Origin: Desulfatibacillum alkenivorans DSM 16219
GTDB taxonomy: Bacteria; Desulfobacterota; Desulfobacteria; Desulfobacterales; Desulfatibacillaceae
Reading direction: 5' to 3'
DNA length: 64,000 nt
NCBI RefSeq assembly: GCF_900142135.1
Contig: NZ_FQZU01000034.1
Coordinates: forward strand, 1-64,000
The notes below the pieces were generated by a model. That model made no database searches, was not told the origin of the DNA, and saw nothing but the letters and a program-made list of their open reading frames with translations. A program made the translations under genes and the position numbers. Positions 1 through 64,000 of the stretch are shown piece after piece (position 1 is the stretch's first letter; each line of letters starts with the position of its first letter).

Positions 1-684
1 GTCTTCGGTCACGTCCAGCACGATGTCCGAGGTGCCGGGACGCTCGCCGGGCTTGAACGTGGCCTTCACGTTGAGGCCCGGAATGTCCGTCAGAAGCAAA
101 AGGCCCCGCTCCACGTCCGCCGTGCGCACCGCGCCTTCCCCCCGGATCACCTTCAGGGTGTTCCGCAGAAGCTCACGGCTGTATCGCTTGTTGCCCCGGA
201 TGATGATCTCGCCCAACCGGCCTTCACGAACCTTGATCAGAACCTCCCCTTCCTTGATGCACTGGGGAGGCACATAGGCGCGGGAGAGGAAGTACCCGTG
301 CTCTTTGTAGAACCGGGTCACCTCGTCCGTCACTTCCTTGAGGGCGCTCACCTCCATGGTCTGGCCCACGTACGGCGCCACAACCTCCTGGAGATCCTGG
401 TCCGCGAAAACCCGCTGACCCTCAAAACGGATCTTGGATAAACGGAACGTCACACCTTCCCCGCCCTTGAACACCGCGCTCTGTTCGTCCTGAACGCTGA
501 TCTCGGGCAGCCGGGAATGAGCGGGAATCTCCCGCTCGTTGAGCGATCTCTCCACTGCACCGGGCATGCCGCTATCCGGCACAACGGATTCTTCGGGCTC
601 TTGTCCAGCCCAGGTTACCGCGGCCATTGCCAGCCACAATATAACCTGCCCCAAAATGATGGTGTGCTTCACTGTCTTCCTCAC
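1..684 (-). CDS. TpsB/FhaC/ShlB-type outer-membrane transporter, N-terminal part
   Basis: The gene runs off the left edge of the window, so only the first 228 codons are visible. The translation has a signal peptide (hydrophobic stretch around residues 9-25, ending near WAG), a low-complexity linker, and then two POTRA-like segments: one starting around residue 82 (FRLSKIRFEGQ) and one around residue 155 (GRLGEIIIRGN...). This is the arrangement of two-partner-secretion transporters, whose missing C-terminal part would be a 16-strand barrel exporting a large exoprotein. The GTG start at 684 is chosen because AGAGGAGG lies 6-7 bases upstream and the reading frame is open to base 1. A BamA homologue is less likely because only about two POTRA units fit here. 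The partner exoprotein is not in this window. Confidence 0.8.
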   Translation of the reverse strand, partial: MRKTVKHTIILGQVILWLAMAAVTWAGQEPEESVVPDSGMPGAVERSLNEREIPAHSRLPEISVQDEQSAVFKGGEGVTFRLSKIRFEGQRVFADQDLQEVVAPYVGQTMEVSALKEVTDEVTRFYKEHGYFLSRAYVPPQCIKEGEVLIKVREGRLGEIIIRGNKRYSRELLRNTLKVIRGEGAVRTADVERGLLLLTDIPGLNVKATFKPGERPGTSDIVLDVTED

Positions 685-1505
685 CGCGGCCTCCTCTGTA
701 TAGGCGATCTGCAATAAACATAAAGCATAAGCAAAACTACGGGCGCCGTTTCAAAATCCGCCCAAAACTGAAAAATGACTAAAAAGAACAAACTGTTAAG
801 AATGCGAGCGGCAATGGGAGCATAAAAAGACGCCCTGCTAAAGATAGTGGGCGCAGGAGTGATGTGGGACGTTTGTCCCTCGGGGATGCAAAACAACGAG
901 ACGCTATTTTGCAGAAGGATGGAATTGCGTAGGACCCGCATACAGTTCAGCACTTTCAGCCGGCAGACTCAGAAAAAGCAGCTTTCGCAATAACTTTAGC
1001 TGTAAAAAGCGCAATACGACGCATTTCTCCCTTGAAACGAAAATGCGGCTATTGGTGGTGCTCTTTGCTTTTTTGCAAAAAATTATACAACTAGTATATA
1101 AATAAAAGCGAAACATAAATATGAATTGAATCACATGGGGAGCGTGATTCAGTTCACATATAGTCGCTTATGGGAACTGTATAAGACCAGAACATACCCA
1201 CATATTTGACACGCTATTCATAGCAGAAAATTGGTGCAGTCCATTTCTTTTTGTGGAGAATATCTCAGTTACTTGTGCGCTTTTGTACTTCAACGCCCGG
1301 AAAAGGTCAAGTTAAAATTAAAGATTTTGGCGCCAAAGCCCTTGAATATTTGCAAATTTACTTTTAACAGAATTAAACTGTCGCAGGGCCTTTGATAGCG
1401 CCTTGTTGACGATTCGGGAGGTGCTGTGATAGGTATTTTGCGCTATTGAAATACGGATGCGGACCACACCGCCGGATATAATTATTTTCTAAGAAAGGCA
1501 GCCCA
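685..1505. other. Gene-poor divergent intergenic region (821 bp)
   Basis: AT-rich stretch between the leftward TpsB-type gene and the rightward zinc-ribbon gene. Short open frames on the minus strand (681-953 and 904-1134) have no ribosome binding site and no recognisable protein character, so I do not call them. It contains an 8-bp-arm inverted repeat at 1127-1151 and a TATAAT-like -10 at 1477-1482 without a well-spaced -35 box. Confidence 0.5.
1127..1151. promoter_or_regulatory. Inverted repeat, possible operator or small hairpin
   Basis: Perfect 8-bp arms TGAATCAC and GTGATTCA separated by 9 bases. No T-tract follows on either strand, so an operator is as likely as a terminator. It lies 355 bp before the zinc-ribbon gene at 1506. 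Confidence 0.3.
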
Positions 1506-1985
1506 GTGCAAGTAGATTGTCCAAGATGCCAGGCCCCCATTGACGTCAATGACCTTGAAGAGGACGCTTACTGCAATAACTGCGGCGCAGCCCTGGCCAT
1601 AGAGATGGGAGGCGCCGGCTTTGCGTTGGTTTCATCCGGCAAAGAAGAAGAGGACGTCCCCATCATACCTGAAGAGGAACAGGCGCCGGACCCCATTCAC
1701 GACCGGGTATTGTCCGACCATACCAAATGGCGGGTGGGCGCCGTGTTTGCCGCCTTGTTCGGCCTGACGGTTCTGGGATGCGCCGTTTATTCCGCGATCC
1801 GTGAATACTCGGAAAAAGGCATGTGGGGGTTGACCCGAGGAAACGAGGCGGCCTTTTTATGGGTGATCATTGCCATCAGCGCATTTTTGCTGATCGGCGC
1901 GGGGATCGTGTATCTGATATCCCGGTCCGAGACGAAAAAGTATCTTAAAACCGTAGAGGCCAAAAAAATGGGAGCCAAATCGTGA
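1506..1985 (+). CDS. Zinc-ribbon membrane protein, hypothetical
   Basis: 159 aa starting at GTG (1506) with AAAGG upstream. Two CxxC pairs near the N terminus (CPRC at residues 5-8, CNNC at about 23-26) form a zinc ribbon. An acidic linker follows, then two predicted membrane helices (about residues 78-97 and 117-138). It is probably an inner-membrane protein with a cytoplasmic zinc ribbon. It overlaps the next gene by 4 bases, so the pair is likely co-transcribed. It is the first gene of a four-gene cassette of unknown function running to 3515. I do not recognise a named family. Confidence 0.7.
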   Translation: MQVDCPRCQAPIDVNDLEEDAYCNNCGAALAIEMGGAGFALVSSGKEEEDVPIIPEEEQAPDPIHDRVLSDHTKWRVGAVFAALFGLTVLGCAVYSAIREYSEKGMWGLTRGNEAAFLWVIIAISAFLLIGAGIVYLISRSETKKYLKTVEAKKMGAKS

Positions 1986-2476
1986 CAAGATATTATCCCA
2001 ATGCGACCGTTGCAGTGCTGATTCTGTTATGTCTGATTGCCGGTATGGGGACGGCCCAAGCCAAAAGCGGCAAGGGCTCCTCGGTTTATCTGACGGACAC
2101 TTTCAGAAAATGGCAGGCGGCCCATCAAAAGGTCTGCGACCTGATGGGCCAATTCAAATTTGAAGAGGCGCTGAAGGAATCCAAGCCCTTGATGGGATAT
2201 TTGGCGGAACTGAAACTGACCGACGGCAAGGAAATGTTTGAAACGTGCAACAATCTAGGCGCCATTCACTTGCATTTGAAGGATTTCCAGGAAGCCCATA
2301 ACCTATTTTGGACGGCCATGAAAATCGGAACCCAAGTATACGGGTCAGACAGCATCCAAGTCGGCTTTGTGTTTAAAAACCTCTCCATGTTATACGGAGA
2401 GCGGGCCGACCTGATTTTTTTAAAACATCGGGATGAGTTGGGCGGCGCCCAAAACCAGGCGCCTCGAAAAAAATAG
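1982..2476 (+). CDS. Secreted tetratricopeptide-repeat protein
   Basis: 164 aa from a GTG start inside the stop region of the preceding gene (GTGA overlap). The N terminus is a signal peptide with a likely cleavage after AQA (about residue 27). Residues about 85-145 form paired TPR-like helices (CNNLGAIHLHLKDFQEAHNL, then a VGFVFKNLSMLYGERADLI-like pair). The same pair appears in the protein at 3120-3515 (YNNVGMALLLNSDFSLAEEC and VVYMNLAQMYKVRAQQI), so the two are paralogues. A periplasmic scaffold or peptide-binding role is inferred from the signal peptide and TPRs. No catalytic motif is visible. Confidence 0.7.
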   Translation: MTRYYPNATVAVLILLCLIAGMGTAQAKSGKGSSVYLTDTFRKWQAAHQKVCDLMGQFKFEEALKESKPLMGYLAELKLTDGKEMFETCNNLGAIHLHLKDFQEAHNLFWTAMKIGTQVYGSDSIQVGFVFKNLSMLYGERADLIFLKHRDELGGAQNQAPRKK

Positions 2477-2514
2477 TTTTGCTCAAGCCACTTGAATATT
2501 GTGAAAGAACCTTT

Positions 2515-3057
2515 ATGACAGAAAACGGCAAGCCTTTGGAAACCCCGCCGGACTCCGATTCCAAATCCTCCTCCGACATGACGGAAGGCCCGGTCCAGTC
2601 CCCTCTGAATATGGTGACCCCTGTAACCGTGCATCAAAGCTGGGAAGAAGCCTATCGGATTGAACAGGAACAGGATCCCAAAAGCATTGATTTTAAGGAA
2701 TATGCGGATGGGCGGATCGTTATTTCCAAAGAATCCATGGAAGTCATCCAACGAAAGCTGAACGCAGCCGCCAAACTCAAGAAACGGCATTTAAAAGTCC
2801 TGAAAGCGCATGAGCAGTTGCTTGCAGAGCATGAAGGCCTTCTGCACGCCCGGGAACAGGCGCCTGCCGCTTCCGCATCCGAAACGGCCAACCTGCCCGT
2901 CCCCGTAAGCGCTCCGGCCGCCATGGAAAGAGCGGTTGTCCGCATGGATAAAATCCTCCTCGCCATGGCGCGCTGCAAATGGCACGAGTTTCAGCGCAGG
3001 AAGGATTTGCTTCTTGCAATGAAGAAGACCCTGAACTATATGAAGCGTCGGATTTAG
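2515..3057 (+). CDS. Hypothetical protein with helical/coiled-coil middle
   Basis: 180 aa if read from ATG 2515. The frame could extend to a TTG at 2479, but that would leave no room for a ribosome binding site. The first 60 residues are Pro/Ser-rich and disordered-looking. Residues about 70-120 are a charged Lys/Glu-rich helix suggestive of a coiled coil, followed by an Ala/Pro linker and a second basic helix near the C terminus. No signal peptide. It lies between the two TPR paralogues in the same orientation, so it probably belongs to the same transcript. Family not recognised. Confidence 0.6.
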   Translation: MTENGKPLETPPDSDSKSSSDMTEGPVQSPLNMVTPVTVHQSWEEAYRIEQEQDPKSIDFKEYADGRIVISKESMEVIQRKLNAAAKLKKRHLKVLKAHEQLLAEHEGLLHAREQAPAASASETANLPVPVSAPAAMERAVVRMDKILLAMARCKWHEFQRRKDLLLAMKKTLNYMKRRI

Positions 3058-3119
3058 CCCCCGCTGAAAACGGGTTAGGCCGAACAACCGAACATGTTAT
3101 AAACGGCGAGGAATTCCCT

Positions 3120-3515
3120 TTGTTTAAAAAATTCAAAGAAAAATTTGGAGCCCCCAAAGCGGACAAATCCATGGTCTGGAAAGAATCCAACCAGGAGCTT
3201 GTGGATTTGATCAGAAGCCGCAAAGCGGAAGAGGCCCTGGACGTCGGCCAGAGGCTGGTGGATTTTGTGGACAGAAAATTTCCCAAAGACGCGCCGGAAA
3301 AGGCCACGACCTATAACAATGTGGGCATGGCGCTGCTGCTGAACTCGGACTTCTCCCTTGCCGAGGAATGCTTTCGGGAAGCCCTGGCCATGCGTATACG
3401 GATTTTTGGGGAAGAGCACCGGGAAGTGGCCGTGGTCTATATGAACCTGGCCCAGATGTATAAGGTCCGAGCCCAACAGATCCTTTCCAAATTCCACGAA
3501 AAGACCACAGCCTGA
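3120..3515 (+). CDS. Tetratricopeptide-repeat protein, paralogue of the 1982 gene product
   Basis: 131 aa from a TTG start at 3120, chosen because GGCGAGGA lies about 7 bases upstream. An ATG at 2979 in the same frame would overlap the previous gene by 79 bases, and an ATG at 3171 lacks a good ribosome binding site. It has a two-helix TPR pair (ATTYNNVGMALLLNSDFSLA, then FREALAMRIRIFGEEHREVA) resembling kinesin-light-chain-type repeats. Unlike its paralogue it shows no signal peptide from this start, so it is predicted to be cytoplasmic. It is the last gene of the cassette, followed by a strong hairpin. Confidence 0.65.
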   Translation: MFKKFKEKFGAPKADKSMVWKESNQELVDLIRSRKAEEALDVGQRLVDFVDRKFPKDAPEKATTYNNVGMALLLNSDFSLAEECFREALAMRIRIFGEEHREVAVVYMNLAQMYKVRAQQILSKFHEKTTA

Positions 3516-3531
3516 CAATCCATCCAAATAA

Positions 3532-3561
3532 TCCGGCGGCCCCCCAAGGGGAGCCGCCGGA
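3532..3561. terminator. Bidirectional hairpin between convergent genes
   Basis: A perfect 9-bp GC-rich stem (TCCGGCGGC with GCCGCCGGA) and a 12-base loop lie between the rightward TPR gene (stop 3515) and the leftward acyl-CoA synthetase (stop 3569). There is no long T-tract, so it may act with Rho or as an mRNA-stabilising structure. Confidence 0.5.
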
Positions 3562-3568
3562 ATGTAAG

Positions 3569-5698
3569 CTAAAAGACAATCAATGCGTCGGCCGCCACAG
3601 GCTTGCCGTCCATGATCAGAATGGGATTGAGATCGATTTCCTTGATTTCAGGAAAATCCAGGGCCAGATAGCCTAAATTCACCAGCATGGACGCCAGGGC
3701 CTCGCGATCCACAGCGCCCATATTTCGGAAATCATCCAGCAAGACGCGGGACTTCAAGGAGTCGATCATAGCCAATGCTTCCGCCTGGGTCATGGGCGCC
3801 AGGCGCAGGGAGAAGTCCTTCAAGGCCTCCGCCAGAACACCGCCCATGCCGAACAGAACGCAAGGGGGGTAGCCCTCAAAACGGGTTATTCCGGCCATGA
3901 ACTCCCTTTGTACGGGCAGCATTTTACCCACGATGACAGGAACGCCCGGGGCCGCTTCCTGAATGGCGTCGTAAGCCTCCGCCGCTTCCTGGGGATTGCC
4001 CAGGTTCAGCTTTACCAACCCCTTTTCCGTTTTGTGGAGAATGTCCGGGGAGCAAGCCTTGATCACCACGGGATATCCGAGGGATCCCGCAGCCTGGACA
4101 GCCTCGTCCCGACTGGAGGCCAGGCTTTCGGGGCTGACGGGTATGCCGTAATCCGCCAAAATCCGCTTGGCCAGGAACTCGTCCAGGGGGCCGTTGGCCT
4201 GAGCCAGGATGGAAGCCGTCTTTTTTCCCAAGCCCCGGGGTTTTTCCGCCTTGGAATAGGGACGGGTCCTGATCAGATGATGTTTGTACAAACAGCCCAT
4301 GGAAAACGCGGCTTTTTCCGGGGAGGAAAAGACCGGGATGAAGTTGTCCATCATCACATTGCGAGCGTTGTCCTCGTCCCCCATGAAAGTGCCGACCAAA
4401 ACGGGCTTGCCGTATTTTTCTTTAAGCTGCAAAAAGCTGGTCAGGTCGCTTTTGGTCAGCTCGGTCATATCCTCCTCGGAGACGCCCAAGGCCTTTCCCA
4501 GGGTGCCGGCGGTGACCTTGGCCCAACCCGTATCCATGATCCCGTGGATAAGCAGACCGTCCACTTCATCGCATTCCAGAAGAATCTGGGGAATGATCTG
4601 TGACAAGGGCTTGGAATCCACGATAAAGGTCAGATCCACGGGGTTCTTGGGGCTTGCCGTGGGCGGGATGACCTCCCGGATTTTGTCCTGCACGTCTGCG
4701 GGAAGCTCCTCCACCACCAAACCCTGCCGGTCCGCCGTATCGCACATGCCCGAGCCAGGCCCGCCCGAATGGGTGAGGACAGCCACCCGGTTCCCCTTGA
4801 TGCCGGGCTGAGTAGCCAGAGCATGACCAACCTTGTACACGTCCTCGATGCTGTGCACCCGGATCACCCCGGCCTGCTCAAACAGCCCATTGTACAAAAA
4901 GTCCGGCCCGGCAATGGAGCCCGTGTGGGAAAGGCCGCTTTTGGCCCCCGCCTTGCTGCCGCCCACGTATTGGGCCACAATGGGCTTGACGCGGCTGACT
5001 TCCCTGGCGACCTCCAAAAATCCGCCGGGATCGGACAGGGCTTCGATATACAGGCCGATGGCCTTGGTCTTGGGATCGTCGCCCAGATACTCCAGGCAAT
5101 CCACAATATTGATGTTGGCTTCATTGCCCACGCTCATGGCCTGGTTGACCCGCACCCCCCTGTACTTCAGATAGGTCAGGGTCTGGGCCAGATAGGTGCC
5201 GCTCTGGGAGGCGATGCTTAAAAAGCCGGGCTTGTCCTGAAAAGGCGTCACGGTGGCGTTGAACGGATATTGGGAGTTGAACACCCCCATGCAGTTGGGA
5301 CCCAGAAACCGAATGCCGTGCTTGTCCGCCGTCTCCAGAAGCTGTTTTTCCAGAACCTTTCCGTCTGCGCCCATTTCCCTAAAACCGGCGCTGATAATGA
5401 TGGCGTGCTTTGTCCCCAGCTTGCCGAAATCGTCCAACATGTCTATGACAAGCCCCGTGGGAACCACCAATATAGCCAGCTCCGGCGTGTCGGGCAGACT
5501 GGAGATGGAGGGATATGCCTTTACTCCAAAAATTTCTTCGTGCTTGGGATGCACCGGAATCGCCGTTCCGGGAAACCCGCAATGCAAGATGTTCAAAAAC
5601 TGCATGGACCCCATTTTCATGGGATTGGCGCTGGCGCCCACAATAGCCACGGACTTGGGCGCCATGATGGTATGCAACGGATTACGACTGGTATTCAA
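3569..5698 (-). CDS. NDP-forming acyl-CoA synthetase (acetyl-CoA synthetase ADP-forming type), fused alpha-beta
   Basis: 709 aa. Order of domains: CoA-binding Rossmann domain (residues about 15-130, SVAIVGASANP), ligase-CoA/succinyl-CoA-ligase-like domains (about 155-455) containing the phospho-histidine loop SGLSHTGSIAGP, and a C-terminal ATP-grasp domain (about 490-705, VVIKACSPDILHKTEKG). The family interconverts acyl-CoA plus ADP and Pi with free acid plus ATP. In an anaerobe it could conserve energy from acyl-CoA esters or activate acids. The start is taken as TTG 5698 because AAAGGAGGAG lies 5-6 bases upstream. An upstream extension to 5776 would run through the palindromic operator at 5771-5794. 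The exact acyl substrate cannot be read from sequence. Confidence 0.9.
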   Translation of the reverse strand: MNTSRNPLHTIMAPKSVAIVGASANPMKMGSMQFLNILHCGFPGTAIPVHPKHEEIFGVKAYPSISSLPDTPELAILVVPTGLVIDMLDDFGKLGTKHAIIISAGFREMGADGKVLEKQLLETADKHGIRFLGPNCMGVFNSQYPFNATVTPFQDKPGFLSIASQSGTYLAQTLTYLKYRGVRVNQAMSVGNEANINIVDCLEYLGDDPKTKAIGLYIEALSDPGGFLEVAREVSRVKPIVAQYVGGSKAGAKSGLSHTGSIAGPDFLYNGLFEQAGVIRVHSIEDVYKVGHALATQPGIKGNRVAVLTHSGGPGSGMCDTADRQGLVVEELPADVQDKIREVIPPTASPKNPVDLTFIVDSKPLSQIIPQILLECDEVDGLLIHGIMDTGWAKVTAGTLGKALGVSEEDMTELTKSDLTSFLQLKEKYGKPVLVGTFMGDEDNARNVMMDNFIPVFSSPEKAAFSMGCLYKHHLIRTRPYSKAEKPRGLGKKTASILAQANGPLDEFLAKRILADYGIPVSPESLASSRDEAVQAAGSLGYPVVIKACSPDILHKTEKGLVKLNLGNPQEAAEAYDAIQEAAPGVPVIVGKMLPVQREFMAGITRFEGYPPCVLFGMGGVLAEALKDFSLRLAPMTQAEALAMIDSLKSRVLLDDFRNMGAVDREALASMLVNLGYLALDFPEIKEIDLNPILIMDGKPVAADALIVF

Positions 5699-5770
5699 CG
5701 ATTCTCCTCCTTTTGAAAATCCCCCTGAACCTGACTGCTTAAACAAATCTTGGGCGAACCGCTTGTTCGC

Positions 5771-5794
5771 AACCAAACGAGTGATCGTTCGGTT
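5771..5794. promoter_or_regulatory. TetR-family-like operator palindrome
   Basis: Two 10-base arms AACCAAACGA and TCGTTCGGTT with a 4-base centre. The arms are complementary at 9 of 10 positions. The AACGA...TCGTT core and spacing resemble operators of TetR-type regulators that control fatty-acid and acyl-CoA genes. It sits 73-96 bp upstream of the chosen TTG start, a position suited to repressing the acyl-CoA synthetase. No TetR gene is in the window. Confidence 0.55.
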
Positions 5795-5952
5795 TGTATC
5801 ATAGGGCGCAAGAGCCTGTAAAACACTGTCGCATTTTGACGATCGTCCAAAATAAGACTTTTAAAAAGCAAGTAATTGGTGTTCTTCATAATTCCGAAAA
5901 ACCAGGAATGATAAAAAAATTTTGCACTGCCCCCGGCCCCCGGCTTCCCTGC

Positions 5953-5978
5953 AAAAAAACACACCAAACCGGGGTTTG
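5953..5978 (-). terminator. Possible terminator of the DUF4416 transcript
   Basis: On the minus strand a 6-bp stem CAAACC/GGTTTG with a 2-base loop is followed by GTGTG and a run of seven T. Stem and loop are small, so confidence is modest. Confidence 0.35.
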
Positions 5979-6048
5979 AGGCCGCTCGGGAGCCGGTCTT
6001 TGAACGGTCCGTGGGCGATGAAAATCGGCCGGTTTTGTTTTTAAAAAA

Positions 6049-6600
6049 TCAGGATTGGACGGCGCTGCAAAGCAGCGGATCTTTCAGGCAGGCGGCGTAT
6101 TTTTTTCGGACGGCTTTGAGAAAATCGTGCATTTCCGGCTCGGCGTAGTCCGGGTAGGTCCAGGGAAGGTTTTGAAAACCCCCTTTGGTGTAGATAAGGG
6201 TGAGGTCCGCGTAAATGCCCCAGGCAAGGTAAACCCTGTGGGTGAAATTCTTGCCCGTGGCCAGGATGAACCGCTCCATGAGCAGATATCCGGGGTCTAT
6301 GTTCACTTTTCTATAGTCGTTTTCAGCGAAAGCGGCTTCGATTTTGTTGGTCGCCAGCTTGATTTCCGGCAGGTCATCCTGGGCGATAAGCTGGGCGAAA
6401 GCGAACATGCGGCGGTACAGCGGGCCGCCCATTTCCCGCTCGTAATACTCGGTGTGATGAAAGGAGAACCACGGGCTCATCATGTCCACCGGGCCGAACC
6501 GGCCGGTCAGTTCCTTGAGGATGGGCTCTGCAAGGCTTTTGTCCGCGGTGAAAATACCGATGACCAGCTTGGCCCGGCTTGGGAGAGTGGGTTTGCTCAC
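6049..6600 (-). CDS. DUF4416 family protein
   Basis: 183 aa from GTG 6600. The sequence matches my memory of the DUF4416 family typical of Deltaproteobacteria and other anaerobes: KLVIGIFTADKSL at the N terminus, YYEREMGGPLYRRMFAF in the middle and NIDPGYLLMERFILATGKN. Function is unknown. It is soluble, with no signal peptide. It starts 8 bases after the stop of the Trm112-like gene, whose GGAGGAG end may supply the ribosome binding site, so the two form an operon. Confidence 0.8.
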   Translation of the reverse strand: MSKPTLPSRAKLVIGIFTADKSLAEPILKELTGRFGPVDMMSPWFSFHHTEYYEREMGGPLYRRMFAFAQLIAQDDLPEIKLATNKIEAAFAENDYRKVNIDPGYLLMERFILATGKNFTHRVYLAWGIYADLTLIYTKGGFQNLPWTYPDYAEPEMHDFLKAVRKKYAACLKDPLLCSAVQS

Positions 6601-6608
6601 GGGGCGGT

Positions 6609-6782
6609 TTACTCCTCCAGGGGTTTGGCCTCGCTGATCAGCATGATGGGAATTTCGTCCCGGATTTCATAGACCAGCTTGCAGGGCCTGCAAATCAGGC
6701 CGTTTTCCTGCTCATTAAGTTCTAGTTTGCCCTTACACTTGGGACAGGCTAAAATTTCCAGAAAATCTTTTTTAACGGGCAT
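6609..6782 (-). CDS. Trm112 family (YcaR/UPF0434-like) zinc protein
   Basis: 57 aa with a strong ribosome binding site (CAGGAGG, 6 bases before ATG). The N-terminal LACPKCKGKL and central CRPC give the CPxC...CxxC zinc site of the Trm112/YcaR family. The closing EIPIMLISEA matches the family's conserved end (IPVML...EA). Eukaryotic and archaeal Trm112 activate methyltransferases; the role of bacterial short forms is unclear. Upstream of and co-oriented with the DUF4416 gene. Confidence 0.85.
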   Translation of the reverse strand: MPVKKDFLEILACPKCKGKLELNEQENGLICRPCKLVYEIRDEIPIMLISEAKPLEE

Positions 6783-6935
6783 GTTCGCCTCCTGAATATT
6801 GACTTCCGGGCGTTTTCCCGGAATTAATTGGCTATAGTCCTATGCAATTTGCCTGGTTTTGTTGTATAAGGCGCCTCCAGGATGAAATAAGCAGCGGACA
6901 AAACGCCGCTCCATAATATCCCTAAAGGACTAAAT

Positions 6936-7889
6936 ATGGCCCCTCATTACTTCATTATCCGCTGGTCCGGCATGGGCGACATCGTCATGAGCCTGCCGGC
7001 CCTGGCCTTTCTCAGGGAAAAGCAGCCTGACTGCCGCATCACCTATCTGACCGACGTTCCGTTTATGGCCATCCCGCTCATGTCCGGGCTGGTGGATCAC
7101 GTGGCCCCCCTGGACAGACGGGGATTCGCCAAACCGGGCCGCATCAGCGGAGCCCTGGGCGGCGCGGTCAGCATAGTCTCCCAATTGCGGAAAGACAAGC
7201 CGGATATCGCCTTTGACCTGCAGGGCTTCGGAGAAACCGCGGTTTTGGCCTGGCTTTCCGGGGCGCCGATTCGGGTAGGACGTATCAAAAAATCCGGCCC
7301 GCGTAAATGGATTTACACCCAAAACATTGACGCGGACTGGGGAACGGATCATCGCAGCGCATTTTTCGTCAAAGCGGCGGCCCAGGGATTGGGTCTGCCG
7401 GCCCCCGTCCACTTTGACCGGCCCAGGCTGGAAATCCCGGGATTGACGCCCGTGGAAGGACTGGTGTGCCTGAACATGGGGGCGTCCACCGAATCCCGCA
7501 GATGGAGCGAGGAGAATTTTATCGCTTTGGGAAAAAGCCTGTCCCAAAAGGGATACGCCATCCGCCTGCTTTTAGGCCCCCAGGAAACCCATATTCTGGA
7601 TGCAGCCAAAGCTGCGGCCGAGGAATTCGGATGGGAGATTGCCATGCCCGAAAGCATGGAGGATCTGGCCAAGGCCTGCGGAGAGGCCAGCCTCATGGTT
7701 TCCAACGACACCGGGCCTGGGCATCTGGCTGCGGCTCTGGGAGTTTCCGTGATTACGATTTACTCCACGGGAGATCCCGACAACGTAGGCCCCCTGGCCC
7801 CTCGGACCGCCTGGTTTCGCGACCGCGAAGACATCAACCGCATCGCCCCCGGCGGCGTGGAACTCGCCTGCCTGAACTTTTTGGAGTGA
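6936..7889 (+). CDS. Glycosyltransferase family 9 (heptosyltransferase-like)
   Basis: 317 aa. The N terminus IIRWSGMGDIVMSLPALAFL is the GT9 nucleotide-sugar donor loop (GDxxxxxP). The C-terminal half holds NDTGPGHLAAALGV, the signature of ADP-heptose:LPS heptosyltransferases. It probably adds heptose to the LPS inner core, at the cytoplasmic face of the inner membrane. It is separated from the main LPS block (10670-24483) by the RloAB island and reads in the opposite direction. The acceptor position cannot be assigned. Confidence 0.85.
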   Translation: MAPHYFIIRWSGMGDIVMSLPALAFLREKQPDCRITYLTDVPFMAIPLMSGLVDHVAPLDRRGFAKPGRISGALGGAVSIVSQLRKDKPDIAFDLQGFGETAVLAWLSGAPIRVGRIKKSGPRKWIYTQNIDADWGTDHRSAFFVKAAAQGLGLPAPVHFDRPRLEIPGLTPVEGLVCLNMGASTESRRWSEENFIALGKSLSQKGYAIRLLLGPQETHILDAAKAAAEEFGWEIAMPESMEDLAKACGEASLMVSNDTGPGHLAAALGVSVITIYSTGDPDNVGPLAPRTAWFRDREDINRIAPGGVELACLNFLE

Positions 7890-7967
7890 GGCAGGGTAGA
7901 CGCCTTGTTAGCTCCTGCTAAAGTCCACCTTGAAGGCCCACAAATTGACGATATTTGAATTTAAGAC

Positions 7968-7996
7968 CATATTTTGCTTATTTTATGCAAAATATG
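7968..7996. promoter_or_regulatory. Perfect inverted repeat upstream of the defence pair
   Basis: Perfect 10-bp arms CATATTTTGC and GCAAAATATG with a 9-base AT-only spacer, ending 9 bases before the -35 box of the promoter at 8006. Candidate operator or transcriptional stop for read-through from the GT9 gene. Confidence 0.45.
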
Positions 7997-8005
7997 CCTT
8001 TTAAT

Positions 8006-8034
8006 TTGACGCATATCTATTTTTACACTATACT
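8006..8034 (+). promoter_or_regulatory. Near-consensus sigma-70 promoter for the ATPase-RloB operon
   Basis: TTGACG at 8006-8011 and TATACT at 8029-8034 with a 17-base spacer, about 40 bp before the ATG at 8074. Confidence 0.7.
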
Positions 8035-8073
8035 GTGTAATCATTTTTATCCTCTAACAGCTAAGGCAATATT

Positions 8074-9348
8074 ATGCTGATTGAATTTTCCGTCACCAAC
8101 TACCGCTCTTTCTTGGGTACACAATGCCTGAGCATGGCCGCCGGGTCCAAGGCGGACCATTTGAAGGAGAATACCTTTGTATCCCCGATCAATGGAAACT
8201 TGCGGTTGTTGAGATCGGCGGTGATTTACGGTCCCAATGCGGCGGGAAAGAGCAACCTTGTAAGCGCCCTCGAGTTTATGCGCGAGTTCGTCCTAAATTC
8301 ATCAAAGGAGAAACAGGAAGGGGAACCTATCGGTAGAGTCCCATTTCTTTTTGATTCTGAGGCAAAGAGCTGGCCAAGTGAGTTCGAAGTATTTTTTATC
8401 CAAGACAGCGTGCGTTATCAATATGGCTTTTCTTGCACTGAGTCTCGTGTAACGGGAGAATGGCTTTTGGCATATCCTGGAAATCGCGCCCAACGATGGT
8501 TTGAACGCGCTTTCGATCCTAAGGCTGGAAAAGATGAATGGTATTTCGGCAGCCACCTAACAGGGCCAAAAAAAACATGGATGGAAAGCACACGCTCCAA
8601 TGCTTTGTTCCTATCCACTGCCGTTCAGCTAAATAGTGAAAAACTCAAACCCGTATTCCAATGGTTTAAAAAATTGGCGGTGATCGGGCATGGAGCCATA
8701 ATGGGTGATAGTTTTACCGTTGAATGTTGCGAAGATGCAGATAAGAAGCGCCGTATTCTTTCCTTTATCCAAAATGCCGATATTCAAATTTCAGACATTA
8801 TGGTGGAAGAAGAAAAAATTTCTTTCGAGGATTTCCCATTTCCCAAGGACATGCCAAACGAAGTGCAAAGGGTCTTGAAAAAAGATTTGGATGGCCGGAC
8901 AATCAAAAATGTTGCGTTTAAACATAAGGCCGCTAATTCCTCTGATGATGTTATTATGGATATTGAAAATGAGTCAGACGGGACGTTAAAACTCTTTTCC
9001 TATGCCGGACCGCTCATGGACGTCATGGAAAAAGGACGTGTGTTGGTGGTGGACGAGTTTAATAACAGTTTCCATCCGCTCATCATTCAGTATCTTCTCA
9101 GCATAATTCATAACGACGAAATGAACAAAGCCAACGGCCAGCTTATTTTCACCACGCATGACACCTCCTTGCTGGACCAGGACATCCTACGCAGAGATCA
9201 AATCTGGTTTATGGAAAAAGATGACAATCAGGCCAGTACGCTATATTCACTGCTGGAATTCAAGCCAAGAAATAAAGAGGCTTTAAGAAAGGGATACCTC
9301 CAAGGCCGGTATGGCGCCCTGCCCTACATCGGGGAGGTCCGCTTCTGA
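8074..9348 (+). CDS. AAA15-family ATPase (RloA/AbiLi-like)
   Basis: 424 aa. It opens with MLIEFSVTNYRSF, typical of SMC/OLD-like AAA15 ATPases. It has a Walker A (YGPNAAGKSNLV, residues about 51-62), an ABC-like signature (ESDGTLKLF), a Walker B (VLVVDEFNNSFHP) and an H-switch (TTHDTSLLD). Such ATPases pair with RloB-like partners in RloAB/AbiL loci and are related in organisation to PARIS and OLD systems. The likely role is sensing phage or DNA damage and controlling the toxic partner, which is inferred from the family. It overlaps the next gene by one base (TGATG). More AT-rich than the LPS genes downstream, consistent with horizontal acquisition. Confidence 0.85.
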   Translation: MLIEFSVTNYRSFLGTQCLSMAAGSKADHLKENTFVSPINGNLRLLRSAVIYGPNAAGKSNLVSALEFMREFVLNSSKEKQEGEPIGRVPFLFDSEAKSWPSEFEVFFIQDSVRYQYGFSCTESRVTGEWLLAYPGNRAQRWFERAFDPKAGKDEWYFGSHLTGPKKTWMESTRSNALFLSTAVQLNSEKLKPVFQWFKKLAVIGHGAIMGDSFTVECCEDADKKRRILSFIQNADIQISDIMVEEEKISFEDFPFPKDMPNEVQRVLKKDLDGRTIKNVAFKHKAANSSDDVIMDIENESDGTLKLFSYAGPLMDVMEKGRVLVVDEFNNSFHPLIIQYLLSIIHNDEMNKANGQLIFTTHDTSLLDQDILRRDQIWFMEKDDNQASTLYSLLEFKPRNKEALRKGYLQGRYGALPYIGEVRF

Positions 9349-10043
9349 TGGGAAAAAGCAGACAGGACAAAATATTCCATAAGCGTAAGGCTCGCACAAC
9401 CAAAGAACTCCAAAGAAAAGCAGGCAAGCGCGCACCTTATGACAGGGTCCTTATCGTCTGTGAAGGAGCAAAAACCGAGCCCCTGTATGTCAAACAAATG
9501 TGCAGCGACCTTCGTTTAAGCTCCACTAACCTTGTGGTTGTGGATAACACACAAGGATCCGCCCCCACCAGTGTGGTTGAGTGCGCCATGAAAAAGTACA
9601 AATCCGATCCTTATTTCAACAGAATATACTGCATCTTTGACAAAGATCGACATGGCTCTTACAAACAGGCTTGCGACCAAATCAGGGATGCAAAATTGAA
9701 AGGTACGAGCACTATTCACGCCATAACATCCGTCCCTTGTTTTGAATTCTGGCTTCTGCTCCATTTCGAATATACTACAAAGGACTATTACCAGACAGGG
9801 AAATCTGTCTGCGATAAACTCATTTCCGATTTAAAAGTGCACATTCCCGGTTATGAAAAAGGCGAAGCAAGCAACTACGAAACGACAAAAGATCTATTGA
9901 AAACAGCTATAAACAACGCCCAGCGGTTAGAAGCATACTGCAATGATTCAGGAAAAGACAATCCATCCACTCAAATGCATCACTTCGTAGAGTATTTGAT
10001 GAAATTGAAAGAGAAAGCAGACCGTAGAAGGCAGTCATGCTAA
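9348..10043 (+). CDS. RloB family protein, probable TOPRIM-like effector
   Basis: 231 aa from the ATG of the TGATG overlap, with GGGGAGG upstream. After a basic N terminus (KSRQDKIFHKRKARTTKEL) the protein shows VLIVCEGAKTEPLYV and, about 65 residues later, FDKDRHG. These resemble the Glu and DxD motifs of TOPRIM nucleases, as in OLD-type and DUF4435 effectors. This ordering is typical of RloB (R-linked ORF B) proteins. With the ATPase it makes a two-gene AbiL/RloAB-type candidate defence system. Nuclease activity is inferred, not shown. Confidence 0.8.
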   Translation: MGKSRQDKIFHKRKARTTKELQRKAGKRAPYDRVLIVCEGAKTEPLYVKQMCSDLRLSSTNLVVVDNTQGSAPTSVVECAMKKYKSDPYFNRIYCIFDKDRHGSYKQACDQIRDAKLKGTSTIHAITSVPCFEFWLLLHFEYTTKDYYQTGKSVCDKLISDLKVHIPGYEKGEASNYETTKDLLKTAINNAQRLEAYCNDSGKDNPSTQMHHFVEYLMKLKEKADRRRQSC

Positions 10044-10087
10044 AAGTGCCAAAACTCAAAAACCTAAAACTATCCAAGACCGCTTTA

Positions 10088-10588
10088 TCAATCCCACCAC
10101 AGATGCAGCAAATTTTCTTCGAGGACAGGCGCGAGGAGCGGGCTTTCTCCATCCCATTCGGAAATGTATATTTCCAGGCCTGCCTGAAATGGGTCGTCCT
10201 TGGTCAACCACCCTTCTAAATTTTGCAGTTCCGGTTCGGTAATTTGTCTCTCAAATTTGAGCTTAAGGCCAGCTTGGTCAGCGAATATGACTCGAAAGGG
10301 AATCAGTTTCTCAATTTTCTTTGCAACAGAGGCAGTCATGTCAACGCTTTCCTGCTCATTAACTCCTCGAATATAGGCGTTATGAGCGCCTACTTGAAAT
10401 ACTTGGACAATTTCTTCCACAGAGGCGTCCATCGGAATGTCATAAAGCCGGTGCCCTGCATCGCCTTCCATCATTCCCCATAACAAAATTCGGGATGGAT
10501 TAGAGGATGAGGGCGGATCGTAATAACTTTCCCTGTTTTTTTCGTACCGACCGGCTGTCCAATCGCTGGGCAAATCAGGATGACTCAT
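10088..10588 (-). CDS. Hypothetical cytoplasmic protein
   Basis: 166 aa, Asp/Glu-rich, no signal peptide or membrane helix. The sequence has well-formed alternating segments and ends in LLHLWWD. It is convergent with RloB (45 bp gap) and lies downstream of, and co-oriented with, the LPS block. Its base composition is like the RloAB island rather than the LPS genes, so it may be part of the acquired segment. Family not recognised. Confidence 0.5.
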   Translation of the reverse strand: MSHPDLPSDWTAGRYEKNRESYYDPPSSSNPSRILLWGMMEGDAGHRLYDIPMDASVEEIVQVFQVGAHNAYIRGVNEQESVDMTASVAKKIEKLIPFRVIFADQAGLKLKFERQITEPELQNLEGWLTKDDPFQAGLEIYISEWDGESPLLAPVLEENLLHLWWD

Positions 10589-10669
10589 TTAGCACTTCCT
10601 TGGTTAGGGCTCAAGCATTGGATAAATCAAAGGACTGTTTACAAATCTTATTGACCTTTTTATTCCCTC

Positions 10670-11620
10670 TTACAGCTGAGGCAAGCCGCCCATTTTTTTG
10701 CGGGCGCGTTCGGGGATGTCTTTGATGCGCCAGCGGCGATGCACCCACAGCCACTGGGTGGGATCTTTTCGGATGGCGTCTTCCATGACCTTGTTGAACA
10801 TGGCGGTGTTGGCTTCCACGTCTTTGCCGATGTTTCCGGTCCTGATGAGGGTCAGCGCCGGTTGGAACTCCACTTCGTAAAGGCCGTCGGGCTGCTTGCG
10901 GGAGAACGCCGGGATGACCGTGGCTCCGTGGCGTATTGCAAATATGGCCAGGCCTTTGTTGGTGCAGCAGATTCTACCGTAAAAGGGCACGTACACGCCT
11001 TCGTACCAGGACGCGTTCTGATCCAGCAGAATGCCCACCGCCTTCTTATTTTTCAACAACCCGGCCACGGCGTTTGCGCTTTTGTCCTTGTCCAGCACCA
11101 CGTTTCCGGTATAGGACCGCATTTCCGTCAAAACCCGGTCGGCCGGGGCCAGGTCCAGGGGCCTTACCATCACATGGATGGGAATTCCCATCCTCTGGGC
11201 CGCCGAGATGGCCATCAACTCCCAGTTTCCGTAATGGGCCGTCAGGAAGACGAGGCTTTTGTCCTCGCGCAGGGCCTTGTATACATGGTCCAGCCCGGAA
11301 AACTGGACAAAGCTCTTGAGATTCGTGGAGTCCAGTTTGAACAGATGGGGAAGCTCCAGCATAACGCTTGCCAGATGGATGAAAGTATCCTGGCCTATTT
11401 GGCGGATTTCGTCGGGTGATTTTTCCTTGCCGTAGGCGTGGCTCAGGTTGTCCAGGGCGATGTCGCGGTGGCGTTTGTCCAGCTTGAACCACAACCGCCC
11501 CAAAGCCCGGGAGACGGGCTTGATCCACGGCCGGGGCATGAGGGCCAAAAAGCGTACAAGAATCTTAATCAGGGTGTATATCAGGTTATCTATGGCGGGA
11601 TGGAACTCGCGTTCTTTCAT
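10670..11620 (-). CDS. Lysophospholipid acyltransferase, LpxL/LpxM (HtrB/MsbB) family
   Basis: 316 aa from ATG 11620; an extension to 11764 would run into the 3' end of the ligase gene upstream. It has an N-terminal membrane-anchoring segment, then the HX4E catalytic signature (TAHYGNWELM) and downstream LLDQNASWYEGVYVPFYG, typical of the family. The C-terminal segment QWLWVHRRWR is the conserved end. It transfers a secondary acyl chain from acyl-ACP onto Kdo-lipid A at the inner membrane. Last gene of the leftward LPS block. Which chain it adds cannot be told. Confidence 0.85.
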   Translation of the reverse strand: MKEREFHPAIDNLIYTLIKILVRFLALMPRPWIKPVSRALGRLWFKLDKRHRDIALDNLSHAYGKEKSPDEIRQIGQDTFIHLASVMLELPHLFKLDSTNLKSFVQFSGLDHVYKALREDKSLVFLTAHYGNWELMAISAAQRMGIPIHVMVRPLDLAPADRVLTEMRSYTGNVVLDKDKSANAVAGLLKNKKAVGILLDQNASWYEGVYVPFYGRICCTNKGLAIFAIRHGATVIPAFSRKQPDGLYEVEFQPALTLIRTGNIGKDVEANTAMFNKVMEDAIRKDPTQWLWVHRRWRIKDIPERARKKMGGLPQL

Positions 11621-11654
11621 AATGTTCTCTATTATAAAGGCCGGATTTCGGCTC

Positions 11655-12881
11655 TTATGAAGCGTTTTTATTGTTTGGACATTCTTTAGCGCCGGAAAGC
11701 ACAAGGAAGAATGCGAACAGGGCGTGATACCAGCTATGGTAAATGTTGAAGCCCGTAAGCCCAATGACCAGCAGCACGACAGGCCAGGCTGGCAGGCCGT
11801 TTCTCCAGCCTTTGGGGTTGGCGTATATCAGCCGGCAGGCGCGGACCATAAGCCACCCGAACGCCGCCAGCCCCAGAAAGCCGGTGCAGGCGCCGATCAT
11901 CAAAAACAGGTTGTGGGCGTGGGTTTGCTCCACGTTAAAATAAACGCGGCCGTCCGGGGCTTCCCATGGGGGAACCAGGCCCGAGGCTGAAATCCTGGCG
12001 AAGGCGTCCTGGAACGCCCCGACGCCCGCTCCCACGGCCGGGTGCTCCTTCCAGATTTCCACGGCCACCTGCCAGATAACCCAGCGGTCGTACATGCTTT
12101 CCATGTTCCACCACTCGCCCAGATAAAAAGCGACTCCCAACAGGGAGAATATGCCGGCGGCGATCAGCCCGACCTTTTTAAAGCCGAACTTCCGGCCCTG
12201 GCCGTAAAACACGATGAACACGAACCCCGCCAGCACGGCCAAAACCACGGTTCTCACCTGGGTCTGGACGATCTGACCGAAGGCGATGGCTGCGATGAAC
12301 AAAAGAATCGCCAGGCGTTTTTTGTTTTGCAGGATATTCCTATCGCCCAGGGCCCAACCGACGAAAAACACGCACGCATAGGCGCATAAGCCGGAGAAGC
12401 GGGCGGCTTCCTTGAGCTTGCCGGTATAGCGCTCCAGGGATCGTGCGAACATGTCCACGCCGATGGTGTAGGCAAGGATGGTGTTGAACGCGGCGAACAG
12501 GACGCCTGCGGCAAGGCCCCCGACAAGATAGGGGCCTACAGGCCTTCGATTGGACACATCCAGCATAGCCAGGCCGAACAGGAAGAAGCGGACAAAGGCG
12601 ATGTCGTGCAAAGCCCCTTTGGAGCCCGCCCCGTTGACCATGAGGCTGATGAGGATGGCGCCGAACCAGAACATCCATGGCGCGGTGAGAGGGTTGTCAG
12701 CGACCCTTTCCATGGTTCTGTCTCTGGCGACAATGGAGCGAAGAATCCAGGCGACGCTGGCAAGGGCCGCAAAGGCCTCAAAGCCCACGTTGCCTATGAC
12801 TATTCCCACGGGCACGAGGGCGCCGGCCCACAGGCAGACGAGATCGCACCCGTTTTCGAATTTTTCTCTCAAAGCATCCAA
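11655..12881 (-). CDS. O-antigen ligase family (WaaL/Wzy_C) membrane protein
   Basis: 408 aa with about ten predicted membrane segments and a large periplasmic loop carrying VEQTHAHNLFLMIGACTG, the conserved His/Asn motif of the ligase/polymerase superfamily. It likely joins O-antigen or further sugar to lipid A-core on the periplasmic face. It starts 8 bases after the stop of the upstream glycosyltransferase, consistent with an operon. Ligase and Wzy polymerase are hard to separate by sequence; being among core glycosyltransferases with no wzx nearby favours ligase. Confidence 0.75.
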   Translation of the reverse strand: MDALREKFENGCDLVCLWAGALVPVGIVIGNVGFEAFAALASVAWILRSIVARDRTMERVADNPLTAPWMFWFGAILISLMVNGAGSKGALHDIAFVRFFLFGLAMLDVSNRRPVGPYLVGGLAAGVLFAAFNTILAYTIGVDMFARSLERYTGKLKEAARFSGLCAYACVFFVGWALGDRNILQNKKRLAILLFIAAIAFGQIVQTQVRTVVLAVLAGFVFIVFYGQGRKFGFKKVGLIAAGIFSLLGVAFYLGEWWNMESMYDRWVIWQVAVEIWKEHPAVGAGVGAFQDAFARISASGLVPPWEAPDGRVYFNVEQTHAHNLFLMIGACTGFLGLAAFGWLMVRACRLIYANPKGWRNGLPAWPVVLLVIGLTGFNIYHSWYHALFAFFLVLSGAKECPNNKNAS

Positions 12882-12889
12882 ACCTGATC

Positions 12890-13951
12890 CTATTTTATCC
12901 CCCCCGGCAATACGCGATCCAGAATAATCCTAAGCATATCACGCATTTTATCATCCCCAAAATACCGGTCGAACAGCTCCCGGGTTTTAAGGCCCCGTTC
13001 CGGCAAATCCTGAGGTTCGGCGATCCACTCCCGCACCTTGTCCGCCAGGGCCTGCTCGTTCCCCCTTTCGACCCAACCGATCACCGGGCTTTGTCCAAAA
13101 TTATCGGCGTAGGCGGCGGCCTGCTGCGTTATCAGCGGTCTGGCCACGGCCATGGCTTCGAAAATCTTGTTGGGAATCACAAAGTCGGTTTTTCGGGTGA
13201 CGCCGAAAATTCCCAGAAGAATATGCATGTTTCCCATGCGTTCCGGTAGGGTTTCATACTTCACCCATCCGGTAAATTCAATATTATTTAGCCCTTTGGC
13301 CAATTGTTCGGCTTCGGGTTTGTCGTCGCCCTCGCCGATCAAGGTCCATTTGACGGGAAGATCCTGGCATAAGCGGGCCGCCTTCACGATCACGTCCGTG
13401 CCCATGGACGGCTGAAAGCTGCCCACAAACCCGACTTCAAAGGGCGGTCCAGGATCGGGAGGCGGCTGAGGCGTGAAGAATTTTGTATAGGCCCCGTTGT
13501 ACAGCACTCCCAATTTTTCTTCAGGCACGCCCATTTCATCCCGGACAAAATCCGCGTAGGCCGAGTTTTCCAGGACAATCAGGTCCGCCTGTTTGAACAG
13601 CCCCGCCTCCCATTTCAAAAGGCGCTGGGCGCGCCGGGAGTCTGCGGAAAACTTGCCTCGTTCATAAACCTGCTTTTGATATGAGGAGGTCAGGGGATCG
13701 CTGACGACCGGAACCTTCCATTTTTTGCCAAAGTGGATGGCCGAAGCCATATCGCGCTGGCGAAAGCAGGGAAGCCAGATGAGGTCGGGCTTTTTCAATT
13801 TGGCGAAATAGGCCTGAATCAAGCCCAACTCGCTGCCCACGGCAGGATAGAAGTACTCGCAGTTCCAACCCAATTCCCCGAACATCCGGGCGATGGTCCG
13901 GTTGCGCGAATAGTTCTTGTCCCCTCTTCCCCACCACAATACAGTCGGCAT
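12890..13951 (-). CDS. GT4-type glycosyltransferase
   Basis: 353 aa. The N-terminal half has a Rossmann-like acceptor domain. The C-terminal half contains FVGSFQPSMGTDVIVKAAR, LIGEGDD, and NKIFEAMAVARPLIT, the donor-binding E-x7-E-like motif of group 1 (GT4) glycosyltransferases. Presumably adds a core or O-chain sugar to LPS on the cytoplasmic side. 15 bases separate its ATG from the stop of the GT9 gene upstream. Sugar specificity unknown. Confidence 0.8.
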   Translation of the reverse strand: MPTVLWWGRGDKNYSRNRTIARMFGELGWNCEYFYPAVGSELGLIQAYFAKLKKPDLIWLPCFRQRDMASAIHFGKKWKVPVVSDPLTSSYQKQVYERGKFSADSRRAQRLLKWEAGLFKQADLIVLENSAYADFVRDEMGVPEEKLGVLYNGAYTKFFTPQPPPDPGPPFEVGFVGSFQPSMGTDVIVKAARLCQDLPVKWTLIGEGDDKPEAEQLAKGLNNIEFTGWVKYETLPERMGNMHILLGIFGVTRKTDFVIPNKIFEAMAVARPLITQQAAAYADNFGQSPVIGWVERGNEQALADKVREWIAEPQDLPERGLKTRELFDRYFGDDKMRDMLRIILDRVLPGGIK

Positions 13952-13966
13952 ATTCCAGTTTGCGGA

Positions 13967-14995
13967 CTATTCGCCGTTTTTGACGATTTTGCCGCTTTCC
14001 CCTAATCTTTCTATGATTTTGCCAAGCACGAGCTCCGGCGTCAACGACCTCATGCAGGCGTGTTTCTTGCCGGGCGGACATTCGGGCTTGAAGCACTGGC
14101 CGCAAGCAACGTCAGACTTTAGCACATTCGCGATCTGTCCGAAGCCGTGGCTCCAACGATAGTTCGTGGGGCCGAAAAATGCAAACACAGGGATTCCCGC
14201 CTGGGAAAAAAGATGCATGGGCGCGGAATCGTTGCTGACGGCGAACAACGCCTCCCTGGCCAGGACGTAAAGCTGGCGCAGGCTCAACACGCCGGTGGCG
14301 TTCACTCCCGCGTTTTCCGTAATGTACCGGTTAAGGTCCTGCTCCACGTGAGATCCGGTAACCACGCAGGGAATGCCGAAAAGCTCGAACATTTCCACAA
14401 GCTGGGCGAAATTCTCCTTGGGCCAGCGCTTGGAGAGCCATTCCGGACTGCTGCCTGCGTGAACCACGGCGAAGCGCTTCTCCTCCAACTCGTGCAACGA
14501 CATAAACCGCTCCGCGGCCTGAATGTCTTCGGCGCTGGTGTACAGAGGCCCGGGCTGGGTCGCGGGAGGAATGCCTCCTGCCTCCAGGGTCATATTCAGC
14601 CTTTGGGCTACATTTTGCTTGATGGTCCGCATCCACTTGCCGGGCGCGCTTTTTGTGTACGCGGGATTGGGCTGGGTGCCGATGCGTTCCGGGCTTTTGG
14701 ACCATTTGCAAATCCGATAGCTCACTTTGTTGCCCTGCAGGTCGAAAATCCGATCGAAACCCATGGACCGCACCCACTGAATGGTCGGCAGCACGCCCTC
14801 CTTGCCGAAAAAACTGTCCCGATTGATGGTCTGCACCCGAAAAAACGGATGATGCCGGAAAAGGCCCTTGGCTTCCGGGCTGGTAAGCAGCCAGATTTCG
14901 CCGCCTGCGTAGGTTCGGCAGATTTGCTCCATATGGGGAAGGGCCGCCACGACGTCACCCAAAGCGGTCATTTTTATGACCAAAATCCTTCTCAT
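13967..14995 (-). CDS. Glycosyltransferase family 9 (heptosyltransferase-like)
   Basis: 342 aa from ATG 14995, which overlaps the upstream gene's stop as ATGA. An upstream extension to 15079 lies inside that gene and is rejected. The N terminus LVIKMTALGDVVAALPHM is the GT9 donor loop, and SNDSAPMHLFSQAGIPVFAFFG is the C-terminal signature. Further downstream lies a Cys-rich CGQCFKPECPPGKKHAC segment, seen in some heptosyltransferases of this phylum. Role: transfer of ADP-heptose to the LPS inner core. Confidence 0.85.
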   Translation of the reverse strand: MRRILVIKMTALGDVVAALPHMEQICRTYAGGEIWLLTSPEAKGLFRHHPFFRVQTINRDSFFGKEGVLPTIQWVRSMGFDRIFDLQGNKVSYRICKWSKSPERIGTQPNPAYTKSAPGKWMRTIKQNVAQRLNMTLEAGGIPPATQPGPLYTSAEDIQAAERFMSLHELEEKRFAVVHAGSSPEWLSKRWPKENFAQLVEMFELFGIPCVVTGSHVEQDLNRYITENAGVNATGVLSLRQLYVLAREALFAVSNDSAPMHLFSQAGIPVFAFFGPTNYRWSHGFGQIANVLKSDVACGQCFKPECPPGKKHACMRSLTPELVLGKIIERLGESGKIVKNGE

Positions 14996-16140
14996 AGGCC
15001 CCTGCCCTTTTCCTTTAGCAATTCGTGATACACCTCCAAAGTGCGGCTGCACATTTTGGTCGCGGTAAAGTTCTCCCACACCCAGGATTTTGCCCGGGCG
15101 CCCATTTTCCGCCGCAGGTCAGGATCGGCCAGGGCCTCTTTCAGGGCCTGCGCCATTTGCGCCGGGCTTTCGTGGCTGACGAGCCAGCCGGTCTCGCCGG
15201 GCAGAACCGTCTCCAGGCTGCCGCCGTGGGCCGTGGCGACAACAGGCAACCCCATGGCCTGGGCCTCCACAGCCACCCGCCCGAAAGCCTCCGGCTCCAG
15301 GGAAGCGGAAACCGCCATGTCGGCGTTCATCAAGGCGGCGGGCATGTCGCTGCAGTGGCCGGGAAAAAGCACCCTGCCTTCCAGGCCGCGTTCTTTCACT
15401 TCATCAAACAGCGTTTTCGAGTATTCGGGATTATCCTCCACGTCCCCCACGCAGACCGCAACAAAATCCTGATCCCTGACCAATGACAGAGCTTCGATAA
15501 ACAGCTTATGCCCTTTCCAGCCCGTAATCCGGGCGGGAAGCATGATTACCGGAGCATGTGATTTATCCAGGCCCCAGGACTTTTTCAAGGCGTCCACTCT
15601 ATCCCGAGAAACCGCCTCCGGGTTGAAATAATCCGGGTCGAATCCCCGGTGGATCACCCGGATTTTGGAAGGGTCTGTCCCGTAGTTCTCCTTGATATGG
15701 TCTGCAATGAAATTGGATATGGCGATTACCCGCTCGCCCCGGGCCATAATCCCGGAAAAAAAATGCACGGAGTAAAATCCATGAAACGTGGTGATAATAA
15801 CCGGGCGTTTGGCTTTAGGGATGGATTTGGCCGCAAGATACCCCACCCAGGCGGGCACGCGAGAACGCAGGTGCAGGACGTCCACGTTTTCTTTCAGCAA
15901 AAGAGACCGCACCGGCGCAAGATATTTCAACAGGGAGGGATTTTTATCCCCCACCCGCATTTCAACATGCTCGGTTCCGGCCTCCACAAGCTGGGGAACA
16001 AGGCGGCCTCCGCCGGAAATCACAATGGATCGATGCCCCTGGCCGACCAGATAGGCGCCCGTTTCCAGGGTTCCGCGCTCCACCCCTCCGGCTTCCAGTT
16101 CGGGAAGCATTTGTACTATAGTAAGAGATCCGGACGCCAT
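14992..16140 (-). CDS. GT4-type glycosyltransferase
   Basis: 382 aa. It begins IVQMLPELEAGGVERGTLE, the N-terminal loop of GT4 enzymes (GGxxR/E). It has VIHRGFDPDYFNPE in the linker, LPARITGWKGHKLFIEAL at the start of the donor domain, and EPEAFGRVAVEAQAMGLPV with the conserved ExFGR...E motif. Probably an LPS core glycosyltransferase. It overlaps the ELM1-like gene by 25 bases and the GT9 gene by 4, so translation is probably coupled. Confidence 0.85.
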   Translation of the reverse strand: MASGSLTIVQMLPELEAGGVERGTLETGAYLVGQGHRSIVISGGGRLVPQLVEAGTEHVEMRVGDKNPSLLKYLAPVRSLLLKENVDVLHLRSRVPAWVGYLAAKSIPKAKRPVIITTFHGFYSVHFFSGIMARGERVIAISNFIADHIKENYGTDPSKIRVIHRGFDPDYFNPEAVSRDRVDALKKSWGLDKSHAPVIMLPARITGWKGHKLFIEALSLVRDQDFVAVCVGDVEDNPEYSKTLFDEVKERGLEGRVLFPGHCSDMPAALMNADMAVSASLEPEAFGRVAVEAQAMGLPVVATAHGGSLETVLPGETGWLVSHESPAQMAQALKEALADPDLRRKMGARAKSWVWENFTATKMCSRTLEVYHELLKEKGRGL

Positions 16141-17078
16141 CGCTCTAATATCTCCCTGGCTGCTCTGCCGGCTTCATCCAAAGCCCGGCGCTTTTCCCAG
16201 GTTTGCTTGTTATGAAAAAAGTCATCAAAGGATAATACCCATTTTTCCTTGAGCAGCCTGTCCAAGCCCCGGGCGATCTTTCCCGCGGGATTCTTCCATG
16301 TAACCGGAATGACGCCGACCTTGCAGCCGGCGCTCAAGGCTTCGTAGGTCATGGATACGCTGTCGGCCGTCACCCAGCACATATCCGCCTGATTATACTG
16401 CTCTTCTATCCAGCCCGGACCTGTATCACTGGCGTTGAAAAAGGTGCAATTGGGCATATCTTCCTGCATTTGCAGGAGCTTTGCCAGCATATCTTCCGGC
16501 GTTCGGAAGGACGAAGCGACGGTCCAGTGAATTTCCGGATAGGCTTTTATTATGCCGGCCGCCTTGGCAAGGACGTCATCTGAGTTCCACACATGATTTT
16601 TTTCGTCTACGCCGCCGATGGCCAGCAATCCCTTGTTGGGCTCGTGCCTCCCAAGGTCCCTGGCCGTGTTGGGCGGCCCCAACGTTTCAAAAAGGTTGGG
16701 CTTGTCGCCCGGGTTATCATGGGCCGGGACCAAGCACAGATCAAAATGCTTGACCAGCAAAGAGCTGGGAGTCATGCACGTGACCACCGGCGCCTGGCAG
16801 GTCCTTTTGTATTGCAGCATGGGCAGATGGGTGTGTGTTCCCGTCCCGATTATAAAATCCGGCGGATACACGGAGGACCGGCATTCATCGGGAATGCTGG
16901 AGCGGCCCATAAACCAGGACATCCACTGCCCGGCCTGAGAGGGAATGCCGGGAATGGGGACGTTCACCTCCGTGATCATGATGTCCGCTATAGCATCCAG
17001 GGCTTCCAGGATTCCCCGGGTCTGTTTAAGATGTCCGGGGCGATTGTCCAAAAAAGCCGTTATTCGCAATTTATGCAT
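16116..17078 (-). CDS. ELM1/GtrOC1-family putative nucleoside-diphosphate-sugar epimerase or glycosyltransferase
   Basis: 320 aa. NRPGHLKQTRGILEAL near the N terminus, GTGTHTHLPML, and the later VTADSVSMTYEALSAGC match the bacterial ELM1-like family (COG3660), which is related by fold to GT-B glycosyltransferases. The ADSVSMTYEA loop would be the donor phosphate-binding region. Bacterial members occur in LPS and capsule loci, but their reaction is not established. It lies among core glycosyltransferases and overlaps the next one by 25 bases. First gene after an 89-bp gap from the secreted protein at 17168. Confidence 0.75.
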   Translation of the reverse strand: MHKLRITAFLDNRPGHLKQTRGILEALDAIADIMITEVNVPIPGIPSQAGQWMSWFMGRSSIPDECRSSVYPPDFIIGTGTHTHLPMLQYKRTCQAPVVTCMTPSSLLVKHFDLCLVPAHDNPGDKPNLFETLGPPNTARDLGRHEPNKGLLAIGGVDEKNHVWNSDDVLAKAAGIIKAYPEIHWTVASSFRTPEDMLAKLLQMQEDMPNCTFFNASDTGPGWIEEQYNQADMCWVTADSVSMTYEALSAGCKVGVIPVTWKNPAGKIARGLDRLLKEKWVLSFDDFFHNKQTWEKRRALDEAGRAAREILERWRPDLLL

Positions 17079-17167
17079 ACAAGTTCCCTGCCTTTTAAAA
17101 ACAAAGGCGGTTGATTCTTGGCTTCCATATCATTACATGGTTGATTCATCAACAGCGCGGAAAAAGG

Positions 17168-18397
17168 TTAATCCCGTTCTTTGCGATAGTAAGGCAACAA
17201 AGAGGATACATGCCGATCCAGCACCCCTTCGATTACGCATTTTTCGTCCCCGTCCATGACCAGCTCGGTTTCCACCTGCCAGTTGACGTTAATAAACTCG
17301 TTTATCGTTGCCTGGTTCAGATAATCGTCTATTTTATGGATTATCTCGCACCGCACCTCGCTCGATTGTCTGGGAACATGCACCAGAGCCTGTCTTTCCA
17401 GCGTCTGCAGGGTTTCTCCCCGAACAAAATTTATTTTCACCTTGGCGACAAGGTTCAGGTCATAGTCCGAATGATTGGTAAAGGCCCCGTACAGGTGAAA
17501 ATCCCTTTGCTTGTCATAGTCCTCGGCTACGGCTTCCACATAGTCGATTGTCACCTTGGGAACCTCTATGGGTAGGGTGTACTCGCTGATTATCTCCTGA
17601 GCGGCCCCTTTTTTCAAAACAAAATCTATGTGGGTCAGGGTTACGCAGTCGCAATCATCGTGTCCATAGAACCCGCCTCCCGTTACCTTGCCTTCCTGCC
17701 CGGCAAGCAGGCGGGGGACGGAAGCGGACGTGCCAGGGGATGCCTTCCCAATAAAAAAGCGGTAACGGCCTTCCAATTTGTATGCTCCCGCTTCAATGGG
17801 GACTGTGCCCGTGTTTTTGACGACAGCCTCCCAATTGCCCATGCCCAGGTATTTTGCACTGATAATCGCCGCTTCCTCCCGAACGTCCAATTGACCCGGC
17901 CCTCCCTGGGCGGCCTGGGGGATGGTTTGCTGCAGCGAGACGCCCATGTTGTCCTCAAGGGGAATTTTTTGGGAGACGACTTCCTGGTTGTTCTTCAGGT
18001 CAAACAAGACCAGACGAAGGCTTGTTGCGTCCCGGCGTTTGTTGAAGCGAATGCTCACACTGTGGGACCTGCCCGAGCCCAGATTGCTTTCAAAGGGGAT
18101 GACGCTGGTTTGGTATTGCGTATGCGCAGGAAGTCCAATTTGATAAACCCGGATTTCCATCCTGCCCCTTGTCAAAGAGCGGTTGGGATCCGTGTTTTTA
18201 AAGGTCAGGTACCAATACCATTGCCCGTCCTTGTCTTGGGCGCTGAATGACAGAATTTCCAGGGACAAGGGCGCTTTGGCCATGGACAGGCTTTCGTTGA
18301 TCCTGAAGGGCGCCATGGGCTGCCCGGCCAAGGCCTGCGCGGCAACGATTAAAGACAGCAACAGAACGATTTGCAAAAGCCTCCGGGGAGTTTTCAT
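17168..18397 (-). CDS. Secreted hypothetical protein inside the LPS block
   Basis: 409 aa with a signal peptide (about residues 1-24, cleavage after ALA). The mature part has repeated beta-rich segments that look like immunoglobulin-like domains (YWYLTFKNTD..., WEAVVKNTGTV..., FHLYGAFTNHSDYDL...). Each resembles a conserved extracellular beta-sandwich found in DUF3426/FxLYD-like proteins. A CDC motif sits at about residue 250. No catalytic residues are evident. It reads in the same direction as the LPS genes with 83-89-bp gaps either side, so it may be separately transcribed. Function unknown. Confidence 0.6.
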   Translation of the reverse strand: MKTPRRLLQIVLLLSLIVAAQALAGQPMAPFRINESLSMAKAPLSLEILSFSAQDKDGQWYWYLTFKNTDPNRSLTRGRMEIRVYQIGLPAHTQYQTSVIPFESNLGSGRSHSVSIRFNKRRDATSLRLVLFDLKNNQEVVSQKIPLEDNMGVSLQQTIPQAAQGGPGQLDVREEAAIISAKYLGMGNWEAVVKNTGTVPIEAGAYKLEGRYRFFIGKASPGTSASVPRLLAGQEGKVTGGGFYGHDDCDCVTLTHIDFVLKKGAAQEIISEYTLPIEVPKVTIDYVEAVAEDYDKQRDFHLYGAFTNHSDYDLNLVAKVKINFVRGETLQTLERQALVHVPRQSSEVRCEIIHKIDDYLNQATINEFINVNWQVETELVMDGDEKCVIEGVLDRHVSSLLPYYRKERD

Positions 18398-18480
18398 ATC
18401 AAATCCTTTCGCTATTTTTATAATCCGGCGTCTTTCAAGAATAGGCGCACGGCGCGCTTGCCGTCCACTTTCTGATGCAG

Positions 18481-19860
18481 TCAGCTTACATCCAGGCGGT
18501 TTAGAATTTTTTCAGCCCTGGTCCTCCATTGTGTATAGGCCTCCGGAGTGTAAGTCTTTGGGAAATTTTTATAGTGCCTTGTAATGATGGGAATTTTAGC
18601 GCCATGCTTAACAAAGCCGATCAGGGTTCCTAATACGGGCAAAGCCTTCATGAAAAGCCCCAGGCCTTGCAGGGGCGCCACGCTGAACGGCCGGGCGTCG
18701 TGCACGTTCTTGAACTGCCTGGGGTCTATGAGCTTGCGGCGTACAAGTTCCTGCACTTCCTGCTCCGTAAAGGTGGTGAGCACCCGGTGCGCCACGTAAT
18801 ATCCGGCGAAGATGGCGCCCAAATGGGTCTGAAAGGCCGCGTTATATCCCCACAGATGCTCTTTAGTCGGTTCCAGGCCGGCGTTCAGGGCTTTAGCGAT
18901 CGTCCAAGCGCATTGAGCGCCGGCGATCATGGAAGGCGTTGTACCCGACCCGTTGGCCGGAGACGCCATAAAGGCGGCGTCTCCCACTATGGCTATGCCG
19001 TTATCCACCAGGTTGTCCAGGGGATTGCGCATGGGGATGGCCCTGCCCCCGCCGTAAATGCGCTCCGTGCAGAATCCCAGGCGATTGTCCTTAAAGTCAT
19101 CAATAAGCTCCCGCGGGGACAGTACGTCCGGGTTTTGGGACTTGCAGCCGGCCAGCAAAGCCATGATCTCCTGATCCAGATCCAGTTGATACATAAAGGT
19201 GGAAAAGGAGCCGCCTCCGGGCACGCCCACGTAAAAGACCATCTCATTGGGGATAAGGATGCCCTCGTTCACCATTCTCCGGGCCGGCCCCGGCTTGATC
19301 TTCCACAACTCCTGAATGGCGTGCACCCGGTCGTCGGGGCGGCAGGTAAAGTTGAAATCGCAAAACCCGGGAATTTTTTCCAGGATGGGAGAAAAGGCGC
19401 CGCAGGCAGCCACCGTGACTTTTGCCGAAATCTCCCGGGGAGCGTCGTCAGACTCCGCAATCACGCCGGTTACAGCCTTGCCGTCATTCAAAAAATCGAT
19501 GATTTTGGCGCCGAATTGGAACTCCACGCCCGCCTCGCGGCACAATCGCACCAGCCGCTTTTGATACAAGGACACCTTTAAGGCGTAATTGGGAATGTCG
19601 GGCATGATAATGGTTGCGTCGCCGTTGCTGGAATTGGTTCGCATGTTGCGATGAACCGGAAAGGCCAGTTCCTCGGGCAAGGGCTTGGGAAGGTCGTATT
19701 TGTCAAAAGGGTGGAGGTCCAGGTCGTTCAGCCAGGTGTTGCCGTGGCTGTCTTCCGGGTTTTTCTCCAAAACCAATACGTCCAGGCCCTCCTGGGCCAT
19801 TTTCAAGGCGGCGATCAGGCCGCCGGTTCCCGCGCCTATAACCACTGTATCCGGATTCAT
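18481..19860 (-). CDS. FAD-dependent oxidoreductase, geranylgeranyl-reductase-like
   Basis: 459 aa. The N-terminal dinucleotide fold VVIGAGTGGLIAALKMAQEG binds FAD, with VLEKN at the end of strand 2. The second FAD motif IAIVGDAAFMASPANGSGTT is near residue 290. The layout fits the geranylgeranyl reductase/PHBH superfamily. It overlaps lpxK by one base and so is likely in the LPS operon. Reduction of a prenyl or acyl chain of a lipid carrier or membrane lipid is possible but unproven. The substrate is unknown, and such a gene next to lpxK is unusual. Confidence 0.7.
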   Translation of the reverse strand: MNPDTVVIGAGTGGLIAALKMAQEGLDVLVLEKNPEDSHGNTWLNDLDLHPFDKYDLPKPLPEELAFPVHRNMRTNSSNGDATIIMPDIPNYALKVSLYQKRLVRLCREAGVEFQFGAKIIDFLNDGKAVTGVIAESDDAPREISAKVTVAACGAFSPILEKIPGFCDFNFTCRPDDRVHAIQELWKIKPGPARRMVNEGILIPNEMVFYVGVPGGGSFSTFMYQLDLDQEIMALLAGCKSQNPDVLSPRELIDDFKDNRLGFCTERIYGGGRAIPMRNPLDNLVDNGIAIVGDAAFMASPANGSGTTPSMIAGAQCAWTIAKALNAGLEPTKEHLWGYNAAFQTHLGAIFAGYYVAHRVLTTFTEQEVQELVRRKLIDPRQFKNVHDARPFSVAPLQGLGLFMKALPVLGTLIGFVKHGAKIPIITRHYKNFPKTYTPEAYTQWRTRAEKILNRLDVS

Positions 19861-20975
19861 TATTCTCCAATCTGCAATTTTGATTTCAGGAAGTCTTCAA
19901 ACTCCTGGGCCCGTTCAAACTCCAGGGCGATTTCCAAAGCATACAAATCCAGGCCGTGGGCGTCCCAGCCGGTAAGCCGAACCAAATCCTTTTCCGTGGT
20001 GATCAGGGCCTTGACGTCCGCCTTGATGGCCGTCTCCACAATGATGTTCCTATCGCGCAGCGTATATGCGTGATGATCCGGGAAAGACAGGCGCTCCAGC
20101 ACGGCAACTCCCAAGGAAGACAGGCTTTCAAAAAAGCCCTGGTTATCCGCAATGCCCGCAAACGCTGCGACTTTTTTGCCTTTCAAATCGTCCAGGGAAT
20201 GCCGGACGATTTTGGGGCCTCTCGTCCCTTTTTGGGGAAAATACTCCAAAAAGCCTTCGGGCTTGTGCGTGCAGGAAAAAACCGGCTTGCCCTGCGGCAG
20301 CGGAGCCGAACCCGCGCCCCTATCCGCCCGGGTTCTGATGACGGCGTCGGCCCTGGACGCAAATTCAACAGGCTCCCGCAACATCCCTCGGGGAAAAACA
20401 TGGCCGTTTCCGAAGGGCGCCTGGGAGTCCACCAGCAGCAGGTCCAGATCGCGATCAATGGCAAGGTGGCTGAACGCATCGTCCAAAATCAAAACCTGGG
20501 TTTGGAATTGGGAAGCACATAAGTTAGCGGACCTGACCCGGTTTCCACCCACAACCACGGGAACGCCGGGCAATTTGACGGCCATCAGCCAGGGTTCGTC
20601 TCCCGCTTCAGCCGGGGTGAGCAAAACGTCCTTGCTGTCCGACGCCGCACCGCCCTGCTTTTGCATGGTCCCGCCGTAGCCTCGGCTGGCGATGGCGACG
20701 TTCAAGCCCCAACCGCTAAACAAACGGGCCAAATGGATGGCCATGGGGGTCTTGCCCGTGCCGCCCACGGTGATATTGCCGACGGAAACGACCTTGCAGG
20801 GCGCCTTGTTTGTCTTGACATGGCCCTTTTGGTACAGCTTAAACCGCAAACGCATGACCAGGCCGTATGCCAGGGAGACAAGATGCAAAACCGCGCCCGT
20901 CAGGCCCATGTTTTCGTCAGGACCGGACCGCATGACCGTTTCTATTCGCCGCCGCAGGCTACTCATGATTTTCAA
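19860..20975 (-). CDS. lpxK: Tetraacyldisaccharide 4'-kinase
   Basis: 371 aa, slightly longer than the E. coli enzyme. The Walker A is GNITVGGTGKTPMAIHLARL, the diagnostic LpxK P-loop. DDAFSHLAIDRDLDLLLVDS holds the conserved DDxxxH...D residues. It phosphorylates the 4' position of the lipid A precursor at the inner membrane; the N-terminal helix (about residues 20-45) is the membrane anchor. It overlaps waaA by 17 bases and the FAD oxidoreductase by one. Confidence 0.95.
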   Translation of the reverse strand: MKIMSSLRRRIETVMRSGPDENMGLTGAVLHLVSLAYGLVMRLRFKLYQKGHVKTNKAPCKVVSVGNITVGGTGKTPMAIHLARLFSGWGLNVAIASRGYGGTMQKQGGAASDSKDVLLTPAEAGDEPWLMAVKLPGVPVVVGGNRVRSANLCASQFQTQVLILDDAFSHLAIDRDLDLLLVDSQAPFGNGHVFPRGMLREPVEFASRADAVIRTRADRGAGSAPLPQGKPVFSCTHKPEGFLEYFPQKGTRGPKIVRHSLDDLKGKKVAAFAGIADNQGFFESLSSLGVAVLERLSFPDHHAYTLRDRNIIVETAIKADVKALITTEKDLVRLTGWDAHGLDLYALEIALEFERAQEFEDFLKSKLQIGE

Positions 20976-22212
20976 TAAACTCCTGAACCAGATCCAGGTT
21001 CCTTTGTAAGGCGCCTCGATTCCGGCGAATGACTTCCAGGGCGTTTGCGCCTATCTTGACGCCTCGGGCGGGATCGTCCAGCAACGCATGCACGGTCTGG
21101 GCGAGTTCCTGAGAGTCCTTAACCTGAATCGCCCCGCCCTGATTCAGCAAACGCGCCGTGATATCCGGGAAGTCGCCCATGTCCGGACCGAATAACACGG
21201 GCTTGCCGAACAGGGCCGGCTCCAAGGGATTATGCCCGCCGAACGGCAGCAGGCTGCCGCCCACAAAGCAAATGTCTCCGCGGGAGTACAACGCGGCCAG
21301 GAGGCCCATTTGATCCACCACCACCGCATCGGCCTGTTCCGGCTTTTGGGAGTACAACGCCGCGTCCAATCCGTTTCGCGAAAAAATATCCCGCACATCC
21401 CCCGCCCTTTTGGGGTCCCGGGGGGCGATGATTATGGCCAAGTTGTGCTCCTTGTTCCGGGCTTTCAATAAACCGGCCAGAATCTCCTCCTCGCCAGGAT
21501 GGGTGGAGCCAGCCACAAACACCGGTCCGGAAAAATCAGGCAGCGCTTCCAAAGGCTTTAGATCCGGCGCATAAGGCCGGTCGAATTTCAGGTTGCCGGT
21601 CACGACCATGCTTTCGGACCTCACGCCAACCTTCAGGAATCGTTCGCCTTCTTCTTTGGATTGCGCGCCGACCTTGTTAAAGCACTGAAACACCGGCTTC
21701 ATTAAAAAGCCCAAATTCCGGTATCCCTTGTACGAAGAGTCGGAAAGCCGTCCGTTGGCCAGAATCAAGGGGACGCCACGCTGTTTGCACTGAAAAATGA
21801 AGTTGGGCCACAGGTCCGACTCCACCAGGATGAACATGCACGGATCGACTTGATCCAGGGCTTTGGAAACGCACCAGGGCAGATCGTACGGATAATACAC
21901 CACGCCGGCGACATGGTCCTGCAACTTCGCCCTGGCGTTGTCGTAGCCCGTTTTGGTGGAGGCGGAGACGATGATATCCTTGTGGGGCCAGGCTTGGGCC
22001 AAAGCCAAAACCATAGGGACGGCCGCATTGATTTCGCCCACGGACAGGCCGTGCACCCAGATGGGTTTGCTGCACTGGGGATAGGCCTGAAAACCCAGCC
22101 TGGGCCCCATGGTCGTGCGGCGCTTTTCCTTTAACGCCGCCAAAATCAGGCCTATTGGCAGGAACAAAATCGCGCCCAGGCAGAGCGCCAGATTGTAAAC
22201 GGCTTTCACCAT
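20959..22212 (-). CDS. waaA: 3-deoxy-D-manno-octulosonic acid (Kdo) transferase
   Basis: 417 aa. It has an N-terminal membrane anchor (LCLGAILFLPIGLILAAL), then IWVHGLSVGEINAAVPM with the catalytic Glu of Kdo transferases, FILVESDLWPNF, and the C-terminal FVGGSLLPFGGHNPLEPALFG donor loop. It adds Kdo to lipid IVA. The number of residues added cannot be predicted. It starts 16 bp after the end of lptG and overlaps lpxK. Confidence 0.95.
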   Translation of the reverse strand: MVKAVYNLALCLGAILFLPIGLILAALKEKRRTTMGPRLGFQAYPQCSKPIWVHGLSVGEINAAVPMVLALAQAWPHKDIIVSASTKTGYDNARAKLQDHVAGVVYYPYDLPWCVSKALDQVDPCMFILVESDLWPNFIFQCKQRGVPLILANGRLSDSSYKGYRNLGFLMKPVFQCFNKVGAQSKEEGERFLKVGVRSESMVVTGNLKFDRPYAPDLKPLEALPDFSGPVFVAGSTHPGEEEILAGLLKARNKEHNLAIIIAPRDPKRAGDVRDIFSRNGLDAALYSQKPEQADAVVVDQMGLLAALYSRGDICFVGGSLLPFGGHNPLEPALFGKPVLFGPDMGDFPDITARLLNQGGAIQVKDSQELAQTVHALLDDPARGVKIGANALEVIRRNRGALQRNLDLVQEFIENHE

Positions 22213-22228
22213 ATTTCATCCAAAAAAA

Positions 22229-23290
22229 TCAGGCGAGTTCGTAAACAAAAACAGCCGCAAGCACTGCAAATACCGTGTTGGCCGTCCAGGCTGAAAAAAT
22301 CGGGGAATACATGCCGGCGTAGCCGAGGGAAAGGCACAGGCTGTGCACCACCCAATAGGCGAATGCCAATCCCATACCCATGACAATATTGACGGCCATG
22401 CCCTCTCCCTTTTTTCCGCGAAGCGCCATGGCGCCGCCCAAAACGGACATGATCAGGCAAACCAGCGGAAAGGATATTTTGGAGGCCAGATCCACCCGAA
22501 ACCGGACGGCCTTGTATCCTTCGGACTCAATTTTATGGATGTGCTCCTTTAACTGCACCAGGGACATTTCGTCCGATCTTTTCACCCTTTCATGCAACTG
22601 ATCGGCCGTAAAATTCATTTCCACCTTTAATTCTTTATGCTGCCTTGTTTCGGATGCCCTGCCCCCAAAGGACTCCATGGCGTTGCGCAGAGTCCAGACG
22701 TTTCCGGAAATGGTTGCGTCTTCGGCGTCGATCCGTTTAATCAGCTTAAAGGACGCGTCATAGTAATTCAAGGTGATATCCCTGGCCGTATGGGTTTCCG
22801 GAATGTATTTATCCACCCTGCCGATGAGCCCCTTGCGGTGAAACCAGGTAGTCTTGGTCCCAACGTCCCCCTCATGCCGCACATCGTCATACCAAATCCG
22901 ATTGGCTTCCGCGGCCGTGGCCGGAACGATTATTTCATTAAAAGCGAATAAAAACAAACTGGCGATGACGCCCATGACCGCTATGGGCTTGAGCAGGGAA
23001 AAGCTGCTGCCCCCGCCGCTGGCGTAGGCGATGATTTCGTTATGCTTGGCCATGAGCCCGATTACCACCATAGCGGAAAGCAAGACGCCCACCGGCAGCA
23101 CCTGGGCCGCCACAAAGGGGATGCGCAAGAGGAAAAACCAGCCCACCGTAAGCAATGGAATTTTGGCGGCCATGAAATCGTCGATTTTTTCAAAAAAATC
23201 CACAGCCACATAGATCACCACCACGGCGAACAGGATGGTCAGCAGGTTCTTGAACAGCGCCCTGGCTATGTATTTTGAAATAATCGTCAT
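22229..23290 (-). CDS. lptG: LPS export ABC transporter permease LptG
   Basis: 353 aa starting at ATG 23290, inside an ATGA overlap with the upstream lptF. A longer frame to 23611 is a read-through of the overlapping gene and is rejected. It has three N-terminal membrane helices, a periplasmic beta-jellyroll (residues about 130-260, FHRKGLIGRVDKYIPET), and three C-terminal helices: the YjgP/YjgQ fold. With LptF and LptB2 it extracts LPS from the inner membrane. lptB is not in the window. LptF and LptG are hard to tell apart in this phylum; the assignment follows gene order. Confidence 0.85.
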   Translation of the reverse strand: MTIISKYIARALFKNLLTILFAVVVIYVAVDFFEKIDDFMAAKIPLLTVGWFFLLRIPFVAAQVLPVGVLLSAMVVIGLMAKHNEIIAYASGGGSSFSLLKPIAVMGVIASLFLFAFNEIIVPATAAEANRIWYDDVRHEGDVGTKTTWFHRKGLIGRVDKYIPETHTARDITLNYYDASFKLIKRIDAEDATISGNVWTLRNAMESFGGRASETRQHKELKVEMNFTADQLHERVKRSDEMSLVQLKEHIHKIESEGYKAVRFRVDLASKISFPLVCLIMSVLGGAMALRGKKGEGMAVNIVMGMGLAFAYWVVHSLCLSLGYAGMYSPIFSAWTANTVFAVLAAVFVYELA

Positions 23291-24483
23291 GACTTTGCCG
23301 CGGCCTCTTGCCCGCCGCCCCATCTGCCGGACAGGATGCGAGCCTTGGTTTGAAACCAGGCGAAAATGGCCACAGGCCGGTCCTTGGCCATGCGCACCAG
23401 GGAAAAGCCCCCCATGGCGCCGATCACCAAATTGGGAACCCACATGCCGATCATAGGCGGATACTTGCCCGCCTCTCCGAACACCCAGCCGGCGGACAGC
23501 AATAAATAATACAGCAGGAACAAGCCCAGGCCCAGGGCCACTCCAAAAGAGCGGCGCGCCGACCGGGATACGATGCCCAAAGAAACGGCCGCCAGCCCCA
23601 GGACGATGCACGAAAACGGGATGGAAAATTTTTTATGCACTTCCAGCAGGGCCAGATAATACCTGTCGTCCTTTTTGTTGTAGCGTTTTACGAATGTTAA
23701 CAGCTCCTTGAAATACATTTCCTCCTCATCCTTTTCGCCGTCCCGGGCCCCCAGGGCGGTCCTAAGATTGAGGTTGAAGTCGTAGCTGTCAAAATCCACC
23801 GTAAACATGGACTGATTCTTGCGATCCGCACGCACAATGACTCCATCGCTCAAACGAAGCTGCCAGATATCGTCGCCGCCGCTGGGGATGATGCGGCCTT
23901 TGGAGGCCATGATGGTGCTGGAAAGCTCCAAGTCTCTGCGGTCTTCAATAAAAACGTGATGTAAGGTCCTGGACTCCACGTCCACGGACCCCACGTACAG
24001 GACCACCCTTTTAAAGGTCCGCTCGAAAGATCGCTCCTTCAGGCCGATTTCCACGTTCTGCCGAGCCACGTCGATGAGCAGCTCCTTGGCCGCCATCCGT
24101 CCCCAGGGCAGCCCTATAAAGGACATGGACGCCGTGAGCAGGGCCGTGGCCGTGCAAAAGGCCAAAACCGGCGGCAGCAGGCTGTACAGGCTCCATCCGG
24201 CGGCTTTGAGGGCGGTGATTTCGTTGTCCGACGACATGCGTAAAAAGGTCAGCAGCACGGCCATCATGGTGGACATGGGAATGACGAAAATCAGGAAAAA
24301 GGGCATGGAATACATGAGGAGCATCATGACATGCCCCAGGCCCACCCGAAAATTTACTACATAATCGGTAAGTTGCAGCATCCGAGTCATGAGGAAGATC
24401 AGGGCGAAAACCAAGAGGGTCACCCCAAAGGGGGGGAGCATTTCTCCGAGCATGTATTTAAAGACAATGTGTTTTTTTCTCAC
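23287..24483 (-). CDS. lptF: LPS export ABC transporter permease LptF
   Basis: 398 aa. YjgP/YjgQ family: helices at about residues 12-32, 50-75 and 95-120, a periplasmic domain (about 130-270, RTLHHVFIEDRR), and helices again after residue 285. KYMLGEMLPPFGVTLLVFA is the conserved start of LptF. First gene of the leftward LPS block, so the promoter should lie in the 177-bp divergent gap shared with the TPR gene at 24661. Confidence 0.85.
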   Translation of the reverse strand: MRKKHIVFKYMLGEMLPPFGVTLLVFALIFLMTRMLQLTDYVVNFRVGLGHVMMLLMYSMPFFLIFVIPMSTMMAVLLTFLRMSSDNEITALKAAGWSLYSLLPPVLAFCTATALLTASMSFIGLPWGRMAAKELLIDVARQNVEIGLKERSFERTFKRVVLYVGSVDVESRTLHHVFIEDRRDLELSSTIMASKGRIIPSGGDDIWQLRLSDGVIVRADRKNQSMFTVDFDSYDFNLNLRTALGARDGEKDEEEMYFKELLTFVKRYNKKDDRYYLALLEVHKKFSIPFSCIVLGLAAVSLGIVSRSARRSFGVALGLGLFLLYYLLLSAGWVFGEAGKYPPMIGMWVPNLVIGAMGGFSLVRMAKDRPVAIFAWFQTKARILSGRWGGGQEAAAKS

Positions 24484-24660
24484 CCTGAACCTGATTTCAG
24501 TTTAATGTTCATGCCCTTATCCCTCAAAACCAAAAAAATTGCAAACAGGCTTCGGTCCCTGAAAAAAATCCTTGGGCCGCTCTTGTATCATGAAAGGAGA
24601 TTGTGCTAAGGTATGTCCACGCGACGTCACAAGTGAGCTGTAAGCGAAAAAATTTTTATA

Positions 24661-25755
24661 GTGAGTATTTCCAATAAGTTCCCCATGAAACCAGACATCG
24701 ACATTCGTACCATGGAAGAGGCCATGAAAAGCGGGGCCGCGGACCTGGATTCGCTGTTCGCTCTGGGCGATCTGTATTTCGCCCAAGGCAGGCATTACGA
24801 TCTGCTGGATCTGTGCAATCGCATGGCTCTCATGCCCCTGACCCAACTGGATCTGGCCACCGTCCTTTCTTACAAAGGGGTGACCCACGTTTGCCTGAGC
24901 CATTGGGAGGCCGCCACGGATGCGTTCCTGCAATCTCTGGACGCCCTGGAAGACGTGCCGGAGAATCTGGAGGAGGTGGTTTCGCTCAAAGGGATGAATT
25001 ATTACGATTTGTCCCTGTACTGCCAGGACCTGGATAAAGCGGACGACTACGGGGAGCTCGCCCTGAAATATCTCACCATCCTGGCCCATCATTATCCTGA
25101 CTATCCCCATATGCCCAAGGTTTACGCCCACATCGCCGACCTGCACCACAGCATGGGCGAACTGGACGAGGCCATGGTGTATTACGGGCTCTTTTACGAG
25201 GCCAGCCACGAAACCGAGGATAAGGTCTGGGCCATGACCGGCATGGCCACGGTGTACGGCTTTTTGGGCAAAATCGACAAAGCCCTGGACATGTACAACG
25301 AAGCCCTGGCCATTGCGGACACCAAAGCCCTGAAGGCCAAGGTCTTCTACGACATGGGCGAAATGCACTACCGGCTGGAAAACTACAAGGAAGCCAAGTC
25401 CGCCCTGGAAACCGCCATGCAGTACCGGGGTCAGGACCCGGCGCTCAGGCAGAACCAGGAGTTTGAAGTCAGCATCTTGTGGCGTTTGGGCGCCATCGCC
25501 TTTGACCAGGAAGAAGACGATGAAATGGTCCCGCTTCTGGAGCGGGTTTTGGATCTGGTGGACCCGGCCCACACCTATTATGCGGACGCCAACCTGCGCC
25601 TGGGCCATTATTATCTGCAGCAGTGCCGCTATTCCACGGCGTCAGGCTATTACAATCAGGTGCTTCTCTCCCCGGCCGCCAGCGCCGAGGAAACCCTCAT
25701 CGCCAAAGACTCCCTGGCCAGCATCCCCCTGAAAAAGCCGGCCATGCTGCATTGA
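24661..25755 (+). CDS. Tetratricopeptide-repeat protein, cytoplasmic
   Basis: 364 aa from GTG 24661, with an alternative ATG at 24685; neither has a good ribosome binding site. No signal peptide. At least five TPR units are visible (ALGDLYFAQGRHYDLLD, AHIADLHHSMGELDEAM, GMATVYGFLGKIDKALD, DMGEMHYRLENYKEAKS, RLGHYYLQQCRYSTASG). A protein-interaction scaffold is likely; the partner is unknown. Divergent from lptF, with which it might share regulation. Confidence 0.75.
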   Translation: MSISNKFPMKPDIDIRTMEEAMKSGAADLDSLFALGDLYFAQGRHYDLLDLCNRMALMPLTQLDLATVLSYKGVTHVCLSHWEAATDAFLQSLDALEDVPENLEEVVSLKGMNYYDLSLYCQDLDKADDYGELALKYLTILAHHYPDYPHMPKVYAHIADLHHSMGELDEAMVYYGLFYEASHETEDKVWAMTGMATVYGFLGKIDKALDMYNEALAIADTKALKAKVFYDMGEMHYRLENYKEAKSALETAMQYRGQDPALRQNQEFEVSILWRLGAIAFDQEEDDEMVPLLERVLDLVDPAHTYYADANLRLGHYYLQQCRYSTASGYYNQVLLSPAASAEETLIAKDSLASIPLKKPAMLH

Positions 25756-26275
25756 TCTCAGGCATTACTCCAATATGCTCTAGCGAAGCATCAAATAATG
25801 GTCAATCAAGCGGCCAACAAAGCTATTGTAAAGAATACTGCTCGACGGCCCCAAGGAGTCGGATAAAAACTCGTTCCCATGCTTTGCGTGGGCATGCATA
25901 CCAAAACCACATAAATCCAGTTTGTTAGCAAATATCCCTAAACTGATTGTTCCGTTCAGTATCGAATAAAACCACAAAAACGATAGCGCCCAAGGACAAA
26001 GACTCCGGATTCCCGGCAAGCACATTCGGGAATGACTTTAACAACATAGCAGGGCGAACCCTGAGACGCAAAGAGACAATCCCCTGCCGTTGTGGAATAC
26101 GATTGCGGCAAATAACCGTATATATGTGTTCTCCTGGGGCCATGAAAGGATGGCAGGAATTAGGGGTAATGCAGACTTCCTTGCGAAGCGCATTTGAAAA
26201 GTTTTTGAAGGGGGTCTGGGGGAAACTTTTTTCAAAAAGTTTCCCCCAGTTTTTTTCCAATGAGTTCTTGGCGGT
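25756..26275. other. Intergenic region with repeat-like terminator
   Basis: 520 bp between convergent genes. Short frames here (25780-26025 and 25925-26260 on the minus strand) lack ribosome binding sites and protein-like composition. The only clear element is the long hairpin at 26216-26257. Confidence 0.5.
26216..26257 (+). terminator. Strong Rho-independent terminator
   Basis: Perfect 16-bp stem starting CTGGGGGAAAC with only a 2-base loop, followed by seven T. It is oriented for rightward transcription, 460 bp after the TPR gene, and sits immediately before the convergent gene at 26276. Hairpins of this type recur as intergenic repeats in related genomes as far as I recall. Confidence 0.8.
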
Positions 26276-27457
26276 TTAAAATCCCTGATCCGAATCCAGG
26301 GCGAATTTCATGGCTATGACCGAATAGGCCGTGGCCAGGGGTTTGACGTTTTCCCAATACCGGTTGCTTGGGTTTTGCCAATATCCCTCGGGCTTCTGGA
26401 TGGAGACCAGCTTGGAAACCAGGTCCTCCCGCCAATGATGCTCCTGGCCCAGGGCGTCGGTGAGGGTTTCCTCTCCCAGGGCGGCCATGCATTTTGAAAA
26501 GGTCATATAGTAATAGAAAATGGAATAGGTTCCGAAGCCGGGGTTGAAATCCAGGGTGTAGTTGTTTTGGATCCACTCCACGGCTTTTTGCACCCGTTCG
26601 TCGCTTTTATCCACATTGGCGTACAAAAGGCTTTTGACGCCCGCGTAGGTCATGGAGCCATAGGAATGGCTGCGATCCTGTTTGTAGGTTCCGGTCTCGT
26701 AGATGAATCCGCCGTCCTTGCCGGCGTAGGGCATGTCGTTGACGGATTGGAGGTTTTGGCAGCGGTTGACGAACATGAGCGCTTTTTTCCAATGCAGGCC
26801 AAGCTCTTTTTCATCCGACTCTATGTTTCCGGCCTGGGCCAGAAGCACGCCGGAAAACTGGCTTTCAAAGCCTTCAGCCGCCCGGATGGCTTCCATGGCG
26901 AGCTGGGTGTTGGACATATCCGGCCTTGTATCGCCTCCGTAGCCAATTCCCCCGTAATAGGGGTTGGACGGGTCAATGCCTTCTTCTTCATCCAACTGAA
27001 ACTTGATCAAAAAGTCTTTGGCGCCGGTGATGGCTTTTGCGTATTTCTTGTCCTGGGTGCGTGTGAGGGCCATGAGGCAGACGGCCGTGACGTAGTTGCG
27101 GTATTCCTTTCTGTAGATGCCTCCGTCAGGCTGCACAAACTGGGTGATGTAGTCCAGGCCCTTTGCAATGGACCTTTCCGTCTTGCCGTCCGGGTCGTAA
27201 CCCGGGCTTAGCAGCAGGCTGTACACAACCAACGCGGTGATGGCCGGATCTTTGCTCCATGATCCGTCCTCTCCCTGATCGGAGACCAGAAATTCCGTGG
27301 CGATCTGCAAACTATGGGCGGCGGATTTCTCAAGGGACACGCTGACGGGAGAGATTCCACCGGAAGGCATTTTAACGGATTGGCCGGAGCAAAGCCCCAT
27401 CCCAACGCCGCTCAAGAAAAAGATGATCAACCCCATGACCAGGCATTTTGATTTCAT
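26276..27457 (-). CDS. Secreted prenyltransferase/squalene-oxidase-repeat (alpha/alpha toroid) protein
   Basis: 393 aa from ATG 27457, chosen for GGGGGAGGAC six to seven bases upstream. It has a signal peptide (residues about 1-25). The mature protein has repeated alpha-hairpins of the prenyltransferase/squalene-oxidase type, each with a Gly-Ser/Gly-Trp turn (QGEDGSWSKDPA, QPDGGIYRKEY, and GGFIYETGTYKQDRSHSYGS). DMSNTQLAMEAI aligns with DLSNTQFAAMGL of the protein at 30674, so the two are homologous. There is no DxDD cyclase motif, so catalysis is unlikely. The fold is shared with transcobalamin/intrinsic factor and could bind a small ligand. Followed upstream by the YdjY-like gene (47-bp gap). 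Confidence 0.75.
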   Translation of the reverse strand: MKSKCLVMGLIIFFLSGVGMGLCSGQSVKMPSGGISPVSVSLEKSAAHSLQIATEFLVSDQGEDGSWSKDPAITALVVYSLLLSPGYDPDGKTERSIAKGLDYITQFVQPDGGIYRKEYRNYVTAVCLMALTRTQDKKYAKAITGAKDFLIKFQLDEEEGIDPSNPYYGGIGYGGDTRPDMSNTQLAMEAIRAAEGFESQFSGVLLAQAGNIESDEKELGLHWKKALMFVNRCQNLQSVNDMPYAGKDGGFIYETGTYKQDRSHSYGSMTYAGVKSLLYANVDKSDERVQKAVEWIQNNYTLDFNPGFGTYSIFYYYMTFSKCMAALGEETLTDALGQEHHWREDLVSKLVSIQKPEGYWQNPSNRYWENVKPLATAYSVIAMKFALDSDQGF

Positions 27458-27504
27458 GTGAAGTCCTCCCCCATTATTTGTTCTGCACTCCATCTTTATG
27501 GTCT

Positions 27505-28227
27505 TCATTTATACGCCTCAAGGACCAGTTCAAACTCCTGATCCTTTTTCAACGCCTTGTTCTCCGTGTTCATGACAAAGCCCAACTCCCCCCGGTAGGG
27601 ATTGCCCCGGTCCGAAAACAGGTTGATCACCGCCGAGTCGTCCGGCCACATGGCGATATGGCTCAGGCTGATGTCGCCGACGAATCTACCGTCCTTTGTA
27701 AACCGGCTTCCGGTAAAGACCCATAGCAATTCGCCTTTCTCCTTTTCTCTGTCACGGACTATTTCATCCAGCCGTAGATTTTTTTCTCCGCGCGCTAAAG
27801 AGATGCGAACCAAACTGTTTTTATGCTGCGCCAAAAGGGCTTCCCGGCCGTTTTCATTTCTTGCCAGCTCGAGGAGTTTATTGTAATCTAAGGGTTCAAT
27901 TCCAAGCAGCAGCAGTGAAAAATTTAGTTTTGAAGGCAGTAGGTTATCCACTTTAAAGGCGCTTTCATACGCTTTTCCGTGATCATCCACCATCAAGTAT
28001 TCCAGGACGCCCTGATCAATTGCCGTCCTGACCTTGATAGTCGCCTGCTTGGACATTTTATTGATGGTAAGCGGGCCCATTTGGATGAAATTTTTGGCCG
28101 TTTTTTCCGGTGCGGGATCGGCGCCCGTTTCTGAAGATGACAGACCTATGCCGTTTACAAGCAGTAAGGCTAGTAAAATGGAAAAATATAATCTGGCATG
28201 GCGCCATTTTTTGGGCGATAACTGCAT
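27505..28227 (-). CDS. YdjY-domain-like exported protein
   Basis: 240 aa from ATG 28227, preceded by TTAGGGGAAATT. A longer frame to 28242 lacks a ribosome binding site. It has a signal peptide (about residues 10-35). The region YLMVDDHGKAYESAFKVDN, followed by KLNFSLLLLGIEPL, resembles the YdjY domain (a small iron-sulphur-locus-associated domain). A VFTGSRFTKDGRFVGDIS segment follows. It is upstream of and co-oriented with the toroid gene, so the two are likely co-transcribed, and divergent from the TonB receptor. Function unknown; probably periplasmic. Confidence 0.6.
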   Translation of the reverse strand: MQLSPKKWRHARLYFSILLALLLVNGIGLSSSETGADPAPEKTAKNFIQMGPLTINKMSKQATIKVRTAIDQGVLEYLMVDDHGKAYESAFKVDNLLPSKLNFSLLLLGIEPLDYNKLLELARNENGREALLAQHKNSLVRISLARGEKNLRLDEIVRDREKEKGELLWVFTGSRFTKDGRFVGDISLSHIAMWPDDSAVINLFSDRGNPYRGELGFVMNTENKALKKDQEFELVLEAYK

Positions 28228-28347
28228 AATTTCCCCTAACATTCGTGCATGGTTCGGGAGATGATTTGTGTTTGGAATAACTAGTGCATAATAGCATACT
28301 GGGAATCTTTAGTTACAGTTTTTTTTCAGAACAGGAGAGCGGCCGTA

Positions 28348-30390
28348 ATGATGAGGACTTTGTTGTGCATGCTTGTGTCGGCTTTGATCATGTCATCCGC
28401 GCCAGCGGCTTTGTGCCAGGACGTGGAGCTGGAACCCGTTACGGCCACCGCCGAAAAATGGGAGGAGAACCCGCAAAAGACGCCGGTTTCCATGACTTAT
28501 CTTTCGGAGGGGCAAATTGAGGACGGCGGGGTGCGCGACGCCCAGGAAATGAGCCGGTTCATCCCCAACGCCTATATGGGCGCTACGGGCACGGAAAACG
28601 TGCTGACCATCCGGGGGATATCATCCTTTGACACGGCTCTTTTTTCCCCGGCCGGTTTTTTCGTGGACGGCGTCAGCATGCCTTTGCACTACATGTACAA
28701 CATGGACCTGCTGGACGTGGAGCGAGTGGAAACGCTTCGGGGGCCGCAAGGGACTTTGTACGGACGCAACAACGAATCCGGCCTGATTCACGTAATCACC
28801 CAAAAACCGTCGGATCAGCTGCGCGCCAAGGTCTACGGGGAGTACGGCGGCTATAACAGCTTCCGGGTCGGCGGCAATGTGTCCGGCCCCATCGTAAAGG
28901 AGAAGTTTCAGGCTGGCCTGGCCTTGCAGCAGCGTAATTCCGACGGATTCATGGAGAATTTGTACAACAACGACGACGAAACCGCCAAGAAGGACGGCTT
29001 TACCGGGCGCATCGCTTTGAGGGCGCAGCCGGCCCCGGCCTGGGACGTCAACCTGAGCGCTGACCTTATGGAGACGGACGACGGCCTGGGGGTCTACCGA
29101 AACATGACCGGCCCCAACGCTACGGATTTCAACAAAATCAACCAGGACGCGGCCCTATACTCCAAGCAGTCGGGAAACGGACAGACTCTGTCCATTGATT
29201 TCAAGAATGAATACGTCCATGTCACATCCCTCACAGGGCTGCGCGACTACGAACACGAGTTTGCTACGGACAACGACTTCTCCCCCATGCCTTTCGCCAG
29301 CGCTGCATTCGAATACCAGGACGACAGCTTCAGCCAGGAGCTGCGTCTTGCTTCGCCGGATCAGCACGGCCCCCTGAAATGGCTGGCGGGCGGTTACTTT
29401 TTTTCGGAAGACACCGACGTGGACTACAACCGAGCCGCCAACTGGCATCTTGTCACCAACATGGAAACCACAGGCGCCGCCGGATTCGGCCAAGCGGTCT
29501 GGTCCATCACCGGCTTTTTGCGTCTTACCGGGGGAATCCGCTTCGACTCCCAGGACATGGACGGCGCCATGCACGATCTTTCCAATAAGACGAATTTCAG
29601 CAAAAGCATGGACCACGAGGAATGGCTGCCAAAAATTTCCTTAAGCTGCGACGTCGCGGAATCCACCATGCTATACGCCTCGGCGGCCAAGGGATTTTTG
29701 GCGGGAGGCTATAATTACGGGATGTCGCGCACGGCTTCCTCCTTCACCTACGGCCCCGAATACACCTGGAATTACGAGGCGGGCTTGAAGGCGACGATGT
29801 TTAACGGCAAGTGCGACTTCAGCCTGGCGGGTTTTTACATTGACATCGACGACAAACAGGTCTTTGACGTGGATCCCGCGATATTCGCCACGGAAATCCG
29901 CAACGCCGCCTCGGCCCATAGCTCGGGCTTTGAAGCCGAGGCCAGGGTCCGCCCCATCCATGGGCTGGACGTCTACGGAAACATCGGTTGGGCCGAATCG
30001 CGCTTTGACGATTGGACGGCCACGGAGTTCAACAGCACCTATACAGGACTAATCAAGTACGACTACGAAGACAAGAACCTGCCAAACGCCCCCAAGTACA
30101 CAGGCCTTCTGGGCGCCATGTACAGGCATAATTCAGGCCTTTTCCTCCGGGGGGAGGTTATGTTCACCGGAGAATTTTACGCAGACGCCAAGAACACGGC
30201 CAGACAAGGCGCTTATGAGCTGGTTAATCTGAGAACAGGGTACGAAGCGGATCATTTTGACGTGGTTCTGTGGTGCGAGAACCTTTTTGACCAGGAATAT
30301 GAAAAAATCAAGTACGCCTGGGGCGTAAACGAGTTAGCCATAGATGGGGCGCCTCGCACTGTAGGGGTATTGATACGGCTTAGGGTGTGA
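28348..30390 (+). CDS. TonB-dependent outer-membrane receptor
   Basis: 680 aa starting ATG 28348 after AGGAGAG. Signal peptide to about residue 24. The plug domain (about 30-155) contains VLTIRGISSFDTALF and VERVETLRGPQGTLYGRN, the diagnostic receptor plug motif. The rest is an antiparallel barrel with aromatic strand ends, finishing in GAPRTVGVLIRLRV with a hydrophobic last strand for Bam recognition. It imports an unidentified ligand using TonB energy. No Fur box or cobalamin riboswitch is evident upstream. Its neighbours are two secreted toroid proteins and a YdjY-like protein, which may help capture the ligand. Confidence 0.9.
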   Translation: MMRTLLCMLVSALIMSSAPAALCQDVELEPVTATAEKWEENPQKTPVSMTYLSEGQIEDGGVRDAQEMSRFIPNAYMGATGTENVLTIRGISSFDTALFSPAGFFVDGVSMPLHYMYNMDLLDVERVETLRGPQGTLYGRNNESGLIHVITQKPSDQLRAKVYGEYGGYNSFRVGGNVSGPIVKEKFQAGLALQQRNSDGFMENLYNNDDETAKKDGFTGRIALRAQPAPAWDVNLSADLMETDDGLGVYRNMTGPNATDFNKINQDAALYSKQSGNGQTLSIDFKNEYVHVTSLTGLRDYEHEFATDNDFSPMPFASAAFEYQDDSFSQELRLASPDQHGPLKWLAGGYFFSEDTDVDYNRAANWHLVTNMETTGAAGFGQAVWSITGFLRLTGGIRFDSQDMDGAMHDLSNKTNFSKSMDHEEWLPKISLSCDVAESTMLYASAAKGFLAGGYNYGMSRTASSFTYGPEYTWNYEAGLKATMFNGKCDFSLAGFYIDIDDKQVFDVDPAIFATEIRNAASAHSSGFEAEARVRPIHGLDVYGNIGWAESRFDDWTATEFNSTYTGLIKYDYEDKNLPNAPKYTGLLGAMYRHNSGLFLRGEVMFTGEFYADAKNTARQGAYELVNLRTGYEADHFDVVLWCENLFDQEYEKIKYAWGVNELAIDGAPRTVGVLIRLRV

Positions 30391-30673
30391 TACCTGCCCC
30401 TATTGATTTTTTCCATGATAAACCAGCCATTTTTCTTAAGAACGATAAAAATGCAGCCCTTTGGAACGTCTTAGAAATCCCTTGACTTGCCAGGAGAATA
30501 AGCCGGATAATTCAGTATTCGACTCACAAGGACGCGACTCCCGCACCAGGGATGGAATCGGGCGACATTGAGAAAATGTTTCCCCTGGTCCGGGATAGTT
30601 AAGCTGAATTTTGACTTGCTGACTGTTTGTTGTTCCCGCTTTTTTCAGGCATGTTTTGTTTGGAGGTGCGACA

Positions 30674-32314
30674 ATGAAGAAACGCTTGGCGATGTACGGC
30701 ATCGTACTCTTGGCTTGTTTTTTTCTATCATCCCCGGCAGGATTTGGGGCTGTCATCAGTTCAACGGAACTCATAGAAGGCGGGCAGGCCTATCTCCTTT
30801 CCCAGCAGGCGGCGAACGGCTCGTGGACGGACGATTATCAGGGGGAGCCCACCACCACCACAGCCCTGGCCTTGGCCGCCCTGATGGACACGGGCGTATC
30901 CAAGGATCACGAAGCCATCAAAAAGGGCGTTGATTATCTTTTAACCCGGTTTAACGGAGAATACTTCGACGCCAGTTACTCCTCCCACTTCACGTACTGC
31001 AACGGGGCGGTGGTCATGGCCCTGTCCATGTACGCCGCTGACAATCCAGTGACAAGAACCGTGGTCATGTCCGCCACGCAAAGCCTGCTGAACGCCCAGT
31101 ATATCAACCCCAGCAGCAACGGCCACGGGGGATGGTATTACTACAACTATTCCAGCTCGAGCGGGGACTTGTCCAACACGCAATTCGCCGCCATGGGGCT
31201 TTACTACGCGGAGCAATACTTGGGGGCCTTGCAAGAGGGGGATGAAGAAAGCTGGAAGGATGCGCTGTACACCTACCTCTCCAACAACTACAACTCCACC
31301 ACCGGCGCCAGCGGATACAGGCCGGGCTCCAGCAGCTACATTCCGTCCATGACCGGGGCATCGCTTTGGTGCATGTCCCTCATCGGGCATGAAACCGACC
31401 CCATAGCCGTGGGCAGCGTGGTTTCAGGTTCGGAAACCCCCGGAAACGTGGGCTGGTTTGAAAACAATTACGATTGGGACGATCCCTCCGGAGCGCCTCA
31501 GTTTTATTACCTGTACGCCTGGGCCAAAGCCCTGACCGCCGCCGTGGGCACGGAAAACAAGGTGGGGGAGCATGACTGGGTGGACGATATGGTGACAGTC
31601 CTGGCCAACTTGGCCATTCCGGTCGCCAGAAAAGACGATACCCCGTTATACTATTGGGACAGCAACGACTCCCTGGACGGCGGGAATATCATCGCCACGT
31701 CCTTTGCCATGATGTCCATGGCTTTCGCCGACATCAACGTGGAAAGCCCGGAGAAACGCGTGAGCGACGTGCCAGAGGCGGAAGGCGACATCGACTATCC
31801 CATCCGGGGTCTGCTGACTCTCAAGACGGAAGGAGGAGTCACCATCACCGGCGCCAAACGCAGGCTGGCCGACCTCTTCCGCTGGAAGGGCAAAAGCAGG
31901 CTAAAGCTGCCCGTGGGCGCCGTGGAATTCGTGCTTCATCACGTCCCCGTGGGCGGACAGGCCAAACTGACCATCAAGCTGCCCAGGGACGCCGTGAGAA
32001 ACGACGTGGCTGACAGCTTTGTGGACGAAAACGGCGATCCCAAGCCCTATCTGAACTGGTTCAAAATCCAGAACGGAGAATGGAAGGGAGTCACCCCCAT
32101 TGAAGTGGACCCGGAAGCCGAAACCATCACGGTTTGGCTCACCGACGGCGGGCCGGAGGATGCGGACGGCGTCGCCAACGGCGAAATCGTGGACCCGGGC
32201 GCTCCCGGCATAACGGACGGCCCGTTGGTGGAAGAGGCGGCGGCCGAGGCGGCTGAGGTGGAATTCGGCACGGAAAGCTCCGACTCCATCTGCTTTGTCA
32301 AGGCTCTGAAATAA
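30674..32314 (+). CDS. Secreted alpha/alpha-toroid protein with C-terminal choice-of-anchor-U-type domain
   Basis: 546 aa from ATG 30674 after TTTGGAGGTGCG. Signal peptide to about residue 24. Residues about 25-340 are prenyltransferase-type alpha-hairpin repeats (QAANGSWTDDYQGE, NGHGGWYYYNYSS, DLSNTQFAAMGLYY). Then comes a beta-rich C-terminal region with WLTDGGPEDADGVANGEIVD, the acidic loop seen in choice-of-anchor-U domains that end many extracellular proteins of this phylum. It is homologous in its repeats to the protein at 26276. Probably cell-surface or extracellular, with the C-terminal domain anchoring it or directing secretion. A ligand-binding role is inferred from the neighbouring TonB receptor. 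Confidence 0.7.
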   Translation: MKKRLAMYGIVLLACFFLSSPAGFGAVISSTELIEGGQAYLLSQQAANGSWTDDYQGEPTTTTALALAALMDTGVSKDHEAIKKGVDYLLTRFNGEYFDASYSSHFTYCNGAVVMALSMYAADNPVTRTVVMSATQSLLNAQYINPSSNGHGGWYYYNYSSSSGDLSNTQFAAMGLYYAEQYLGALQEGDEESWKDALYTYLSNNYNSTTGASGYRPGSSSYIPSMTGASLWCMSLIGHETDPIAVGSVVSGSETPGNVGWFENNYDWDDPSGAPQFYYLYAWAKALTAAVGTENKVGEHDWVDDMVTVLANLAIPVARKDDTPLYYWDSNDSLDGGNIIATSFAMMSMAFADINVESPEKRVSDVPEAEGDIDYPIRGLLTLKTEGGVTITGAKRRLADLFRWKGKSRLKLPVGAVEFVLHHVPVGGQAKLTIKLPRDAVRNDVADSFVDENGDPKPYLNWFKIQNGEWKGVTPIEVDPEAETITVWLTDGGPEDADGVANGEIVDPGAPGITDGPLVEEAAAEAAEVEFGTESSDSICFVKALK

Positions 32315-32358
32315 AAAAGCCGGCGTCTCCCAGAGACAATCCTATGACAAAAGAACCT

Positions 32359-32393
32359 AACAGGGGAGAGCCAAGCGCTTTCCCCTGTTTTTA
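32359..32393 (+). terminator. Rho-independent terminator
   Basis: 9-bp stem AACAGGGGA/TCCCCTGTT with a 13-base loop, followed by TTTTATTT, 45 bp after the toroid gene's stop. Confidence 0.7.
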
Positions 32394-32565
32394 TTTCAAC
32401 AAAAGATTACGCCGGAACCGGGACGCCTGCGGGCGGAAGCATTGGCCGGGCGCCGCCCGGGCGCTATTAATCCGGACGATAAAAGGATTAAGTTGTAGGC
32501 CGTATGGAATAACGGTATAATTATTCACCAAGATAGCCAATCAGCACCGTTCCCCGGGAGTTAAA

Positions 32566-35064
32566 TTGAAGCTGAAACCATGCATCATATTTGCAAGCAT
32601 TGTGTTTGTTGCGGTAATAGCCCTTTGCAGCCCTGTCAGCGCCGGCGCCTCAAGCAGAACCAATATTTTGTTCGTGTTTTCCTGGCATCAGGGCATGCCT
32701 TGGCAGGCAGAGATTGAACGTGGGTTTAAAGAGCATTTAAAAAACGATGCCTTAAATGCAAATCTATTTTTTGAATATATGGACGCCGGGCGCTTCATGA
32801 GTGTGCACCATCCTGATATCTTTAAGAAATATTTATCGGAAAAATACAAAGACCATCGAATGGATTACGTTATCTTTGAAAGCGGACCCGCTAATAAACT
32901 GTTTTATTATTATCCGGATCTATTTGAAAATTCCAAAAAATATATTGTAAATCCAGATCCTATTCACGGAGGCCTGCATAATGATGGGTCCACGGTAATT
33001 CCTGTAACAGCCGACTATGAAAAAACAGTGCAGCACCTTTTGGCAGTCAGCAAAGGCAAAACCATTTACTTGGTTGCCGGAGCTACAGAAGCCGGCAAGG
33101 AAAGAGTTCAGAAAACTACCGAAATTACTTTAGCGTCAGCCCCCCAAAATAGAGTGGTTCCTCTGATTGGCCTGCCCATGGACCAGCTAATAAAAGAAGT
33201 CTCAAATTTGGAACCGGACAGCGTAATTTTTTACCTTCTGGTTTTTGAGGATGGAAAAGGAAATAGCCATATACCCTATGACGCAGCCAAACAAATTTCC
33301 AGTCACGCCAACGTCCCGGTATACAGTCTTTGGACTTCATTAATGGGGAGCGGCATTGCCGGCGGATATATGCTTAGCGGAGAGCTGGTCGGTAAAAAAA
33401 TCGCCGCCATAATAACGGATCCGGACCTCGCAAAGAAAACCGATTACGCAAATTTGGCGGATGAGTTCCACGGGTATTATTATGATTGGCGCCAGCTAAA
33501 ACGTTGGGGCATTGAAGAAAAATCACTGCCGCCCGGCAGTAGAATACTGTTCAAGGACATGACATTTTTCGAGCGCTACCGCCGCGTAATAGTGCTTGGT
33601 TCGTTGTCTCTTGTTCTTATAATTTCCTTCATTTGGATTGGAGTGTTAAGCAAGGAGATTTCCAAAAGAAAAAAAATTGAAAGGGAGTTGCAGGATAGTG
33701 AAAACAGATACCGCGGCCTTTCTGACGCCTCGTTCGAGGGGATTTTAGTTACCAAAAAGGGAAAAATTATTGATGCCAATAAAACATTGGAAGAAATGTT
33801 CGGCTATTCCCTGGAAGAGGCCGTTGGCATGAATGCAGCCGATTTGATGGCATCTAGTGAGCGGGAAGATGTCCTAAAAAAAGTGTTGTCCGGTTATGAA
33901 AGATCTTATGAAACTCTCGGCCGGAAAAAAGATGGGTCGATATTCCCCATTGAAATTCATGCCAAAATGGTTTCCTTCCAGGACCGCCAAGTGAGGGTCT
34001 CAGCAGTTCGCGACCTCAGCGAGCAGAAAAAGGCCCAAACGTTATTGATGGAAAGTGAAAAGAGGCTGATTGAGGCGCAAAAAGTTGCAAAAATGGGTTA
34101 CTATGTTTTCAACATAAAAACAGGATATTGGACAAACTCCCCCGAACTGGACAAACTGTTCGGGATAGGAAAAAGTTTTAATCGAAATATCGAGGGATGG
34201 AAGCAAATCATCCATCCGGATCACCAGGAAGAGATGATCGATTACTTACAGGTTCATGTGATTGGAAATCATCAAAAATTTGACAGAGAGTATAAAATTA
34301 TCAACCAAAGCAACCAAAAGGAGTATTGGGTGCATGGAAGGGGAGATCTGAAACTCGACGCCGACGGCGCCGCATTGGAAATGTTCGGCACGATTCAGGA
34401 TATTACCCAGCGTAGACAGATGGAGAAGGAATTGCGGGAAAGCCAACAAAACATGGCGTCCGTATTAAACAACACCCATGATTTGATTGTAAGGCTTGAT
34501 CGTAATTTCAGACATATATTCGCCAATCCCGCCCTGTACGCCGCGACCGGTCTTTCTCCGGAAGAGTATTTGGGAAAAACCAATGAAGAAATAGGAATGC
34601 CGGAAGAGCTTTCTCATTTTTTTAAAACCAAGCATGAAAAAGTTTTAGCGACAGGAAAGCCGGAAGTCTTTACATTTGGTTTTAGGACTCATAATGAGAG
34701 CCTCAGGGAATTTCAAGCTGTTGTGACTCCGGAATTCAATCCAGATGGAGAGGTTGAGACGATCATCAGCATCATGAGGGATATTACGGAATTAAAACAG
34801 GCGGAATCCGAAAAAAACAGAATCATTAAGGAGCTTGAAAAAACTCTGTCCGAGGTAAAAACCTTGCGGGGATTGATCCCGATTTGCTCCAGGTGCAAAA
34901 AAATTCGCGACGATCAGGGATATTGGAATAATCTGGAAACGTTTCTCGAGGAGCATTCCGATGCTTCTTTCAGCCACGGCATGTGCCAGGGATGCCTGGA
35001 AGAACTGTATGGTCAAGAGGATTGGTATATTAAAAGAAAGCAGAAGGAAGAAAGTCAGCCGTAA
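32566..35064 (+). CDS. PAS sensor with periplasmic ABC-substrate-binding-like domain, no kinase
   Basis: 832 aa from TTG 32566 after CCCGGGAG. It starts with a signal/anchor helix. Residues about 30-285 form a periplasmic binding-protein-like domain (NILFVFSWHQGMPWQAEIERG, VIPVTADYE, VAGATEAGKE). A membrane helix lies at about 343-362, then three PAS segments (about 380-490, 496-620, 625-745) with MRDITELKQAE-type ends, a coiled linker, and a C-terminal Cys-rich tail (PICSRCKKIRDDQGYW, later HGMCQGC). I find no HisKA, HATPase, GGDEF or methyltransferase domain, so how it signals is unclear. The CxxC...CxxC tail is recurrent in PAS proteins of this phylum and may bind zinc or act as the output. 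It is convergent with the response regulator at 35146. Confidence 0.75.
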   Translation: MKLKPCIIFASIVFVAVIALCSPVSAGASSRTNILFVFSWHQGMPWQAEIERGFKEHLKNDALNANLFFEYMDAGRFMSVHHPDIFKKYLSEKYKDHRMDYVIFESGPANKLFYYYPDLFENSKKYIVNPDPIHGGLHNDGSTVIPVTADYEKTVQHLLAVSKGKTIYLVAGATEAGKERVQKTTEITLASAPQNRVVPLIGLPMDQLIKEVSNLEPDSVIFYLLVFEDGKGNSHIPYDAAKQISSHANVPVYSLWTSLMGSGIAGGYMLSGELVGKKIAAIITDPDLAKKTDYANLADEFHGYYYDWRQLKRWGIEEKSLPPGSRILFKDMTFFERYRRVIVLGSLSLVLIISFIWIGVLSKEISKRKKIERELQDSENRYRGLSDASFEGILVTKKGKIIDANKTLEEMFGYSLEEAVGMNAADLMASSEREDVLKKVLSGYERSYETLGRKKDGSIFPIEIHAKMVSFQDRQVRVSAVRDLSEQKKAQTLLMESEKRLIEAQKVAKMGYYVFNIKTGYWTNSPELDKLFGIGKSFNRNIEGWKQIIHPDHQEEMIDYLQVHVIGNHQKFDREYKIINQSNQKEYWVHGRGDLKLDADGAALEMFGTIQDITQRRQMEKELRESQQNMASVLNNTHDLIVRLDRNFRHIFANPALYAATGLSPEEYLGKTNEEIGMPEELSHFFKTKHEKVLATGKPEVFTFGFRTHNESLREFQAVVTPEFNPDGEVETIISIMRDITELKQAESEKNRIIKELEKTLSEVKTLRGLIPICSRCKKIRDDQGYWNNLETFLEEHSDASFSHGMCQGCLEELYGQEDWYIKRKQKEESQP

Positions 35065-35145
35065 GGGGTTATCCGGTGCACGCCATTTAAAAAGGCCGTG
35101 AAAAATGCTCCCACGGCCGCTAAAATCCTCTATGTTAAATGGGCC

Positions 35146-36525
35146 TTAGTCGGTATAGCCGTATTTGGCCAGCTTGCTGTGCAGGGTTTTTCGGGTGATG
35201 CCCAGCCTGCGCGCCGCCTCGCTTTTGTTGCCGTCCACGGCCCTGAGAGTGGTCAGAATCGCTTTTTTTTCCACTTCCTCCAAAGACTGGAGAATGGGCT
35301 CCTGCTCAACAACCGGCTCCATGGGCTCGTCGTCGCATACGGGGCCGCAGATGCCTAAGGGAAGCTCCTTTTCCGTGATGAACTCCCCGGTCAGGAGGAT
35401 CACCGCCCTTTCCATGGCGTTTTCCAACTCCCGCACATTGCCCGGCCAGGGATGCTTCAACAGCATGTCCATGGCCTGGGGGGTTATGCCTTTGACGTGC
35501 TTCCGGTTTCTTTCCGCGAATTTATCCAGAAAATACTGAGCCAGCAGATGAACGTCCCCCTCCCTCTCCCGCAGGGGGGGGATGCGGAGCGTCACCACGT
35601 TCAGGCGATAAAACAAATCTTCCCGGAACTTGCCGTCCGCAACTTCCTGCTCCAGATCCCGGTTGGTGGCGGCGATAATGCGAACATCCACCTTGACCGT
35701 TGCGTCGCTGCCCACCCTCTGGACCTCTTTTTCCTGGATGGCGCGTAAAAGTTTGGCTTGCATGGTCAGGGGCATTTCGCCGATTTCGTCCAAAAACAAA
35801 GTCCCCTTGTCCGCCTGGACGAACCTGCCGTCTCTTTTCTTGTCAGCTCCGGTAAAGGCCCCTTTTTCATGCCCGAATAGCTCCGACTCCAAGAGGGTTT
35901 CTGTAAGGGCCGCGCAATTGAGCACAACCAGGGGGCCGTCCTTGCGCTGGCTTCCTTCGTGGATGGAACGGGCCACCAGCTCCTTGCCTGTGCCGCTCTC
36001 TCCGGTGATGAGGACCGTGGCTTCCGTGGGGGCGATCATGCTCACCATGTCGGTAAGCTCTTTCATGACCGAGCTTTTTCCAATAATATCCCGCAATCCG
36101 GCGCGAAAGCCCAGAGCCTGCTTCAGCTCCTTGTTTTCCTCCTTCAGGCCCGCGTATTCCCGGGCTCTTTCAATGGTCAAACGCAGGTCCTCAAAGTCCA
36201 GGGGCTTGGTCAGATAGTCGTAGGCGCCGGTTTTCATGGCTTCGATGGCGGACTCCACCGAGGAGTAGGCGGTCATGATTAACACGGGAATGGAGGGATT
36301 GTACTCCTTGATGAGCTTGAGGGCCTGAATGCCGTCCATTTCCGCCATACGCACATCCATAAGAATGACGTCATAGGGGCCTTCCCGCACCATATCCACG
36401 GCGATGGATCCGTCCTCTGCCGTTTTTACGTTATAGCCCCAACTTTTGATAACCGTATAAAGGGTTTTACGGTGGCCCTCATCGTCGTCCACCACCAGAA
36501 TGTCGGCCTTTTTTTCCAAGTTCAT
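35146..36525 (-). CDS. Sigma-54-dependent response regulator, NtrC/ZraR type
   Basis: 459 aa from ATG 36525, with GAGGC five bases upstream. Receiver domain (1-120) with the DD pair, phospho-acceptor Asp in LMDVRMAEMDG and Lys in LTKPLD. Sigma-54 AAA+ domain (about 145-370) with GESGTGKE (Walker A), GAFTGA (sigma-54 loop) and LDEIGEMP (Walker B). C-terminal Fis-type HTH (AARRLGITRKTLHSKLAKYG). It activates sigma-54 RNA polymerase from distant enhancers. It starts 10 bp after the kinase stop, so the two are an operon. The three -24/-12 promoters with a shared upstream motif at 38452-47559 are good targets. I call it ZraR-like because its probable targets include ZraP homologues. Confidence 0.9.
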   Translation of the reverse strand: MNLEKKADILVVDDDEGHRKTLYTVIKSWGYNVKTAEDGSIAVDMVREGPYDVILMDVRMAEMDGIQALKLIKEYNPSIPVLIMTAYSSVESAIEAMKTGAYDYLTKPLDFEDLRLTIERAREYAGLKEENKELKQALGFRAGLRDIIGKSSVMKELTDMVSMIAPTEATVLITGESGTGKELVARSIHEGSQRKDGPLVVLNCAALTETLLESELFGHEKGAFTGADKKRDGRFVQADKGTLFLDEIGEMPLTMQAKLLRAIQEKEVQRVGSDATVKVDVRIIAATNRDLEQEVADGKFREDLFYRLNVVTLRIPPLREREGDVHLLAQYFLDKFAERNRKHVKGITPQAMDMLLKHPWPGNVRELENAMERAVILLTGEFITEKELPLGICGPVCDDEPMEPVVEQEPILQSLEEVEKKAILTTLRAVDGNKSEAARRLGITRKTLHSKLAKYGYTD

Positions 36526-36535
36526 AGATGCCTCG

Positions 36536-38347
36536 TTATTCTCGCCCTGATTGCGCCTTTGGATCTTGGGCTTTTTTTGCTCCGGGAATAAACATGGAGA
36601 CCAGGGTCCCCTGTCCGGGCCTGCTTTCCACCTTGATGCGCGCGTGATGGCCTTCCAGGATTTTGTGCACGATGGCAAGGCCCAGGCCGGTGCCGGAGGC
36701 CTTGGTCGTGTAATATGGGTCGAATATCCTGTTAAGGTCCTGGGAAGGAATGCCTTTTCCCGTATCCTCCACTTCCACGCGGACGTCGCCGGAGTCTTCC
36801 ACGGCGGTGCGCACCGTCAACACGCCGCCCTTATTCATGGCGGCCATGGCATTCAGGTACAAGTTAAGCAGACATTGGGTCAGGCGATCTGCATCAGCCA
36901 TGGCAAAAGCCGGTTTTCCGCCCGGCTGGCTGATGATGTTGATATTCTTGGTCAAAGCGTCCTGCTTTACCAGTTTCAGGGAATGGGGAATCAACTCGTT
37001 GATATCCATGGGCCGCAGATTCAAGTCCGAAGGCCGCGCAAAATCCAGCAACTGGCTGACCACGCGGTTTAGGCGATCCACCTCCCGAGCCATACCCTGG
37101 GCGATTTCCTCATCATCGGAGCCCTTGTCGAATTTTTGGCTGAAATAGGTCGCCAGGCCCTTGATGGAGCTGAGAGGATTGCGAATCTCATGCGCTACGC
37201 CTGCGGCAAGCTCGCCGATGGCCGAGAGCTTTTCCTGCCGGCGCACCTGCTCCTGGAGGTCCCGGACCTCCCGCAGGTCCCTCAAAATCACAATCCTGCT
37301 GACGTAATGGCCCTGCTCGCCCAGGATGTCCGAAGAACTGACGCTAAGGGGAAAGACGCCTTTGCCTTTGATCTCGCACTCAATTTCCTGCTCGGTCACG
37401 GAAATTCCCGGCTCCAAAAGATAAACAAGACCTTCCATGTGTTCCGAAAAGATCTTTTTTGCGTCCCGGCCAAGGGTTTTCATGCGAGATAAGCCGGTGA
37501 TGATCTCGGCGGAATGATTGAAAAAGGCCACCCGGCCCGCGGCATCCATGGCGATAAGACCCACAGGAAGGCTGGTCACCACCTCCTTGGCGAACGCGCT
37601 GGTATCCTGCAGCATCCGCCTGGCCACCTGATAACTTTGCGCCCAATATAAGGCGAGAAAGCCGCCCAGCCCCATAAGGCATATGAGCCCGGCCATGAGC
37701 AGGGTGTTGCGCATATCAACGCTGCGCTCGTTTTCAAAGGGCGCCATGTTCAGGCCCACAAAAATGATCTGGTCGCTGGAATCGCCCTTGGAGGAAAAGC
37801 ACCAGTCCATTCGGGTCTGACCCGTGTTCGGATCCACATGCATGGTCATGCCCCGGCCGCGCATTTTTCCCTGCCCGGGCAAAGGACAAAAGGCCCGGTA
37901 CACTTCAAAGGCTTTGACCTTTTTTTCCACCCCCACTATGCGCCAAAGCCCGCTGGTTGTGGTTTTCAATGCATCCCGGGAAAAACGGTTGGGCACAGTC
38001 TGCCCAATTTTGGAGGAATTGCTGTGAGCCAAAATCTTTCCGTCCTTGTCCACAATTCCGATATATAAAATGTCGGGATGCCCCGCCGCCTCCTCCAGCA
38101 ATGTCTGAACCTGGTTCCCGCCCCAACGCATGCCCATCAGGCCGGTTCTGGCGCCCGCCTCCACGGCCCGAATGATGGCGGCCCCCTTCTCACTTAAAAT
38201 ATAGGACATATGATGCCGCTGCCTGTTGATGTCCCTGACCGTCATGGCCACGACAGCGGCCAGTAGAATCAAGGAAGCGCTGGCCACCACCAAGGGCGGC
38301 ATGGGGGCCCATTCGTCCATGTCTCGCGATTTTTTTCTAAACAGCAT
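36536..38347 (-). CDS. Membrane sensor histidine kinase, ZraS-like
   Basis: 603 aa from ATG 38347 (AAAGGATC upstream). Two membrane helices (about 18-40 and 210-232) enclose a periplasmic sensor domain. Then comes a PAS domain (about 245-370) starting VTSLPVGLIAMDAAGRVAFF. The HisKA H-box is GVAHEIRNPLSS, with LYLNAMAAM (N-box) and VEDTGKGIPSQ plus GTGLGLAIVHKI (G-boxes). It autophosphorylates and passes the phosphate to the response regulator 10 bp downstream. The gene is divergent from the ZraP-like gene at 38664, as in zraP-zraSR loci. The ligand is inferred to be a metal or envelope-stress signal from this context; the sequence itself does not show it. Confidence 0.9.
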   Translation of the reverse strand: MLFRKKSRDMDEWAPMPPLVVASASLILLAAVVAMTVRDINRQRHHMSYILSEKGAAIIRAVEAGARTGLMGMRWGGNQVQTLLEEAAGHPDILYIGIVDKDGKILAHSNSSKIGQTVPNRFSRDALKTTTSGLWRIVGVEKKVKAFEVYRAFCPLPGQGKMRGRGMTMHVDPNTGQTRMDWCFSSKGDSSDQIIFVGLNMAPFENERSVDMRNTLLMAGLICLMGLGGFLALYWAQSYQVARRMLQDTSAFAKEVVTSLPVGLIAMDAAGRVAFFNHSAEIITGLSRMKTLGRDAKKIFSEHMEGLVYLLEPGISVTEQEIECEIKGKGVFPLSVSSSDILGEQGHYVSRIVILRDLREVRDLQEQVRRQEKLSAIGELAAGVAHEIRNPLSSIKGLATYFSQKFDKGSDDEEIAQGMAREVDRLNRVVSQLLDFARPSDLNLRPMDINELIPHSLKLVKQDALTKNINIISQPGGKPAFAMADADRLTQCLLNLYLNAMAAMNKGGVLTVRTAVEDSGDVRVEVEDTGKGIPSQDLNRIFDPYYTTKASGTGLGLAIVHKILEGHHARIKVESRPGQGTLVSMFIPGAKKAQDPKAQSGRE

Positions 38348-38451
38348 GTTTGATCCTTTGCCGGCGGGTGATGTTAACAATCATGGCCTGTTCCATAATA
38401 GCGCAACTGTATAATTTGTAAACACCCTGTATCCTCCGGAACCGCAATTTT

Positions 38452-38467
38452 GGGTAAAAAAGATACA
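38452..38467 (+). promoter_or_regulatory. Candidate enhancer (upstream activating site), cassette 1
   Basis: GGGTAAAAAAGATACA, matching GGATAAAAAAGTTACA (46718) and GGATAAATAAGTTACA (47432). It starts 115 bp before the GG of the sigma-54 -24 box, against 113 and 114 bp in the other two cassettes. Presumed site for the ZraR-like regulator. Confidence 0.55.
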
Positions 38468-38565
38468 TTCCACAAGTGCATTTTTATTATCCTCAGCCGT
38501 TAAAAGCCTCCACAAAGACAATTAATCCTTTTTTATTCAAGCAGTTAACCACTTTCCACAATCTT

Positions 38566-38580
38566 TGGCACGCCTGTTGC
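38566..38580 (+). promoter_or_regulatory. Sigma-54 promoter, cassette 1
   Basis: TGGCACGCCTGTTGC: -24 TGGCAC and -12 TTGC with the canonical 10 bases between GG and GC. 83 bp before the ATG of the ZraP-like gene. Confidence 0.85.
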
Positions 38581-38663
38581 CTATGTAGAGGGCAAGAGCA
38601 ATTACCCTGCCAAAGATTAAACATACGGCGGAATCTTTAAACCTTTAGTCGGGAGACAAACAC

Positions 38664-39056
38664 ATGAAGAAGTTAGCAACCGGAGTCGTAACATTAGTCA
38701 TGGTCGGCCTATTGGCCGGATCGGCCCTGGCCTGGGAATGCTGGGGCGGCGGCCGCGGCTATGGGGCCAACTATAACAACTACAACGCCGAAAGTCTGGA
38801 GTCCCGCAACAAGTTCCTGAGCGAAACAGCGGATCTTCGCAAGGACCTGGCTGCCAAACGCACCCAACTGGATGCGGTCATGTCCAGCGCCAATCCGGAC
38901 GCCGAAGCAGCGGGCAAGATTTCGCGAGAAATATTTGACATCAAAGAGCAGCTTCGCGCTAAAGCGGACGCTGCCGGAGTCGCCGGCCCCCTCGCCGACG
39001 CCGGCTACGGCTGCCAGGGCCAAGGAAGACGCGGCGGCGGAAATTGCTGGCGTTAG
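38664..39056 (+). CDS. ZraP-like periplasmic metal/stress protein, copy 1
   Basis: 130 aa. Signal peptide MKKLATGVVTLVMVGLLAGS... with cleavage after ALA. The mature part begins Gly/Tyr-rich. It then has the helical core SRNKFLSETADLRKDLAAKRTQLDAVM of the ZraP/CpxP-like superfamily, and a Gly/Cys-rich tail. ZraP binds zinc and acts as a periplasmic chaperone in the ZraSR response. The gene is divergent from zraS-like 36536-38347 and preceded by a sigma-54 promoter. Close paralogue at 47650, and a broken copy at 46922. Confidence 0.8.
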   Translation: MKKLATGVVTLVMVGLLAGSALAWECWGGGRGYGANYNNYNAESLESRNKFLSETADLRKDLAAKRTQLDAVMSSANPDAEAAGKISREIFDIKEQLRAKADAAGVAGPLADAGYGCQGQGRRGGGNCWR

Positions 39057-39108
39057 CCGCATCTTACTAAGCCTGTTTTTTTCATCATACCCAACCTCCT
39101 CTAAACTA

Positions 39109-39151
39109 GGACCGGCTTTCGGGAAGCCTCCCCCTGACCGAAAGCCGGTCC
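39109..39151 (+). terminator. Cassette 1 downstream hairpin A
   Basis: Perfect 14-bp stem GGACCGGCTTTCGG/CCGAAAGCCGGTCC with a 15-base loop, 52 bp after the ZraP-like stop. A second small hairpin (CAAACCC/GGGTTTG) follows. Equivalent hairpins lie after the other two copies. Confidence 0.6.
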
Positions 39152-39264
39152 AAACCCTCATCTGGGTTTGGACAAAAAATCTGAAAATGAATTTTTTAGC
39201 AATATAACTAACAAGTTAAATTACCGCAGTGCATTCTCCTCTTTATCCCCTCTTCATCCCCCGG

Positions 39265-39295
39265 CCCCTCTTTCCCGCATTGGGAAAGGGGGGTT
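39265..39295 (+). repeat. Cassette 1 downstream hairpin B
   Basis: CTTTCCC gcatt GGGAAAG hairpin flanked by C-run and G-run, without a clear T-tract. It matches sequences at 47315 and 48292, where T-tracts do follow. Confidence 0.55.
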
Positions 39296-39623
39296 GCCCG
39301 TTTGACGCCGAGTGAACATAAACTCAAAATATTTTCCCGAAAATAGTGCCATGCTTTGCGGCAACATTTCACTGATTGGATCAGGCGTTAAACAGCTTTC
39401 CCCGTAGCGCCTTCCCTCTCTGCCCCAATAAATTTTGTCGGCAACTATCATCAACATTTGATATATCAGCACTATAGTGACAGTTGATGTATAATATTAA
39501 TTTTTAGTTCTCATATTCACGGTTGCCAAAGAAAGCATTATCTGTTAGGCGATCTTCAAACAAAACAGATATTTCAAATAAATATTTGTAAGACTTTATG
39601 TTCTCATGGAGGGGGGAATTACT

Positions 39624-42600
39624 ATGCTCTTACGCCGCCAGTCCATTTTGTTGTGGACGATCGTCTTATTTCTCATCACAGCAGTTTCAGCCGCAGCTTT
39701 TCAAACTTCCGATCTCACAGGGACATGGCATGTGCACAGGCTCCTTTCCGGCGATGCGCCTGACGCCGTTGGATGGGAGTACGGCACATGCGATATCACT
39801 CCTGGCGGGGTCATTTCCTACACAGGGACATCTACCTGCTCAGGCGAAGTCACGGAGACCGGCGCCCTGTCTGTTGACAGCTCCGGCCAGGTATCCGTGG
39901 CGGAAGACGCATCCTATAGCGGGGCTCTCAATGCCGGGAAAGATCTAATCGTTGGAAGCTACACCGCCCCCGGGGGAGGCAGGGCTTTGGAAATCGCCCT
40001 GAAGCGGACTCCAGGAATGGTGTTCAGCCAGGCGGACCTTGCCGGTACGTGGCGGATATACGGTCTGGTATCAGGCGATTCCCCCGCACAGACGCCCGGG
40101 TGGACCTACCAAACCCAGGCGATTCTGGACGCAACCGGAAACGGCGTTTACGGGACGCCCCAATACAACAGTATGGGCACTAGTTGGGACCATCTTATCA
40201 ACGCCCTTCCCATGGACTCCAACGGAATCATGAGCTTTTTATCGGAAGACGGCCCCGCCCACGGCGCCATGAGCGATGACAAAAATCTGTTGGTGATCGC
40301 GGGGACCGGTTGCCCTGGGTACAAGGATGATGTGTGCGGGTTTAATATGCAGATCTGGGTGCGGGCCGGGGTAACGTGTTTTAGCCAGGAGGATCTGGCA
40401 GGCTACTGGACGATCCATGGACTGGTTGCTGGCGATGCATCCGCCGGGGCTAACTTTATCGGCTGGACCCGGTCCACCGGCACATTGGATCACGCGGGAT
40501 GGTATGAAACGGATGCCTGGGAAACCAGCAGCGGATCCTCCGATCCTGCTGCAACTGCCATCCCGGTGACCTTTGACGGGCTTGTCTCCTTCATGTCCGA
40601 CGGCGTGAGCGCAGGCCATGGCGCGGTAATGGCTTCCAAGGATTTCTGGGTCCTTGTACAGAATGACGGGGGAGGGGGATTCAGCCTGGTAACAGGCGTG
40701 CGGCAAAAGGCTGCCCCCCGGGTGTTCGGCGACTTCAATTATTCCGGCAACCTGGACCTTGGGGACGCCATCCAGATTCTCCAGATCCTGGCAGGCCAGC
40801 GCTCCAACACCTTGGATGGAGGCATTCAGGCGGCATTGGAGAGATTTGAGGCCATTCTCGCCAAGGATTCCACCTCGGTGGACGATCCGGACTGGGACTA
40901 CGTGATAAGCCGGAATTTCATGGACTTCGGCCGGGATAGAGAAGACTATCTCGCCCCAGTGGTGAACGGCAGCCTGCAAGGGGCGGTCTTCGAAGGCATG
41001 CAAATCGTGGAGGTGGCGGACGGCGATCCGCCCCGGGTCCGCATATCCTGCCACATCATGATGCCGGACGGGTCCCGGTTTTTTGTCTCTCATCTGTGGT
41101 TCACCCAGGAAAACGGTGTTTGGCTCATGACCGGGGACGGGCTGCCCATGGAGTTTGAGGTGGATGCTTCCGCTGCTCTGAACCAAAATACGGGAACGGT
41201 GCAGGAAAACGGAATCGGTTTCAGAGCGCACGATTATTATCATCATACCGTAAACAAGGGCATTGATAATATTCTCGTCACCGGCCCCGGACTGCCCTCC
41301 CAGGGGCTGGTCATGCAAGTGGTTGACAACAGCGACCCGGACGACGTGAGGTACCGCGTTTTCAAGGACGATGAGGCCATCGAGCTTTTTCAGGAGGCGG
41401 ACGGGCTGGATACATCCGTAATCCCAAATAACGCCCGGTATGTGTTCACGCCGCGGGATGCGTCCGGCAACGCCGTGTTCAGCCAGTCTTTCACAAAGAC
41501 CCTGCCTCTGCCGCCCCTGTCCAATGCGGAGCTGGAGTCCAATCCCCAGCGATATTTTCCCTTGCTCACAGCTCCGGAAGGAAGCGTCTTGTCCTCTTTT
41601 GACGGCGGCGATCTTACTGTCAAGTGGACCGAGCCCGACGCCTTGGACGACCCCAATGTAATCAAGGTGGAAGTGGAATGGGCTTCCGGTTCTGGCAAAG
41701 GAGGGGGGATCTATGGCGCCGCCCTGGCTGTCCTCACCGGGCTGGACGCTTCCCTGGGACAGGCTGATACGGCCGACTTTACTTTGGAATGCTACGACAA
41801 GACCATGCGGGAATTCACCACCCATTGCAAGGTGGACGTCTCTGATAGTATCAAGCTGGTGCTGGCCAGTTATCACGCGCGCTATGCGTCTGGCGTTCCG
41901 TTCAGCCTGGAAACACGTTCGGCAGGTTCTCCGGAACAAATTATTGTGGTGGATGAAAACGGGCTGCCTCCGGCCAGCCCCTATGCGCTTTCCATCTACA
42001 GTTCTTCAGGAAATGTCTGGCAAATGGAAAACATTCCAGCTGGAGTGAGTGAAATCTCCATGGGCGTTGTTCCCGAGGGAGCCGATGAGGTTTTTGCCTT
42101 CACAAATACTAGTGCAAACGGGACCTATTGGGCTGAATTGAAGGCGGGAAACCATAAAGAAAAGGACAGCTATTTATGGAAGGTTACGGATGGAGAGCCC
42201 ATGTCAACCGGATCGCAGGTTGCGGTCAATATGTCAAATCCCCAGGGGATTTCGTTCAGCGGGTACCTTGGGATAGCCTTTATTGATTCCAACGATGAAA
42301 TATACATGAATCTGTTCGAGTATACAGGGGGCAGCGAGTCCTTCTCTGCTGTGCCTCCTTCCGGCGATTGGATTTGGTTTGTTAGCGTCGCGACCGACAC
42401 CGGTGGAAACGGCTGGCTGCCGCTTTTTGATCACGAACTTCACGACGTAAGCGCAGTGATTCCATTGGGAAGTAATGAACTGTTGGGCGGGGGAAATTCA
42501 GTGGATCTGGAACTGTCATCCATGCAGGTCCAGGGGGGCGTGCGTTTCCAGGATGCGTCCGGCATTTTGCAGTCACCTCCCGCAAATGCGGTCATCGAGC

Positions 42601-43415
42601 TTGAGGCTGAAGATTATGAAGACGTGGAAGGCGCTTTCATCCCACAGAGCGACGGCTCCTTTTCCGGCTCAATGCATTACTTGAAGAAGGTCGGAGATGC
42701 GGCCATACCACAAGACGCCTTGATGGAGGTGAATGTTTTTCTGGACGTTCACAGAACCGGTGATGTGGGTCACAACTCTTTCGTTTTCGCGGAGTTGGAT
42801 GGAATAAGCGCCTCTAATCTGGGGACCGTGCAGAATCCACTGGCGACAATAACGGGCCATTCGTTGAACATCACGGTGAACGGCATTTTAGGCGACGACC
42901 AGTGGCTTTGCCACCCCACCAACCAAATTCTTACCGCTTCGAGCAATACCATTACAGGAATCCTGTACTCCCATCCTTCCGGCTCAGACGATGTTGACCT
43001 TTTCTATGATAGAAACGGCAACGGATGGGTCGAAAACGAAGAGGACAATGTGAATATCCAACCAGATGCAACCAGTTTTTCCATTCCGGAAAACCTGCTT
43101 TTTTGCTTGTTTCAGTTCAAAGATGACGTGTGGCATAATATGGATTTCGAACTTAATAACAATTGGCAGCGTTGGTATGGGCACAGAAGCACTTCCAGCA
43201 AAGGAGAAGGCCTCGCCGTCATCGGTCTTGGAAATGCGCAGCCCGATCCGAACCTTCCCACGGCCATAACCCTGTTTCAGGATGCAAACCACAACGGGCA
43301 CTTGGACTCCGGAGAGGATCACGCCGTTCTCAACAACATCCCGGCCCTTACAGACCGGTACTGCCTGGACTACCCGGACGTGATCCAGGCAAGCGATTTT
43401 TCGCCCTGGCCCTGA
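39624..43415 (+). CDS. Large secreted protein with lipocalin-like repeats, dockerin-like segment and shared C-terminal region
   Basis: 1263 aa from ATG 39624 (GGAGGGGGGAAT upstream; an ATG at 39606 would sit within that ribosome binding site). Signal peptide to about residue 26. Three repeats of about 110 aa follow (each starting F-x-x-x-DLxGxW-x-x-x-xL-x-GD, at about 27, 132 and 252). Next is a dockerin/EF-hand-like segment (GDFNYSGNLDLGDAIQILQI, about 368-388), then beta-rich regions. From about residue 740 to the end lies a region of some 520 residues homologous to the C-terminal region of the next protein. It ends DRYCLDYPDVIQASDFSPWP, and acidic D-x-N-x-N-G loops nearby suggest calcium binding. 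No catalytic motif. Function unknown; likely surface or extracellular. Confidence 0.75.
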   Translation: MLLRRQSILLWTIVLFLITAVSAAAFQTSDLTGTWHVHRLLSGDAPDAVGWEYGTCDITPGGVISYTGTSTCSGEVTETGALSVDSSGQVSVAEDASYSGALNAGKDLIVGSYTAPGGGRALEIALKRTPGMVFSQADLAGTWRIYGLVSGDSPAQTPGWTYQTQAILDATGNGVYGTPQYNSMGTSWDHLINALPMDSNGIMSFLSEDGPAHGAMSDDKNLLVIAGTGCPGYKDDVCGFNMQIWVRAGVTCFSQEDLAGYWTIHGLVAGDASAGANFIGWTRSTGTLDHAGWYETDAWETSSGSSDPAATAIPVTFDGLVSFMSDGVSAGHGAVMASKDFWVLVQNDGGGGFSLVTGVRQKAAPRVFGDFNYSGNLDLGDAIQILQILAGQRSNTLDGGIQAALERFEAILAKDSTSVDDPDWDYVISRNFMDFGRDREDYLAPVVNGSLQGAVFEGMQIVEVADGDPPRVRISCHIMMPDGSRFFVSHLWFTQENGVWLMTGDGLPMEFEVDASAALNQNTGTVQENGIGFRAHDYYHHTVNKGIDNILVTGPGLPSQGLVMQVVDNSDPDDVRYRVFKDDEAIELFQEADGLDTSVIPNNARYVFTPRDASGNAVFSQSFTKTLPLPPLSNAELESNPQRYFPLLTAPEGSVLSSFDGGDLTVKWTEPDALDDPNVIKVEVEWASGSGKGGGIYGAALAVLTGLDASLGQADTADFTLECYDKTMREFTTHCKVDVSDSIKLVLASYHARYASGVPFSLETRSAGSPEQIIVVDENGLPPASPYALSIYSSSGNVWQMENIPAGVSEISMGVVPEGADEVFAFTNTSANGTYWAELKAGNHKEKDSYLWKVTDGEPMSTGSQVAVNMSNPQGISFSGYLGIAFIDSNDEIYMNLFEYTGGSESFSAVPPSGDWIWFVSVATDTGGNGWLPLFDHELHDVSAVIPLGSNELLGGGNSVDLELSSMQVQGGVRFQDASGILQSPPANAVIELEAEDYEDVEGAFIPQSDGSFSGSMHYLKKVGDAAIPQDALMEVNVFLDVHRTGDVGHNSFVFAELDGISASNLGTVQNPLATITGHSLNITVNGILGDDQWLCHPTNQILTASSNTITGILYSHPSGSDDVDLFYDRNGNGWVENEEDNVNIQPDATSFSIPENLLFCLFQFKDDVWHNMDFELNNNWQRWYGHRSTSSKGEGLAVIGLGNAQPDPNLPTAITLFQDANHNGHLDSGEDHAVLNNIPALTDRYCLDYPDVIQASDFSPWP

Positions 43416-43473
43416 ATTTATCATTTGCACGCACAAAGCAAGCACTGAACAAATAGGAGAATGGAGCGGAAAA

Positions 43474-46410
43474 ATGCGAGCATGGAAGACTGGGTTGGTA
43501 CTAATAGCAATGCACTTGTGTTTGTTGGGCCAAATTCACGCCCTGGAAGTGGGGCGGGAGTTTACCGTCACTCAGAACAACGCCACCCTGATTGGAACCA
43601 TTGCCGGGTTTGACGGGGACAATTACCTGATTGTCTATAAATATGCCGGCGGGGTGTATTGCCAATTTACGGCGCCCGATGGTTCCCTGCGGGGAGATCC
43701 CATGAAAGCCGGGGATTCAGACGCCATCGCTGTTTACGGCGCCTATGGGAACGGCGACTACCTCGTTACATGGACGGACAACAATCAACACGTACTGGGG
43801 CGTTTTGCGTCCAAATCCGGAGGCTTCAAGGGCGCGGCCTTTTCCATCAACCAAACCAGCCACGGCAAGAGCCTGCGTGGTTGCTGTTTTGGAGCGGATG
43901 AATTTCTGGTGATCTGGGAGGACAAGCGGGGAGCGGACGACGACATGTACGGTCAAATTGTTTCCATCTCCGGGGATCTGGTGGGTTCGGAAATACCCGT
44001 CAGCACGGCGGCGGACGACCAGAGACAGGGCGCTTTGTGTCACGACGGCGCCCGCTTCCTGGTTGCCTGGTATGACTACAGAAACGGAATCAATAACAAA
44101 CATGTTTTTGGACAATTTGTGGACGCTTCAGGAAACCTTTCCGGCGCAAATTTTCAAATCAGCCAGACGCCTGCTTTTGACGGTATGCCTCCGGCCGTGG
44201 CCTTTGACGGGAATAATTATCTGGTGGTCTGGAATAAAAAATTCGATTCTGAAAACGCGGAAATATGGGATCTGCATGCGCGGATAGTATCCACAAGCGG
44301 CCAGTTCCCTAAAGGCGGCGAGTTTGTGGTGACGGACGCCTTCGGCGTACAGAATTTTCCCTCTGTCTCTTTCAATGGATTGAATTACCTGGTCACGTGG
44401 ATGGACGGACGAAGCGATGAGGGCATTGAACTCATGGGACAGTTTGTTTCCCGGGAAGGGACGTTAAACGGGGATGAGATCACCATAACCGGCCTGGACC
44501 CTGCGCCCTCTTCAGAGGACCAGCCCTATTTCGCCGATCAGATCTGGAGCGGCGAACAATACCTTACCGTTTACGGCCGGGGAGACATCGAGGGCTTCAT
44601 GGACAGCGGTTTCGCTACGATGGTTGGGGACTTAACCGGCAGGATCGTGCGCCCCCTGGCAAATGATGCCGATGCGGCCGCGGTTTTGAAAGCCCTTTGC
44701 AACATTCTTGACGATCAAAGGGACTCGTGTGTGCAGGCCGACCTCACCCAGGACGGCAAACTAGGGCAGGAGGAGGCCCTGTTCGCCCTGCAGGCCCAGG
44801 ATATCAGACAAACGCCTGCGGAACCCGATTTTACCCTGGTTTTGAGGAGTGACGGCTCCCGGTATGCTTCTGGAACTCCGTTTTCCATGCAGACATTGCC
44901 AGCAGGGTCGCCTGAAACGATTCGGGTGGTCAATGAACATGGATTGCCGCCTGCAACACCCTATTCACTGATGATCCATTCTTCCACAGGTGTTGTATGG
45001 CGTGTGGAAGATATTCCCGCCGGTCTTAGCGACATCACTTTAGGCGAACTCCCCTCCGGGGCTACAGAGATTTCTCCCTTTACCAACTTAACGGATAATG
45101 GCACGTACTTGGTCGCCGTTACCCTGGAGGATTCGGGAATAGGTGACAAACAGGGGGGAGACATGCGATGGTGGCAGGTCACCGATGGCGCCCCCTTGGG
45201 CGGGCGGCAAATGACGGTTAACCTGACCAATCCCCAGGATATCCAGGTAGATGGCTTGGTTATGTTCCTGTTTATAGATGAAAGCAATGGCCAAGCCAGC
45301 TTTCAATCTTTTGATTATGCTTCCGGAAGCGCTGTTTTTCAGCCTTATATCCCGGCAAATGACTGGATTGCCGTCGTTAGTGCTGAAAACGATGCAGGAG
45401 GCAATGGATGGCTGCCTTTCCTTGAACACGAGCTTGATGACATTTACAGCTTCTATTTATTGAAAAGTGATGAGGTTATATCCGCAGGGTTTGAAGTCAA
45501 CCTGGAATTAGGCACGACCCAGGTGCAGGGGGCTGTCTGTTTTCAGGACCAGTACGGCAATCTGCAGGCGCCGCCCGAGGATGCCGTTGTGGAGGTTGAA
45601 GTCGCCGATTATGAGAACCTCGAGGGCGCCTATATCCCCCGGAACGACGGCTCTTTTTCCGGCCCTCTGTATTACCTCAAACAACTCAGCGATCCCCCCA
45701 TCTCATTAAGTCTTTTTGAAGAAGTGAACGTGTTCCGCGACACATACAGGACCGGTGACTGCGATCACAGCAGTTACAGGTATGGCCGGGTGTATCTACA
45801 GGACGTTTCTGACTTGGGGTCCGTCCACAACCCTCTGGTCACTTTTACGGCCCAAACAGTGGACATCACGGTGAACGGCATTCTGGGCCAGGACCAATGG
45901 GTGTGTCATGACACACAAGAGGTACTGAACGCTGCCAATAATAAAATCACAGGGACAGTATATACGGTTCCCAATGGTTCAGATTCATTGGGCCTTTATT
46001 TTGATCGGAACAAAAACAGTGTGGTGGACGATCGGGAGCACAGTGTCGCCCCCAATATAGAGCAGACAACCTTTGATATCCCAGAGAATCTGCTCATCGC
46101 CAAGTTTGAATTTGAGGGCTTTCGTTGGGACAGGCACGACATTATTGCGGATAACGGCTGGTACGTGCGATGGGGAGGCATTGGTTCGTCCACGAGCGAG
46201 GGAGGCTTCGACACCGAGGGCTTTGACAACTATCAGAGCAATCCCAGCCTGCCCACCCACTTTATTTTCTACCAGGATACAAACGGGAACAGAAATGTGG
46301 ATTCCGGCGAGCCCGCCGCGACTCTCACCAACATCCCGGCCCTAACGGACCGGTACTGCCTGGACTATCCGGACGTAATCCAAGCAGGTGATTTCTCGCC
46401 TTGGCCTTGA
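43474..46410 (+). CDS. Large secreted protein, paralogue of the preceding one in its C-terminal half
   Basis: 978 aa, ATG 43474, GGAG upstream, 58 bp after the preceding gene. Signal peptide (about residues 1-22). Residues about 25-395 are repeated beta-propeller-like blades of about 50 aa, each with NYLVVWxDxR-type cores (for example NGDYLVTWTDNNQHVLGRF, ARFLVAWYDYRN, LNYLVTWMDGRSDEGIELM). A dockerin-like DLTQDGKLGQEEALFAL follows at about 423-440. Residues about 452-978 align with 740-1263 of the previous protein, including the closing DRYCLDYPDVIQAGDFSPWP. The two genes form a tandem pair from duplication with different N-terminal modules. Function unknown. Confidence 0.75.
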   Translation: MRAWKTGLVLIAMHLCLLGQIHALEVGREFTVTQNNATLIGTIAGFDGDNYLIVYKYAGGVYCQFTAPDGSLRGDPMKAGDSDAIAVYGAYGNGDYLVTWTDNNQHVLGRFASKSGGFKGAAFSINQTSHGKSLRGCCFGADEFLVIWEDKRGADDDMYGQIVSISGDLVGSEIPVSTAADDQRQGALCHDGARFLVAWYDYRNGINNKHVFGQFVDASGNLSGANFQISQTPAFDGMPPAVAFDGNNYLVVWNKKFDSENAEIWDLHARIVSTSGQFPKGGEFVVTDAFGVQNFPSVSFNGLNYLVTWMDGRSDEGIELMGQFVSREGTLNGDEITITGLDPAPSSEDQPYFADQIWSGEQYLTVYGRGDIEGFMDSGFATMVGDLTGRIVRPLANDADAAAVLKALCNILDDQRDSCVQADLTQDGKLGQEEALFALQAQDIRQTPAEPDFTLVLRSDGSRYASGTPFSMQTLPAGSPETIRVVNEHGLPPATPYSLMIHSSTGVVWRVEDIPAGLSDITLGELPSGATEISPFTNLTDNGTYLVAVTLEDSGIGDKQGGDMRWWQVTDGAPLGGRQMTVNLTNPQDIQVDGLVMFLFIDESNGQASFQSFDYASGSAVFQPYIPANDWIAVVSAENDAGGNGWLPFLEHELDDIYSFYLLKSDEVISAGFEVNLELGTTQVQGAVCFQDQYGNLQAPPEDAVVEVEVADYENLEGAYIPRNDGSFSGPLYYLKQLSDPPISLSLFEEVNVFRDTYRTGDCDHSSYRYGRVYLQDVSDLGSVHNPLVTFTAQTVDITVNGILGQDQWVCHDTQEVLNAANNKITGTVYTVPNGSDSLGLYFDRNKNSVVDDREHSVAPNIEQTTFDIPENLLIAKFEFEGFRWDRHDIIADNGWYVRWGGIGSSTSEGGFDTEGFDNYQSNPSLPTHFIFYQDTNGNRNVDSGEPAATLTNIPALTDRYCLDYPDVIQAGDFSPWP

Positions 46411-46455
46411 CCAGACTTCCATTAAATACATGGATAGGAACCGCATAATGAATAG

Positions 46456-46482
46456 TCGGCCGCCCGATATACGGGCGGCCGA
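46456..46482 (+). terminator. Hairpin after the secreted-protein pair
   Basis: Perfect 11-bp stem TCGGCCGCCCG/CGGGCGGCCGA with loop ATATA, 46 bp after the stop at 46410. No T-tract, so termination is probable but not certain. Confidence 0.6.
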
Positions 46483-46717
46483 TTACTGCTCATGCCAGGC
46501 TGCTGTCACTTGAGTCATTTATTTCCTCTTTTTCCGGATTCCAATCCATCCCCTGCCAATATTCTGCAATGTCTCTGGGCTGCCTTTTCGGCGATGTGGA
46601 GGCCGCAGCAATTTCTCCTGGCGGCGGTCCCCTTTTCTGGATCTTCCGCAAGCCGGGATTCTTCGTTTGAGGCTTGTCTACATTTTACCCAACTGTTTCC
46701 CTCCGGCGCATCATAGT

Positions 46718-46733
46718 GGATAAAAAAGTTACA
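46718..46733 (+). promoter_or_regulatory. Candidate enhancer, cassette 2
   Basis: GGATAAAAAAGTTACA, 113 bp before the GG of the sigma-54 -24 box. Matches cassettes 1 and 3. Confidence 0.55.
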
Positions 46734-46829
46734 GCGGGCAAAATATTTTTTATTTTACAGCGAATTGCTTTCGAAGGAAAAATCCATTTTTTTCATAAAA
46801 ACAAATACTTAAACTTTTATTGCCACTTT

Positions 46830-46844
46830 TGGCACGCCCATTGC
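46830..46844 (+). promoter_or_regulatory. Sigma-54 promoter, cassette 2
   Basis: TGGCACGCCCATTGC with canonical 10-base GG-GC spacing, 77 bp before the ATG at 46922. The promoter is intact although the gene is broken. Confidence 0.85.
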
Positions 46845-46921
46845 TTATGTAGGAGGGCAAGAACGGCGGCGCAAACAAACAGATCGAACGCGGACCGCCG
46901 CAAACAGAAGGAGGCTGATTT

Positions 46922-47089
46922 ATGAGAAAATTGTCTGAAAGCATAGCGAACAAACCCATGGTCGGCCTCCACAAAGCATTGCAATTGTGCGCCAGACTCA
47001 CCCAGCAGGAAACGCCGGACCCCTTGCCGGCAATGACCTCAGCCTGGGAAGTCAGGGGCCGGAAAGGATGCGGCGGCGGACAACGCTGA
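46922..47089 (+). pseudogene. Internally deleted and frameshifted ZraP-like copy
   Basis: A 55-codon reading frame (ATG 46922, TGA 47087) after a strong AAGGAGG. Its first 16 residues align position for position with the intact copies (MRKLSESIANKPMVGL against MKKLATGVVTLVMVGL). The central helical core is missing. The bases CCGGACCCCTTGCCGGC match the 3' end of the 47650 copy but are read here in another frame, and the last codons GGCGGCGGA again match. It is therefore a decayed copy, or possibly a short reused peptide gene. Promoter and downstream hairpins are retained. Confidence 0.65.
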
Positions 47090-47145
47090 TCCCTGCCGCA
47101 GCCGGAAAGGCCCAACGTTTCATCATCCCCAACCTCCTCTATCTC

Positions 47146-47194
47146 TCGGACCGGTTTTCGGGAAGAACCCTCCCCTGACCGGAAGCCGGTCCGA
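47146..47194 (+). terminator. Cassette 2 downstream hairpin A
   Basis: TCGGACCGGTTTTCGG paired with CCGGAAGCCGGTCCGA (two wobbles), loop of 17 bases. Homologous to 39109-39151 and 48143-48191. A second small CCCCTC/GAGGGG hairpin follows. Confidence 0.55.
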
Positions 47195-47314
47195 GGCCCC
47201 TCTTTCGAGGGGAAATATGGGGCGAAGCAAGTACGAAATTATACTTTAGCAATGAAGATAACAAGTTAAATACCGCAGTATATTCCCCTCTTCATCCCCC
47301 TCTTCATCCCCTGG

Positions 47315-47355
47315 CCCCTCTTTCCCATACTGGGAAAGGGGGGTTGCCTTTTTTT
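47315..47355 (+). terminator. Cassette 2 downstream hairpin B with T-tract
   Basis: 8-bp stem CTTTCCCA/TGGGAAAG flanked by C- and G-runs, followed by TTGCCTTTTTTT. Homologous to 39265 and 48292. Confidence 0.6.
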
Positions 47356-47431
47356 GGGGAGGCGGTTTTTACCCGCTGCACAGGCCGCCGGATATTTTTT
47401 ACCCATGTGTACCCATGCGACTCGGCACAGT

Positions 47432-47447
47432 GGATAAATAAGTTACA
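47432..47447 (+). promoter_or_regulatory. Candidate enhancer, cassette 3
   Basis: GGATAAATAAGTTACA, 114 bp before the GG of the sigma-54 -24 box. Matches cassettes 1 and 2. Confidence 0.55.
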
Positions 47448-47544
47448 CATACACGTTTACACGGAAAGCAATTTTTATCCTCCCCGCCTCTTATATGAAA
47501 AAATATATAATAAAATCAATGTAATATAAAATTACTTCCATCCT

Positions 47545-47559
47545 TGGCACAACTGTTGC
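47545..47559 (+). promoter_or_regulatory. Sigma-54 promoter, cassette 3
   Basis: TGGCACAACTGTTGC with canonical spacing, 90 bp before the ATG at 47650. Confidence 0.85.
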
Positions 47560-47649
47560 CAATATAGAAGGGCAAGAGCAGCGAGGCTATTTAACCATAA
47601 ACAAGAGGGATAGACAAAAACCCTTTGGAATAAAGCAGGAGTCAGCGCC

Positions 47650-48090
47650 ATGAAGAAAATATCAGCAGGAATCGTAACCATAGCAGTCATCGGACTTCTC
47701 GCCGGGTCTGCTTTAGCCTGGGATCATTATGGTCGCGGCTACGGCCACTATGGAATGGGCTATGGTATGGGCTACGGCATGCACCATGATTACGCCTATG
47801 GCGACGACGCTGGCGTAAGCCGGGAAGCGCGAAACCAATTTTTGACGGAAACGGCGGATCTGCGCAAGGATCTTGCATCCAAACGCATAGAGCTGGACGC
47901 AGTGATGTCTGCAGAGAACCCGGACCAGGAAACGGCCGGAAAACTATCCAAGGAGGTTTTTGAGCTAAGAGAGCAGATTCATGCCAAAGCTGAAGCAGCC
48001 GGAGTCGCCGGACCCCTTGCCGGCAGAGGCTACGGCTATGGCCATTACGGACGCGGGATGCGCGCCGGCGGCGGATACTGCCGGCGATAA
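47650..48090 (+). CDS. ZraP-like periplasmic metal/stress protein, copy 2
   Basis: 146 aa, ATG after GCAGGAGTC. Signal peptide with cleavage after ALA. After it lies a Gly/Tyr/His-rich stretch (YGRGYGHYGMGYG, MHHDYAYG) likely to bind metal. Then comes the helical core ARNQFLTETADLRKDLASKRIELDAVM, nearly identical to copy 1, and a tail AAGVAGPLAGRGYGYGHY ending GGGYCRR. More His-rich than copy 1, so its metal preference may differ. Expected to be periplasmic and induced by the ZraSR-like system through the sigma-54 promoter at 47545. Confidence 0.8.
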   Translation: MKKISAGIVTIAVIGLLAGSALAWDHYGRGYGHYGMGYGMGYGMHHDYAYGDDAGVSREARNQFLTETADLRKDLASKRIELDAVMSAENPDQETAGKLSKEVFELREQIHAKAEAAGVAGPLAGRGYGYGHYGRGMRAGGGYCRR

Positions 48091-48142
48091 GCCCGAACCA
48101 AGTGGCTGGTCACGATCATCCACCTTTTATCTCCTCAATCCC

Positions 48143-48191
48143 CCGGGACGGTTTTCGGAAAGAACCCTCCCCCGACCGAAAGCCGGCCCGG
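48143..48191 (+). terminator. Cassette 3 downstream hairpin A
   Basis: CCGGGACGGTTTTCGG paired with CCGAAAGCCGGCCCGG (two wobbles). Homologous to the hairpins at 39109 and 47146. Confidence 0.55.
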
Positions 48192-48291
48192 TCCCCTTAA
48201 TTGAGGCGAAAACGAGGAAAGATGATCGGATAAACCCAATAAAGACATTATACCGCAGTTATTCCTATCTCAATCACTCCTCATCATCCCC

Positions 48292-48333
48292 GGCCCCCTT
48301 TCCCGCATTGGGAAAGGGGGCCACTCTTTTTTT
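48292..48333 (+). terminator. Cassette 3 terminator (hairpin B)
   Basis: Perfect 13-bp stem GGCCCCCTTTCCC/GGGAAAGGGGGCC, loop GCATT, then ACTC and seven T. The best-formed terminator of the three cassettes. Confidence 0.8.
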
Positions 48334-48438
48334 GGAGCTTTATTTGGATGCTCTGTAGTCAAGGGTGCGAAAAAGCAGGCCTGAACTGCGGGATGCAACC
48401 GCTGAAAAAGCCATTGGCCTGCGGCGTTTTTTGGATAT

Positions 48439-48467
48439 ACGCCGCCCTTGCCTTCGGCGTTTTTTTG
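48439..48467 (+). terminator. Possible terminator
   Basis: 6-bp stem ACGCCG/CGGCGT, 10-base loop, then seven T. Downstream of the other two hairpins. Confidence 0.4.
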
Positions 48468-48560
48468 CAAAAAAATCTACGGATGTAAAAGAGCTTCGTC
48501 TCAGGTTCCCGTAACGCCGAAAGGTCTAATACGGCCTGGGCCGCTTATGAATGCGTCAGA

Positions 48561-48818
48561 TCAGCCTAAAAGTTCCTTCAATTCCTCTTTGCGTTTATCG
48601 CCGATGCCGTCCCAACGCTTTCCCTGGAGGGCTCCTTCAAAAGAAAAGAGATAGTAGCAGAGGGGAAGTCGGGCTCCCGGGTATGCGTCCCGGATTTTTC
48701 TGTGGGCTTCCACCGGACCGATAGCCCGGAGGTCGTCTTCTGTGTAAACGCCTATATGGTTGAGGCGTTTTGCGATGGTGTTGCCAATGTTCTGCAGTTC
48801 TTCTACTTTCTGACTCAT
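48561..48818 (-). CDS. TfoX C-terminal-domain protein (helix-hairpin-helix)
   Basis: 85 aa from ATG 48818, preceded by GGAAGGTTTG; an ATG at 48830 would put this site inside the gene. The sequence (VEELQNIGNTIAKRLNHIGV, YTEDDLRAIGPVEAH, and WDGIGDKRKEELKELL) is the TfoX C-terminal domain, a helix-hairpin-helix-like fold. The usual N-terminal TfoX domain is absent. In other bacteria full-length TfoX/Sxy controls competence. The role of this stand-alone domain is unknown. Confidence 0.8.
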   Translation of the reverse strand: MSQKVEELQNIGNTIAKRLNHIGVYTEDDLRAIGPVEAHRKIRDAYPGARLPLCYYLFSFEGALQGKRWDGIGDKRKEELKELLG

Positions 48819-48850
48819 CAAACCTTCCATCTGTTAGCATTGCGAACTCC

Positions 48851-49264
48851 CTATTCCCGTTTATCGTGGGATGATTGCGGGAACTGAGGGGGAGTCCTTA
48901 GTTCTCTCCAGGTTTTTTTGCCTAAAGTAAAAACAGGCAAAGCTCCCGGCGCAATTAGAAAAACTAAATGAAAATGGGTTTTTAGGGCTTGCCCCCCAGG
49001 CAGCCAGAAATACAGCAGTCCAATAACCGTGAGGGTCAAAATGCCTATCAGTCCCAAATAGAGTTTCCGGAAAGGAGTGTCAGGATGCTTCCACGGGGAG
49101 AAAACACTCAAATAAACCATTGCAAGGCTAAAAAGCCCTGCGCCCAGGAAGGCGCCGGCGTAATTGCCCTTTGCAAAAAGAACTCCGGAAAGAATCAGCG
49201 CCCAAAGAAAGGAGCCTATTCCTCCTAAAGTCCATCCCAGTTTAGGCCCCAGGTCCCTCTGCAT
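48851..49264 (-). CDS. Small integral membrane protein, hypothetical
   Basis: 137 aa with four predicted membrane helices (about 14-32, 36-54, 68-87 and 95-113) and a short basic C terminus. No family recognised. It lies 32 bp upstream of the TfoX-like gene in the same direction, so they may be co-transcribed. Confidence 0.55.
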   Translation of the reverse strand: MQRDLGPKLGWTLGGIGSFLWALILSGVLFAKGNYAGAFLGAGLFSLAMVYLSVFSPWKHPDTPFRKLYLGLIGILTLTVIGLLYFWLPGGQALKTHFHLVFLIAPGALPVFTLGKKTWRELRTPPQFPQSSHDKRE

Positions 49265-49363
49265 ATCCGCCTCCCGAATCCTTTAACCGGACGTGCAACT
49301 CTCAAGCCTATATTCCGGGCAAAACCTGTCCGGTCTTTATGTTGCAACAAGATGACAAATTTT

Positions 49364-49786
49364 TCAAGCTAATTTAATAATCAACGCATTATCTTCCTTA
49401 ACCACTTGGTATGTTTTTATGGGATGAGGCGCCGGCCCTTTCAGATTGGCGCCATCGTATTCGTACATGGAACCGTTGACGCTGCAACACTGAACGCAGT
49501 TTTGCCCCGGCACGGGATCAAGCCTTCTATGCCCTATATGGGTGCACCGATTTTTTACGGCCCGGTATGTTCCGTCGTCCCCCAGGAACACCAGCACTCT
49601 TTCAGGTAAATCCGCACCTTCCAGACGTATGGCGCCGCCGGGCTTGGAAAGTTCGGGCGCCCGGCCCAAATCCACGGTGATCACGCCGTCCTTGAAGGAC
49701 CAGCAGTCCGAGTCCTGCGGGGTTTTGGTTGCAGGCACTCCTAATATGCGATTGATAAAGCCTCTTTTCAGACCTTGCTTACCCAT
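49364..49786 (-). CDS. Rieske-type [2Fe-2S]-like protein with one altered ligand
   Basis: 140 aa from ATG 49786, AGGAGAC upstream. The first cluster motif is NRCTHIGH, matching CxH. The second reads CVQCCSVNGSMY, aligning with CPxHGSxF so that Asn stands where the second ligand His is expected. This suggests a modified cluster, or a protein that no longer binds the Rieske cluster. The fold is otherwise as in small arsenite-oxidase/dioxygenase ferredoxins. It overlaps the upstream HD gene by 8 bases. No transmembrane anchor or Tat signal is visible. Confidence 0.7.
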   Translation of the reverse strand: MGKQGLKRGFINRILGVPATKTPQDSDCWSFKDGVITVDLGRAPELSKPGGAIRLEGADLPERVLVFLGDDGTYRAVKNRCTHIGHRRLDPVPGQNCVQCCSVNGSMYEYDGANLKGPAPHPIKTYQVVKEDNALIIKLA

Positions 49787-50618
49787 TGTTTGCGTCTCCT
49801 GTCGCGGAAACCGCCTTGGTTTCCCGTTTGCCTTGCAGGCGCGCATCCAAATAAGAGCGCACCTTTTGATAGATTTCCTCAGCCTCCCGGCAGGGAGGCA
49901 GGGCTCGGGCGATTTTTTCCAGATACGCCCTTTTATTCAACAGCATAAATGACTTATCGATATTGAGGTCAAAAACCCACCCCATTTGCAACACCATAAA
50001 ATCCGGAGCGGTTTTCAAATCCAGGGAGTTGACGATGCCCCCGGCCATAATGTCTTTGTGCACGTTTTGCGAAATGCTTTGATCTCCAGGCAGCCCCAAT
50101 TCCACGGTTTCCTTGGGCGCTTCCCTTTTTCCGTTGTAATGGGCGCACACCACCCGCCAGATGTCCAGTTTGTCCGCGTCCCGGAGCAGGCGCAGGAAGA
50201 ATTCCTCTTCCGGGGACGCATCCGCCGGGACTTCCTTTTTGTTATGCCATTTTACGCAATACAATATTAACCGCCGTTCGCAGTCCGAAAAATCTTCTAG
50301 CAGATTTTCCTTGGCGATAATTTCCGCGCTTTCATCCCCGTGGTCCACGCTGACGGCGTCCACAAAGGTTTTGAACCTGGCATACTGGGTGAATCGCCCC
50401 ACGTCGTGAAGTAGAGCCATCATTCTGGCAAGACGCATTTCTCGGGACGAAAGAAAAAGGGACTTACCCAGAACCCCGATTTCCCCCATGACCCGAAAAG
50501 TATGCCGGGTTTTCAGGGAGCAGGCCTCCCACACCTGGCCGTCTTCCCCGCAAAAGCCCTTTGCGTAGGTGCGGAACCATGCGGTGTATCGGCTTATGTC
50601 TTCTTGCCCGGGGCGCAT
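49779..50618 (-). CDS. HD-domain phosphohydrolase
   Basis: 279 aa from ATG 50618, four bases after the upstream stop; an ATG at 50651 would overlap that gene. Visible HD-type motif: RHTFRVMGEI, LLHDVGRF (the HD), VDHGDESAEI, and RDADKLDIWR, which together supply the metal ligands H...HD...D. This resembles HD-type nucleotide or cyclic-dinucleotide hydrolases, but no HD-GYP signature. Co-oriented and overlapping with the Rieske-like gene. Substrate unknown. Confidence 0.75.
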   Translation of the reverse strand: MRPGQEDISRYTAWFRTYAKGFCGEDGQVWEACSLKTRHTFRVMGEIGVLGKSLFLSSREMRLARMMALLHDVGRFTQYARFKTFVDAVSVDHGDESAEIIAKENLLEDFSDCERRLILYCVKWHNKKEVPADASPEEEFFLRLLRDADKLDIWRVVCAHYNGKREAPKETVELGLPGDQSISQNVHKDIMAGGIVNSLDLKTAPDFMVLQMGWVFDLNIDKSFMLLNKRAYLEKIARALPPCREAEEIYQKVRSYLDARLQGKRETKAVSATGDANNG

Positions 50619-50622
50619 GATA

Positions 50623-51861
50623 TCAGAGCTTATGCACGGACGGCTTTTCATCAGGATCTATTTCCACGGCGATGGTGTCGCCGGTCTTTAAGCCCAGGCG
50701 GATGAAGCTCTTGATCACCTCATCATGCCGGTCCATGTTCCAATATACGGACCAGACCGGATTTCTCAGGGTGTCAATGCCGTACGCGTCATGGGAGCAT
50801 AGGTTGATCCTGAACTTGTCCTTGGCGATGAGCGTATCCGCTTCAGCCAAAAAGTAGTCCATTTGATATAAATTGGTGTGAAGGGCTTTGGCCAACTGAC
50901 CGTGAATTTCGGGGTACTCGTCCAGGTAATGATTGGCAACCTGGTACAATTCCTTGGGATCCCTGGTGGAAAGGCGAAGCACGGCGTAACGTTCGTGCCA
51001 GATGGCGAACTCCTCCATATCCCGCTCGTATCCCCGGATCAGGGAAAGGAGATCCTCTATGGTGGTTTCCTTGCCGTCTTCCCGTCCCAGAACGATGTCC
51101 TCGCATTTGGAAATGACTTCCAGGTAAAACGCGTTGTTGTCCATGACGAACAAGGGGCGCTCCCTGTAATTCCTGCGCCGGCGAATCCTGCGCACGCCGT
51201 CCAGCTTAATGCGGGTTTCGCTGTCCTTGAAGCCCCGGGTGTCTATGGACGATATATCCTTGGCCTGAACCACAAAGACCTCTCCGGTGGGGGACACGAT
51301 GAACTCGATCTCGCACCGGAAGCCTAAAAAGGCCTGGATTTCCTGGGACATGTGCAGCAGTTTGATATCGTGGGGGGTGTTGGTGATATAAGGATCCCGC
51401 TGGACCTTGTGGCTCCGGTCCATGCTGTAGCCGAACTCCCAATGGTCCCCCACCATCTTGGCCATGATGCTGGCCCCGCTGATAAAGGGCATGACGATAA
51501 CGCCCATGTCGTCCAGCTTAAGCTCCGGAGCATTATTGAAAATCTGCTGGCGCATGATGGCCAGCTTTTTGGCCTTGCGGGCGGACTTGATAATCCGTTT
51601 TCTGGCGTATTTAATGCCCCCTATGTCGGCGTAGGTTTCCAAAGAGTCGAAGGTGCCGCCTTTATAATACTCCTCCATGGGGTGGGCGCTTCTGGCGATT
51701 ACTTTGAAGTCGTCCGAGAACCTGCTTAAAAAATCCTCCAGATCTTTAAAAGAGTCCTTTTCGAAATCTTCAGCAGGGATGAAAATAAAATCCGGCACAT
51801 TAAAATTGCCCTGTTTTAACAAGGCCAAAAGCCTGGCTTTTTCCGGCAGCATCTTTTCCAC
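50623..51861 (-). CDS. PEP/pyruvate-binding-like (PPDK N-domain) protein
   Basis: 412 aa from GTG 51861, with CGGAGG upstream. RSAHPMEEYYKGGTFDSLE resembles the pyruvate-phosphate dikinase/PEP synthase ATP-binding region. MGVIVMPFISGASIMAKMVG and CEIEFIVSPTGEVFVVQAKDI give the ATP-grasp-like core with the conserved Glu/Gln pair. The catalytic His domain is absent, so it is not a complete PEP synthase. Function unknown, possibly ATP-dependent phosphorylation. Upstream of and co-directional with the HD gene. Confidence 0.65.
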   Translation of the reverse strand: MEKMLPEKARLLALLKQGNFNVPDFIFIPAEDFEKDSFKDLEDFLSRFSDDFKVIARSAHPMEEYYKGGTFDSLETYADIGGIKYARKRIIKSARKAKKLAIMRQQIFNNAPELKLDDMGVIVMPFISGASIMAKMVGDHWEFGYSMDRSHKVQRDPYITNTPHDIKLLHMSQEIQAFLGFRCEIEFIVSPTGEVFVVQAKDISSIDTRGFKDSETRIKLDGVRRIRRRRNYRERPLFVMDNNAFYLEVISKCEDIVLGREDGKETTIEDLLSLIRGYERDMEEFAIWHERYAVLRLSTRDPKELYQVANHYLDEYPEIHGQLAKALHTNLYQMDYFLAEADTLIAKDKFRINLCSHDAYGIDTLRNPVWSVYWNMDRHDEVIKSFIRLGLKTGDTIAVEIDPDEKPSVHKL

Positions 51862-52063
51862 CGCAGCCTCCGACGCCTAAAGTGAAAATACCAATTTGCA
51901 AATTTAAACGACCACACAACCGTAGCTGGAAAATCATACCATACAGAGTCCATGACTTCAACATTACGCGCGGGAAAACAAAAGGAGATTGGTTAAATTA
52001 CAGGACGGCTGGGGATCGGCCTTCCACCTTGGCTGATCGGCCAGGCAATAACACGCCTGGCGA

Positions 52064-52696
52064 CTACCGGGTGAAGGGATTCGACGCTTTTTCACGGCCG
52101 ATTGTGGTGGCCGGCTCCGGACCGTAGTCATGCCCGGGCAAGACCACGGTTTCCTCGGGCAGAACATACAGGCGTTCCTTGATGTTCTTGACCAGCACCT
52201 TCAAGGACGCCCCGGGAAACCAGGTCGCTCCTATGGATCCCGCAAACAGCGTGTCCCCGGAGAAAAGACGGCCCTCCCCCAGCAGGCAAATCCCTCCAGG
52301 ACTGTGGCCGGGGGTGTGCATCACCTCAAGCTGGGTTTCTCCAATGGAAATCCGGTCTCCATCCTCCAGGAGGACGTCTGCGGGCGGGGATTTCCTGCCG
52401 CCCAACATCCTGCACGCAAGGCCGCCAAACAAGGAGGTCAGCATTTTTGCGTCCTGTTTGTGGATGTACAGACGAGCTCCAGTCGCCGAAATAATGCCGG
52501 CATTCCCGCAAATGTGGTCGAAATGGCCGTGGGTGTTGATAACGTGCGTGACCTTGCCCCCCATTTCGTCAACCTGCCCCAATATGGTTGAAGCATCGAA
52601 TGCCGGGTCAATAAGCGCGCAATTTTTTGTGACGGGATCCTGGATCACATAACAAAAAACCCCCATGGAACCTCCCAGGATTTGACGAATGATCAA
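52064..52696 (-). CDS. MBL-fold metallo-hydrolase (glyoxalase II-like)
   Basis: 210 aa. NTHGHFDHICGN is the HxHxDH motif, followed by HTPGHSPGGIC, FSGDTLFAGSIG (Asp ligand) and LPGHDYGPEP (last His). Length and order match short hydroxyacylglutathione-hydrolase-like proteins (COG0491). Cytoplasmic. It is divergent from the FetA-like gene (127 bp between the two chosen starts). Substrate, possibly a thioester, not determined. Confidence 0.85.
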   Translation of the reverse strand: MIIRQILGGSMGVFCYVIQDPVTKNCALIDPAFDASTILGQVDEMGGKVTHVINTHGHFDHICGNAGIISATGARLYIHKQDAKMLTSLFGGLACRMLGGRKSPPADVLLEDGDRISIGETQLEVMHTPGHSPGGICLLGEGRLFSGDTLFAGSIGATWFPGASLKVLVKNIKERLYVLPEETVVLPGHDYGPEPATTIGREKASNPFTR

Positions 52697-52823
52697 AGGC
52701 CCCTCCTTTTTTTTAACGAGTAAAGCGCATCGGCGCCGTCAAGAAGTTGCTCTCAATGAAGGATTGTGTTTATCATGCTACGAAGTTTCCGTCAAAACTG
52801 TCCCGGGTACAGAGATTATCGAC

Positions 52824-53495
52824 ATGAAAGACCAAACCATAGTGGAATGCCGGAATTTGGGATTTGCTTATGAAAACGGCAAGGATCTTTTTTCGGAAGT
52901 CAACCTGAAGGTTCCAGCCGGCGCTTTTGTGCAGATTCAAGGGGCTTCGGGTACGGGAAAGTCCACGTTTTTGCGGCTTCTTAACCGGCTGGCGATCCCC
53001 AGCAAAGGAAGCATCCTGTTTCAAGGGAAGGACCTGCAGGAGTTGGAAGCGCCCGAGCTGAGAACCCGGATTGTCTACCTTCAGCAAACGCCCACGCTAA
53101 TCCAGGGCAGCGTGCGCCACAACCTTGTGCTGCCTTTCCGGTTCTTTCAAAATAAAAAGCGTAAGGCTCCTGAAGATGAGGAACTCCGAAAGGGTCTTCA
53201 GCGTTTTATGCTGGACGAAATCAGCCTGGAGCAATCGGCCATGGATCTCTCCGTAGGGCAGCGCCAGCGTTTATGCCTGCTGAGGGCCATCTTGCTTTCG
53301 CCCGACGTCCTGCTGCTGGACGAACCTACAAGCGCCCTGGATAAAGACAGCCGCCAGGCGGTGGTGGACGTGGTAAACAAGCTGCACCGGGATGACAACA
53401 TAACCATGTTTCTGGTGGCCCACACGGAGTTTTCCGTCGAATCGGGGAAGGTTATTTATTGCACCTTGAATAGCGGAAAGATGGAGGTCCAATGA
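52824..53495 (+). CDS. ABC transporter ATP-binding protein, FetA/YbbL type
   Basis: 223 aa from ATG 52824. An open frame to 52689 overlaps the divergent hydrolase gene and is rejected; the ribosome binding site at 52824 is weak. Walker A is GASGTGKS, the signature is LSVGQRQRL, Walker B LLLDEPTSALD, and the H-loop VAHTEF. It pairs with the permease that begins in its stop codon (ATGA). The FetAB family exports iron in E. coli; substrate here is inferred. Confidence 0.8.
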   Translation: MKDQTIVECRNLGFAYENGKDLFSEVNLKVPAGAFVQIQGASGTGKSTFLRLLNRLAIPSKGSILFQGKDLQELEAPELRTRIVYLQQTPTLIQGSVRHNLVLPFRFFQNKKRKAPEDEELRKGLQRFMLDEISLEQSAMDLSVGQRQRLCLLRAILLSPDVLLLDEPTSALDKDSRQAVVDVVNKLHRDDNITMFLVAHTEFSVESGKVIYCTLNSGKMEVQ

Positions 53496-54289
53496 GCCAA
53501 GTCGTACACATCAGCCTGTGGCAGTTGGGGCTTGGAACGATTTTCATCCTCATGGCCGGGGCGACCTCCCTGATCTATAAGCTGGGGCTGGAGAAGGACC
53601 TGTTTTGGGGGACTGTTCGCACCTTTGCCCAGCTGTTTTTAATGGGCTACGCTTTAACCATTATTTTCACCCTGAACCTCGGCTGGATGGTCCTGGCCAT
53701 TTACGCGGTGATGATCGGCTTCGCCGCCCTGACCGTACGCGGCAGGATCAAAGAAAAGCAGGTTCCCGTTCTAGTCCCGACCTTCGTCTCCATGCTGACC
53801 AGCTACATGCTTGTGAGCATTCTTATAACCGGCGTTATTGTCGGCGTGGATCCTTGGTGGCAGCCTCGATATTTTCTAACCTTGGGGGGCATGGTCGTGG
53901 GCAATTCCATGACCGCCGTGGCTATCTCCCTGGAACGCCTGTTTGCTGAGCTGAGACAGCGCTCCAACGAGGTGGAAATGATGCTTTGCCTGGGCGCCGA
54001 TTACAAGGAAGCCAGCCATCCTATGCTGGCGGAAGCCCTGAAAGCCGGCATGATTCCCTCCATCAATTCCATGATGGGCGCAGGAATCGTGTTTATACCC
54101 GGCATGATGACCGGCCAAATTCTGGCGGGCGCCGATCCCCTGGAAGCCATCCGCTACCAGATTGTGGTGATGCTCATGCTGGTGGGATCCACGGCACTGG
54201 GGTCTTTGCTCATCACCCTGCTGGTCCGTAGAAAATGTTTCGGCGCAGCCCAGGAACTAAGATTGACCAAAACCAAAGGGGTTTCCTAA
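53492..54289 (+). CDS. ABC transporter permease, FetB/YbbM type
   Basis: 265 aa with about seven membrane helices. GGMVVGNSMTAVAISLERL and MIPSINSMMGAGIVFIPGMM are the conserved central and C-terminal motifs of the YbbM/FetB permease family. It overlaps the ATPase by 4 bases and is followed after 26 bp by the M50-like gene. Predicted to export an iron- or metal-related substrate. Confidence 0.85.
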   Translation: MSQVVHISLWQLGLGTIFILMAGATSLIYKLGLEKDLFWGTVRTFAQLFLMGYALTIIFTLNLGWMVLAIYAVMIGFAALTVRGRIKEKQVPVLVPTFVSMLTSYMLVSILITGVIVGVDPWWQPRYFLTLGGMVVGNSMTAVAISLERLFAELRQRSNEVEMMLCLGADYKEASHPMLAEALKAGMIPSINSMMGAGIVFIPGMMTGQILAGADPLEAIRYQIVVMLMLVGSTALGSLLITLLVRRKCFGAAQELRLTKTKGVS

Positions 54290-54315
54290 TCAAACAGCTC
54301 AATAAATAGGCGCAC

Positions 54316-55170
54316 ATGCTTGAAATCTTACAGAATGTTGGAATTTTCGCCTTGGATTCCCTCAAGACCACGGGCATGATCCTGCTCATGATCATGGGGC
54401 CGGGCATGCTCTTCGCCCTGATTATGAACAGCGTCTCCACCCGGTTGAAAGCCGAATTATGGAACTTGCTGGGCCGAAAACTATACCTGGCCGCCTTTGG
54501 ATGGTTGGGCGTAAGCGTGCACGAACTGGGGCATGCCGTCATGTGCCTTTTGTTCGGGCATAAAATCAACAAGCTGCAACTCTTTGCGCCGGATCACAAA
54601 TCGGGAACCCTGGGCGCCGTGAATCACAGCTTCAATCCCCGCAACCCATACCAGGTAGTCGGCAATTTCTTTATAGCCTTAGGCCCGGTCATCCTGGGAG
54701 TCGCCGTTATTTGGACGGCGGCGCATTTTCTGCTTCCCCATGGAATAGCCTCCCTGGAAATCTCCGTCAAATGGTCCGATTTCCGTTCCCTGGACGCCTT
54801 TTTAAGATTGGCCGCTTCCGCCTGGGACGCCCTAAAGGACATGCTGGACGGCCTGTTCACCAAGGCCCTATGGAGCCAATGGCAGACGTGGGTGTTCACT
54901 TATCTCCTTATCTGCGTGGGGAGCGGCATTTCCCTTTCGTGGTCCGACATCTCCGGCGGGATCGAAGGATTCCTGGCCTTCTTTGTCCTGTTGTTTATCG
55001 CCGTGCTTGTCGCTGCGTATTTTGACAGCATACCCTCGCAGCAGATCAAAGCCTTAAGCCGGGCTATAGCAAACGTGTATCCCTTTATGCTTTTCGCCCT
55101 GGCTTTAAACGCCCTACTGGCCGCGTCGATTTTCCTGCTCAACACATTGAAAGAATCTATAAAAAACTAA
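54316..55170 (+). CDS. M50-like integral membrane zinc metalloprotease
   Basis: 284 aa. HELGHAVMCLLFGH lies within a membrane segment (HEXXH zinc motif). Later GNFFIALGPVILGVAVI is a Gly/Pro-rich segment like the second motif of site-2 proteases. About six helices in total. No PDZ domain. Members cleave membrane substrates or are inactive. Its target is unknown; the context with FetAB-like genes is suggestive only. Confidence 0.65.
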   Translation: MLEILQNVGIFALDSLKTTGMILLMIMGPGMLFALIMNSVSTRLKAELWNLLGRKLYLAAFGWLGVSVHELGHAVMCLLFGHKINKLQLFAPDHKSGTLGAVNHSFNPRNPYQVVGNFFIALGPVILGVAVIWTAAHFLLPHGIASLEISVKWSDFRSLDAFLRLAASAWDALKDMLDGLFTKALWSQWQTWVFTYLLICVGSGISLSWSDISGGIEGFLAFFVLLFIAVLVAAYFDSIPSQQIKALSRAIANVYPFMLFALALNALLAASIFLLNTLKESIKN

Positions 55171-55242
55171 ATATCTTGCGCCAAAATCCGATAACAACCT
55201 TAAGAAGATTACCTCGCGCATCAATGATCGGACGGAGGCGCC

Positions 55243-55701
55243 ATGTATTCCATAAAAAACGACATCGCAAAAAATCGTCTTTACGTAACCATCGGGGTCC
55301 TCAAAACCCGAGATTCGTGCAACTTGGTCAACTCCATGCTAAAACGGGCTTCCAGAATGCGAAGAGAATTCACGCTTTTATTGGACTTATCCGCATTCAG
55401 GCCCACCTCGGAGCTTGCGACCCAAAACATTTGCATGGGAATCGATTACATGCAAAAGCAGGGGCTTGGATATGTCGCCAAGGTTTCCTGCCCCATGGAG
55501 GCCATGACGGATATTGACGTTTCCTGCATTCCTTACGGCATGGAATGCCAAACGGCGGCCACGGCGGCGGAAGCAAATAAGATTTTGGATTGGTGGACGG
55601 CGGAGCAACAAGCCAAGGGCGCCATGCAGGAAAAAGGGGGCGTCCCCGCTTTTCAGGAATATAATCCGCCTGACTGGGTTTTCCTTTCACCGCCGGATTA
55701 A
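55243..55701 (+). CDS. SpoIIAA/STAS-like hypothetical protein
   Basis: 152 aa. The N-terminal segment NRLYVTIGVLKTRDSCNLVNSMLKRASRM, then LLLDLSAFRPTS, resembles SpoIIAA-like folds (beta-strand, exposed helix and the D/S loop). There is no obvious phosphorylated Ser. The C-terminal Pro-rich tail (PAFQEYNPPDWVFLSPPD) is unusual. It lies 72 bp downstream of the M50-like gene. The nearby receiver-SpoIIE phosphatase (55884) would fit a partner-switch partner, but this is inference. Confidence 0.5.
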   Translation: MYSIKNDIAKNRLYVTIGVLKTRDSCNLVNSMLKRASRMRREFTLLLDLSAFRPTSELATQNICMGIDYMQKQGLGYVAKVSCPMEAMTDIDVSCIPYGMECQTAATAAEANKILDWWTAEQQAKGAMQEKGGVPAFQEYNPPDWVFLSPPD

Positions 55702-55705
55702 CACG

Positions 55706-55870
55706 TCAGGCTATTTCCAACTCATCCCCCACACATAACCGGTTGATCATAAAAGCCTGGTAAAAAGCGCTTAAAGCCGGAAGGGCCGTGCAATGGTTGG
55801 GAAACAAAGATTCAACTCCCTCTTGACGGAAGTAATCAATGGTTTTTTCCGCCGCTTTCGAATCGTCCAG
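55706..55870 (-). pseudogene. C-terminal remnant of an MBL-fold hydrolase
   Basis: 55 codons, no start codon, open from just after a TAA to TGA at 55706. The translation contains TIDYFRQEGVESLFPNHCTA and ends AFMINRLCVGDELEIA. This resembles the ending of MBL-fold proteins that close with HCTG...F...VG..L. It lies between the 152-aa gene (stop 55701) and the SpoIIE gene (stop 55884), with no upstream part of the enzyme present. Confidence 0.55.
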
Positions 55871-55883
55871 TTAAACGCCGCCA

Positions 55884-57092
55884 TTAATTTCTTTGCAGGA
55901 CCATAATGCTGATATCGTCGGAAAAAGCGTCGCCGCCCCGAAAGCGGTATAGTTCTTCCGCGGTTTTCCGCATAACGCTTTCCAGGTCCTGAGAGCGGTT
56001 GTCTTCCAGCAATTGCATGAGGCGCTTTTGGGAAAACTCGTTTTCATGGTCGTCGCGGCATTCGGTGATGCCGTCGGAATACAGGTAAAGCCGGTCGCCG
56101 GGATTCAGGGTGAACTCGTATCCGGAATACTCGGCGTTTTCCAAAAGCCCCACAGGAAAGCCTCCGTTGCCGATGGTCTCCAGAGCGCCCTGGCTTGGTA
56201 CGCGTATTGGGTGGGGGTGGCCCGCCTGGGTCAGGATGGTGCGGCCGGTCCGGACGTCGGTTATTCCCAGGACCATGGTAAAGTAGGCCTGCAGCGTGTC
56301 GCTGCTTTGAAACAGGAGGTTCAGTTTGGCGGCCATGTCCTCGGGGGAAAGCAGCGTTCCCGACCCGTTTCGGGATATGCCGGTAGTCATGGCCTCCTCC
56401 CATATCAGGGAGGTGAGGGTTTTGCTGACGGTCACGGAAAGCATGGCTGCGGGAACTCCGTGGCCGGAGATGTCCAGGATGAAAAAGGCGATGTGGTTGT
56501 CCCCTAAAGGGAAAAAATTGAACATATCCCCGCCCACAATGGCGCAGGGCATGAACAGGGAGCCGAAGCTGAACCCGTTGATTTCGCCGGTCTGGGCGGG
56601 CAATAGGCTCTGCTGAACCGAGGCCGCCACTTGGAGGTCCTTGGTGATAATGTCGTTGGAGCGGGAAAGGTCGATGTTGGATTGGGACAGTTCCGCGTTT
56701 TTGACTTTAAGCTCTTTTTCCAGGCTCAGGATTCTTTCGGCCGCCGTGATCCGGGCTTTGAGTTCTCCGGCGTTAAAGGGCTTGGATATGAAGTCGTCGG
56801 CCCCGGCTTCCAGGCCTTCCATCAATTCGGATTTGCTTGTTTTTGCGGTAAGCAGAATCAGGTAGGTGTATGAGGACAAAGAGCTTTGCCGGATTTTTTT
56901 GCACAGGGCCGGACCTTCCATGCCAGGCATCATCCAGTCTATCACGGCAAGGCGGGGAGCCTCCGGATCCTGCAAGATCTCCCAGGCCCGGGCCCCGTCC
57001 TGGGCCGTAACAACCTCATAGCCCCATTTGGACAAGAGAGTTTTAAGGGCTATCTGAACTGTTCTGTCATCATCAGCGACGAGTATTTTCAT
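55884..57092 (-). CDS. Response-regulator SpoIIE-type phosphatase (RsbU/RsbP-like)
   Basis: 402 aa from ATG 57092; an upstream TTG at 57221 has no ribosome binding site. Receiver domain (1-120) with LVADDD, phospho-acceptor in VIDWMMPG, and SKPFN. A helical linker (KNAELSQSNIDLSRSND) follows. The PP2C/SpoIIE domain (about 165-402) has GGDMFN, LDISGHGVPAAML and DDISIMVLQ, with the metal-binding Asp residues. It dephosphorylates an anti-sigma-factor antagonist-like protein under control of an unknown kinase. No kinase in the window is an obvious partner. The divergent neighbour is the DUF4388-cNMP gene. Confidence 0.85.
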   Translation of the reverse strand: MKILVADDDRTVQIALKTLLSKWGYEVVTAQDGARAWEILQDPEAPRLAVIDWMMPGMEGPALCKKIRQSSLSSYTYLILLTAKTSKSELMEGLEAGADDFISKPFNAGELKARITAAERILSLEKELKVKNAELSQSNIDLSRSNDIITKDLQVAASVQQSLLPAQTGEINGFSFGSLFMPCAIVGGDMFNFFPLGDNHIAFFILDISGHGVPAAMLSVTVSKTLTSLIWEEAMTTGISRNGSGTLLSPEDMAAKLNLLFQSSDTLQAYFTMVLGITDVRTGRTILTQAGHPHPIRVPSQGALETIGNGGFPVGLLENAEYSGYEFTLNPGDRLYLYSDGITECRDDHENEFSQKRLMQLLEDNRSQDLESVMRKTAEELYRFRGGDAFSDDISIMVLQRN

Positions 57093-57298
57093 AGCGGTAT
57101 GGTTGAAATTTCCCGCCTCCTTCAGTTCTTTTTTTCCGTTTCTTAAGGCCTGGTCATAAAATCGGCTTTTAGGCTGTGTTCCTTTAGGATCAATTTTTAC
57201 GGAAACAGGCGGATCTGACAAAAAAAAGACTGTTCCAAGCGGCTCGCCCCCGAAATGAGTACAAATTAATCTTGATATTTAATAGGGAAATTGATATG

Positions 57299-57317
57299 GA
57301 TTAATGATAATCAATGC
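57299..57317. promoter_or_regulatory. Weak Fur-like box
   Basis: The core AATGATAATCA is exact, and in the best register 13 of 19 positions match the consensus Fur box, but the flanks diverge. It lies 86 bp upstream of the DUF4388-cNMP gene. Weak evidence. Confidence 0.2.
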
Positions 57318-57402
57318 ATTGTGAACAGATTGGCCTTACTCGGTTTTTTTGTAGATTGAACCCAATAATAGTGCATCTACTCTTGAAACGCCCGGTTAAA
57401 AT

Positions 57403-58566
57403 ATGAAGCCTTCCATAGCGCTTAAAGGTCAGTTGGATTTTGTCAGCCTGGCTCAAGTCATTCAGTTTTTATCATCCAATTCCAGCAACGGCGCTCTTGT
57501 CCTTAGAAGCCCGTATATCAATCAGCCCGGCGTAATCTGTTTTAACAAAGGCATAATCACCAATGCCTTTTGCGGCGATTTACAGGGGATCGACGCTGCA
57601 TACTCTCTGTTCGGCTGGACCGAAGGAGAGTTTGAATTCGACGTAAACCGCGTGGAAGCGGAACGGGTCATCACTCAAAGCCTGATGGAAATCATCATGG
57701 AAGGCGCCCGAATGCTGGACGAAGGGCGCATCCAGGAACTGGGCGCGGAAAGCCGGGATATCGCCAAGCCTTTCCGGCCTCATCTGGAGGAAGGGGTGAA
57801 TTTCATCCCCAGCCCGGACGTGGACTACTCGTACGTGGTGGAAGAAGAGATATTCTCCCCGGGCCAGAACATTGTGGAGGAAGGCAATCACGGCAATTGG
57901 ATTTGCGTTATCCTGGACGGATATGCGGACGTGATCAAAGACACTAAAAGGGGGCCTTTCACGCTGTGCAGAATCGGGCCGGGCGCTTTGATCGGAGACA
58001 TCGCCATCGTCCTGAAAAAGGAGAACGTGCGGCGCGCGTCCGTCATATCCGTAGACGAAGTCACATTGGGGGTCCTGGACTTGGAAAGAATCCACCGGGA
58101 GCTGGCCCTCATGTCCCGAAACCTCCGCGGCGTCCTTTTGGGGCTGAACCGCCGATTGGCCGAAGTCAATCACAATCTATCCAGGCTGTACGTGTCCGAC
58201 ACAACCTACGACATCAAAAGCCTGAACGGCAGGGACGTCTTTGATTTCAACGGGAGCGACAAGCTGTTCACCATCACGCAAGGCTGGGCGTCCCTGGTCG
58301 CCAAAGGCCAAAAAGGATACGTAAAAGTCGCTGAAATGGAGCATGGCGATTTTGTGGGCCGGGTTCCTTTTCTGGATTTGGGCCACGAGCCGGGCCAGGC
58401 CGTCCTGCTGCCTTCCGAGGACTTCGCCGTGGAGGAGCTGCCCACCGAAGACATCGTCGCCGAATACGAAAACTCCTCCAACATGATTCAATGCATCGCG
58501 AGCTACATCTCCAACTGCGTCGCAGCCACCACCATGCAAATCCGTGGGACCGGCAAAACCGAGTAA
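57403..58566 (+). CDS. DUF4388 and cyclic-nucleotide-binding domain protein
   Basis: 387 aa. N-terminal DUF4388 (PATAN-type) domain: LKGQLDFVSLAQVIQFLSSN, and GWTEGEFEFDVN. Residues about 140-260 form a cNMP-binding-like domain with GPGALIGDIAIVL as the phosphate-binding cassette; the usual RxxT/S after it is not obvious, so cAMP binding is uncertain. A second half-like segment (KLFTITQGWASLVAKGQKGYV) may be a second, degenerate one. No DNA-binding domain. Divergent from the receiver-SpoIIE gene, with a 310-bp gap between the starts. Confidence 0.75.
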   Translation: MKPSIALKGQLDFVSLAQVIQFLSSNSSNGALVLRSPYINQPGVICFNKGIITNAFCGDLQGIDAAYSLFGWTEGEFEFDVNRVEAERVITQSLMEIIMEGARMLDEGRIQELGAESRDIAKPFRPHLEEGVNFIPSPDVDYSYVVEEEIFSPGQNIVEEGNHGNWICVILDGYADVIKDTKRGPFTLCRIGPGALIGDIAIVLKKENVRRASVISVDEVTLGVLDLERIHRELALMSRNLRGVLLGLNRRLAEVNHNLSRLYVSDTTYDIKSLNGRDVFDFNGSDKLFTITQGWASLVAKGQKGYVKVAEMEHGDFVGRVPFLDLGHEPGQAVLLPSEDFAVEELPTEDIVAEYENSSNMIQCIASYISNCVAATTMQIRGTGKTE

Positions 58567-58974
58567 CCCTCCCCCTGCGTCATTTATCTACTATAGAGGG
58601 CGGGGAAGGCCCTTGCCGCCCCCCGAACCGTGCATGCGGTTCTCAGCATCTGAAATAAAAAATCTTATCAATCAGCTTTTGCTGAGTTTGAAGCCCAACA
58701 GTTTCATAAGCGCCGATAAGCATTCTTGCTGGGCTCCGTAATCCAACCCGCAAAAATCAAAGTAAAAATGTTGATTGGGTAGGGCCTGCGAAACCCAAGA
58801 AAAATGCGTTCAGGCAGCGCCGTTCGCCCCCGACCTTGCCTAACCTCGAAACCTCTATTAGGCCGCGCCTTCCGGCCTGCAGCCCCAGTAATTACATGCC
58901 TGGGCCGCCCGAAAGGCGGGCAGGGCGAGCCGCTGCCCCTACACTGCAAAAATATGGGGCTGTAAAGAAATCCC
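58567..58974. other. Convergent intergenic region with GC-rich hairpins
   Basis: 408 bp. It contains GGGCGG/CCGCCC (58598-58620), GAACCG/CGGTTC (58625-58642) and AGGCCG/CGGCCT type hairpins near 58860. Some resemble intergenic repeats or group II intron ends; no reverse transcriptase. No coding sequence apparent. Confidence 0.45.
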
Positions 58975-59586
58975 CTACTCTTCCGACAAAATGCGTTCGG
59001 CGCGCTGACGGGCCTGCTCAAAGGGTTCGGGCCTGTACGGATCGATCCATGCCTGGGCGGCGGAATCCGGCCCCATGACAAAAAACAAGGACTGCACCAA
59101 AAAAAACAGCCACACGGCCAAGGCCCAGGTCAGGCCCGAATGGGGCGCCAGTAAATTCACCAGCAAGGCGCCTCCGGCGCTCACGCCCAGTTCCACAGCC
59201 AGGGATCGGGCGCCTTTTCCAGCAAAGCACACTCCGCTGCGAATCCAGGCCAGAATAACAATGGCCGCAACCAGAAAATTGGTTTGAGGCAGTCCCGCAA
59301 AGGCCAAAACCAGCAACAGAAACAAGGGGAACAGGCAGGTCAAAAATTTCCCCCCGCTCCATCTGCGGAGCAGCCAGGCGTATCCGGCTAAAAAGACCCA
59401 CAAGGTCATGCGAAAGGCCCAATACGGCCCGGAGATCAGGTTCAGGCAAAAATACGCCGGGATGAAAGCCAGGCCGCAGGCCAGGGCGTACCAGATGGTT
59501 CCGGAAAAATGGCTGCGCATGGCCCTGACCTCCCGTTCCAGGCCTTGGGCTGGGGCGTCGTTCAAGTATGCAAAGTTGTTATTCAT
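58975..59586 (-). CDS. Membrane protein in PspA cluster, hypothetical
   Basis: 203 aa from ATG 59586, with AAGGAGG upstream. About five membrane helices (about 37-58, 60-80, 87-110, 118-140 and 150-172), followed by a charged C-terminal tail (DPYRPEPFEQARQRAERILS). It overlaps the PspA-family gene by 8 bases, which points to co-expression and possible partnership, as PspA-type proteins often act with membrane proteins. Family not recognised. Confidence 0.6.
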   Translation of the reverse strand: MNNNFAYLNDAPAQGLEREVRAMRSHFSGTIWYALACGLAFIPAYFCLNLISGPYWAFRMTLWVFLAGYAWLLRRWSGGKFLTCLFPLFLLLVLAFAGLPQTNFLVAAIVILAWIRSGVCFAGKGARSLAVELGVSAGGALLVNLLAPHSGLTWALAVWLFFLVQSLFFVMGPDSAAQAWIDPYRPEPFEQARQRAERILSEE

Positions 59587-60121
59587 GGCGCAAAGCCTCC
59601 TTGCGTTTTTCAAGCTCCCACTGGATTTCCTCGTCGCTCAGGTCCTGACCGGCGAAGGACGCACCCTGAATATCGCAATACTCCTGGTTCTTCTTGGCTG
59701 CCATAAACGCATCAGCCTGGACTTTCAGGCGTTCGTGCACCAGGGCTTTTTCCTCCAGGTCCTGCTGCAGGCGGGAAATATCCCGATTCAGCTCCTGGAT
59801 TTGCAAATCCAGCTTTTGGACGACGCCGGTCACGGTTTTATGCTTGCGGATTAAAAATTTGGCGATGTCGTCCTTTTCCTTTTTCACGGCCTCGCAAAGG
59901 TCCTGATCCACTTTTTCCGCCAGTTCCTCCTGGGCCTTGAGGTTGGCTTTCAGGTTGTCCCTTCTGGCGGAAAGCCGGGACAGCCTGATGCGCTCCCGGG
60001 ACATGGCGTCTTCCATTTCCCGCAGGCATTGGGCCAGGACCAGGCCTTTGTCTTCGATCTGATCCATGACTCCGTGAATGTCCGCTTTGCACAGCCTGGT
60101 TAATCTTGTCATTATTCCCAT
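59579..60121 (-). CDS. PspA/IM30-family protein
   Basis: 180 aa from ATG 60121, AAGGAGGCCGCCAA upstream. A long coiled-coil protein: MTRLTRLCKADIHGVMDQIED at the start matches the PspA/VIPP1 N-terminal amphipathic helix and first helix. It then has repeated heptads (SRLSARRDNLKANLKAQEEL, QIQELNRDISRLQQDLEEK). Peripheral inner-membrane stress protein: polymerises on damaged membranes. Shorter than E. coli PspA (222 aa). The pspF regulator is absent here. In the same direction as two VWA proteins upstream. Confidence 0.8.
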   Translation of the reverse strand: MGIMTRLTRLCKADIHGVMDQIEDKGLVLAQCLREMEDAMSRERIRLSRLSARRDNLKANLKAQEELAEKVDQDLCEAVKKEKDDIAKFLIRKHKTVTGVVQKLDLQIQELNRDISRLQQDLEEKALVHERLKVQADAFMAAKKNQEYCDIQGASFAGQDLSDEEIQWELEKRKEALRHE

Positions 60122-60487
60122 TTGGCGGCCTCCTTGATTGAAAATTCCGTCAACCCCATCCTCCTTTCCGTCCTTCCCCGATGGGAGGGGGAAGGACAAA
60201 GGATTGATGGCTTTGATGATGAAGCGCTTTGGGTATCGCCGAGATGGACTTCCTTGTTTTACACGGATTCAGGGCTACAACCGGCCTGAATCCTTCCTTT
60301 GACGTTTTGCGCTTCATCCGCGACCCCACGCGGAGCATGGGATGATAATAAAATGTATGCCGGACGGGCCTGCACGCACATTGCTTTTTTAAGTTTGACA
60401 GGGTGCAATTAGGCATGACGGTTATTGATTGGTTACACCAATGCGGTGCAAAACCGCCCGGCAAGCAAATCTTATGTCTCGCAAACT
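60122..60487. other. Leader of the PspA-family gene
   Basis: 366 bp between the VWA gene stop and the PspA-family start. It contains nested inverted repeats (outer GATGAAGCGC at 60218 with GCGCTTCATC at 60309; inner GGATTCAGG at 60265 with CCTGAATCC at 60285). No clear sigma-54 promoter seen. Confidence 0.4.
60218..60318. promoter_or_regulatory. Nested inverted repeats upstream of PspA-family gene
   Basis: Outer 10-bp perfect arms and inner 9-bp perfect arms could form a structured leader RNA or operator region. Confidence 0.35.
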
Positions 60488-61930
60488 CTATTTGATTCCC
60501 CGGCGGTCCTTATACCCTTCGTATTGCATGGACTTGGAAACCGCTCTTTGCTTTTGCATGACCTCCGAGGAGTTTCCGGTGAAGGTTTCATCCACCTTAT
60601 CCATAAGGGCCTCGCAGTCTTCATTGAGGTTGGACTCCACGCTGGGGGAATTCACCACGCTGTTTTGGACCTGGATGCTCTGGCGGTATTCTTGGATGCG
60701 ATGCTTGGCCTGATCCTTATCGCCGGCCTTGATGTCCGCGGCCACCTCTTCCTTGAGGACGTTCCAATCCGCACTAAGCACCTTCTCCTCCCAGGCCTCC
60801 CTGGATACGGATTCCAAAGCAGCCATGGCGTTTTGAGTCACCTGCACTTCAAAGGATTGGGGGCACATGGCGGTGAGGGTTTGGCCTTCGTGCACGTAGG
60901 TCGCCTTGACGCCGTCAAGATTCAGGATTTCACCGGCGTCTTCGTTGGCGTGCAGCCGAATGTACAGGGTGCGCGATTGCCCGGAAAGAAGAGCGCCGGG
61001 AGAGATGAACGCCCCGTTTTCCCTGTTGATCACGGGATATCCGTTGGCGGAGACGGCCGTCACGCCCTTGGGCAGAGGCAGATGAATGGATAAGGCGCTG
61101 GCCGCTACGGCCCGGGTCCAGTTGGCTTCCTCCTGAAAGACGGCCAGAAAATCGCCGGGATTTTCCAGGTAGTAATACCGGCCCCTGCCGCCGTCCGCCA
61201 CCGTGGCCATAAGCTGCTCGTTAAAATCCTGGCCCAGGCCCACGGTGGTTACCGAATAAACCAGGCCGTCGTCCCCAAGCGCGGCCATGGCGGCCAACTG
61301 ATTGGGGTCGGTGACGCCCTGATTGGCCTGGCCGTCGGAAATCAGGATGACCTTGCCCATGCGATCGGGGGCGCCGTAGGCTCTGAGCACGCTCACGCCT
61401 TTTTCCAGACCGCCGCCCAGATTGGTGCCGCCGCCCGCCGGAATGGAGTCCACCATCCAGTTGAGGGAGTTGCGTTTGTCGGCCGTCAGATAATGCAGGC
61501 CGTCTCCGCCGTCCACGTCGTTGGAATAGGTCACCAAAGAAAAGCGGTCCTGGCTGCGAAGTCCTTCCACCAGCCCTTTGACCGCCGTCTTGGCGTCCCG
61601 GATTTTCTGCCCGCCCATGGAGCCGCTTCTATCCAGGACGATCACCATGTCCACGGGCTTGGTTTTGGTTTGTTCCGGCGCCAGGACTTCATCCGCGGTC
61701 ATGGTCAGGACCAGATCGAACATGCGGTCCCCGGTTGCGTGGATTTTATCCTGGGTTAACTTTCCAGTCAGGGCGACGATGCCGTTTTTCACCGGGTTGA
61801 CGGCCACAGGAGGAGTCGCGGGCGCGACAGGCGGCGGAGCGACGACGCCCGCGCCTCTATTGGCGTAAGCCATGGCGGCGAACGTCGCCGCGATAAGGAC
61901 TCCTACGAGTAAAAGGGCTTTTGCTTTCAT
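60488..61930 (-). CDS. Exported VWA-domain protein
   Basis: 480 aa from ATG 61930, AAGGAG upstream. Signal peptide or anchor (AKALLLVGVLIAATFAAMAY). VWA domain residues about 95-270: VIVLDRSGSMGG is the MIDAS motif DxSxS, with VTYSNDVDGGD, PAGGGTNLGGG and LISDGQANQG. The C-terminal part includes a helical stretch (AMAALESVSREAWEEKVLSA) and is Asn/Glu-rich. It may bind divalent metal and partner proteins outside the inner membrane. Second of two VWA genes, 126 bp after the YfbK-like gene, upstream of pspA-like. Confidence 0.75.
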   Translation of the reverse strand: MKAKALLLVGVLIAATFAAMAYANRGAGVVAPPPVAPATPPVAVNPVKNGIVALTGKLTQDKIHATGDRMFDLVLTMTADEVLAPEQTKTKPVDMVIVLDRSGSMGGQKIRDAKTAVKGLVEGLRSQDRFSLVTYSNDVDGGDGLHYLTADKRNSLNWMVDSIPAGGGTNLGGGLEKGVSVLRAYGAPDRMGKVILISDGQANQGVTDPNQLAAMAALGDDGLVYSVTTVGLGQDFNEQLMATVADGGRGRYYYLENPGDFLAVFQEEANWTRAVAASALSIHLPLPKGVTAVSANGYPVINRENGAFISPGALLSGQSRTLYIRLHANEDAGEILNLDGVKATYVHEGQTLTAMCPQSFEVQVTQNAMAALESVSREAWEEKVLSADWNVLKEEVAADIKAGDKDQAKHRIQEYRQSIQVQNSVVNSPSVESNLNEDCEALMDKVDETFTGNSSEVMQKQRAVSKSMQYEGYKDRRGIK

Positions 61931-61949
61931 GGCGTTCTCCTTTTTTATA

Positions 61950-62031
61950 GCGCGGGAACCGCGCGGCTGCATTTTTTAGCGAGGGGACCTCGCGACTACC
62001 ATTTATTTGGGCGCGGGAACCGCGCGGCTGC
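61950..62031. repeat. Two direct copies of a 21-bp palindromic element
   Basis: GCGCGGGAACCGCGCGGCTGC occurs at 61950-61970 and 62011-62031. Between and beside them lie related short inverted segments (GCGAGGGGACCTCGC and GCGAGGAAAGCTCGC-type). The stretch lies between the two VWA genes. Confidence 0.6.
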
Positions 62032-62056
62032 GGCGAGGAAAGCTCGCTAACACAGA

Positions 62057-63733
62057 TTAGCCGTTCAGTTCACGGCAGGTTTTCACCAGTTTGATGAATT
62101 CAGCCCGGTATCCCATTTCGTCGGGACCCACGGACTCCTCGGCCATGCGTTGGATCTGATCCCAGGTCAGGCGCTCGGCGTAGGGAGAGTTTCTCAGCAA
62201 CATGCCCCAGCCTGCCACGGCTGCGGAAAACCGGAAGTCATCGGATGTATCGGCGAATTCCATGGAGGATTCGTCCAGCACCCGGGTGATGAGCCGGCTA
62301 TGGTTTTCCTCGGGGTTCTTGTAGCGAAATTTAATGGTAAGAATTTCGTTGCGGTTCCGGGGCTCAGGAACAGGTTTGTTTTCCTGATATTTTAGGGGAT
62401 CGACCCTTTGGGCGCCCATGCCCAGCCCGGCGGGAACGATTTCGTATAATGCGGTCACGGAGTGTCCGGGTCCGATTTCTCCGGCGTCTTTCAGGTCGTT
62501 GTTGAAATCCTCCGCCGCCAGCAGCCTGTTTTCATAACCCACCAGACGGTACTGACTGACCCTGGCCGGATTGAACTCCACCTGAATCTTCACGTCTTTG
62601 GCCAGGGTGAACATATTCGCCCGCATGTCCTGCACAAAGACTTTGTGCGCTTCCCTGCGGCTGTCGATGTAATAGAAATTTCCGTTGCCGGCGTTGGAGA
62701 TAGCCTCCATTTTTTCGTCTTTGTAATTGCCCATGCCGAAGCCGCAGATGGTCAGATAAATCCCGGCCCTGCGTTTTTCTTCGATCATGCGCACCAGTTC
62801 AGGGGTGGAGGAGACGCCCACGTTGAAGTCGCCGTCCGTGCAAAGAATCACCCGGTTATTGCCTTCGGGAATGAGGTTTTCCCAAGCCGCTCTATAGGCC
62901 AACTCAATGCCTTCGCCGCCCGCCGTGGAGCCTCCGGCTTCCAGCCGGTCAAGCGCCTTGATGATTTCGCGTCTATGCCGCGCGGATGTGGAAGGAAGAA
63001 CCAGCCCCGCCGCCCCGGCGTAAGTCACAATGGACACACGGTCATTGCGGCCCAACTCTCTCACCAGCATTTCCATGGATTCTTTGACCAAAGGCAGCTT
63101 GCCTCCGCCGCCCATGGAACCTGAAACGTCCAAGAGGAACACCAGGTTGGAGGGCTTGAAGTCCTTGTAATCCAGGCGCTTGCCTTGAAGCCCCACATGC
63201 ACAAGCATGTTGTCCCTGTTCCAGGGGCATTGGGACATTTCCATGGTGATGGAAAAGGGATCTTCGCCCTTGGGCTGGGGATAGTCGTAATGAAAATAGT
63301 TGATCATTTCCTCAATGCGGACCGCATCCACAGGCGGCATGCCGCCGTTTGCCAAAAAGCGCCGCACGTTGGAGTAGGAAGCCGTGTCCACGTCTATGGA
63401 AAATGTGGACACGGGATCATAAAGAGGAGATTTAAATCCTCCTTCACGAATGGATGCGTATTCTTCCCTATTGAAGCCAGAGCCGTCTTTGTAGAAGGCG
63501 TAACTCCACTCCGCCTTGGGGGCGGGACAGGGATTGCACGCGGACATGGAAAGGGCAGGCCCCGTGGACTCTGAGGTGTAACCGCTGTACCCGGACATGG
63601 CGTCTTCGTTCACAGCCTTTTGAGAGCAACTGGTTAAAGAAACCGCAGCCGATCCGGCCAGGCAGAGGATAGAGACGATCAACAAGGCGTACGTGACGGC
63701 GTCTCTCAGAATCTGTTCCTTTTGGCTTTGCAT
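62057..63733 (-). CDS. YfbK-like VWA lipoprotein with C-terminal DUF3520-type domain
   Basis: 558 aa from ATG 63733, with GGGGAGGAA upstream. Lipoprotein signal: a hydrophobic helix and LTSC at about residue 36. N-terminal region (about 90-190) FSIDVDTASYSNVRRFL and RIEEMINYFHYDYPQP is typical of the YfbK/vWA-N family. The VWA domain has LDVSGSMGGGGKLPL (MIDAS), then CTDGDFNVGVSSTPELV. C-terminal LTIKFRYKNPEENHS begins the DUF3520 domain. First gene of the PspA-VWA module. Function unknown; stress- or envelope-related by context. Confidence 0.85.
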   Translation of the reverse strand: MQSQKEQILRDAVTYALLIVSILCLAGSAAVSLTSCSQKAVNEDAMSGYSGYTSESTGPALSMSACNPCPAPKAEWSYAFYKDGSGFNREEYASIREGGFKSPLYDPVSTFSIDVDTASYSNVRRFLANGGMPPVDAVRIEEMINYFHYDYPQPKGEDPFSITMEMSQCPWNRDNMLVHVGLQGKRLDYKDFKPSNLVFLLDVSGSMGGGGKLPLVKESMEMLVRELGRNDRVSIVTYAGAAGLVLPSTSARHRREIIKALDRLEAGGSTAGGEGIELAYRAAWENLIPEGNNRVILCTDGDFNVGVSSTPELVRMIEEKRRAGIYLTICGFGMGNYKDEKMEAISNAGNGNFYYIDSRREAHKVFVQDMRANMFTLAKDVKIQVEFNPARVSQYRLVGYENRLLAAEDFNNDLKDAGEIGPGHSVTALYEIVPAGLGMGAQRVDPLKYQENKPVPEPRNRNEILTIKFRYKNPEENHSRLITRVLDESSMEFADTSDDFRFSAAVAGWGMLLRNSPYAERLTWDQIQRMAEESVGPDEMGYRAEFIKLVKTCRELNG

Positions 63734-63920
63734 GATTGATTTCCTCCCCTTGATTATGTGTAATGAGCCGTACTTTCTCCTTACGGGGCTATGATGCCCC
63801 CGGACCGGCCTTGGGCGCAATTCAAAGAACTGCAAAAACGGAAGACCGGTTTTTTGCATAAGTTTTGCTTTTTCCCGCGGCGGAATGGTGGTAAGCTAAG
63901 ACCTGGAATTTGTTGACTGT

Positions 63921-63936
63921 TGTGATGCGTTTCACA
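63921..63936. promoter_or_regulatory. CRP-like palindrome
   Basis: TGTGATGCGTTTCACA: exact TGTGA-N6-TCACA. It lies 53 bp before a possible ATG at 63989 and 188 bp upstream of the YfbK-like start, so it could control either. Confidence 0.45.
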
Positions 63937-63988
63937 TCACCCGCCTGGAGCGCGATAATTTTTGGAACAGGTTTTGCGGGGCATTATC

Positions 63989-64000
63989 ATGAAAGAACCA
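63989..64000 (+). CDS. Possible start of a gene running off the right edge
   Basis: ATGAAAGAACCA after GCGGGG at about 8 bases spacing; only four codons are visible, so nothing can be said about the product. Confidence 0.3.

Follow-up and report, generated by a model that had tools for sequence, protein, structure and literature searches.

A candidate ZraR/sigma-54-dependent regulatory RNA in the 3' UTRs of ZraP-type genes and in free-standing units of Desulfatibacillum

Three sigma-54 units and their neighbourhood

The window analysed here is a 64-kb stretch of the genome of Desulfatibacillum alkenivorans DSM 16219 (6.47 Mb in 102 contigs, 100% complete), and it carries three units with the same order of parts, namely an upstream box and a sigma-54 promoter, then a ZraP-like gene, and beyond it hairpins A and B with a C-rich linker between them (Table 1). 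All parts of the three units were recovered where the original prediction had placed them, as were two large ORFs (1269 and 978 aa) between units 1 and 2. The ZraP-like gene is intact in units 1 and 3. In unit 2, which had been described as broken, the start (ATG..MVGL) and the end of the gene are present, the centre is deleted and the frame is shifted. Gene orientation, together with Pfam and NCBIfam matches, bears out that unit 1 is divergent from a ZraS/ZraR-like pair. An alignment of the units reveals homology from end to end, 5' UTR and 3' module included, and not in the core promoter alone.

Table 1. Features of the three units and of the adjoining genes, in window coordinates
Feature	Position	Strand	Basis or remarks
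zraR-like sigma-54 response regulator	35146..36525	-	Pfam: receiver, AAA+ sigma-54 activator, Fis-type HTH
zraS-like sensor histidine kinase	36536..38347	-	Pfam: sCache, PAS, HisKA, HATPase
Unit 1 upstream box, TGTATCC..N..TGGGTAAAAAAGATACA, putative ZraR site	38428..38467	+	Conserved in five units
Unit 1 sigma-54 promoter, TGGCACGCCTGTTGC	38566..38580	+	Pattern match
Unit 1 ZraP-like gene, 130 aa, signal-peptide-like start	38664..39056	+	HMM relatives
Unit 1 RNA module	39083..39298	+	Genome-unique apart from units 2 and 3; anti-SD-like CATCATACCCAACCTCCTC; hairpin A 39109-39151; hairpin A2 39152-39169; C-rich linker with CCGCAGT; hairpin B 39263-39298
Two paralogous large secreted-protein genes (1269 aa, 978 aa)	39606..46410	+	Between units 1 and 2, outside the units
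Unit 2 upstream box (..GTGGATAAAAAAGTTACA)	46694..46733	+	
Unit 2 sigma-54 promoter, TGGCACGCCCATTGC	46830..46844	+	Pattern match
Unit 2 broken ZraP remnant	46922..47089	+	Central deletion, frame shift; 55-codon frame still open
Unit 2 RNA module	47121..47349	+	Hairpin A 47145-47195; hairpin A2 47197-47212; C-rich linker; hairpin B 47313-47348, followed by T7 (terminator-like)
Unit 3 upstream box (..GTGGATAAATAAGTTACA)	47408..47447	+	
Unit 3 sigma-54 promoter, TGGCACAACTGTTGC	47545..47559	+	Pattern match
Unit 3 ZraP-like gene, 146 aa	47650..48090	+	Pfam PF13801
Unit 3 RNA module	48114..48322	+	Hairpin A 48143-48191; linker; hairpin B 48292-48322 with T-run

All three units have a perfect sigma-54 promoter. 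The pattern TGGCACN5TTGC has three matches in the window (38566, 46830 and 47545), all on the plus strand and all within units, against a chance expectation of 0.18 in 64 kb, and none of 100 shuffled sequences reached three. The motif proposed as enhancer-like, GGRTAAAWAAGWTACA, was written from the same three sites that it matches exactly, and its exact matches in the 6.47-Mb genome are confined to these units (38452, 46718 and 47432). When two mismatches were allowed in a genome scan, matches outside the units were fewer than with a reversed-pattern control. A wider regulon defined by this box was rejected, given that exact copies occur nowhere else in the genome. The box is retained in five of five units, three in the window and two in a sister species, Desulfatibacillum sp. 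MAG7. Just 5' of the unit 1 box, at 38409-38427, lies the sequence TTTGTAAACACC, which recurs in the zraS-zraP gap of two other genomes (G007 and G004) and also in the sister species; it could belong to the zraS promoter or represent a second conserved site of regulation.

In E. coli and Salmonella, zraP has a -24/-12 promoter and is divergent from zraSR, and ZraP is a known stress marker. The locus described here shares the divergent zraSR genes and the promoter type, and its ZraS exceeds the NCBIfam equivalog cut-off (NF007688, 483 bits versus 479). It differs in having three units, each with a long 3' RNA module, and in that ZraR and ZraP fall below their cut-offs, such that ZraS is the only one of the three proteins to exceed its own. 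ZraR scores 614 bits against the cut-off of 760 for NF007689, which is nevertheless its best-scoring family, and it shares 87% amino acid identity with its sister-species counterpart. The proteins of units 1 and 3 are 62% identical to each other and reach 36 and 41 bits against the cut-off of 200 for NF008584; with the Pfam model PF13801 (cut-off 29.2), unit 3 scores above the threshold (39.5 bits) and unit 1 below it (17.6 bits). By these scores, both are ZraP-like proteins and not equivalogs.

Similar arrangements exist elsewhere in the order. Three further genera of the family have zraS orthologues, each with a divergent sigma-54 promoter that is followed by ZraP in two of the genera, and the layout around the unit 1 promoter recurs in G007, in G002 and, as far as the contig extends, in G004. 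HMM relatives of ZraP are found in 160 of 291 genomes of the order, and a TGGCA-type promoter lies 5' of about two thirds of 30 such loci inspected. The original prediction regarded the multi-copy layout as unusual. This view requires qualification, since ZraP in more than one copy is no rarity in the order, where several of the 291 genomes have at least two ZraP-like (A6) matches, most of which are weak. In Desulfovibrio alaskensis, zraP was reported to be strongly downregulated under copper (PMC8836040), and the inducing signal of the present units is therefore not to be assumed.

The two proteins encoded between units 1 and 2 are paralogous over a 563-aa C-terminal half (48% identity) and have no Pfam or NCBIfam family match. 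Both of these secreted-type proteins end in ...DYPDVIQA[SG]DFSPWP, and a FGDFNYSGNLDLGDAIQIL stretch within them looks dockerin-like. Among 77 relatives no close relative of the pair was found, and weak matches were obtained to very large proteins in G002 and G003.

Loss of the coding part and retention of the RNA module in two species

The sister-species locus (L043, minus strand) comprises zraR, zraS, the divergent unit a, unit b and then an 89-aa gene that is the same as the gene beyond unit 3 in the window; it comes from a MAG with about 10x coverage, in which tandem repeats could be misassembled. Unit b is complete and is the only source of ZraP at this locus. Unit a retains the box (GTGGATAAAAAAGTTACA), a promoter, TGGCATGGCTGTTGC, of the form TGGCATN5TTGC, a 5' UTR hairpin, GGCAAGAGCAATTACCCTGCC, and hairpins A, A2 and B, and has neither an RBS nor a ZraP frame. 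Judged against unit b, its deletion extends from just 5' of the RBS through just beyond the stop codon. The two deletions differ, in that the one in unit 2 is internal and leaves both gene ends, and the one in unit a has removed the whole gene.

These findings bear on a proposal, made in the original prediction, of a dose-expanded zinc or envelope-stress response, in which the tandem copies would supply more ZraP; on this view the broken unit would be incidental. Two intact, diverged ZraP genes with strong sigma-54 promoters would suit such a role, as would the occurrence of several ZraP-like genes in other genomes of the order. However, one of three units here and one of two in MAG7 no longer make ZraP, and these protein-less units keep the box, promoter and RNA module intact in both species; moreover, a single unit supplies the protein in MAG7. 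A dose effect is thus very unlikely to explain the arrangement. Because the ORF-less units keep these three elements, the item present in multiple copies would be the regulated RNA and not the protein. The best-supported reading of the sequences is that a regulated RNA is common to all units and that the protein is dispensable in two of them. That the protein gene was lost in two cases while the switch and the RNA were kept suggests that the RNA itself is a working product.

We also considered whether unit 2 and unit a encode short new peptides. Unit 2 has a good RBS (AAGGAGG) and an open frame of 55 codons, and the unit a transcript contains a frame of 51 codons. However, these two frames are mutually unrelated, the ATG in unit a has no RBS and is a mere 10 nt or so from the predicted transcript start, and the unit 2 frame is shifted relative to ZraP and has no protein-family match in Pfam. 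New peptides are therefore a most improbable explanation for the two ORF-less units.

Sequence comparisons reveal that the RNA module is under purifying selection. Between units 1 and 2, the coding remnant is identical at 93 of 154 positions (60%) and the module at 131 of 149 (88%; Fisher p=5e-8). In the intact units 1 and 3, coding and module identities are about equal (72% and 70%), such that conservation of the 3' UTR equals that of intact coding ends (0.70 versus 0.72) and is well above that of the decayed remnant and of fourfold sites. Likewise, the ORF-less RNAs of unit 2 and unit a match at 124 of 143 positions (87%) in the aligned A and B regions, compared with 646 of 1284 fourfold sites (50.3%) in 11 flanking genes of the source genome and MAG7 (p=3e-18). 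Stems A and B covary: 96.5% of cells are paired, five pairs have changed on both sides, and the covariation score is higher than in 500 of 500 shuffles and in every slid control, for a small set of five sequences, the alignment of which also supplied the structure.

Copies that lack the ORF show no faster evolution than those that have it. The branches of the ORF-less copies are the shortest in the RNA tree (0.106 and 0.106, with the others at 0.22-0.49). Relative-rate counts of 25:12 (unit 1 versus unit 2) and 28:14 (unit b versus unit a) also indicate that the ORF-less copies are slower, at marginal significance (p about 0.04-0.05 with the nearer outgroup, non-significant with others).

Another possible explanation is that the module acts as a 3'-end stabiliser and terminator of the zraP mRNA, and that units 2 and a are recent pseudogenes that appear intact through youth or gene conversion. 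Copies from one genome cluster in the RNA tree, where a 93% split places units 1 and 2 on one side and the MAG7 units on the other, as conversion would produce. Conversion within a genome (units a and b are alike, as are units 1 and 2) could make a dead copy look alive, and the cross-species comparison, with its sample of two species, leaves room for this. In addition, units 2 and 3 have a good intrinsic terminator in hairpin B; the corresponding hairpin of unit 1 and of both sister-species units has no good T-run. However, the decay of the unit 2 remnant relative to its module indicates that unit 2 is not young, and the ORF-less copies are the least diverged and not the most. Furthermore, a terminator alone needs no approximately 200 conserved bases with invariant unpaired segments, and a single hairpin suffices for ZraP genes in the rest of the order. 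We consequently regard a stabiliser with two pseudogenes as unlikely, and we favour the interpretation that the module is a regulated RNA with a role of its own.

Fold, distribution and accessible segments of the module

The RNA module, counted from hairpin A through hairpin B, occurs three times in the genome and no more, which rules out a dispersed repeat or a REP/MITE element. The modules fold 5 to 6 SD better than shuffled sequences, with z values of -6.0 (unit 1), -5.2 (unit 2) and -5.6 (unit 3). The best-conserved unpaired stretches are C-rich and comprise [CT]TCCTC located 5' of hairpin A, ACCCUCCCC in loop A, CCGCAGU, and UCAUCCCC located 5' of hairpin B. In fold predictions, most of the conserved C-rich stretches have a mean unpaired probability of 0.6-0.98; the exceptions lie in unit 3 and unit b, the two units whose anti-SD segment is predicted to be paired.

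The sequence CATCATCCCCAACCTCCTC is complementary to an ideal RBS plus start codon, which suggests pairing with translation starts. A pattern search for complementary RBS targets yielded one match with zero or one mismatch outside the units' own modules, at C57, and none of 13 other matches inspected was a convincing target start. No single extended complementary RBS target was found in this search.

Several other functions for the module were evaluated and rejected. Its position rules out a riboswitch or leader, because each module closes with a hairpin and the next unit owns a box and promoter; the unit 1 module is far from the next gene downstream. On inspection, the CAT..CCTCCTC segment is not part of an antisense gene, as the antisense frames differ between units, and the loops have no GGA such as a CsrA sponge would carry. 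Rfam covariance models, including those for anti-SD C-rich sRNAs, have no match in the window at gathering score.

The distribution of the module is narrow. A covariance model of the A region, applied to 291 genomes of the order, recovered no more than the five known copies plus two weak matches, of which one lies at the 3' end of an ORF, the other is intergenic and neither is near a ZraP gene. When 84,980 species genomes, a set from which close records of the source may have been left out, were scanned with a sequence pattern, nothing was returned but the MAG7 copies and two chance matches, one inside a MinD-like gene (L070) and one that reads as coding sequence (L072). ZraP loci elsewhere in the order mostly have one plain terminator-like hairpin shortly after the stop codon, indicating that the long module is specific to Desulfatibacillum. 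The ZraP terminator hairpin of one such locus in another genus (L091, in G007) has a CCUCC-type loop, TTCCTCCC, possibly by chance. A search for Hfq (PF17209) that is positive in E. coli and other controls detected none in the source genome, and any pairing by the RNA would accordingly be Hfq-independent.

Proposed mode of action, known systems and locus history

Given its retention without the protein gene, the RNA is probably a small regulatory RNA. We think it reasonably likely that its expression depends on ZraR and sigma-54, and that it resides in the ZraP 3' UTR and also in free-standing form, in a manner resembling CpxP/CpxQ. We infer the transcription, processing and target pairing of the module as follows. 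An activated ZraR-like protein would bind the approximately 40-bp box about 100 bp upstream and fire the sigma-54 promoter. Units 1 and 3 would then produce a zraP mRNA with a long 3' UTR bearing the module, which is probably freed by processing. From unit 2 and unit a, with their coding part deleted, the same promoter would yield the module almost alone, as a predicted ORF-less transcript of about 0.28 kb in MAG7 and about 0.5 kb here. Amid its stable hairpins, the RNA would expose C-rich and mostly predicted-unpaired segments (..CCTCCTC.. before hairpin A, ACCCUCCCC in loop A and UCAUCCCC before hairpin B), and it most likely base-pairs with the Shine-Dalgarno and start regions of target mRNAs. 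In this capacity it may be a non-coding partner of the ZraP-like protein within a single envelope/metal stress response, as CpxQ is of CpxP. More tentatively, these RNAs might constitute a Desulfatibacillum-only, Hfq-free sRNA family under ZraSR/sigma-54 control that was born in a ZraP-type 3' UTR and twice became free-standing by ORF loss.

CpxQ, released from the cpxP 3' UTR by cleavage, provides the Cpx response with its noncoding arm (PMC4817254, PMC9438474). In that enterobacterial system, and as proposed here, a small periplasmic chaperone of the CpxP/ZraP type is produced under a two-component envelope-stress system, and the chaperone gene is followed by a structured, conserved 3' UTR that acts as an RNA arm, with release of the RNA being predicted in our case. 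In contrast, cpxP is controlled by CpxR and sigma-70, whereas the Desulfatibacillum units would be under sigma-54/NtrC-type control, exist as several copies, include free-standing ORF-less members and are restricted to one genus. No sequence similarity to CpxQ was found (there is no Rfam match), and with no Hfq detected here, Hfq dependence is not a shared trait.

Anti-Shine-Dalgarno sRNAs with C-rich loops include the alphaproteobacterial cuckoo RNAs with CCUCCUCCC and the C-rich sRNAs of Staphylococcus. The module resembles these in presenting CCUCC-type unpaired segments among stable hairpins, but only one of its loops carries the motif and it matches no Rfam family. Among sulfate reducers, the mapped target of the Desulfovibrio vulgaris response regulator DVU0679 is a nearby sRNA, Dv_sRNA2 (PMC3333781). 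That case is similar in that a response regulator has an sRNA target, although the sRNA is located differently and involves no chaperone mRNA, as compared by description and not by sequence. Neither an RNA in the 3' UTR of a zraP gene nor sRNA work on Desulfatibacillum was found in the literature searched, which was largely without subscription journals.

If the proposed role is correct, these units would offer a natural experiment on sRNA birth, in which a 3' UTR RNA stands beside its free-standing descendants under identical promoters in two species. They would also provide a second CpxP/ZraP-type chaperone gene with an mRNA-borne RNA arm, unrelated to CpxQ and served by a different sigma factor. 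This would suggest convergence, in a phylum with little-studied RNA regulation and in a genome without detected Hfq, and the noncoding arm of a stress response would have outlived the coding arm.

The ORF was lost and the RNA kept in two lineages, probably in independent events. The simplest history, which the sequences make likely, starts with an ancestral pair of units, followed by a duplication here that gave rise to units 1 and 2 and by separate ORF losses in units 2 and a. Conversion between units blurs this history, such that independence of the losses is likely rather than proven. The original prediction envisaged tandem duplication and then insertion of the secreted-protein pair. Its first step agrees with the homology of the units and with the grouping of units 1 and 2 in the tree. 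An insertion in the source lineage fits the absence of both genes from the MAG7 locus and from the whole MAG7 assembly, with loss in the MAG7 lineage as the alternative.

Two further observations concern neighbouring genes. The 89-aa gene adjoining unit 3 (48561-48830) is identical with MAG7 at 81% of fourfold sites (29/36), compared with 35-61% for other flanking genes, which may reflect unusual constraint, recent exchange or small-sample noise. Between zraR and the gene at 30656, positions 32566-35064 encode an 832-aa PAS-rich protein with a signal-like start and a CxxC..CxxC end. This gene is missing at the corresponding place in MAG7 (L043) and is, by this comparison, a second lineage-specific insertion or loss at the locus.
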